Source: Streptomyces sp. NBC_01283
GTDB taxonomy: Bacteria > Actinomycetota > Actinomycetes > Streptomycetales > Streptomycetaceae
NCBI RefSeq assembly: GCF_041435335.1
Contig: NZ_CP108433.1
Coordinates: forward strand, 1 to 30,336
DNA: 30,336 nucleotides
Reading direction: 5' to 3'
A program made the translations under genes and the position numbers. This document shows positions 1 to 30,336 of this stretch, piece by piece. Position 1 is the first letter of the stretch; each line of letters begins with the position of its first letter. The notes beneath the pieces were generated by a model, which worked only from the letters and a program-made list of their open reading frames with translations, ran no database searches and was not told the origin of the DNA.

Positions 1-1134
1 CTCGGGCTGCCGGACATCGTCAACCTCAGCCCGGCCGCCGATTCGGGTTCGCTGTTCGCGGACCTCATCAACGACGACGGGCTGCTGAGGAGCCTGCTGG
101 AGTACGTCGGCCCCGGGCGACGGTTCCGGCTCATCCCGCACACCACCACACCCGACCTGTGGGCCTTCGCCGATCTCCTGCGGCGGAAGTACGGCGTCAT
201 CGCCGAACTGCCAGAGAGCTGTCGCGATCAGGCCCTGCGCGATCTGCTGGACACCAAGAGCGGATTGCGGACACTGGTCGCCGAGGCCGGTCTGACCCGC
301 ACCGCGTGCACCGTGCCACGCGGCCGGCACTGCGCCGATCGCGACGAGGCACTGGCCGCCGTCGATGAGTTGCTGAGCGACGGAACACCGTGCATCGTCA
401 AGGCCGACAAGGGTGAGGCCGGCGTCGGACTGCTGATCTTCCGGCCCGGGGATGACACGAGCAGCATCGTCCAGACCCTCAAGGAGAGCACCTTCTACGG
501 CGAGGACCCCATCGTCGTCGAGGAGTACATCGACCGCGCCGACAGCAGCGACCGCCGGCCCATCGCCTTCCCCTCGGTGGAATACGTGGTCCCCGACGAC
601 CCGTCCCACGAGCCCGTGCTCACCCACGTCTGTGACATGCTCTTCGACGGCGCGACCGTGCTCCGCGGCAACGTCACCACCGCGTCCCTGAGCGAGACCG
701 CATGGTACGAGCCCTTCGTCGCGGGAAGCAGAAAAGTCGCCCAGGAACTCCAACGCCGCGGCTACCGGGGGCACTTCGGGATCGACGCCGTCGCCAGGGG
801 CGGGGAGGTGTTCATGCTGGACCTCAACGCCCGGCGCACCGGCTCCACCCATGTGCACGACTTCGGCGTACGGTTCCTTGGCCCCGACTATCTCAAGCGC
901 CGCACCGTGGGCAACTACGACTTCTACGGCCTGCCCAAGGACAGCACCCTCACCGACGTGCTGGAGCGGCTGGGCCCCTTGGTCCGCTCACCGGGACAGT
1001 CCGACAGCGGCGTCGTGCCCTGCGAGCTGACCGGGCTGGCCACCGGGCGGCTCAGCTGCCTGATTCACGCGCCGTCACTGGCGGCATTCCACGACCTGGT
1101 CCAACGGGTCCATGCCACCCTCCCCCGAGATTGA
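1..1134 (+). CDS. ATP-grasp ligase, PGM1-like (5' end outside window)
   Basis: The frame is open from the first base, so the N-terminus lies outside the window; about 377 residues are visible. Seen: an ATP-binding glycine-rich segment (CIVKADKGEAGVGLLIF), an acidic stretch IVVEEYID, and a C-terminal metal-binding signature GHFGIDAV...FMLDLNARRTGSTH in which the acidic/Asn residues would hold Mg-ATP. The upstream segment RFRLIPHTTTPDLWAFADLLRRK resembles the pre-ATP-grasp region of peptide ligases of the pheganomycin PGM1 type. Known for the family: ATP-dependent formation of amide or peptide bonds through acyl-phosphate intermediates. It overlaps or nearly abuts the exporter gene downstream, suggesting an operon for making and exporting a small molecule (inference). 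The substrate cannot be read from sequence. A TTG at 265 is in frame but would cut through the domain, so it is not the start. Confidence 0.8.
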   Translation, partial: LGLPDIVNLSPAADSGSLFADLINDDGLLRSLLEYVGPGRRFRLIPHTTTPDLWAFADLLRRKYGVIAELPESCRDQALRDLLDTKSGLRTLVAEAGLTRTACTVPRGRHCADRDEALAAVDELLSDGTPCIVKADKGEAGVGLLIFRPGDDTSSIVQTLKESTFYGEDPIVVEEYIDRADSSDRRPIAFPSVEYVVPDDPSHEPVLTHVCDMLFDGATVLRGNVTTASLSETAWYEPFVAGSRKVAQELQRRGYRGHFGIDAVARGGEVFMLDLNARRTGSTHVHDFGVRFLGPDYLKRRTVGNYDFYGLPKDSTLTDVLERLGPLVRSPGQSDSGVVPCELTGLATGRLSCLIHAPSLAAFHDLVQRVHATLPRD

Positions 1135-2713
1135 GAACCCCGTGACCACAGGCACGACGAGGGCACAAGGCAACCGCTGGCTGATCCTGGCGGTGGTGGC
1201 GGGCTGCTTCCTGCCGGTGGCGGCCGACGCGACCATCCTGAACGTGGCCGTACCCTCCCTGACGGAGACGCTGGGGGCATCGGCACACAACGTGCTGTGG
1301 ATCGCCGACATCTACCCGTTGATGATGGTGGGTCTGGTGCTGGTCACCGGGCCGCTCGGCGATCGCATCGGACACAAACGGCTCATGCTGACCGGCCTTG
1401 TCGTCTTCGGGGCCGCCTCCGCCGCCTGCGCACTGTCCCTCTCCCCGACCGCCCTGATCGGCGCGCGGGCGGCGCTGGCCACCGGCGCCTCCCTGATCAT
1501 CCCAGCTACTCTGGCCATCATCCGGCAGGTCTTCGATGACGCCCGCGAACGTGCCATCGCCATCGGCGTGTGGAGCGCGGTCGCCGCGGGCGGCGCCGCG
1601 ATCGGCCCCGTGGCAGGCGGCCTGATCCTTGAACACTTCTGGTGGGGAGCAGTCTTCCTCATCAACCTCCCGCTCGCCGCCGCGGCGATCATCCTGGTCT
1701 CCGTCCTGCTCACCAACCACCCAGCCCAGCACAAGGAGCCCTGGGAGCCCCTTTCCCCCCTCCTCGGCATCACCGGCGTCATCGGCGTGGTCTACGCAGT
1801 CAAGTCCCTGGCCCACCGCGGAACCCCCCTGTGGGAGGCATGGCTTCCCGGCCTGGCCGGTCTCGCGGCGCTCACCTGGTTCACCCGGCGCCAACTCACC
1901 TCCACCCACCCCATGCTGGACCTGTCCCTCTTCCGTGCACGGTCCTTCCGCGTGGGGACGGTGGCGGCCACCGTCCCCGTCCTGGTGCTGGTCGGCTTCG
2001 AACTGCAGCTCGCCCAGGACCTCCAGTTCGTGCACGGCATGTCCCCCAAGGAAGCGGGCCTCTTTCTCCTGCCGATGCCCCTGGCCACCTTCGCCGCCGG
2101 ACCGCTCGCCGGCCTGCTCGTCTCCCGCCACGGCCTGCGCGTCGTGATCCCCGTCGGTCTGACCGTGGCCGCCCTCGGTTACGCCGGCATCGCCGCCTCC
2201 GCCGACCGGCCCGCCTCGCTGATCCTCACCACGTCACTGATACTGATCGGCGCGGGCCACGGAGCCGTCCAGACCGTCGCCTCCGACGCCATCATGACCG
2301 GCGCCCCGCCCCACCAGGCAGGCGCCGCGGCCTCCGTCGAATCCGTCTCCTACGAAGTCGGCGCCGGTCTCGGCATCGCCCTGCTCGGCAGCCTCATGGC
2401 AGGCCTCTACACCAGCAACTTCACCCCCTCCACAACCGTCGCCGCCCAGATCCCGCCCACCGCGTCGGACTCCATCGGCGAGGCCCTGGCCGCGACCGAG
2501 AAACTGCCCGGCCCCGCCGCCCAGGCTGTGACCTCCGCCGCGCGTGACGCCTTCACAGCGGGATATCGCATTACGGCCATCGTGGCGGCCGCAGTCGTCA
2601 CAGCCGTCGCCGTGGGCACCGCCGTAGCCATGCACCGAGGCCGGCCCCGGCCCCCCGAGCCGGCCTCAGAACAACCGGACCAACAACCGGCGGTTGACGT
2701 GCCCCGAGCCTGA
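1112..2713 (+). CDS. MFS exporter, DHA2 (14-TM, QacA/SmvA-like) family
   Basis: About 533 residues, mostly hydrophobic helices, matching the length of 14-helix drug:H+ antiporters. Seen: the TM1 region with VAADATILNVAVPSL, the loop 2-3 signature GPLGDRIGHKR (MFS motif A), and an antiporter motif C-like segment AAIGPVAGGLILEHFWWGAVFLINLPLA, typical of SmvA/QacA relatives. The C-terminus is a short hydrophilic Pro/Glu-rich tail. The ATG at 1112 overlaps the ligase by 23 bases; a GTG at 1142, eight bases after the ligase stop and behind an AG-rich stretch, is an equally good start. Either arrangement implies translational coupling. It acts in the cytoplasmic membrane, most likely exporting the ligase product or giving self-resistance (inference). 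Some QacA relatives export cationic drugs, so the substrate is open. Confidence 0.88.
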   Translation: MPPSPEIENPVTTGTTRAQGNRWLILAVVAGCFLPVAADATILNVAVPSLTETLGASAHNVLWIADIYPLMMVGLVLVTGPLGDRIGHKRLMLTGLVVFGAASAACALSLSPTALIGARAALATGASLIIPATLAIIRQVFDDARERAIAIGVWSAVAAGGAAIGPVAGGLILEHFWWGAVFLINLPLAAAAIILVSVLLTNHPAQHKEPWEPLSPLLGITGVIGVVYAVKSLAHRGTPLWEAWLPGLAGLAALTWFTRRQLTSTHPMLDLSLFRARSFRVGTVAATVPVLVLVGFELQLAQDLQFVHGMSPKEAGLFLLPMPLATFAAGPLAGLLVSRHGLRVVIPVGLTVAALGYAGIAASADRPASLILTTSLILIGAGHGAVQTVASDAIMTGAPPHQAGAAASVESVSYEVGAGLGIALLGSLMAGLYTSNFTPSTTVAAQIPPTASDSIGEALAATEKLPGPAAQAVTSAARDAFTAGYRITAIVAAAVVTAVAVGTAVAMHRGRPRPPEPASEQPDQQPAVDVPRA

Positions 2714-2953
2714 TGGACGCCGGTGGTTCGTTGACGGCGGGCAGATCGGGAGTACGCCGGGGTGGGGGATTTCGCCTGCTGTAAGAGAGCCGCAGTCCCC
2801 AAACGTGCACCCCGCCCGCGCCCTCCTCAGCGGCGCCACCTCCTGAACAACCACCCGCCGACTGCGTCCGGGGCAGACCACCCTCCCCCCAACAGGGCGC
2901 CTCCGAAGGGCCATACCTTCATCTCCCGCACAGCATCACTTCTAGGAGTTGCC

Positions 2954-3490
2954 CTACGACCAACTCCCTTTCATGTTCGGGACACAACACAGCTTCATGC
3001 GGCGCCACAGCTTGAACGTCGGCACGGGCGACAGGAGCCAGCGCGTGAGGCGTACGCCCTCGATGTGCTTGTCGGCGGTGATGTCCGCGAGCCGGCCCAC
3101 CGCGTGCCACGCCGCCTCCACGGCGACCACGAACAGAGCCGGGATGACGGCGTGCACGCCTACGCCCAGCGGGTCCGGCCAGGCAGCCGCGCCGTTGAAG
3201 GCGATCGTCGCCGCCGTCAGGAGCCACGCCGTATGGCGCAGCAGCGGAAAGGGAATGCGGATCCACGTCAGGAGGAGGTCGAGCGCCAGCAGGACGCAGA
3301 TGCCCGCGTCGATGCCGATCGGGAAGACCGCCGAGAAGCCGCCGAAGCCCTTCTTCCCGGCAAGCTCGCGCACGGCCGCGTACGACCCCACGAAACCGAT
3401 ACCGGCGATGACCACCGCGCCCGCGACCACCACACCAATCAGGACCTGCGGCGTCCGGCCCACAACCAACGGCTCCCCCAGCCCAGCCGC
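2954..3490 (-). pseudogene. DUF2637 (SpdB-like) membrane protein, truncated
   Basis: The minus-strand product has four hydrophobic segments and diagnostic DUF2637 stretches: FPIGIDAGICVLLALDLLLT, WIRIPFPLLRHTAWLLTAAT, WPDPLGVGVHAVIPALF and VRLTRWLLSPVPTFKLWRRM. DUF2637 proteins are encoded on Streptomyces conjugative plasmids and integrative elements near spread (spd) and transfer genes. The family usually continues after the LWRRMKLWE-type segment; here the reading runs into an unrelated CCVPNMKGSWS tail and stops. At the 5' side no ATG is found: only a TTG at 3469 or open frame back to about 3490, where an IS701 relic begins. The gene therefore looks cut at both ends. It is probably a relic of a pSAM2-type integrative conjugative element, although no other element gene is visible nearby. 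Confidence 0.75.
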
Positions 3491-3496
3491 ACTGCG

Positions 3497-4299
3497 CCTA
3501 CGGTGATCACAACAGTTTCCGCGCCGAACTCTCGGACGCTCACCTGCCGTTCGCGATGGCCCTCAAGCGTGGCCATGGCACCTGGCAGTACAAAGACGCC
3601 TTCCGGCCCGTGGACGCCGCCCGCGAACTGGCCTGGCACGCCCCGACCGGCCGGGCGACTGGCAGCCCCTCACCCGCGCCTTCCGCGACGGACACACCTC
3701 CATCTGGTGGGCCGCCGACGCCCAGCTGGGCTGGTGGGCCCCCGACGGCGTGGTCCGGCTGGTGGTGGCCACCACCGACCCGGCCACCCTGCCCGAAACC
3801 TCCACCTGGTACCTGGCCACCAACCTGCCCCGGCCCGGCTCACCCCGCCAGGCGCACAGCCCGCATCCGGCCGCCGACCTCACCGAAGTGGTACGCCTCT
3901 ACGGACTGCGGCACTGGGCCGAGCAGAGCTACAAGCAGGCCAAGGACGAACTCGGCTGGGCCGACTTCCAGGTCCGCTCAGACACCGCCATCCGCCGCCA
4001 CCAGAGCCTGGTCAACTGCGCGTTCAGCTTCTGCTGGAACACCTGGTTCACCCCCGACCCGCCCACCGACGAACACGAGTCGGCCCCCGCCCAAGAGAGG
4101 GGGCACACCCTCGCCCCACTGGCCCCAGACCGCCTGCTGGCCCCAGGCCATCCGCGCCGTCCGTGGCTGGCTGACGCCCTGGGCCACGCTGCAACGCTAC
4201 TGGCGAGCCTGGACGACCAGGCCCCCGCCCGCCGAACTCCAGGCCCTGCTCGACACCGTCGGCACCGGCAGACCTCTTGATCTCTACCGCCCGGTCTAA
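3497..4299 (+). pseudogene. IS701-family transposase, C-terminal relic with frameshifts
   Basis: Translation starts mid-protein with AYGDHNSFRAELSDAHLPF and FAMALKRGHGTW, and later gives LTEVVRLYGLRHWAEQSYKQ, DELGWADFQVRSDTAIRRH and a tail AELQALLDTVGTGRPLDLY, all characteristic of Streptomyces IS701 transposases. Two frame changes are needed. One is near 3640, where a missing base separates RELAW from PDRPGDWQPLTRAFRDGH. The other is near 4090-4120, before RAVRGWLTPWATLQRYWRAW. The N-terminal part with the first catalytic Asp region is absent, so it cannot be active. The 5' break abuts the truncated DUF2637 gene, so that junction is probably a deletion or insertion scar. Confidence 0.85.
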
Positions 4300-4470
4300 C
4301 AAACCACCGCGTTCATGAGTCCTCGTCGGTTCGCTGACGGGGGCTCTGTCTTTGTGGGGTGACGGTTTTCCGGTGGTGGGGCAGGGTGAGGGTCCGGTTG
4401 TCGCATCGGGTGGGCGCCGGGTTCCACTCTCCGGAGGTGGTGCGGTTGTTGGGACGGTCGAAGTAGCTGG
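4300..4470. other. Flank beyond the IS1380-type relic
   Basis: About 170 bases between the IS701 stop and the IS1380-type stop. It is probably the noncoding right flank of the IS1380 relic. I could not identify terminal inverted repeats or a target duplication, and see no gene. Confidence 0.35.
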
Positions 4471-5106
4471 TCAGCCGGGGTTCGGCAGGGCCTGAAGCCG
4501 GTCGATTGCCTGGGTGATGGTATCGGTCCAGGGCCATCGGGCGGTGAAGCGGAGCCAGCGACGGCGGCCGGTGTTCACGAGCCGGGCGGCGGCGGAGAAC
4601 AGGTGGAGCCGGAGTCGTTTGGGTTCCCAGCGGCGGGTGTCACCGGTGAGCGCGAGCATCGGCATCCAGGCAAGCAGGTCGAGCGCGATGGAGACGATCT
4701 CGAGCCAGATCCGGTTCTGGGCGGTGTCGTGGAGGGGCAGGTGGCGCAGGCCGGTGTCGCGGGCGTTTCGGATCCGGTCCTCGCAGCGGGCCCGCCTTCG
4801 GTGACGCGACGGGCCATGGGGATCGTGGATCGCGGTCAGCAGCCGTACGCCGTCCTCGCCCGTCTGCTCCATGTACTGCATGCGCGGGCCTTCGCCGCGC
4901 CGCAGCCGGTAGTCCTCGATGCGCCGCTGGTAGCGGTCGAACCAGTCGGCCGGCACCGTCGCAAGCAGCCAGTCCGGCGCCGCCACAGCCAGCACGTTCA
5001 GGGCGGCGCGCAGGTGTTCCGCGGTGTTCTCCAGCCGGTTCAGCCGTCGCACCGCGGCCAGGACATGGGTGGAATCGGTGCGCTGGCCGCCCGGCCGCAC
5101 CAGCAG
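4471..5106 (-). pseudogene. Chimeric transposase relic: IS1182-type N part fused to IS1380-type C part
   Basis: A single minus-strand frame joins two unrelated transposases. The first ~92 residues (GGQRTDSTHVLAAVRRLNRL, NVLAVAAPDWLLATVPADWF, RYQRRIEDYRLRRGE) are an internal segment of IS1182-family transposases. From about residue 103 the frame reads RCEDRIRNARDTGLRHLPLH, RIWLEIVSIALDLLAWMPML, DTRRWEPKRLRLHLFSAAAR and RWPWTDTITQAIDRLQ, the C-terminal domain of IS1380-family transposases. The change of family falls at about 4790-4825. There is no proper start: the first in-frame GTG (5098-5100) lies within the IS1182 segment, next to the junction with an unrelated plus-strand gene near 5105. 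A nonfunctional mosaic from nested insertion and deletion is the simplest reading. Confidence 0.75.
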
Positions 5107-5426
5107 GCCACACCTCCTACCGCGTGCAAGACGGATCCCTCATCCAGAGCATCGACTTCGACAAGAACACCACTGTCCCCGTTGTTGCCGACCCGTTGTG
5201 GAGCAGCGCGTGGACCAAGTGTCAGGCCTCTGTCGTCGTCGCGTTGTTCCCGGCAGCCAAGGCCTACAAAGCGATCAAGGCCCTCGGCGGCGCCAAGGCA
5301 ACGGCACGGCTCCTGGGGGGAGCGCGCACCAAGGGCGACTTCATTCGCTACGCCAAGAAGGCAGGCAAGAACGGCGCGGTCCAGATCCTCGGCATCGCCG
5401 GGGTGCAGAGTTACTGCTTCGGCTGA
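5106..5426 (+). pseudogene. C-terminal fragment of a secreted Streptomyces protein with a VVADP module
   Basis: The frame enters from transposase sequence with no start of its own (a GTG at 5124 is internal). It encodes TSYRVQDGSLIQSIDF, then DKNTTVPVVADPLWSSAW, then a hydrophobic and basic tail VVVALFPAAKAYKAIKALGG...FIRYAKKAGKNGAVQILGIA ending VQSYCFG. Streptomyces genomes encode many secreted proteins of unknown function with the same arrangement: a propeptide-like region, the segment (L/I)xQxVDFxxNTxxPVVADP, then a variable C-terminal piece of 40-90 residues with a Cys pair. Here the variable piece has Cys near each end. Its role is unknown; a bacteriocin-like or toxin-like cargo is only a guess. 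A small frameshifted gene follows 47 bases downstream in the same direction. Confidence 0.6.
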
Positions 5427-5473
5427 AGAGCAGCCCAGCAGACCCCACGTTCGCCTAGATCGGAGTACGCCCC

Positions 5474-5784
5474 GTGGTCAGCAAGAACAAGCCGCCCATT
5501 GTTGTCCTGCATGATCTCGAGAATGTCCGATCGGAGATCAACGCCGCGCTGGAGACAGCCGGCGACAACCAGCGGCCCGGACTCCAAGCAGCCCTGGACA
5601 TCCTGAACCGCCATGCCCCGACACCGGCGACCAGCGCATCCGACGATGGGTCCGCAGGACCCTCTCCGAAGCCGGCATGGAACCAGACGAGCACGTGCGC
5701 GCCGTGAAGGCCCTGCGCGATCCGGTCCCTGGGCACGGGCTCATCGCCGCAAACGACCTGGTGAAGTCGGCGCTCCCACACTGA
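5474..5784 (+). pseudogene. Small helical protein gene of unknown function, one frameshift
   Basis: A GTG start (preceded by cggag) opens MVSKNKPPIVVLHDLENVRS and ALETAGDNQRPGLQAALDIL, then NRHAP. At about 5618 the coding signal moves to another frame and continues PDTGDQRIRRWVRRTLSEAG, MEPDEHVRAVKALRDPVPGH, GLIAANDLVKSALPH before TGA at 5782-5784. Adding one C in the run at 5617-5620 restores a single product of about 103 residues, predominantly helical and without a signal peptide. I do not recognise the family. It directly follows the tail of a secreted-protein gene, so a cognate immunity or accessory role is possible but speculative. The frameshift may be real decay or a sequencing error. 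Confidence 0.5.
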
Positions 5785-6228
5785 CCCACCCCGGGCCCGC
5801 GCGGACGAAGGGACCCGATGACGGGCTCGTCGGTGGACCGTTCGGTTTCCTGAGTGCCTGCCTGTTGGAAACGATCGCACGACTGGACGACCCGCTGGCG
5901 CGACGCGCAGAACATATCTGAAGGGCTGGCCGCTGCCCCAGAAGCGCATTGAGGGCCCGCACCGCACTCGGTGTGCGGACCCTTAGCTGATCTGTGACGC
6001 ACCGTGAGGCTTGCCTAGAGCGCCCGGCGCCGACGCCAGGGTCCGGTGCACCCCGCAGGATGCCCCCTGTTGCCGCTGATCCTTCGGCCACAGAGCCCGG
6101 TCGACCAGCGCCCGCACCGGCCCGTCTGCCGTGTCCAGCCCCCGCGCGTCGCCATGCCCCTTGGACTGCGCGGTTCCACGTGTCAACGCCCGGTTACTGA
6201 CAGACTCGTCGCCATAGAAGGGAGACCC
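5785..6228. other. Intergenic region upstream of the TerD-domain gene
   Basis: Roughly 440 bases with no supported gene. Short open frames on both strands have no start context or recognisable sequence. The last bases carry the GGGAG ribosome-binding site of the next gene (about 6219-6224). No promoter is clear. Confidence 0.5.
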
Positions 6229-8088
6229 ATGGGCTTCGGATTTCGCGTCGGTGTGCCCGGCATGAGCGTGCGTGTCTCGGCCCGAGGGGTCCGAGCATCC
6301 ATCGGGCCGAGGATGGCCAGGGTGAATGTGGGTGGTGGGCGGACCACCCTCTCGTCCGGGATGGGCCCGTTCTACGCCTCCAGCGCTCTTGGCAGCGGGC
6401 GCCGCACCAGTACGAGTCGCACGACGCGCTCCGGCTCACGTCCGCGATCCGCCGCGCCTTCGGGTGAGCAGCTGGAACGGGCTCGCCAGCAGGCCGAGCG
6501 GGCCAAGCAGGAGGCGGAACGCGACGCGGCCATCGCGCATTTACGGGAGGTACGTCGGCAGATGACCAGCCTGCATCTGCAGTCCTTCTCCCCCGTGCTC
6601 CCACCGGTCGTGCCTGGGCCCCCACAACTCGGGTTGCCATGGGCCCTGGCCGAAGCGAAGACATTCCACCTAGCAGGTCTCGGCGTGTTCGCGCGCGCTG
6701 AGCGCACCGAGGCGAAACAACAGGCAGAGCAGGATGCGCCGGGCTACCTGGCCGCTGAGCTCTCCAGGTTGCAGGGCGTCCACGGCGAGTTGACGACCGA
6801 AGCACATCAGTGGTGGCAGTCCCTCCTCGCGAACGACGAGGTGACCGTGTGCGAGACGGTCAACTATGCCTTCTCCGACAACCCCGCGGCAGGCTGTGCG
6901 GTCGGGGTCAACGGCTCCGTCATGTCGGTGGTGATGCGGCAGCACGACATCGACTCGCTGCCCGATCAGACCCCGGACCTCACCTCCGGCGGGCGACCCA
7001 CGCTGAAGACGCTGACCAAGCGGGACCGAACCCTATGGTGGCTCACGTCCATGGGGTCCAACGTCATCGCCACTCTCAAGGAGGGCTTTGCAGTCGCCCC
7101 TGGGATCACCGCGATCGACCTTGCGGTGATCACCCGCATGCCGGACACACAGCGGCTGGCGTTCGTCGCGTACGGCCGGTGGACCCGCCCGGCCATCGAG
7201 TCAGGTCCCTGGCGGCAACCGGAGGACGCACTGCGCTTCCTGGACATCGGCCAGGACGTCGCCTGCGCCGTCGCCACGACCGCCTCCGGCAACCTGTCGA
7301 GCACCATCAAGCCGCTGGACATCAGCCGGCTGCCCGGTCTGCAGAGCCTGCTCGACCACGCCCGGGACGAGGCCGCCTCGGTCGACTCCACGCTGGCCGG
7401 TCTGGACGGCGACCTGCGGGCCAACGTCCCCGCCACCCCCCATGTGCCTGCCTCGGACCACTACCGGATCCGTACGTTCGCCGAGTGGAAGACACAGGCA
7501 TCCTCTACGGTCCAGCCGCCTGCGCTCGGCGAGCCCGTGCCCGCTGTCCCGACGGCACTCACGCCAGGGCAGAACCTCACGCTGCCCGATGAGGCATGGG
7601 AAGGACTGACCATCGCGTTCAGGTTCGGCGGTGCAGATGCCGACCTCTCTCTGTTCCTCACCGACGCGCAGAGCCGGGTCGCTTGTGACACAGACTTCGT
7701 CTTCTACAACCAGCCGTCCGCCGCCCAAGGGGCCGCCAGGCTACTGGGCAAGCAGAACGATGGCGCACATACCGTCGAACGCGCCGCCGTCCACCTCACA
7801 GCTCTACCCGAGCGTGTCCAGCGTATGACGATCGCGATCAACATGGACGTCGACACCGGCCTGACGTGCGGCTCCCTCACCCACGCTGAACTGTCCATCG
7901 ACTGCGCCACGGCCACCTGGACCTTCCAGCCCTCAGCCGACCCCGCCATCCGCGCAATGGTCGTCGCGGAGCTCTACCGGCACAGACCCGCCAACGGCCG
8001 CCCAGTGTGGAAGCTCCGCGCAGTCGCACAGGGTTGGGCCGATGGACTTGACGGCTTGGCCAGTGCCCACGGAATTGACGTGGGATAG
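6229..8088 (+). CDS. DUF4236-coiled coil-TerD domain protein
   Basis: The start is ATG 6229 behind gaaGGGAGaccc, giving 619 residues; open frame further upstream lacks coding character. The N-terminus MGFGFRVGVPGMSVRVSARG with VRASIGPRMARVNVGGGRTT has the short beta-repeat pattern of DUF4236 (about residues 1-45). A low-complexity Ser/Arg linker follows, then a charged coiled coil (about 80-110, QLERARQQAERAKQEAERDA) and a middle region of unknown fold. The C-terminal ~177 residues (443-619) are a TerD domain: GLTIAFRFGGADADLSLFL, DTDFVFYNQP, ELYRHR and WKLRAVAQGWADGLDGLA. TerD domains bind calcium and belong to the bacterial tellurite/stress-response (ter) system. The acidic residues of GADAD and DTD are candidate ligands. 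No signal peptide or membrane helix is seen, so it is probably cytoplasmic. It stands alone, without other ter genes in the window. Confidence 0.82.
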   Translation: MGFGFRVGVPGMSVRVSARGVRASIGPRMARVNVGGGRTTLSSGMGPFYASSALGSGRRTSTSRTTRSGSRPRSAAPSGEQLERARQQAERAKQEAERDAAIAHLREVRRQMTSLHLQSFSPVLPPVVPGPPQLGLPWALAEAKTFHLAGLGVFARAERTEAKQQAEQDAPGYLAAELSRLQGVHGELTTEAHQWWQSLLANDEVTVCETVNYAFSDNPAAGCAVGVNGSVMSVVMRQHDIDSLPDQTPDLTSGGRPTLKTLTKRDRTLWWLTSMGSNVIATLKEGFAVAPGITAIDLAVITRMPDTQRLAFVAYGRWTRPAIESGPWRQPEDALRFLDIGQDVACAVATTASGNLSSTIKPLDISRLPGLQSLLDHARDEAASVDSTLAGLDGDLRANVPATPHVPASDHYRIRTFAEWKTQASSTVQPPALGEPVPAVPTALTPGQNLTLPDEAWEGLTIAFRFGGADADLSLFLTDAQSRVACDTDFVFYNQPSAAQGAARLLGKQNDGAHTVERAAVHLTALPERVQRMTIAINMDVDTGLTCGSLTHAELSIDCATATWTFQPSADPAIRAMVVAELYRHRPANGRPVWKLRAVAQGWADGLDGLASAHGIDVG

Positions 8089-8600
8089 CCCACCGAGGGT
8101 AGGCCGGCCCAGGACAGAAGCTTCCAAGGTCCAGAAGTACGACAGCGCATCGCCCCGTTGATGGCCCTGCCCTCCTACCGCCCTGTAAGCAACGGGGGTC
8201 CACAGCTTCGACTGGCCACCGGCAGGGGTTCTGCTCCGACTGGCTCCGTACCCTGTCCGCACAACCGGTAGCGAGCCCTGCAGATCCGCGGCCGCCCGGG
8301 CCAGTTCCTGCGCCGGACGACTGGACCCCGCCGCCGCGCGAGGAACCGAAGCCGGCGCAGTGCCACGGGGCGCAACCCGCACGACCCTGCGGTGGCGTGC
8401 AATCGCCACGGTCACCTGCGCGTCCGCGTGGTGGCCCGGGAGACCTCCGCCCGCGCTGACGCGGGCCTGGTGCCGTCCTCGCAGAAGTACGCCCTGGACA
8501 GCTGCGACGTCGAGCCCGAACGGCTCCGAAAAGACGCACTCGCAATAACGATACCGAGGGGGAAAGTCACAGGGGGGACATATCAGTCTGCATGTGGGCA
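8089..8600. other. Intergenic region between the TerD gene and cassette 1
   Basis: About 500 G+C-rich bases with open frames on both strands but none that I recognise or that has a convincing start. From about 8560 the sequence becomes similar to the region upstream of C2 (around 15334-15410, opposite strand), marking the outer edge of the inverted cassette pair. Confidence 0.4.
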
Positions 8601-8615
8601 CATAGTTCGCACGAT

Positions 8616-8624
8616 AAGGAGGTG
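8616..8624 (+). promoter_or_regulatory. Near-perfect Shine-Dalgarno of the dead C1 gene
   Basis: AAGGAGGTG sits 7 bases before the GTG at 8632, an almost ideal match to the 16S rRNA tail, yet the frame it serves stops at codon 5 (TAG). The corresponding site before C2 is a weaker GAGGTG. Retention suggests recent loss of C1 or a continued leader role upstream of A1. Confidence 0.6.
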
Positions 8625-8631
8625 AAGCCCT

Positions 8632-8943
8632 GTGGGGTCGGTATAGGCAGCACAGGCGGGTGCAGTGGTCCATCAATTGCCGACTATCTCATCTTCCGCT
8701 GACGGGAGATAGGGTGCCAGAGGGCGGGAGTGGGGCGCCGCGAAATGTGGGGGATGTGTGGGCCAGTGGCGCCTTATTCGAGTAATAGGCGTGTCAGATT
8801 GATGCGGTGATTGATGGAATCAACACGGGCTCCGATTCCTACGGCGGGTTGCCGCGCGTGCAAGTACAGCAATTCCCCGGCGAGTAGGTGCTGACGGTGG
8901 CGACGCTGGACAGTCAGGGAACATCGAAAGAATTGGGAAGCAC
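8632..8943 (+). pseudogene. C1: decayed copy of the small cassette gene C
   Basis: Base by base this stretch aligns with the intact minus-strand gene at 15022-15333. The start GTGGGGTCG matches ATGGGGTCG, and the tail reads VQVQQFPGE*VLTVATLDSQ against PVQQFLGEQLSLTATVDRQG in C2. Three stops replace conserved codons: TGG to TAG at codon 5, CAG to TAA mid-gene (followed by a TAG), and CAG to TAG near the end. About four extra bases around 8670-8690 also shift the frame. The similarity begins upstream of the start, so the leader was duplicated too. The gene cannot make the full protein. It lies in the same order relative to A1 as C2 does to A2, establishing that the ancestral cassette was C-A-B. 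Confidence 0.8.
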
Positions 8944-9052
8944 TCCTATTCTAGGCTGACTGACATTCTGCGCGTGGGAGGCAAGCCGGTGCCGGCATCA
9001 ACCCCGGGCTGATAGTCAAACAGTCTCGGAGCAACAGTAAGGTGATGCCGCC

Positions 9053-10504
9053 ATGACCATTACGGCACAATGGGTTCGCCAGCAGTTCAGCAACGGCACG
9101 TTCACGCTGACTGGGGCTCTTCTCGGTCTGGGAGATTCGACCGACTATCTCTTCAGCGATGCATGTCTTGGATCAAGTTGGACTGTCGAGATCGATCATC
9201 ATAATGACGATGCTTTAGTGGCGTGGGGCGCCGCTTCCGTGAAGGCAGCGACGCATAGCGTGGAAGTGCAGTTTCTGGAGGCTTCGCCAGACGCGTCTGG
9301 CGATACCCCTATTACTGGAATTGCCGTTTACGTCGACCTCGATGAGGATTGGAGATCCACCCTCTTCCCAAATCTTAACGTCGACACCCTCGAGCCATTC
9401 GGTTTCACGAATCCAGAAGCTGCACTGATCGTGGACCCCGACCAAGCCGACGACTTTCCGTATATCGAGGGTGCTGCCCGATACGGCCCACTGGTAGAAG
9501 CGTCACAGATACCGCGACGATTCTGCGTACGGCAATCAAGCCCAGGCTATCTCGACCTGTACTCTCGCCTGAATGTTCAACAATCCTACACCGACTTCAA
9601 CGGCTTGATGCAATCTCTCCCTTTCGTTGGCTTGCTGCCCTCCGTTGAAATCCCATCGGGAATAGAAAGCATAATTGGAGGTTTGAATCTCAACTTATCC
9701 TATGCTCGGGTGACACTCCAGGAAGATGGAGGCCTCCCCGTAGGTGGGAGCATTTCCATAGAAATTGGCGATCTCAATCATGAAGTAACAATCATTCAGG
9801 GACTCTTCACCGCAACTGCAGTCGACCTCAGCCTCGATTTGATGGGGATCGAATTCCTGATAGGAGCAAAATATACCGGCAAGATCGGCCAAACGGATGC
9901 CACGGTCTCGGGAGTATATGCCAAGGACGGACAAATGCGCCTTCTGGGGGGTGTAAAGTCCGTCACGCTGGATTCAACCGTCCATGAATGGCTCAACAGT
10001 GCTGTGGGTGCAGACATAGCGCAGATCCTGAGTGGCACAACGATAGAGTCGATGACTGTCGAGATCAATATGTCTCCCTCAGAAGCCGCTGTTCTTTCTG
10101 CGGGCCTTGAGGTCGCTATCCCAATTCCAGGGGATCAGGGGGACGCCTATCTGTCACTGAAGGCGATCAAACAAGGACAAGACACCGCTGCCATAGCGGG
10201 GGCACTCGAATTTCCAATGCCCACCGACGAGAATCCCGGCCAGAGCATCATCTTCCAAGGGTCCGTTTCCAAAGCTTCTGACGACCTAACTTTCTCTCTC
10301 GCCTGGGAGGCCGACGACACCTTCGAGATGCGGATAGCCGACCTCTTTCATCTTCTCGGAGTCGGTGAAAACATAGACGTACCGTTCGGTGATATCGGCC
10401 TTTCCAGCCTTGCCTGCTTGTACCTCCCGAAGGCACAGCTTCTCGCCTTTGGCGTGAATCTGCCACCGCTTCAGATTGTCTTCGCCAGACTGGGTACTAC
10501 GTGA
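9053..10504 (+). CDS. A1: cassette protein A, unknown function, beta-rich
   Basis: The start ATG 9053 follows aaGGTGatgccgcc; the product has 483 residues. No family is recognised. It lacks a signal peptide and membrane segments. The N-terminal ~150 residues form one conserved block (VRQQFSNGTFTLTGALLGLG, GIAVYVDLDEDW, PEAALIVDP, FPYIEGAARYG). The rest alternates short hydrophobic and polar residues as in extended beta structure: VYAKDGQMRLLGGVKSVTLD, VHEWLNSAVGADIAQILSG, FSLAWEADDTFEMRIADLFH, VNLPPLQI. The recurring pattern of a beta hairpin followed by an (I/A)-x-D-(L/I)-x-x-(L/I)-L-G segment hints at degenerate internal repeats, somewhat like DUF6603-type proteins (weak). The paralogue A2 on the other strand is very similar by eye. 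Third codon positions are far less G/C-biased than in neighbouring genes, suggesting horizontal acquisition. It is followed 70 bases later by B1. Confidence 0.85.
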   Translation: MTITAQWVRQQFSNGTFTLTGALLGLGDSTDYLFSDACLGSSWTVEIDHHNDDALVAWGAASVKAATHSVEVQFLEASPDASGDTPITGIAVYVDLDEDWRSTLFPNLNVDTLEPFGFTNPEAALIVDPDQADDFPYIEGAARYGPLVEASQIPRRFCVRQSSPGYLDLYSRLNVQQSYTDFNGLMQSLPFVGLLPSVEIPSGIESIIGGLNLNLSYARVTLQEDGGLPVGGSISIEIGDLNHEVTIIQGLFTATAVDLSLDLMGIEFLIGAKYTGKIGQTDATVSGVYAKDGQMRLLGGVKSVTLDSTVHEWLNSAVGADIAQILSGTTIESMTVEINMSPSEAAVLSAGLEVAIPIPGDQGDAYLSLKAIKQGQDTAAIAGALEFPMPTDENPGQSIIFQGSVSKASDDLTFSLAWEADDTFEMRIADLFHLLGVGENIDVPFGDIGLSSLACLYLPKAQLLAFGVNLPPLQIVFARLGTT

Positions 10505-10549
10505 TCAGAAGTTGACCAGACGCATATCAGTGAACCCAGAATAATTCGG

Positions 10550-10559
10550 GATTCGAATC
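10550..10559. promoter_or_regulatory. Short palindrome GATTCGAATC in the A1-B1 gap
   Basis: A perfect 10-base palindrome immediately upstream of the AAAAGGA ribosome-binding site of B1. The A2-B2 gap does not carry the same palindrome, so its importance is doubtful. Confidence 0.25.
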
Positions 10560-10574
10560 GAAAAGGACTCAGTC

Positions 10575-11513
10575 ATGAATACTGACACGCAGTCGGCCAT
10601 GAGTGACAATCGATACTTCCGCACATCTTGTTACCGGCAAGTCGGAACAACAAATCTCATCCCAGCGCTGGAGTCGATGACCAGAGGAAACGTAAGCGCA
10701 TGGAAGCTCATGGACGTAAGCAACGCGGCCTACTACACCCGCGCACCCTTTTTCGGTTCATCGTTCAGCTTCTCAAAGAATATCGCTTCGTACAATGCCG
10801 CCAAGGATCCCCTAAGCCCCGATATTGACCGGTTACTCCGCGAGGTGCCGATCACGATCAGGCATTACACCAACGGCGATAAACCCTCGGGGCCGCCTAG
10901 CTTTGCCTGGGTCCTGTCAAACTGGGACCTTACGGTGAACCGTGCCCGCGAAAACCTGCCCCCCATTGGTGTCACCAACAGTAATTGCTGGTGCTATTTC
11001 GGAAATCAGCATTTTGTATTCTCTACTATTGCCGTTCATGATCAACCTACATACAGAAGCGCCCTTTCAATTAAATCCAAATGGTATACCGTCATCCCTG
11101 CGAGCAATATTGTAGATTGCTGGTGCTCACCCGACTTTTATCTCCACTTCGTGCCACAGAAGCCTCGAACCGCAGATCAGGCTAATGACCTAATAAGTCA
11201 GAAATGGGCGACTACAGATCTGGCGGGAAGGGTCACCCCTCCTCTCCTCAGGGCAAGCGGGACCAATGCAAGGAGGGCCATAATTTCGGCCGTACTAACG
11301 GACTATAAGGTTAAGTACGGTGGCAGCTACCTCACCAAGGCGATCAGTGATGGTAATTCATTAATTCAAGGAGAAAGTAACTCAGCAGGTAAAGTTCTCG
11401 CCGTTAATATCTCGAAGCACTTTTCGGGAAAGCTGGAAATAAAGATTCCCGTACCGTGGCCGGTTGGCCGCGCAGGCAACGGTTGGCTGCCTAATCCAAA
11501 AATGCAATTTTGA
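10575..11513 (+). CDS. B1: cassette protein B, unknown function
   Basis: ATG 10575 follows gAAAAGGActcagtc, giving 312 residues. A second ATG at 10599 matches the start of paralogue B2 better but has no ribosome-binding site. No signal peptide or membrane helix is seen. Blocks shared with B2 are SAWKLMDVSN (residues 41-50), VPITIRHYTNGD (91-102), PSFAWVLSNWDL (108-119), CWCYFGNQHFVFST (138-151), VHDQPTYR, WYTVI, DCWCSPDF (181-188) and a C-terminal LEIKIP...W.PNP. The invariant RHYTNGD and the Cys/Trp pairs suggest an active or metal site. An RHYT-like motif followed by a distant F-S-T resembles ADP-ribosyltransferase layouts, but only loosely. Low-G+C codon use matches A1. Probably cotranscribed with A1. 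Confidence 0.82.
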   Translation: MNTDTQSAMSDNRYFRTSCYRQVGTTNLIPALESMTRGNVSAWKLMDVSNAAYYTRAPFFGSSFSFSKNIASYNAAKDPLSPDIDRLLREVPITIRHYTNGDKPSGPPSFAWVLSNWDLTVNRARENLPPIGVTNSNCWCYFGNQHFVFSTIAVHDQPTYRSALSIKSKWYTVIPASNIVDCWCSPDFYLHFVPQKPRTADQANDLISQKWATTDLAGRVTPPLLRASGTNARRAIISAVLTDYKVKYGGSYLTKAISDGNSLIQGESNSAGKVLAVNISKHFSGKLEIKIPVPWPVGRAGNGWLPNPKMQF

Positions 11514-12426
11514 CGGGCAGGCAGAAAGGAAAATGCCCAGTCTATTCGAATGTTGTTGAGTGCCAATCTCACGGTCCGACGCGGAATATGGTCACGCCTA
11601 CCGGGGGGCGGCGGCGGTACGACGGCCCGCATGAGATGGATGAACTCGGGGCGGCTCGCAGCACCCGTACCCGACGGCTGCCGGCGTCGCCACCACCACT
11701 GCCGAACGCGTTCACGCCCCGGCGCCACTCTGCAGGCCCGCCTCGACCACGTCGCTGCCCCTGTCCGACAACGCGCCGAACGGAGCAACCGGCGCCTGCA
11801 CCAACGCCGGGGTAACCTGCACCTCGTCGTAAACGATCTACCATCAGCGTCGTGGCGCCACCCCGGAACGGTCCGGCTGGTGCTGGCCTCTGGCGACCAT
11901 GGGGACTGACACCGCTCAACTCCGCTGCGCCAGCGCGGGCCCAAAGGCCTTCAGCGCGAAGAACCATCCGCGGATTCCTATGAGCAGCCCGCTCCTTGCG
12001 GCCACGCCCGGCATGAGTCGAGCCACGATCCCGCCGACGCCACACATCTACAACGGCCTGGCCCCACACTCCAACTACCCGCCACCGCAGCGCCACCAGC
12101 GACCCGTGCAGGAATTCATCGAGACCGACGCCGCGGTCCACAGCGGCACGGACCGGGTGAGCACACCGAGGCGCGTACGGCACAGATCAGGGCGACGTCG
12201 AAAGGACCTGGAGCGACCGAGAGAGAGGCCAGCCTCATTGAGCCGCTGGCCCGGTAGAGCCCCAGGCCATCCGCACGCTTGCCCCCGGTCACGTACCGCG
12301 CCCAGTACGTGGGCGAGACGGACCTCGACGGCGGTTCTTCGCCAGCGTGTGTCTGACGGTTGCGGCTGCCCCAGGCGCTGTGCCCTCGTTCACCTGGATT
12401 TCCCGGCGAGCCTTTTGATCTGCCTG
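11514..12426. other. G+C-rich spacer between the two convergent cassettes
   Basis: About 900 bases lie between the tail-to-tail stops of B1 and B2. The base composition rises to typical Streptomyces levels, unlike the cassettes. Long open frames occur on both strands (for example minus 11569-12183), but they are Arg/Gly/Pro-rich, lack start context and are not recognisable. Just after B1 a small hairpin (gggca...tgccc, about 11515-11538) could act as a weak terminator. Cassette similarity stops at or just beyond the stop codons; only a short caggcaga is shared. The spacer may be foreign DNA inserted between the cassettes. Confidence 0.4.
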
Positions 12427-13311
12427 TTATAGGGGCAAAGGGTTCGGGTACCAGTCATCAACTGGCATTGCGTTGGGAATCTTTATTTCCAGTTCCTGGA
12501 AATATTCTTGGATCTGGACAGCGAGTTTCCTGCCTCGCGAGTTCGGGTTTCTTGCATCGGCAAGGTCATTGCCGGCGCTTATCACCTCTTGAACATAGTC
12601 GCCACCAAGAGATTCCTTGGTGTCGCGAAGAATAGTCGAAAGCGCGGCCGAAATTATATTGGTTGCTTTGGCCCTGAACAGAGGAGGGCAGACCGGCCCC
12701 GCTAGTCCGTCGCCCCATTCCTCCGCTATTTTAGCTTTAGCCTGCTTCGCTGTAGTGATCGTCGCGTCAAAAAGACTGAGGAAATCGGCCGAGCACCAGC
12801 AGTAATCAATAGAACCTTCGTCTATCACCGTGTACCAGGCACATTCTAGCGGCATGATCCTGTATGCAGGCTGATCATGGATTGCGAGAGTAGAGAACAC
12901 GAACTTCTGATTGCCGAACCAGCACCAGTCTTCGACCCCCGTGTTCCCGTTACCTCTGTAGTCAATCCTATTCGCCAGGTCCCAGGATGAGAGGATCTGG
13001 GTGAAACTAGGCTTCTTTGACGGCCCCAGGTCGCCGTTGGTGTAGTGCCTGATGGTGATGGGAACTTGGTCACGTACAGCCTTGATATCGTTTTTGAACG
13101 GATCGCGGTCGGCGTCATATTTCACACACGCCCCCTCGAAAAGGAAGGGCGAATCCAGCAGAAACCTGTAATCGTAGTAGTTGTCATTGCTTACCTTCAT
13201 AATCCCCCATGCGCTATCCGTTTTCCTTGTCTTCTTCAGTATGGGTACGAGATTATCTAACCTAGTCGTACGATCGCTACAGGCTGTCTTGAATTCGCTC
13301 TTAAAACTCAT
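12427..13311 (-). CDS. B2: cassette protein B paralogue
   Basis: The minus-strand ATG at 13311 is preceded by AAGGAAT at good spacing; the product has 294 residues. It aligns with B1 over the full length: SAWGIMKVSN, VPITIRHYTNGD (residues 83-94), PSFTQILSSWDL, WCWFGNQKFVFST (129-141), AIHDQPAYR, WYTVIDEGSIDYCWCSADF (159-177) and a tail YFQELEIKIP...DDWYPNP. The Cys pairs and RHYTNGD are retained, while surface regions differ greatly, so the copies are old or came from different sources. No family assignment. It starts 70 bases after the A2 stop, the same gap as between A1 and B1, implying one operon with A2 and C2. Confidence 0.82.
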   Translation of the reverse strand: MSFKSEFKTACSDRTTRLDNLVPILKKTRKTDSAWGIMKVSNDNYYDYRFLLDSPFLFEGACVKYDADRDPFKNDIKAVRDQVPITIRHYTNGDLGPSKKPSFTQILSSWDLANRIDYRGNGNTGVEDWCWFGNQKFVFSTLAIHDQPAYRIMPLECAWYTVIDEGSIDYCWCSADFLSLFDATITTAKQAKAKIAEEWGDGLAGPVCPPLFRAKATNIISAALSTILRDTKESLGGDYVQEVISAGNDLADARNPNSRGRKLAVQIQEYFQELEIKIPNAMPVDDWYPNPLPL

Positions 13312-13381
13312 GGCTGATTCCTTATTTCATTCGAGTCTGACGTGATTCGACCGGCGTTCACCGTCGGTGCATTCTTCGTCG

Positions 13382-14815
13382 TCACGTAACTCCCAGGTTC
13401 ACAACGGTGATCTGAAGAGGAGGCAGGTTCACGCCCAGGACGAGAAGCTTCTGACTTGGGCGGTAAACAGCACCAAGGCTGGATAGGGAGATATCCCCGA
13501 ACGGTATGTCTACGTTTTCATTGACTCCGAGAAGGTGAAAGAGGTCGGCTATGGAGGCCTTAAAGTTCTGGTCACCCTCCCAGGCGAGAGAGAACGTGAG
13601 ACCGTCGGATGCCCGGGTGACGGATCCTTGAAAGACGATATTCTGCCCAGGATATCTGACCGTAGGCATGGGAATTTCGAGCGCCCCCCTCACCGTAACG
13701 GATTCCTTGCTAATTGCCGTCAGTGATAGATAGGCATTCCCGTGATCCCCTGGGATCGGAATTTCGACCACGAAGCCCGCAGTGAGAGCAGCCGCTCCCG
13801 AAGGCGGAACGTTGGTTTCTACGAACATCGTCTCCACTGTTGGGCCGGAAAGGATCTGCCCTATGTCTGCACCGACGGCACTATTGAGCCACTCATGGAT
13901 ACTTCCGTCCAAGGCGACGTCCTTCACCGATCCCAGGAGGCGTATCTGACCGCTGCTGGCGTACATTCCCGAGACAGTGGCCTCGGTCTCGCCGATCCTT
14001 CCCGTATATTCCGCACCTATCAGGAACTCGGATCCCATTAACTCGAGGGTGATATTGAGTGCGTGGGCGGTGAAGAGTTCCGGAATTATTTCTGCGTCAT
14101 GACCAAGCTCACCAATCTCTACGGCAACGCTAGCCCCTACAATGCTCTCGCTATCCTGCTGGAGTGTCACCTGGACATAGGATAGATAGAGAGGCAGGCT
14201 CCCGATAAGGCTCTGCAGTTCTGGCGGCACGTCAACGGAGGAAGGAAGTTTGGCGGCGAAAGGCAACGAACTGATCAGGTCGTTAAAGTCGGTGTGGCGT
14301 TGCTGGCTGCCCAGGCGCGAGTAGATGTCGAGATATCCTGCGCCGGAGTCCTCTACGCAGAAGCGTTGCGGTACACGTTCCACCGGTTGGCCAAACTGGG
14401 CTGCACCCTCAATGTAGGGATATTCATAAGGGTGTTCAGGGTCCACGATCAGGGCAGCCTCGGGATGCTGGAAGCCGAACGGCCTGAGGGCGTCGGTGTT
14501 AAGGTCTGGAAAGATGCTGGATTCCCAATCCCCGTCGAGGTCGACATAGACAGCAATGCCAGCAATATTGGGCTCCCCTTGCGAAGCCCCCAAAAAATGC
14601 ACCTCAACATTGCGTTTCACCCCTTTCACAAGAGCTGTGCCCCAACCCACTAAAGCATCGGGATCACTCTGGTCGATCTCGACAGCCCAACTCGTACCAA
14701 GACAGTCATCACTGAAAAGGATATTTGTCGGACTGCCGAGGCCGATAAGAGAAGCAGTCAGCGTGAATCCGCCGCTGACGAAGTGATCGCGAACCCAGTC
14801 GATCGAAATGGTCAT
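13382..14815 (-). CDS. A2: cassette protein A paralogue
   Basis: 477 residues from the minus-strand ATG at 14815 (upstream gaggcgatgagccgat). It aligns end to end with A1: LFSDDCLGTSWAVEID, GIAVYVDLDGDWESSIFPDL, PEAALIVDPEHPYEYPYIEG, RFCVEDSGAGYLDIYSRLG, HEWLNSAVGADIGQILSG, IADLFHLLGVNENVDIPFGD and a terminal LGVNLPPLQI. By eye more than half of aligned residues are identical, with a few three-residue gaps. No signal peptide, transmembrane helix or known catalytic motif is visible; the predicted structure is mostly beta. It lies between C2 (207 bases upstream) and B2 (70 bases downstream) on the same strand. Like A1 its codon use is less G/C-biased than the genome-like neighbours. Confidence 0.85.
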   Translation of the reverse strand: MTISIDWVRDHFVSGGFTLTASLIGLGSPTNILFSDDCLGTSWAVEIDQSDPDALVGWGTALVKGVKRNVEVHFLGASQGEPNIAGIAVYVDLDGDWESSIFPDLNTDALRPFGFQHPEAALIVDPEHPYEYPYIEGAAQFGQPVERVPQRFCVEDSGAGYLDIYSRLGSQQRHTDFNDLISSLPFAAKLPSSVDVPPELQSLIGSLPLYLSYVQVTLQQDSESIVGASVAVEIGELGHDAEIIPELFTAHALNITLELMGSEFLIGAEYTGRIGETEATVSGMYASSGQIRLLGSVKDVALDGSIHEWLNSAVGADIGQILSGPTVETMFVETNVPPSGAAALTAGFVVEIPIPGDHGNAYLSLTAISKESVTVRGALEIPMPTVRYPGQNIVFQGSVTRASDGLTFSLAWEGDQNFKASIADLFHLLGVNENVDIPFGDISLSSLGAVYRPSQKLLVLGVNLPPLQITVVNLGVT

Positions 14816-15021
14816 ATCGGCTCATCGCCTCGCTGTTGGACGTCCGTGTCGGACGCGGGTGAACCTGTGAACTCGGCGTACCTATCGCGTTCAAGCGTCA
14901 CCGAGCGCCAGGCCGATCCGCAATGTGAGTGAATCCTCAAGACTGGATCATTGGACGCGTCGGCCAGATGGCGCCCACCCTCCGATCATTGTCAATCTCG
15001 TGCTGCTATTCAGCGATCTCC
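14816..15021 (-). other. C2-A2 intergenic region
   Basis: 206 bases with no gene. On the minus strand a TTGACA (about 14989-14994) lies inside this gap, so A2 may have its own promoter; no convincing -10 box follows at the right distance. Confidence 0.3.
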
Positions 15022-15333
15022 TCAGAGGGGTTCGCTCACCAGAACAAATGATTCGCCCTGCCTGTCCACCGTCGCCGTCAGCGACAGCTGTTCCCCGAGG
15101 AATTGCTGGACTGGAAGATGAGGCAACCCGCTGTCGGAGATCTGGTTAAATTCATCAATTGCGGCATTAATCTGACCCACCTGCTCTCCCGACAAGGCAT
15201 TATTTGCCCACACCACTCCCACGCTCTGCACCGCTACATCCTCGTCCTCCGACACCCCACCCCCCACCAACGGAAGCTGAGAGAGACGACAATCGATCAC
15301 TGCATCCACCTGCGCCACCCATAGCGACCCCAT
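15022..15333 (-). CDS. C2: small cassette protein C, unknown
   Basis: The start ATG 15333 follows gGAGGTGtgtt; a GTG at 15381 is open but without ribosome-binding site support. The product has 103 residues: MGSLWVAQVDAVIDCRLSQL at the start, an acidic stretch GVSEDEDVAV, a helical LSGEQVGQINAAIDEFNQIS, then PVQQFLGEQLSLTATVDRQG and SFVLVSEPL. There is no signal peptide and no known motif. It is the first gene of the C2-A2-B2 group. Similarity to the dead C1, extending through the ribosome-binding site, shows that it belongs to the cassette. Small size and first position would suit a regulator, chaperone or immunity protein, but nothing in the sequence decides this. Confidence 0.65.
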   Translation of the reverse strand: MGSLWVAQVDAVIDCRLSQLPLVGGGVSEDEDVAVQSVGVVWANNALSGEQVGQINAAIDEFNQISDSGLPHLPVQQFLGEQLSLTATVDRQGESFVLVSEPL

Positions 15334-15463
15334 AACACACCTCACCAGTCCAATCGCGGGAACTACGTGCTTACACCTCACCTAATATGTGCAGGCACCA
15401 TCGCTGTCCCTCTGCGTTTCTGCCAGCGAATCGGTTTCCTGTAAGGGACCACAAAGGAACGGT

Positions 15464-15486
15464 GCAACTCCTGATCATGAAGTTGC
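15464..15486. promoter_or_regulatory. Imperfect 23-bp palindrome upstream of the C2 operon
   Basis: Six-base arms gcaact/agttgc flank a TGATCA core. It lies about 130 bases upstream of C2 and could be an operator for the minus-strand cassette, or the end of a lost insertion sequence. No matching site is seen upstream of C1. Confidence 0.3.
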
Positions 15487-15615
15487 GCTGATGACCAGTG
15501 ACATCACGCCTGGGGGCGAGGGACCTCAGAGGTAGCCGTCCCACCGTCGGCGAGGGAGCTCTCCTGCAGCAGCTCATGAAGCGACTTCTGGAGTTGCCGC
15601 TGCGCAGGAAGATGT

Positions 15616-15843
15616 GTGTCGCTCTGGCGCCAGGTCACCGGTGCCCTGGCGCCGGCCCGAAGACGCAGCGCGAAATACCCCGTTACGCCTCGTCGATCTG
15701 AGAGGGCACGACAGGAGCACAAACGGCGGATGGCCGGCGACGTGCTGGCCGACGGAGCTGTGCCGTTCCCCCGGCCCGGTGATGAGTGGTCCGCCGACGA
15801 GTGTCGCCGTGAGGCTCGTGCCCACGGTCGGCAATCAGAGTGA
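15616..15843 (+). CDS. Possible small protein upstream of the aquaporin relic
   Basis: A 75-residue frame begins GTG TCG CTC TGG and ends two bases before the aquaporin ATG. It is Arg/Ala-rich with a C-terminal FPRPGDEWSADECRREARAH. Tight spacing to the next gene is the main support. No family is recognised and the ribosome-binding site is unclear, so it may be spurious. Confidence 0.3.
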   Translation: MSLWRQVTGALAPARRRSAKYPVTPRRSERARQEHKRRMAGDVLADGAVPFPRPGDEWSADECRREARAHGRQSE

Positions 15844-15845
15844 TC

Positions 15846-16340
15846 ATGACCTCCAACCCCGACCAGGAGAAGTTTGTGCCCCCCTTACGCATCTTCCTCG
15901 CCGAAGCCCTCGGCACCGCGATCCTGATCATCGGCGGGGTGGGAACCGCGGTATTCGACGCCGACCGCGCTGGCGTGCTCGGCGTCGCGCTCGCCTTCGG
16001 CCTCAGCCTGCAGGCGGCGGCGTACCTGATCGGCCCGATCTCCGGCTGCCACATCAACCCCGCCATCACCGCGGCCATGGTCGCCATCCGCAAGACCGAC
16101 GTCCGGCTGCTGCCCGCCTACCTAGGCGGGCAAGTCGTTGGAGGCCTGCTCGGTGCGTTGCTGATCTGGTCCATCGGCCAGGGCAAGGCCGACTTCACCG
16201 CCGTGGACCAAAACGGCACATCCACCAGCGTCTCCGTCAGCGAGGCCGGCTTCGCCTCCAACGGCTACGGCGCCCACTCCCCCGACCACTACAACCTCGC
16301 CACCATCATCCTTGCGGAAGTCGTGGCCACCGCCGGAGAC
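15846..16340 (+). pseudogene. Aquaporin/MIP channel, N-terminal half only
   Basis: From ATG 15846 the protein runs FLAEALGTAILIIGGVGTAV, VALAFGLSLQAAAYLIGPIS and GCHINPAITAAMVAI, containing the first NPA box, then LPAYLGGQVVGGLLGALLIW and TIILAEVVATA. These are helices 1 to about 4 of an aquaporin. MIP channels are built from two such halves and need a second NPA box; it is missing. At about 16340 the sequence changes to unrelated DNA and the same frame continues into an ABC ATPase fragment. Broken by deletion or recombination, and not expected to form a water channel. Confidence 0.8.
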
Positions 16341-16473
16341 GGATTAACGTGCCCTCGACGACGGGCAGTTCACTCTCATGGCCGATCCATGCGAACCACT
16401 GCTGCCACCGAGGAGGGAGCCGGTCCCCGGAACGTGTCTCGGCCTTGCCGTAGCGGGCCGTGTCGTCCACCGT

Positions 16474-16818
16474 GCCTGTACGAACACCTCACTGTGCGCG
16501 AGCAGCTGGCACTGTTGGCAGCATGGTGGGGAGTGCGCACGGCAGGACTCGTGGATCGGGTGGAGGCGCTGAGAATGACGGGCCGCCATGGTGTCCTGGT
16601 CGGCGAGCTGTCTCTCGGGCAGCGCAAGAAACTGGGCTTCGTCCGTGCAACAGCACACGAACCCCAACTGGTCCTCCTGGCCGAACCGTTCAACGGCCTC
16701 TGCTCAGCTGCCGAAACGGCGGTGCGAGCCCAGCTCAAGCGCTGGAAGGCGCCAAGAGCGAACCCTCGTCCTGGTCTCCCACACGACCAGGTCCGTAGCC
16801 GAACTGCTCGACCGGCAT
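16474..16818 (+). pseudogene. ABC transporter ATPase fragment
   Basis: In frame with the aquaporin piece, the sequence YEHLTVREQLALLAAWWGVR, then GELSLGQRKKLGFVRATAHE and PQLVLLAEPFNGLCSAAETA gives the signature motif (LSLGQ) and a Walker B region of an ABC ATPase; the usual final Asp-Glu of Walker B is altered (LLAEPFNGL). Walker A is absent. Near 16750 the coding signal shifts frame to TLVLVSHTTRSVAELLDRHD, containing the H-loop histidine, and runs into the start of the IclR gene. It is a leftover of an exporter ATPase, truncated at the 5' end and frameshifted. Confidence 0.72.
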
Positions 16819-16851
16819 GATCCTTCGCTCGCGGCCGATGGAGAAGACGTG

Positions 16852-17619
16852 ATGTTGGTCCCCCGCAACTCCGAGTCAGGCACCGGGCCGGTGTTGGGAC
16901 GCGCGCTGCGGATTCTCGGGGCATTCACCGCGAAGTGCCCCGAGATGACGTTGAGTGAGTTGTCCCGGAGATCCGGGCTACCGGTATCGACCGTTCACCG
17001 GATGCTCGGCGACCTCATCGCCTGGGGAGCATTGGAGCGCGACGCCAAGGGGAGCTATCGAATCGGCCTGCGCCTGTGGGAGGTTGCCTCCCTCGCGCCG
17101 CGTGGACAGGGAATGCGCGAGCGGGCCCTTCCGTTCCTGGAAGATCTCTCCCAGATCACCCACGAGAACGTGCAACTCGCGGTGCGCGAAAGCACAGAGG
17201 TCGTCTTCGTCGAGCGCATCGCCGGGTCCGGTGCGGTGCCGGTGCTGACGCGTGTGGGCGGGCGTTTCGCCCTCCCTGCCACCGGCGTCGGTCTGGTGCT
17301 GCTCGCGCACGCCCCTGTCGAGGTCCAGGAGCAGGCGCTCGCGGGCCCCCTCCAGCGTTTCACGCCAGATACGGTCACCGACCCGCGTGCGGTGCGGCGG
17401 ATGCTGGCCGAGGTGCGGGCCAATGGCTATGCGGTCAGCGACCGCCAGGTCACGATGGACGCGTTGTCCGTCGCAGCCCCGGTGTACCGCGGCGACACGG
17501 TGATCGCCTCGGTATCGCTGGTGGTACGTCATGGCAGCACGTCCGTGCATGGGTTGGCCCGGCTCGTCTGTACAAGCGCCCGGGCGATCTCACGCGCCAT
17601 GAGTACGCTGCAGGTCTGA
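16852..17619 (+). CDS. IclR-family transcriptional regulator
   Basis: ATG 16852 is preceded by GGAG at 8 bases (a GTG at 16849 is also possible); open frame further upstream belongs to the ABC relic. The product has 255 residues. The N-terminal winged HTH spans about 12-75 (VLGRALRILGAF, LSELSRRSGLPVSTVHRMLG). The C-terminal effector domain includes VQLAVRESTEVVFVERIAGS, RVGGRFALPATGVGLVLLAH, GYAVSDRQVTMDALSVAAPV and a helical end. Full length for the family. IclR proteins bind promoters of nearby catabolic genes and respond to small aromatic or carboxylate ligands. The Rieske oxygenase operon begins 400 bases downstream in the same direction, so control of that operon is the natural inference. 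Confidence 0.9.
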   Translation: MLVPRNSESGTGPVLGRALRILGAFTAKCPEMTLSELSRRSGLPVSTVHRMLGDLIAWGALERDAKGSYRIGLRLWEVASLAPRGQGMRERALPFLEDLSQITHENVQLAVRESTEVVFVERIAGSGAVPVLTRVGGRFALPATGVGLVLLAHAPVEVQEQALAGPLQRFTPDTVTDPRAVRRMLAEVRANGYAVSDRQVTMDALSVAAPVYRGDTVIASVSLVVRHGSTSVHGLARLVCTSARAISRAMSTLQV

Positions 17620-18021
17620 ATCGTGCCGTCCCGGCCGGTCTGAGCCTCAGTACCTGTCCAAGCCGTTGGGGCCGGCCCCCCACTCAGGGCCGAACGTCTC
17701 GCCACGGCGGCGTGGGCGAAGTCGCACAGGTTTCCCGGCATCCGGAAAGCCCTCTGGTGGGCCGGGAACGCTGCCCCCCACGATGGCACCACCGGGAGCC
17801 GCCCGGGCAACGCCGGACCCGCGCGCCGGAGTGACCACCCACGACCTCGGTGTCGGCACCAGAGAGCAGCCCTGGTTGTGCCGCTCGCTCACCTGACGGC
17901 ATTGCCCGGTATCGGCCTCTCTGCGCTGACGAGAGGCCGATGGCCGGGGCCAGCCGCCGCGGCCAGCCCCGGCCGCCGACACCACGCGCGCACGCAATAG
18001 GCCCCTCCGAAGGGAACGATC
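17620..18021. other. Intergenic region upstream of the oxygenase operon
   Basis: About 400 bases with no supported gene. It must hold the oxygenase promoter and any IclR operator. Its most obvious structure is a pair of tandem hairpins, listed separately. Confidence 0.5.
17911..17974 (+). terminator. Two tandem hairpins upstream of the oxygenase gene
   Basis: Hairpin 1 has a perfect 11-bp stem (17911-17921 with 17931-17941, atcggcctctc) and a 9-base loop. Hairpin 2 has a perfect 9-bp stem (17942-17950 with 17966-17974, ggccggggc). They touch each other and lie about 50 bases before the ATG. No T-run follows. They may terminate iclR transcription or form a leader structure for the oxygenase mRNA. 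Confidence 0.5.
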
Positions 18022-19086
18022 ATGACTGCTTTGGCACGCAATCAGTGGTACATCGCCGCCTACGGCCGAGAGGTCGGGCGCGAGCTGCTCGGGCGTACCG
18101 TTCTCGGCGAGCCGATCCTGCTGTACCGCACGGAGGCCGGCCAACCGGTGGCGCTGTCCGAGCGTTGTGTGCACCGGCGCTTCCCGCTGTCGCAGGCACC
18201 GAGCCGCCTGGACGGCGACCGGGTGGTGTGCGGCTACCACGGCTTCGCCTACGGCACCGACGGCGGCTGCCTCTTCGTGCCAGGCCAACAGCGCATCCCG
18301 CGCACCGCACGACTGAAGTCCTATCCGGTAGTCGAGCAGGACTCCTTCGTGTGGGTGTGGATCGGCGACGGCGAGCCCGGGGCCGCCCTCCCGCCCCGCG
18401 CTCCGTGGATGGACTCGCCCGGCTACACCGTGGTGTCGGGCATGGAGCCGATCGACGGCAACTACGGTCTGCTCGTCGACAACCTCATGGATCTATCGCA
18501 CGAAACATACCTGCACGGTGGCTACATCGGCACTCCGGAGGTGGCCCAGACCCCCATCGCCACCGAGGTCGACGACAACGCCGGCATTGTCTACGTCAGC
18601 CGCCACATGGACGACGCGCAGTGCCCTCCGTTCTACGCCAAGTCCACAGGTATCAAGGGCCGCATCAGCCGCTGGCAGGACATCGAATACCACGCGCCCT
18701 GTCTGTACTTGCTCCACTCGCGCATCGCACCCGTGGACGCACCAGGACCGAATCCGGATGGCAGCGACCCGCACGCCTTCCACGTAGAGGTCGTCTACGG
18801 CATCACCCCCGCAACAGAGAAGACGACGTACGACTTCTGGGCCGTGGCCCGCGACTTCGCCCTCGACGACCAGAACGTCACCGAATTCCTGCGCGGCAAC
18901 AACCACACGGTGGTCATGCAGGACGTCGTGGCCCTCAATGTGCTCCAGACGGCGCTGGACACCGAGCCGGCCGGCTACCAGGAGCTGAGCATCAACATCG
19001 ACACGGGCGGACTCGCCGCCCGCCGCACGCTCGCCCGCCTGGCCCAGCAGGGCGCCACGCCGCAGGCCCAGCCGGCAGCACGATGA
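18022..19086 (+). CDS. vanA-like: Rieske non-heme iron oxygenase, VanA-like
   Basis: ATG 18022 follows AGGGAA; 354 residues. The Rieske [2Fe-2S] ligands are visible: C49-x-H51 (ERCVHRRFPL) and C70-x2-H73 (VVCGYHGFAY). The mononuclear iron site is within NYGLLVDNLMDLSHETYLHG, with H160 and H165. The layout and the segments DNLMDLSHETYLH and INIDTGGLAARRTLARL match vanillate O-demethylase oxygenase subunits and related aromatic monooxygenases. Known reaction of VanA: oxidative O-demethylation of vanillate to protocatechuate with electrons from VanB. The exact substrate here is uncertain, because related enzymes act on other methoxy- or chloro-aromatics. The stop overlaps the next start (ATGA), and the reductase is the third gene. 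Confidence 0.85.
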   Translation: MTALARNQWYIAAYGREVGRELLGRTVLGEPILLYRTEAGQPVALSERCVHRRFPLSQAPSRLDGDRVVCGYHGFAYGTDGGCLFVPGQQRIPRTARLKSYPVVEQDSFVWVWIGDGEPGAALPPRAPWMDSPGYTVVSGMEPIDGNYGLLVDNLMDLSHETYLHGGYIGTPEVAQTPIATEVDDNAGIVYVSRHMDDAQCPPFYAKSTGIKGRISRWQDIEYHAPCLYLLHSRIAPVDAPGPNPDGSDPHAFHVEVVYGITPATEKTTYDFWAVARDFALDDQNVTEFLRGNNHTVVMQDVVALNVLQTALDTEPAGYQELSINIDTGGLAARRTLARLAQQGATPQAQPAAR

Positions 19087-19349
19087 CTCAGCTGCACCCA
19101 CCTGCCCTCGCGAGCGAGAACGTCTACCGCATCCACTGGAAGCTGGGCACCGACCGGCTGCTGGCCGTCTGTCACTGCGGAGCACAACGGGAGTTCGAGG
19201 ACCCGGTGGGGCTGTGGGACTGGCTGCTGGGCCATCCCGAGGACCACTGCCCCGGGCCGGCCTCCCAGTCCAGTTCTTCCTGCGCCCCCAGCCTTCACCG
19301 GGGGTCCTCGCCCGAAGCTGCCCCCGGCCCGGAGAGAAGATCACCATGA
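19083..19349 (+). CDS. Small protein between oxygenase and reductase, Cys-x-Cys
   Basis: The frame begins ATG 19083, overlapping the vanA-like stop by ATGA, and ends in another ATGA overlap with the reductase start at 19346. Both junctions therefore imply translational coupling. The 88-residue product reads YRIHWKLGTDRLLAVCHCGA, then QREFEDPVGLWDWLLGHPED, then a low-complexity Ser/Pro tail. Similar stand-alone small proteins with a CHCG motif and FEDPxxLWxWLLxHPE occur in Streptomyces, but I know of no assigned function. CHCG plus a downstream H and C (HPEDHC) could bind zinc or iron. Position between the two redox partners suggests an assembly or accessory factor (inference). Confidence 0.65.
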   Translation: MTQLHPPALASENVYRIHWKLGTDRLLAVCHCGAQREFEDPVGLWDWLLGHPEDHCPGPASQSSSSCAPSLHRGSSPEAAPGPERRSP

Positions 19350-20317
19350 CCATCACGCCCCTTGCACCCACCGGGGACGACCTCGACCTGACACTGCTAC
19401 GCAAGGAGCCCCTCGCCGAGGACATCGTCCGGCTCAGCCTGGCCCATCCCTCCGGTGCGCAGCTGCCCGCGTGGAGTCCGGGCGCCCACATCGACCTGGT
19501 GCTTGGCCCCGGCCTGGTACGGCAGTACTCACTGTGCGGCGACCCGGAGGACACCTCCCTCCTCCAAGTGGCCGTGCTGCGCGAGCCAGAAAGCCAAGGC
19601 GGTTCCCAGTACGTACACGACACGCTGGCCGAGGGCGACACGGTCCGGGTGGGCGGCCCCCGCAACCACTTCCAACTGGCCCACTCCCCCCGCTACCTGT
19701 TCGTCGCCGGCGGCATCGGCATCACCCCGCTCCTGCCGATGATCGCCGCCGCCGAGCAGCAAGGGGCCGACTGGCGGCTGGTGTATGGCGGGCGCAGCGG
19801 CGCCAGCATGGCCTTCGCCGGGCAGCTGGCCAAGGCCCATCCCCGCCGGGTGAAGCTATGTCCCCAGGATGAGACCGGCCTCCTCGATCTGGACGCGCTG
19901 CTCACCAGCCCGGCCAGCGACACCCTCGTCTACTGCTGCGGTCCCGAGCCGCTGCTCGACGCGATGGAGCGGAAAACGGCCTCCTGGCCGGACGGTGCGC
20001 TGCACATCGAACGGTTCGCGCCGAAGTCCCGGGCGGCCCAGACCCCTTCGGCCTCCTTTGAGGTCGAACTCTCCCGGAGCGGCATCACCGTGACCGTCTC
20101 GCCGGACCAGACCGTCCTGCAGAGCGTCGAGGAGGCGGGCGTGCAGGTCCTGACCTCGTGCCAGGAGGGCACCTGTGGCACGTGCGAAACGGCGGTCCTG
20201 GACGGGGTGGTGGACCACCGCGACTCCCTCCTCACGCCCGCAGAACAGGCAGGCAACGACACAATGTTCATCTGCGTATCGCGCGCCGCCTGCCCGCGCC
20301 TTGTCCTTGACCTGTGA
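19346..20317 (+). CDS. vanB-like: Ferredoxin-type oxidoreductase, VanB-like
   Basis: The start ATG 19346 overlaps the previous stop and follows gGAGAGaag; 323 residues, typical of class IA dioxygenase reductases. The FMN-binding barrel carries RQYSLCGDP (59-67). The NAD domain has GGIGITPLLPM (122-132) and CCGPEPLLDAM. The C-terminal plant-type [2Fe-2S] domain has C272, C277, C280 (SCQEGTCGTCETAVLDG) and C310. It takes electrons from NAD(P)H through FMN and the iron-sulfur cluster to the Rieske oxygenase, so it completes the two-component system with the gene at 18022. Cytoplasmic. All functional motifs are intact. Confidence 0.88.
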   Translation: MTITPLAPTGDDLDLTLLRKEPLAEDIVRLSLAHPSGAQLPAWSPGAHIDLVLGPGLVRQYSLCGDPEDTSLLQVAVLREPESQGGSQYVHDTLAEGDTVRVGGPRNHFQLAHSPRYLFVAGGIGITPLLPMIAAAEQQGADWRLVYGGRSGASMAFAGQLAKAHPRRVKLCPQDETGLLDLDALLTSPASDTLVYCCGPEPLLDAMERKTASWPDGALHIERFAPKSRAAQTPSASFEVELSRSGITVTVSPDQTVLQSVEEAGVQVLTSCQEGTCGTCETAVLDGVVDHRDSLLTPAEQAGNDTMFICVSRAACPRLVLDL

Positions 20318-20949
20318 CCCAGACGAATACACCGGGGCCTGGCCGGTCTCTGCTGCGTGACCGGGCCATGGGGCTTCTGGCTCACGGCGAGGAGTTGCGT
20401 ACGGCATGTATCGCAGAGGCTGGTCATGGCCGCGCGCGGTCCTGCGGCGTCTGCGCGTGCATTGCTGGAAGACACCGGCATGCGGGGCGGCTTCGGCCAG
20501 GGCGCCGCATGGCTCCTCGACCTGATATGCCCGGTGCAGCACGTGGGGGTTGTCGCACTGGATGTCCGGGGCGGCCATCACGGCACCGGGCATGTCTTGC
20601 CGGGCGGTCCGGTACTCCAGCAGGTGCGCTCTGCCGGGCATGGACGGCGTCCGTGATGTCATCTTGTGCTTACCGCGGCCCCAGGAGGGCTGGCGGCCCA
20701 ACGGCCAAAGGCCTCCTCTTGCCATTACCTTCCCCCCGGGGGGAGGGAAAGGGGGCCTGTGGTGGTCTCAGTACTCCTCCCCCGGCGCGGGAGGTGGGGC
20801 GACGCTTGAGACCACCGCGCAGGGCGAGGGGCAGGCCCGTCCGCGTCGCGGGCCGCTCAACGGCCGCGAGTTGGGGCGCTTCTGTTGCGCCGTGGGTGGA
20901 TTCCTGGGCGGCAGCGGTGGCAGGAGGTCGATGCCCGCCCGAACGCTGG
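20318..20949. other. Region after the reductase gene, no supported gene
   Basis: About 600 bases. Several open frames exist on both strands, among them minus-strand text AVMAAPDIQCDNPHVLHRAY that looks protein-like, but I cannot assign it and see no start or stop arrangement. A G-run hairpin (about 20727-20753, CCTTCCCCCCGGGGGGAGG) might end the oxygenase transcript; a perfect CCCCCC/GGGGGG pair forms its core. Confidence 0.35.
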
Positions 20950-21262
20950 CACCTCCTCCGCGCTGATGCTGCCCCCAGCGGCCCGCGAGGGCCGCGACGA
21001 TCGCCAGACCACGACCGTGGGCGGCGTCGGGGGGCAGCACTCTGCAGGCCGAGCCGCCAGCTGGGTCCGCGGTCGGCCACGCTCACGGCGGCTTCCCGCC
21101 CCTGCGTGTGACGGCGACGGTATCCGGCGGCCTTCAGGTGTGTCTCACCGAGTTGGTGGTCAACTCGCTGACGATCAGCCGCAGCGATTCGCTGATGTCC
21201 CAGGACACGCCCCATTGGCCGAGCACGGCGGTGTCCCAGGCGGTCAGCCATCGCCGACAGGT
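20950..21262 (-). pseudogene. Anti-sigma-type HATPase_c (RsbW-like) relic
   Basis: Minus-strand text LTAWDTAVLGQWGVSWDISE and SLRLIVSELTTNSVRHT ends in TGA; it is the helix and N-box region of Streptomyces RsbW-like histidine-kinase-type ATPases, which usually read xLVVSELVTNAVRHT. In another frame further on, DAAHGRGLAIVAALAGRWG is their G2 box. Between them VSVADRGPSW (a G1-like DxG) is in a third frame. A single gene broken by at least two frameshifts explains this. Such proteins bind anti-sigma antagonists or sigma factors; this one is inactive. Confidence 0.65.
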
Positions 21263-21399
21263 CGGTCATGTCCGAAGCCTGCGCCCCCTTCGGCGCGGGT
21301 GCCCTTGGCAAGCGGCTTCGTCGACGGCGACACGATCCTGACCTCTGTCTCCCGATACACCGCCGCTTCGCGAACGTCGCCCTCCTGCTGCGCTCTGGG

Positions 21400-21640
21400 C
21401 AAGCCGAGACATCGCCGCGCCCAGTCCGCTCGGGGCCATGGATGGCGCGGATCTCGGCCACGGTCCGCTCTTTCTCGGCCCGGCGCTCGGCGCGGGCCTG
21501 CCCAGTGACCAGGTGCCGGTGATAGCCGGCCCGGGACTCCGAGCACGCGGCAGATCCGCGTAACGCCGAAGTCGGCACGGTGATCGGAGGTGAAGAACCG
21601 GCCGACGAAGCAGATCGAGGACAGACTCGGCAAGATTCAG
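21400..21640 (-). pseudogene. IS3-family transposase OrfB N-terminal fragment
   Basis: The minus strand reads FFTSDHRADFGVTRICRVLG, then after a one-base shift SRAGYHRHLVTGQARAERRA and EKERTVAEIRAIHGPE. This is the start of IS3-group OrfB proteins (ICRVLGVSxSGYY...). The catalytic DDE core is missing. A short relic, not a working element. Confidence 0.65.
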
Positions 21641-21944
21641 AAGGCCGTAAAGGCACCGTCGGCAGTTACCAGCTGGCCACCGCTCCAGCCATACAGGATG
21701 AGCACGAGCGCATCGGGGGCCTGTTGCAGCGGAGAGACTCGCGAAACAACGGCGAACCGCTGGCTTTCCCTCCTCAGTAGTGTTTGGGCAGGAACGGGCG
21801 TTCAAGCCGCGGTGGGCCATGACAGCATCCCGGGGCCGCCAATCCGCCGACCCCCTTTTCCAGTGAGGGTGGCCATGCCAGCAACGACATATAAGCGCAG
21901 CAAGATGTCGTCCGGGCAGTCCCCGCAGGAAAGCAGGATTCTGC

Positions 21945-22736
21945 ATGCCTTCACAGTCTTGGACCGAACCTGGCCAGCATGAGTGGATAGTCCCACCTGG
22001 AGTGACCAGTCTGACTGTGGAACTTTGGGGCCCTGGCGGAGCTGGCGGCTTCTCGGGCTGCAACAACGCCGGCCGTGGCGGCACCGGCGGCACCGGCGGT
22101 GTTGGTGCCTATCTCTGCCAACGGAACTACAGCGTTACCCCCGGGGAAATTATCGCCTTCTTTGTAGGCATTCCAGATACTGCCCACAAAGGGCATGGGG
22201 TGACGATTCTCTACTGTGACGACGCCGGGACGCCCAAGCTTGTTGCTGGTAGCGGCGGTGAAGGCGGCTGGGGCGGCGACGGCGGTTACCACGAAGGAGA
22301 CGGAGGAGACGGAGGAGACGGCAACGGCCGCAACGGGAGCAGTGGAGGCGGCCCCGGTGGTGGCCGCGGCGGCGGTGAGGGCGGCTCTCGCGGTGAAGGC
22401 GCCTTCGCCGATGGTGGTAACGCCGGATATGGCGGTCTTGGTTATGCCCCGGCGCGTCAGCATTACGTCGCGCCTGGCGGCCTGCCGGGTGGCCGCGCAG
22501 CCGCCTCCCGATCGGGGGGCGGCGGAGGAGCAGGAGGAAGCCAAGGGAAGTCCCTCTACTGGGAGGGCTCCACCGTCGTCGATCAAGTGAACCGTGGTGC
22601 GGGGACAGACGACTTCCCTGGGCTCCCCACCGCCTGTACTGCAGCAGGGGGCGCGGGCGGCAGACCTCCGATCGGTTGGGGGCGGGGCGCACCTGGCGGC
22701 GGTGGTAATGGGGCTGTCAGGATTACTTGGCCATGA
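21945..22736 (+). CDS. Glycine-rich protein, PGRS-like repeats
   Basis: ATG 21945, 263 residues, with AGGA about 15 bases upstream, which is weak. The start SWTEPGQHEWIVPPGVTSLT followed by VELWGPGGAGG is the common opening of glycine-rich domain proteins (a short beta segment, then Gly-Gly-x repeats). The middle is GG(D/A/S)GG-type low complexity, including a run of gacggagga DNA repeats near 22290-22320. It ends GGGNGAVRITWP, again typical of the family. There is no signal peptide. Related proteins occur as phage or tail-like adhesins and surface proteins; here the role is unknown. The G+C-rich repeats also create long mirror frames on the opposite strand, which are not genes. Confidence 0.7.
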   Translation: MPSQSWTEPGQHEWIVPPGVTSLTVELWGPGGAGGFSGCNNAGRGGTGGTGGVGAYLCQRNYSVTPGEIIAFFVGIPDTAHKGHGVTILYCDDAGTPKLVAGSGGEGGWGGDGGYHEGDGGDGGDGNGRNGSSGGGPGGGRGGGEGGSRGEGAFADGGNAGYGGLGYAPARQHYVAPGGLPGGRAAASRSGGGGGAGGSQGKSLYWEGSTVVDQVNRGAGTDDFPGLPTACTAAGGAGGRPPIGWGRGAPGGGGNGAVRITWP

Positions 22737-23201
22737 TCACTCGGGATTTCCACACCCTTCTGCCGTACCTCAGGATCTGCACGGTCAACGGTGAGGCTTC
22801 AAGCAGGAAGTGACACCTGATCGTCTCGGCTGATGCGGTCGAGGAAGTGAAGCCCGCCGCCTACCGGGACCACTGCGTCCACCAGATCACCGTGCCCGAC
22901 GTGCTCCCGAGCCGGTCGTGCTCCACATCCGCCTGAGTACCTCAGCGAGAGCAGACCGGCAAACACCGTGACGGTCGTCAGACCCCACTGCGGCGGCCTG
23001 TACCGGATGGCCCTGGGTGAATGTGGGCCAAGGCCGACGACATCGCACCGCGGCACACACCTGACGCATCTCGTGTGCCTTTTCGGCAGTGCTCATCACC
23101 CCGGCTCGTTCACCGGAGCAACCTGCGGTGGCTTGGGACCTCCCTCTGCGTGAGCGATCCCGGAAGGGCCTGCCTCCATCACCATGTCTCCTTCGTGGAG
23201 G
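22737..23201. other. Gap between glycine-rich gene and transposon cluster
   Basis: About 460 bases. Fragments such as QITVPDVLPSRS look coding-like but do not assemble into a gene I recognise. No RNA gene is seen. Confidence 0.4.
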
Positions 23202-23208
23202 CCCCCTG

Positions 23209-23214
23209 CTTTAG
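23209..23214. repeat. Target-site duplication, left copy (ctttag)
   Basis: Matches 24735-24740 on the other side of the IS4-family element. Confidence 0.6.
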
Positions 23215-23216
23215 CT

Positions 23217-23244
23217 CAAGGCCGTGAAGTTACGGGCTGATCGG
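23217..23244. repeat. Left terminal inverted repeat of the IS4-family element
   Basis: 28 bases, complementary to 24705-24732 with one mismatch. Confidence 0.85.
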
Positions 23245-23356
23245 GGGTGTCAAGCGGCTTTGGTGTGAGGTTCGGCGAACTTGAGGACACGGAAAGCGGA
23301 GCCCCGGTAGAACTGGCAGTCGACCAAGACAACCGTTCACAGCACCGGAGGCTCCG

Positions 23357-24719
23357 CTGTCTGGCCAGTCTGTCATCCGTCGCGAAGTCGTGGTAGCCGA
23401 AGGGGTGTTTGCCCCAGGACACCTGGGTGAACTGACCCAGATTGTGCCGTTCGAGCTAGTCGATGCAGTACTCGCCGAGTGTGGCGCGGTTCAGGAACGA
23501 ACCCGCAAGCTCCCGGCCCGAGTTGTGGTCTATCTCCTGCTCGCGGCCGGGCTGTTCGAGGAGTGCGGATATCTGGGCGTGTGGCGCAAGTTGACGGGTG
23601 CACTGTCCGCGCTATCGATACCCCGGGTGACCGCCACGGCCATGTGGCAGGCCCGTGCCCGGCTCGGCGTGCGGCCGATGCGGGCCCTGTTCGATCTGCT
23701 GCGTGGTCCAGCCTCGGCAATCCGGACGGCCGGGGCCCGCTGGGCCGGAATGCTGGTCGTCGCCATCGACGGAACCCACCTGGACGTCGCCGATGACGAA
23801 GCGGTCCGCGCCAAGCTCGGCAAAACCTCCAACCAGTACACCGCCTCCTCGGGATACCCCCAGGTCCTCCTGGCCACCTTGGTGGCCTGCGGGACCCGCG
23901 CGGTGATCGACGCGGTGTTCGGCCCGGCAAACCCGGCGAGTCGATCCTGGGCCGCCGCCTGTTGCGGTCCGCACATCCAGGCATGCTCGTCCTACTCGAC
24001 CGCGGCTTTGCCACCGCGGGCTTCCTGAGCGCCGTGAATGAATCCGGCGCCCGCTTCCTGGCACGGCTGTCCGCCAGTTGGAAGCCTCCGGTGCTGGCCC
24101 GGTATCCCGACGGTTCGTTCCTCTCCCGCCTGGCCGGCACCGAGGTCCGGATTGTGGCCTGCGAGATAGCCGTCGTGACCAGCCAGGGCCGACGCGCCGG
24201 CACCTACCGCCTGGCCACCACCCTGCTCGACCACCGCACCCATCCCGCATCCGAGCTGGTCAAGCTCTACCACGAACGCTGGGAGGTGGAATCGGCCTAC
24301 TTCGAACTAAAGAAGTCGATGCTCGGACGCCGGGTTCTGCGCTCCCGCTCCTGGCCGGGCATCGCCCAGGAGATCTATGCCCTGCTCAGCACGTATCAAC
24401 TGATCCGGATCGCGATCTCAGACGCCGCCCACCCCACCAAAACCGACCCGGACCGATGCGCCTTCACCACAGCCCTGCACGCAGCCCGCGACCAGGTCAT
24501 CCAGGCCGCCAACGTGCTCGCCGACACCGTGATCGACCTGGTCGGCGCGATCGGCACCACCGTACTCAGCGCGCTCCTGCCCACCCGACGACCCCGGCTC
24601 AGCCCTCGCGCAGTCAAACGCCCCCTATCCCGCTACGCACACAAACGCCTGAAAGTCGACCGCCGGACCTACCCGCCACCCTCACCATCAACATCTCGAC
24701 CAACCCGATCAGCCCTTAA
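23357..24719 (+). CDS. IS4-family transposase, two apparent frameshifts
   Basis: The N-terminal part (SGQSVIRREVVVAEGVFAPG, HLGELTQIVPFELVDAVLAE, LPARVVVYLLLAAGLFEECG) is the IS4 transposase N-terminal domain. The DDE core has VVAIDGTHLDVADDEAVRAK (first Asp), LVLLDRGFATAGF (second Asp) and YHERWEVESAYFELKKSML (Glu). At 23929-23935 the frame must slip by -1, from GPANPAS to KPGESILGRRLL, exactly at AAACCCG, a sequence of the XXXYYYZ slippery type. A second -1 change near 24665 restores a terminal TLTINISTNPISP with TAA at 24717-24719. GGAGG (23347-23351) stands five bases before a CTG at 23357; a GTG at 23390 has no ribosome-binding site. The protein is otherwise complete. It may be recently inactivated, or translated through recoding at the first site. 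Confidence 0.75.
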
Positions 24720-24732
24720 CTTCACGGCCTTG
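24705..24732. repeat. Right terminal inverted repeat of the IS4-family element
   Basis: 28 bases, complementary to 23217-23244 with one mismatch. Confidence 0.85.
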
Positions 24733-24734
24733 TC

Positions 24735-24740
24735 CTTTAG
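24735..24740. repeat. Target-site duplication, right copy (ctttag)
   Basis: Matches 23209-23214. Six bases is shorter than the usual IS4 duplication, so part of the match could be chance. Confidence 0.6.
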
Positions 24741-24842
24741 GTGGGGGAGGAAACGAAGCTCCCGCGTGAGCGGGGCAGAGTGGAGCCGGTTCGCCCTCTG
24801 GGCGAATCCGGCGTTGTCAGTGGCAGCAAGTACGTTGATGAG

Positions 24843-26006
24843 ATGTCCCCGTCCACGCAGCACGCCCGGTACACCTACCGGCTTCGTGTGTCCTCGACGG
24901 CCCGGACGGGCCTGGAGGCGGAGTGGTCGCGGTGCCGGTGGGTTTGGAACGAGTGCGTGGCGATGTCGCGCAAGGTCTACGCCCGCAACCAGGCCACGGG
25001 CGGCGAGGACACGTGCGGCCCGGCTCAGTTGGACAGGATGCTGACCGAGGCCCGCCGGTCGATGGCGTGGCTGCGGGAGGGCTCTTCGGTTGCTCAGCAG
25101 CAGATCATCCGGGATTTCGGACGCTCGCGTGCGAAGGCGCTCAAGGACATCAAGGCCCGTCTGCCGCAGCGCCAGCGGGCGGGCATGCCGAGGATGAAGC
25201 GCAAGCGGGAGGCGTTGCCGACGCTGAACTACACCTCGCGCGGCTTCCGTCTCAAGGACGGGCGCCTGCACGTCGCGGGCGGCATCGTGCTGTCGCCGGT
25301 GTGGTCGCGTGAGCTGCCCAAAACGCCGTCGTCCGTGCGCGTGTATCGCGACAGTCTCGGGCATTGGTACGCCTCCTTCGTCGTCGAGACCGTCAGCGAG
25401 GAACTCCCCGCGACGGGGGCGGTGATCGGGGTGGACTGGGGCGTGAAGGAGACCGCCACGACCACCTCGGCGGTGCATGATCTGCCGCACGCCGAGCACG
25501 GGAAGCGGGCCGCGCAACAACTGGCCCATTACCAGCGGCAGATGGCCCGACGACGCACCCCGAAGAATCAGCCCGACACCAACGGGTACCGCACCGCCCG
25601 CATGCAGGCGGCGAAGGCGCACAAGAAGGTCGCACGGCAACGCCAGGACACCGGCCGCAAGTGGGCCAAGCGAGTCGTCCGCGACCACGATGCGTTGGCG
25701 GTTGAGAACTTCCGCCCCAAGTTTCTCGCCAAGACCACGCTGGCGCGCAAGGCGGCCGATGCGGCGATCGGCGCCACCAGGACGGCCCTGGTCGAGATGG
25801 GCCGCAAACACGGGCGGACCGTGCACCTGGTGCACCCCGCCTACACGACGATGGACTGCGCAGACTGCGGTGCGAGAGCCAAGCACCAACTGCCGCTCGG
25901 CGAACGAACGTACGCGTGCACCGCGTGCGGAGTCTCCCGACCACGGGACAAAAACTCCGCCCACGTGATGCTCGTCCGGGCTGGCCTCTCTCCCGGCTGG
26001 CGTTGA
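24843..26006 (+). CDS. tnpB: TnpB RNA-guided endonuclease (IS200/IS605 type)
   Basis: 387 residues from ATG 24843; the frame is open further upstream but lacks conserved sequence. The order of parts is the TnpB one: an N-terminal wedge (YTYRLRVSSTARTGLEAEWS, RCRWVWNECV), a helical REC-like region, then RuvC with catalytic D198 (VIGVDWGVKET), E288 (ALAVENFRPKFL) and D369 (SRPRDKNSAH). The zinc ribbon has C339-x2-C342 and C359-x2-C362. All catalytic residues are present, so the protein could be active. TnpB proteins use an RNA made from the element's right end to cut DNA next to a short TAM, keeping the element at its site. No tnpA is present. The gene sits between the right repeat of the IS4-family element and the right-end hairpin of its own element. 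Confidence 0.9.
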   Translation: MSPSTQHARYTYRLRVSSTARTGLEAEWSRCRWVWNECVAMSRKVYARNQATGGEDTCGPAQLDRMLTEARRSMAWLREGSSVAQQQIIRDFGRSRAKALKDIKARLPQRQRAGMPRMKRKREALPTLNYTSRGFRLKDGRLHVAGGIVLSPVWSRELPKTPSSVRVYRDSLGHWYASFVVETVSEELPATGAVIGVDWGVKETATTTSAVHDLPHAEHGKRAAQQLAHYQRQMARRRTPKNQPDTNGYRTARMQAAKAHKKVARQRQDTGRKWAKRVVRDHDALAVENFRPKFLAKTTLARKAADAAIGATRTALVEMGRKHGRTVHLVHPAYTTMDCADCGARAKHQLPLGERTYACTACGVSRPRDKNSAHVMLVRAGLSPGWR

Positions 26007-26087
26007 TCGCACAAGACTCGTCTCCTCGCAGAGGGGGCCAGCGGCGTGAGTCAGGAATCCCCCTCTTCAGGTGGGGGAGGTTTCAAC
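25930..26087 (+). ncRNA. Probable omega RNA scaffold of TnpB
   Basis: By analogy with ISDra2-type elements the guide RNA comes from the 3' end of tnpB plus the right end. Here the right end carries gccagcgg (26037-26044), aggaat (26053-26058) and a C5/G5 hairpin (26059-26077) followed by gaggtttcaac, close to the scaffold end known in ISDra2 (hairpin, gagg, ttcaa). The guide would then start at about 26087 (cagtgcagcaccacc...). The 5' boundary is a guess. Confidence 0.5.
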
Positions 26088-26401
26088 AGTGCAGCACCAC
26101 CACCCCAGGCCGGAGGTGCGCCGGAAACGACGTTCGAACTCCATGACGCCTTCCTCTCATTGGCCTGCAGCCTCATCTGCTGGTGACGCCTCACGAAGAC
26201 CGGATGACGGTCCTGTCGCATGCCCGTAGGGGCATCAATACGTATTGACAGTTCGTATCTATGTTTTCAGGTCAAAGAGGGATTCGAACCCGTCATAGCT
26301 TCACCAAGGGATCCCCTGTGGCACAGCCGTGATGTCAGAGTCCGGCTGCAGTGCCTGCCCAGGGCACTAATGAAGAACTACCCGATTCAAGGAGTTCACT
26401 T
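26088..26401. other. Intergenic region upstream of the lectin gene
   Basis: About 310 bases without a gene. It contains the 14-bp palindrome at 26235-26248 and a tRNA T-arm-like sequence at 26282-26296, both listed or discussed separately. No clear -10/-35 pair at correct spacing. Confidence 0.5.
26235..26248. promoter_or_regulatory. Perfect palindrome TCAATACGTATTGA
   Basis: Fourteen bases reading identically on both strands, overlapping a TTGACA (26245-26250), about 150 bases before the lectin ATG. It has the size and symmetry of a repressor operator. No similar copy was noticed elsewhere in the window. Confidence 0.45.
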
Positions 26402-26866
26402 ATGGGGAAGAGAGCCACCACACTTCTGGCAACCGCCGCCCTCGCCACCCTGACGCTCGTCGGCCAGGCCAGCGCGGCGCCGTCGAACCACACTCCTCCC
26501 GTCGCCAACGGCAAGACCGTAGCGACGGCTTTGCCGTCAAACCAGACGCGCTATGCGCCGTTCACCCTCCATCACAACCAATCCGTGAGCTCCGACACTG
26601 CGCGGCTGGTCATGCAGTCTGACGGAAACCTCGTCATCTACGACGAGTTCAACCGGGCCCGCTGGGCCACCAACACCGTCGGACAAGGCTGGACGGCCCG
26701 CTTCCAGACGGACGGCAACCTCGTGGTGTACACGCGCTCCAATCGGCCGGTGTGGGCTTCCAACACGGACGGCCGACCGGGCTCGCGCCTGGTTATTCAG
26801 GATGACGGGAACGTCGTCATCTACGACGGCAGCCGCGCTGTCTGGGCCTCTGGCACTAACCACTGA
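26402..26866 (+). CDS. Secreted B-lectin (bulb-type mannose-binding) domain protein
   Basis: ATG 26402 follows cAAGGAGttcactt; 154 residues. A signal peptide is clear: MGKRATTLLATAALATLTLV then GQASA, with probable cleavage after ASA. The mature part is one B-lectin beta-prism with three QxDxNxVxY sugar-binding motifs: MQSDGNLVIYD, FQTDGNLVVYT and IQDDGNVVIYD. The segment TRYAPFTLHHNQSVSSDTAR precedes them, and WATNTVGQGW and VWASNT follow each repeat in the usual way. Known for the family: mannose binding in plants and in LlpA-type bacteriocins of proteobacteria, the latter having two such domains. With a single domain this is a small secreted lectin of unknown target. A strong terminator follows directly. 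Confidence 0.9.
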   Translation: MGKRATTLLATAALATLTLVGQASAAPSNHTPPVANGKTVATALPSNQTRYAPFTLHHNQSVSSDTARLVMQSDGNLVIYDEFNRARWATNTVGQGWTARFQTDGNLVVYTRSNRPVWASNTDGRPGSRLVIQDDGNVVIYDGSRAVWASGTNH

Positions 26867-26872
26867 TCCTCG

Positions 26873-26916
26873 TCCCCACGAAGGCCGGGCTCTGAACGGC
26901 TCGGCCTTCGTGGGGA
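26873..26916 (+). terminator. Strong hairpin after the lectin gene
   Basis: A perfect 14-bp stem (26873-26886 with 26903-26916, tccccacgaaggcc) with a 16-base loop, starting six bases after the lectin stop. It is a convincing terminator, although no long U-tract follows. Confidence 0.85.
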
Positions 26917-27099
26917 ACGACAAGCCCTCGAGCCGCGAGACACGAGTAGGGGACTCCACAAAAGTACCCAGGGCCCGCTACAGGCAGAGAGGGTGGGCGG
27001 GCAACGTGATGCACACGACTTTGCTCGCTTGTGAATCTGCTACGGCGATAACACCGACGCCCTGATGGGGCAGCGGTAAACCTCGTTCAGACCAAACAG

Positions 27100-28051
27100 T
27101 GGACGACCGCAGCACCGCGCCGGCCTGCAGGATCAACGGTGGTACCCGCGGTACCGACAAGTCGATCTTCCCGCAGGTGCCGATGGCCGCGCTGGCCGAG
27201 TACGCACTCACGCCGTGCTCGATGCCGAGCCGATGTGCGCGGGTCAGCCGAACTACATCCTTTCGCCTGTAGGCCGGCGCCGGCTGGGCATGCTGATGCT
27301 GGCCGATCGTGAGTTCCTCGGCGTCCCGCTATGGCGGGCGTTCGCCGGCACCGGGGCCCACCTGCCGTGGGGGGCGCGAACCGGGTGCTGCCGGCGCAGG
27401 TCAGGCGGCCGGATGGCTCGTGGCTGTCCGGTTGCATGCCGGTACCGACGGCCAGAAGCGTGCCCCCGCGCGGGTCCGTGTCCTGGCCTACCAACTGCAC
27501 GGCCAGGACACGGAGTTACCCGCCTGGTCACCGACCTGCTAGACACGGATCAGTAGCCTGCGCGGGAGTTGGCCGCGCTCTATTGCGAGCGGTGGGAGAT
27601 CGAGTCCGTCTTCGGCGAGCTCAAGACGCACCAGCGCGGACCTCGCGCGGTGCTCTCCAGCAAGACCCGGACGGCGTGCGCCAGCAATCTGAGCCCAACT
27701 CCTGGTCCACCACGCGCTGCGGGCCCTGATCTGCAGAACCGCCGCCGCCCAGGCCATCGACCCCGACCGGTTCTCCTTCACCGACACCCTGCACGCCACG
27801 CGCCGCAGCGTGCCTACACACCCGGTGTCTTCTCCCCCTCAGCACCTGATCACGGCCCTGGCCAGACTCCGTGACGACGTCCTGTCCCACCAGCTGCCAC
27901 CACGTCGGTTCCGCAGCCAGTCCCCCCGTCGTCAAACGCAGAATGTCCAGCTACAAGCTGACGCGAGTCGAGCACCGCAGCTGGCCTCAGCCGACCAGAG
28001 CACCGGCCGAGGCCATCACCATCCAGCCGCCGTCAGCAGCCAGACGCTAAC
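27100..28051 (+). pseudogene. IS4-type (DDE) transposase relic, multiple frameshifts
   Basis: Pieces in changing frames assemble into a transposase: GTRGTDKSIFPQVPMAALAE (near the first Asp region), MLMLADREFLGVPLWRAFAG (second Asp), RVRVLAYQLHGQDTE, LVTDLLDTDQ, ELAALYCERWEIESVFGELK (Glu motif) with THQRGPRAVLSSK, and then ALICRTAAAQAIDPDRFSFT, TLHATRRSV and a C-terminal AITIQPPSAARR before TAA at 28049-28051. At least four frame changes are needed and the N-terminus is missing. It differs clearly from the IS4-family copy at 23215-24734. Dead. Confidence 0.75.
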
Positions 28052-28066
28052 GCAACGGGGTTGGCT

Positions 28067-28339
28067 TTAGTGGCAGACCCACTGTCCGGGGCACCAGACC
28101 CACATCCACTGCCCGTAGTAGGACGACCACTGCCACGCCCAGTAGCCCTGCTGCCAGTGGCACCCGTGACCGCCGCCCGTCTGAGGGCCCGACCTGCCGC
28201 CCCCGTGGATACCCGCCGCAGCAGCGGTGCTTGAGGAAGGCGCAGCGGCGGCACTGCCCGCGGCAGAGACTGCCGCACCTCCGGCGAGTGCGAGGCAAGT
28301 GGTACTGAGAACGAGAAGACGTTTCAACCGTTGAGGCAC
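28067..28339 (-). CDS. Tiny secreted Trp-rich protein
   Basis: The GTG at 28339 follows AAAGGA at eight bases on the minus strand; 90 residues. The N-terminus MPQRLKRLLVLSTTCLALAG then GAAVSAAGSAAAA is a signal peptide with several possible cleavage points. The remaining ~55 residues are a Gly/Ala/Ser-rich spacer and an aromatic end, GHGCHWQQGYWAWQWSSYYG then QWMWVWCPGQWVCH, with eight Trp and three Cys. I do not know a family. A secreted structural, surface-active or antimicrobial peptide is possible. It stands alone, converging on the transposase relic. Clear signal peptide and ribosome-binding site make it a believable gene despite its size. Confidence 0.7.
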   Translation of the reverse strand: MPQRLKRLLVLSTTCLALAGGAAVSAAGSAAAAPSSSTAAAAGIHGGGRSGPQTGGGHGCHWQQGYWAWQWSSYYGQWMWVWCPGQWVCH

Positions 28340-28639
28340 GAATATTTCCTTTCTTCTGGTATGTCGGCTCGGGGTGCGGGGATGTTTCTACTGCCGACAC
28401 CGCGCTGCCGCAACGCGGCTGTCGGCACCGCGTCCAGATTTCGATCTGCTGTGCCCGGAATCCGGCGAAGTCGACTGGCCTCACGGCCGGGGCCCTTCCT
28501 GACTTTTCCGAAGTGCTGATATCGCGTGCTCCACCCCCACACGCCGTAGCCGACACTGGCCGATACAGATGCACTCCAGCACCGGCGCCACCGACGGACC
28601 CTGCACAGCGCCGTACACACGGCCATCAGTGCCGGCATA
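28340..28639. other. Upstream region of the Trp-rich protein gene
   Basis: About 300 bases; presumably holds the minus-strand promoter. Nothing further recognised. Confidence 0.4.
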
Positions 28640-28730
28640 CAGAACTGAATGAAACCCGAACCTGGAGCGGCGTAGCCGCCAGCGGTCCCGTAAGGAATGC
28701 TTCCTGCACGATCCTCGCCTTCAGGTGAGG
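28640..28730 (+). ncRNA. Orphan TnpB right-end / omega RNA scaffold relic
   Basis: Shares the layout of the intact TnpB right end: gccagcgg (28678-28685), aggaat (28693-28698) and a hairpin cctcgccttcaggtgagg (28713-28730) matching the cttcaggt loop of 26064-26072. An internal ggcg-tagc-cgcc hairpin precedes it. No tnpB frame is found beside it; only a short in-frame tail NETRTWSGVAASGPVR. Probably the remains of a deleted element. Confidence 0.5.
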
Positions 28731-29454
28731 CTGCGCCACCTCAGTCCCGCAGGACTCACCTACACACGCAGAGCAAACCAGCACGGCCAAACACCTCGCG
28801 CCTGAGCAACCTGGCCCGGTCAATACGGCCTTCAACTTCACCGGAGTTAAAGAGGAGGATCAATCCAACGGCCACAACCTGCCGACCAGTCTCGAGCCCG
28901 GTGAAAGAGCAGCAGGAGCCCGGCCAGGCCCGTCAGCACCCCCGTTGCATCACCGGCGAGTTCGCCAGCCTCCCGGCCGTGGGGAAACATCGTCACACCC
29001 TCCACGGCCAGCCATCTCAGTGAAGCCGGTGAGGCTGCTGGTGCCCGTGAGGCAGCGGCATCCCCGGAGGGTTCACCGTCGCGCAGCGCCCAGGTGTCCG
29101 CGGACCGCGAGCCCTCGTGGGCATGGACGGAGTGCCATCGCGTGGGCGGTCAACGTCACGGAAGCCGAACAGGCCGGGCCCTCACCGGCGGCGTCTAGGC
29201 GAGGGCCACCAACGCGGGAGGCAACGGCAAACGGCTCACCGACGTAGGGGTCTACGAGGAGGGCCACGGGACGCCGTGGGCCGTCCGCTGCAACGCGGCA
29301 GGAAACGTCGTTCCCGTGCCCGAACTGCGTAGCCGCGGTAGAGATCACAAGGTGCCGTGTATGCCGATCTTGGAGGACACTCGCGGGATGGTGCACGGAC
29401 CGGATCCGGAGCCAGGGCCGTATCGGACCGCCAAGGACTGGCGCGACGGTCCCC
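28731..29454. other. Long region without a supported gene
   Basis: About 720 bases. Between roughly 29200 and 29340 the plus strand reads RATNAGGNGKRLTDVGVYEE then GHGTPWAVRCNAAGNVVPVP, which looks like part of a real protein, but it has no start and runs out; it could be a relic. Other frames are not convincing. Confidence 0.35.
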
Positions 29455-30336
29455 TCAGCCCTTGGCCCAGTCGGGCCAGACCAATTCGTCACCGGGGTAA
29501 GAGGGCTTCGTTTCCTCGGGCTGGAACCAGCCAGCGAAGAATAGCTTCAGGTCCTTGCCGGAGTGCTTTTCCAGGGAGATTCGAAAGGCCTCCCAGGCGG
29601 TCGGCCGGTCGGCGTGGCTGGGCAGCCAGTCCTTCAGCGCTCGGTCGAAGGCCGCGTCCCCGACCAGCCGACGGAGCGCATACATGGCGGCGCCGCTGGT
29701 CGTGTACACATTGGCGGACTGCCATTGGATCTTTTTGACCTTGTCCCGGTACATCGTGACCAGGTCCGCCTTGCGGAACTTCTCCTGCCAGGCCCATTGC
29801 AGATAGGTGGGGATGGTCTCCTCCACGTACCCGTCGTTGGCCCGCACGGCCTCCAGCCAGGTGTGGGCCAGCTCGTGAACCAAGACGTCCTGGGTGACAG
29901 GCTGGGTTCCCGTATCCCCCGGATACTCCATGGCCATGGAGATCGTGTTCCATCCGGTCACGTTCGGCACGTTCGGGTCCTTGAAGTCAAGGAAGGAGAC
30001 GGTCAGGCTTTCATGGCGGTACTTTCCGAACAGGCCCGCCTGCCACGTGGCTGCCTCACCCAGGACTTCGGCCAGCTTCCTGCCCCGGCCTTCCGCCCCG
30101 TCACCGTAGACGAAGTGCACAGGGGTGCCGTCCGGCAGCTTCTCGTCCGACTCGGTCCATTTGTCCCCCACGCCGAAATGCACGTAACCGGCCTGCATTG
30201 GTTCCGGGTTGTCCCATCGGTAGACCTTGCGGTCACCGTCCTTCCTGGGGGTTCCCGACGGGCCGTTGGAGACCGCGGTCCAGCCGTCGGGGACTCGGGC
30301 CTGAAGGTGTATGGCCGAGCGGTCGCTGTCGTCGCT
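29455..30336 (-). CDS. M1-family metallopeptidase, C-terminal part (5' end outside window)
   Basis: The minus-strand frame is open to the window edge; 293 residues are visible and the start is missing. Seen: the beta-sandwich end LQARVPDGWTAVSNGPSG, WDNPEPMQAGYVHFGVGDKW, the zinc motif HELAHTW, and a downstream GYVEETIPTYLQWAWQEKF whose Glu probably is the third zinc ligand. GAAMYALRRLVGDAAFDRAL is the usual C-terminal helical region of the family. The spacing from HELAH to that Glu is about 14 residues, shorter than the usual 18 of HEXXH-18-E. Known for the family: zinc aminopeptidases, some secreted or lipid-anchored. A signal peptide would be in the unseen part. Ends GDELVWPDWAKG. Confidence 0.85.
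   Translation of the reverse strand, partial: SDDSDRSAIHLQARVPDGWTAVSNGPSGTPRKDGDRKVYRWDNPEPMQAGYVHFGVGDKWTESDEKLPDGTPVHFVYGDGAEGRGRKLAEVLGEAATWQAGLFGKYRHESLTVSFLDFKDPNVPNVTGWNTISMAMEYPGDTGTQPVTQDVLVHELAHTWLEAVRANDGYVEETIPTYLQWAWQEKFRKADLVTMYRDKVKKIQWQSANVYTTSGAAMYALRRLVGDAAFDRALKDWLPSHADRPTAWEAFRISLEKHSGKDLKLFFAGWFQPEETKPSYPGDELVWPDWAKG

Follow-up and report, generated by a model that had tools for sequence, protein, structure and literature searches.

A stand-alone domain related to injection system effectors is paired with an apparently rare acidic protein in two diverged gene pairs of a Streptomyces genome

In the present study, we analyzed two genes, designated A and B, which occur as two diverged pairs in one Streptomyces genome. 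The window, that is, the whole stretch of DNA analyzed, was the entire contig C4 (30,336 bases) of a 9.59-Mb, five-contig genome with an estimated completeness of 100%. The results showed that B is related to effector-type domains of contractile injection systems (CIS), which are phage-tail-like machines, and that A and B are inherited in parallel. By sequence comparison, B is a CIS effector-type domain residing in a genome in which no CIS was found. The explanation that we tentatively favor, with confidence falling somewhat short of even, is that the window carries a CIS-independent A-B conflict module of patchy distribution, in two copies that diverged long ago. In this module, B would be toxin-like and A would be its neutralizer or escort. 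It is possible, and we hold it with clearly more doubt than belief, that the pairs represent an undescribed module of two proteins for conflict or delivery. Here, a CIS effector domain would have been freed from its phage-tail machine, the large, acidic, beta-type A would take the place of that machine as carrier or safety catch, and two specificity types would be maintained together.

A1 (9053-10504, plus strand) encodes 483 residues with a net charge of -41 and no known domain. It is followed by a gap of 70 bases (10505-10574, plus strand) with an AAGGA-type ribosome site and then by B1 (10575-11513, plus strand; 312 residues, net charge +12). On the minus strand, A2 (13382-14815; 477 residues, net charge -38, acidic and beta-patterned) is separated by another 70 bases (13312-13381) from B2 (12427-13311; 294 residues, net charge -5). 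Both B1 and B2 are stand-alone CIS effector-type domains. This arrangement agreed with the first-pass annotation, which had described A1-B1 on the plus strand as facing A2-B2 on the opposite strand tail to tail. Its description of the copies as alignable over their full length was also confirmed, because A1 and A2 were 61-62% identical and B1 and B2 were 47-48% identical, end to end. The gaps, which it had reported to be equal at 70 bases, were found to align at their 3' end, which includes the AAGGA-type ribosome site, and on into the start codon of B. The low G+C content that it had noticed relative to the neighbors was seen by two measures: GC was 53-59% in the six 1-kb steps of 9001-15000 versus 62-72% in the remaining 24, and third-position GC was 0.57-0.62 in A1, A2, B1, and B2 versus 0.71-0.90 in neighboring frames, as given by a simple caller that listed A1, A2, and B2 and missed B1. 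A promoter scan yielded 3 sites against 2.9 expected, and a terminator scan yielded 2 sites against 6.1 expected.

The relatives of B were detected by profile searches. A four-row B profile run against 391 genomes of the order identified six other genomes of the genus with E values of 4e-16 to 2e-15, all else lying above E 0.18; the matches covered B residues 26-213 or parts thereof. With a ten-row profile run against 392 genomes of the genus, G146 and G219 were newly found and G287 was found again. The same genus search revealed a short C-terminal B remnant in G203 (E 7e-4), and matches in G050, G283, and G047 at E 0.02-0.05 were taken as chance. A phylum draw of 396 genomes returned the own genome only, apart from an E 0.03 match in a stop-containing frame. 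The draws used for the A and B profiles matched in size and kind and are likely to have comprised the same genomes. In each of these searches, only the top few candidates from a loose initial look were scored, and absences in genomes are therefore no proof. The foreign genomes with a B domain were eight in number (G511, G500, G146, G219, G494, G287, G416, and G441). In a BLASTP search with a single sequence among 832 frames, B2 residues 19-288 were aligned with an E value of 1.9e-13. A model built from the eight foreign domains alone and run on 426 sequences recovered B1 (4e-15), B2 (3e-17), and two B relatives from other sources, P0007 (9e-19) and P0009 (5e-13), with the best other or reversed frame at E 1.8.

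Membership in the B domain family was judged by two properties, both of which were observed: a significant profile match to the domain that forms the C-terminus of proteins carrying a CIS core domain, and common invariant motifs, with 37 invariant columns in an alignment of 12 rows that is loose before about residue 80. In B2 numbering, the invariant residues included T86-I-R-H-Y90, W129, G133-N134, W159-Y160, C171-W172-x-S-x-D176, R213, E275-x-K-x-P279, and W287. The (nearly) invariant R-H-Y-T strand in the middle of B and the E-h-x-h-P strand near its end bear a weak likeness to the layout of motifs in ADP-ribosyltransferase toxin domains. In contrast to such toxins, B gave no match at E up to 10 to ADP-ribosyltransferase families or structures in Pfam, NCBIfam, or PDB, and an ADP-ribosyltransferase-like fold for B is offered as a weak guess. 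The 12-row profile also matched designed helical PDB proteins (E 1.2e-5, 1.7e-5, and 0.0023) at profile positions 10-71 only, which was not considered homology. These matches hint at helices in positions 10-71, no more.

The foreign forms of B pointed to CIS. In three of the eight (G511, G500, and G146), the B domain was located C-terminal to the PF13699 eCIS_core domain in one frame (E 2e-15 to 2e-16), and in the other five the core domain was absent from the B frame. An N-terminal DUF4157 (eCIS core) followed by a C-terminal toxin domain is a published layout of CIS toxins (PMC8213781). CIS sheath and tube genes (Phage_sheath_1, Phage_sheath_1C, and Phage_T4_gp19) were found within 10 kb of B at three of the eight loci (L027, L031, and L070). 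The distance from the B gene to the sheath gene was 5.2 kb in G511, 0.3 kb in G500, and less than 0.3 kb in G219, with the tail tube gene beside it. An AAA ATPase was also found near B in L031 (G500), the only locus tested for it. Five of the eight foreign B genes lay on another contig than the sheath genes found or about 3 Mb or more away from them. The proteins of G494, G287, G416, and G441 were shorter, retained only an AGNAAVAR-like N-terminal stretch, shared neighbors, and were located away from the sheath found. A sheath gene was present in all eight foreign genomes. Streptomyces genomes carry CIS very often (153 regions in 127 genomes; PMC10020575), so the presence of a sheath says little by itself. 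The argument for CIS kinship is thus carried by the linkage and the fusion. The first-pass annotation had also mentioned an injection-type system, and that suggestion stood insofar as CIS effector-type proteins of other genomes carry the B domain as their C-terminal part.

It did not stand for the own genome, where neither eCIS_core (one Pfam model) nor a CIS sheath (one sheath query) was found. The same queries detected both eCIS_core and sheath in all six foreign genomes of the order draw and the sheath in G146 and G219. The eCIS_core model was positive in 0 of 14 control genomes, so the positives of that search were the foreign genomes only; in other genomes, the sheath query detected sheaths of 39-40% identity. 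With no sheath or core domain found in the own genome, the window is not an injection system. By the same sheath query and Pfam model, neither B1 nor B2 lay within or close to a CIS operon, and a DUF4157/eCIS core domain, which is frequent and not obligatory in eCIS-associated toxins, was found neither in the proteins nor in a neighbor. These findings bear on the idea that B is orphan cargo, loaded with A as chaperone or loader into the particles of a divergent own machine or of the machines of other strains. Its proximity to CIS genes at the three loci named above would fit, as would a role of DUF4157 proteins as in-trans chaperones for effectors that lack the domain, which is discussed in PMC11297309. 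We nevertheless regard orphan cargo as distinctly unlikely, since neither sheath nor eCIS_core was found in the own genome, the stand-alone B proteins lack by eye the N-terminal AGNAAV-type stretch that the foreign forms have, and no A was found around the foreign forms.

The pairing of A with B was examined through relatives in a word-limited search of 5.8 billion proteins. The 8000 candidates that had the most words in common with the query were scored. With A, the search returned A1, A2, and three outside relatives: P0002 (82% identical to A1; on an 8,545-base contig with the source tag 'lgn'), P0004 (Streptomyces sp. BA2; 84% to A2), and P0005 (Streptomyces sp. NPDC094438; 46-48%). With B, it returned P0007 from BA2 (85% to B2) and P0009 from the 8,545-base 'lgn' contig (82% to B1). 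The identities ran in parallel, A1 and B1 being 82% and 82% identical to the 'lgn' pair, and A2 and B2 being 84% and 85% identical to the BA2 pair. In all four cases with both proteins known (the two window copies, BA2, and the 'lgn' contig), A and B were listed on contigs of equal size; adjacency itself was seen in the window. For the fifth A protein (NPDC094438), no B was found by this search, which depends on five-residue words shared with the query and missed distant B relatives too. These results demonstrated that A and B are inherited in parallel. The layout resembled that of type II-like toxin-antitoxin systems, with co-inherited genes at short spacing that were seen to be adjacent within the window.

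The proposal that A, B, and C form one functional unit therefore held for A and B, on the strength of the parallel identities and the contigs of equal size, and was weakened for C, which is broken in the first copy. The pairing was not seen around the foreign B domains. Among 832 frames from nine stretches around the foreign B loci, the A profile gave nothing better than E 4, and the same run recovered A1 and A2 at 1e-274 as a positive control. The B domain thus occurred without A nearby at eight of eight foreign loci. The first-pass annotation had held that homologues regularly found apart would argue against a unit; this was observed in part, as B is separable, but A was found without B at most once. 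If A neutralizes B, users of CIS would have to protect themselves otherwise, because no A was found near the foreign loci.

The likeness of the two copies extended beyond A and B. A broken relative of C2 was found upstream of A1 (C1, about 8633-8947, plus strand), and it matched C2 (15025-15333, minus strand) at 50% identity. C2 is a putatively coding open frame of 103 residues (15022-15333, minus strand), or of 119 residues when counted from a GTG at 15381. The match in C1 contained two TAG stops and one TAA stop, and the DNA alignment contained 12 gaps. The alignment scored 130 versus a maximum of 45.5 among 200 shuffles. The similarity that the first-pass annotation had seen to reach upstream of C was also present, setting in some 35-40 bases upstream. 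Given a likeness far above the shuffles and this upstream onset, a common C-A-B ancestor of both copies is plausible from the alignments. The differences between C1 and C2 by codon position were 19, 22, and 27 of 94, 93, and 94, which is only a weak coding signature and makes C a putative protein at most. C2 had no Pfam or PADLOC match and only chance-level matches in NCBIfam (E 0.034, 12 bits versus a cut-off of 1164) and PHROGs (E 0.13 and 0.21), and a search of plasmids with C gave nothing. The claim of a three-gene cassette was accordingly weakened by the broken C1: A and B genes are present in both copies, but an open C frame exists in copy 2 alone. A-B is therefore the better name for the cassette, C being lost in one copy and a putative protein in the other. 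C may be a dispensable accessory or leader that copy 1 no longer has.

The large frames showed a different state. A1, A2, B1, and B2 were all intact, and the differences between copies were in excess at third positions, both for A (120/97/202 by codon position in 476 codons) and for B (122/100/160 in 289 codons). The dN/dS was 0.32 between the A copies (dS 0.83) and 0.26 between the B copies (dS 1.95). That the region is degenerating foreign DNA without present function would be consistent with the C1 relic and with the surroundings of the cassette, which include transposase-type genes and a chimeric frame composed of MIP and ABC parts. We consider this very improbable, since the four large frames are intact and the copies show the third-position bias and the dN/dS of 0.26-0.32, though these last two signals may predate arrival. 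Because each copy is matched by a relative from a different source and the divergence of A parallels that of B, two A-B types exist, and two old types side by side are more likely than a fresh local duplication.

The properties of A were subsequently considered. The net charge of the A proteins ranged from -20 to -45. Beta-type alternation of hydrophobic residues was seen in three A proteins (z 2.2 to 4.0) but not in three B-family proteins (z 0.2 to 0.8). Among nine proteins (five of A and four of B), none had a signal-peptide-like stretch, the 19-residue hydropathy being at most 1.14 in the first 40 windows. The reported absence of signal peptides from the four large proteins was thus supported at the level of simple hydropathy. 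The highest 19-residue hydropathy anywhere in A was 1.57, just below the usual membrane cut-off of 1.6. These data are relevant to a two-component exported toxin, in which A would serve in binding or delivery and B as the enzyme, release would occur by lysis or without a leader, other organisms would be attacked, and the copies would serve different targets. The effector-type nature of B, the position of a large beta-patterned A before it, and the presence in one genome of two diverged types, each with an 82-85% relative elsewhere, would suit such a toxin. We consider it unlikely, as no signal-peptide-like stretch was seen by the simple hydropathy measure and A has no known pore or receptor-binding domain.

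A appears to be very rare, to judge from the profile searches: the A profile found the own genome only among 392 genomes of the genus, and the own genome only at E < 0.001 among 391 genomes of the order. Weak matches in 27 other genomes (best E 0.0027) were taken as chance. Eight of these weak-match frames were inspected by eye and none looked related; two were sugar-binding lipoprotein-like, one was cold-shock-like, one was GNAT-like, and the others were not recognised. A likeness of A to DUF6603 was rejected, as A1 and A2 matched 0 Pfam families at E up to 10. A repeat protein of two like halves was also rejected: the comparison between parts of the profile gave a probability of 0.2, and an equally high score was reached by 25 of 60 column-shuffled controls. 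Three further splits, run without controls, yielded values of 0.28 to 3.24.

For A and B, searches of Pfam, NCBIfam, PHROGs, and PADLOC gave nothing below E 0.03, and the best E value in a sequence search of PDB was 0.47 for an A profile of three rows and a B profile of ten rows. The earlier statement that A and B have no recognisable domains thus remained valid for these databases, PDB giving nothing informative. Searches of genome contigs, viral contigs, phages, and plasmids found neither A nor B; the protein of L031 matched four plasmid records through its core-domain part only. These results bear on a phage-defense function by abortive infection, in which A would sense infection and release B, and B would stop the cell. 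Such a function is improbable in our judgment. An effector-type B in a low-GC, patchily spread pair with transposase-type genes about 9 kb away would agree with it, but A, B, and C were all without a PADLOC match, zero defense-type Pfam names appeared among the 16 window frames scanned, and relatives of A and B were absent from the viral contigs, phages, and plasmids searched. The suggestion of a defense system in the first-pass annotation therefore found no support.

The comparison with known systems placed B among CIS effectors as a kind. It resembles the eCIS-associated toxins with an N-terminal PF13699, since the B domain is their C-terminal part in three genomes of the genus, but B1 and B2 are without the core domain, stand alone in the frame, are paired with A, and have no CIS found with them. 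Tme of S. davawensis, as presented in PMC11126660, likewise belongs to a Streptomyces CIS and has the core domain first and an enzymatic domain at the C-terminus; that domain is an EndA-like endonuclease with DRGH and H-N-N motifs, whereas the invariant residues of B differ. A CIS effector forming a toxin-antitoxin system has been reported from Micromonospora (PMC13277306). By that description, a Sle1-type injection effector can also form a toxin-antitoxin unit, as is proposed here for B; Sle1 is described as having a long coiled coil of tape-measure-like type, whereas B by eye has none. No description of the B domain was found in the literature searched, and supplements may list such proteins unnamed. 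As far as seen, the CIS effector domain is known as a kind, and its pairing with A outside a CIS is new.

Under the conflict-module explanation that we favor, B would be a toxin-type enzyme acting inside a cell, and the invariant R88-H89-Y90, Y160, and E275-x-K-x-P of B2 are candidate active-site residues. A, which is encoded first, is strongly acidic and beta-patterned, and has no export signal, would bind B and hold or escort it, and the two copies may differ in specificity. Against a neutralizer role, A of about 480 residues is very large for an antitoxin.

Among 1130 core-domain proteins predicted to be CIS toxins, 983 were without any other annotated domain (PMC11297309). For one such unannotated part of CIS toxins, B provides a definition, invariant residues, and a natural non-CIS form with a dedicated partner. 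If A is a neutralizer, its size would be unusual for such a protein, and none of its relatives has a known function. The action of the B domain, and how cells keep B harmless without a particle, are both testable questions now.

The B domain, the contractile injection system (CIS) effector-type domain of window proteins B1 and B2, also occurred, in whole or in part, at five loci in other genomes of the genus (L028, L029, L030, L032 and L071, from genomes G494, G287, G416, G441 and G203, respectively). In the first four of these genomes, the B-domain protein lacked the core domain (eCIS_core, PF13699), and the B-domain gene was surrounded by common neighbour genes. The same neighbours flanked a short C-terminal remnant of the B domain in G203, in which 28 codons were matched and one TAG was found; this TAG may be the remnant's own stop.

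CIS genes were observed at other B-domain loci. In L070 (genome G219), the CIS-type stretch (9248-13806) carried a tube gene between two sheath genes. Downstream of the B-domain gene, and in its orientation, came two frames (about 530-550 aa) whose repeated stretches were beta-propeller-like when judged by eye. In L027 (genome G511), the CIS genes adjoined two tandem near-copies (6493-9453) of a gene starting VSLWTSLEPASATVDPGSS, whereas L031 (genome G500) held one copy. We take this gene to resemble the SCO4256 family.

Within the window, a plus-strand frame of 680 aa (6046-8088) matched the Pfam TerD domain at its C-terminus (E 7e-23); close to its start, a stretch resembled DUF4236 below threshold (E 0.054). 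The C1 relic, a broken relative of C2, lay some 0.5 kb downstream. Another plus-strand frame (15840-17619), which began as MIP (aquaporin-type) and ended in an ABC-transporter-like stretch (E 5e-4), overlapped an IclR regulator frame and looks like a deletion scar. Behind this regulator, a Rieske/VanA-type oxygenase gene and, after it, a gene for a flavin- and 2Fe-2S-type reductase (18022-20317, plus strand) look like an ordinary O-demethylase-type operon. Two mobile-element-type genes were present on the plus strand at 23962-26006: a frame of the DDE transposase type, and an IS605 OrfB/TnpB-type gene whose TNB domain is Cas12f1-like. A 29-bp inverted repeat (97%; 23217-23245/24704-24732) was located nearby. 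Since frames were cut at both contig ends (ATP-grasp-like, 1-1134; peptidase M1-like, 29455-30336), the contig is probably a fragment rather than a complete plasmid.
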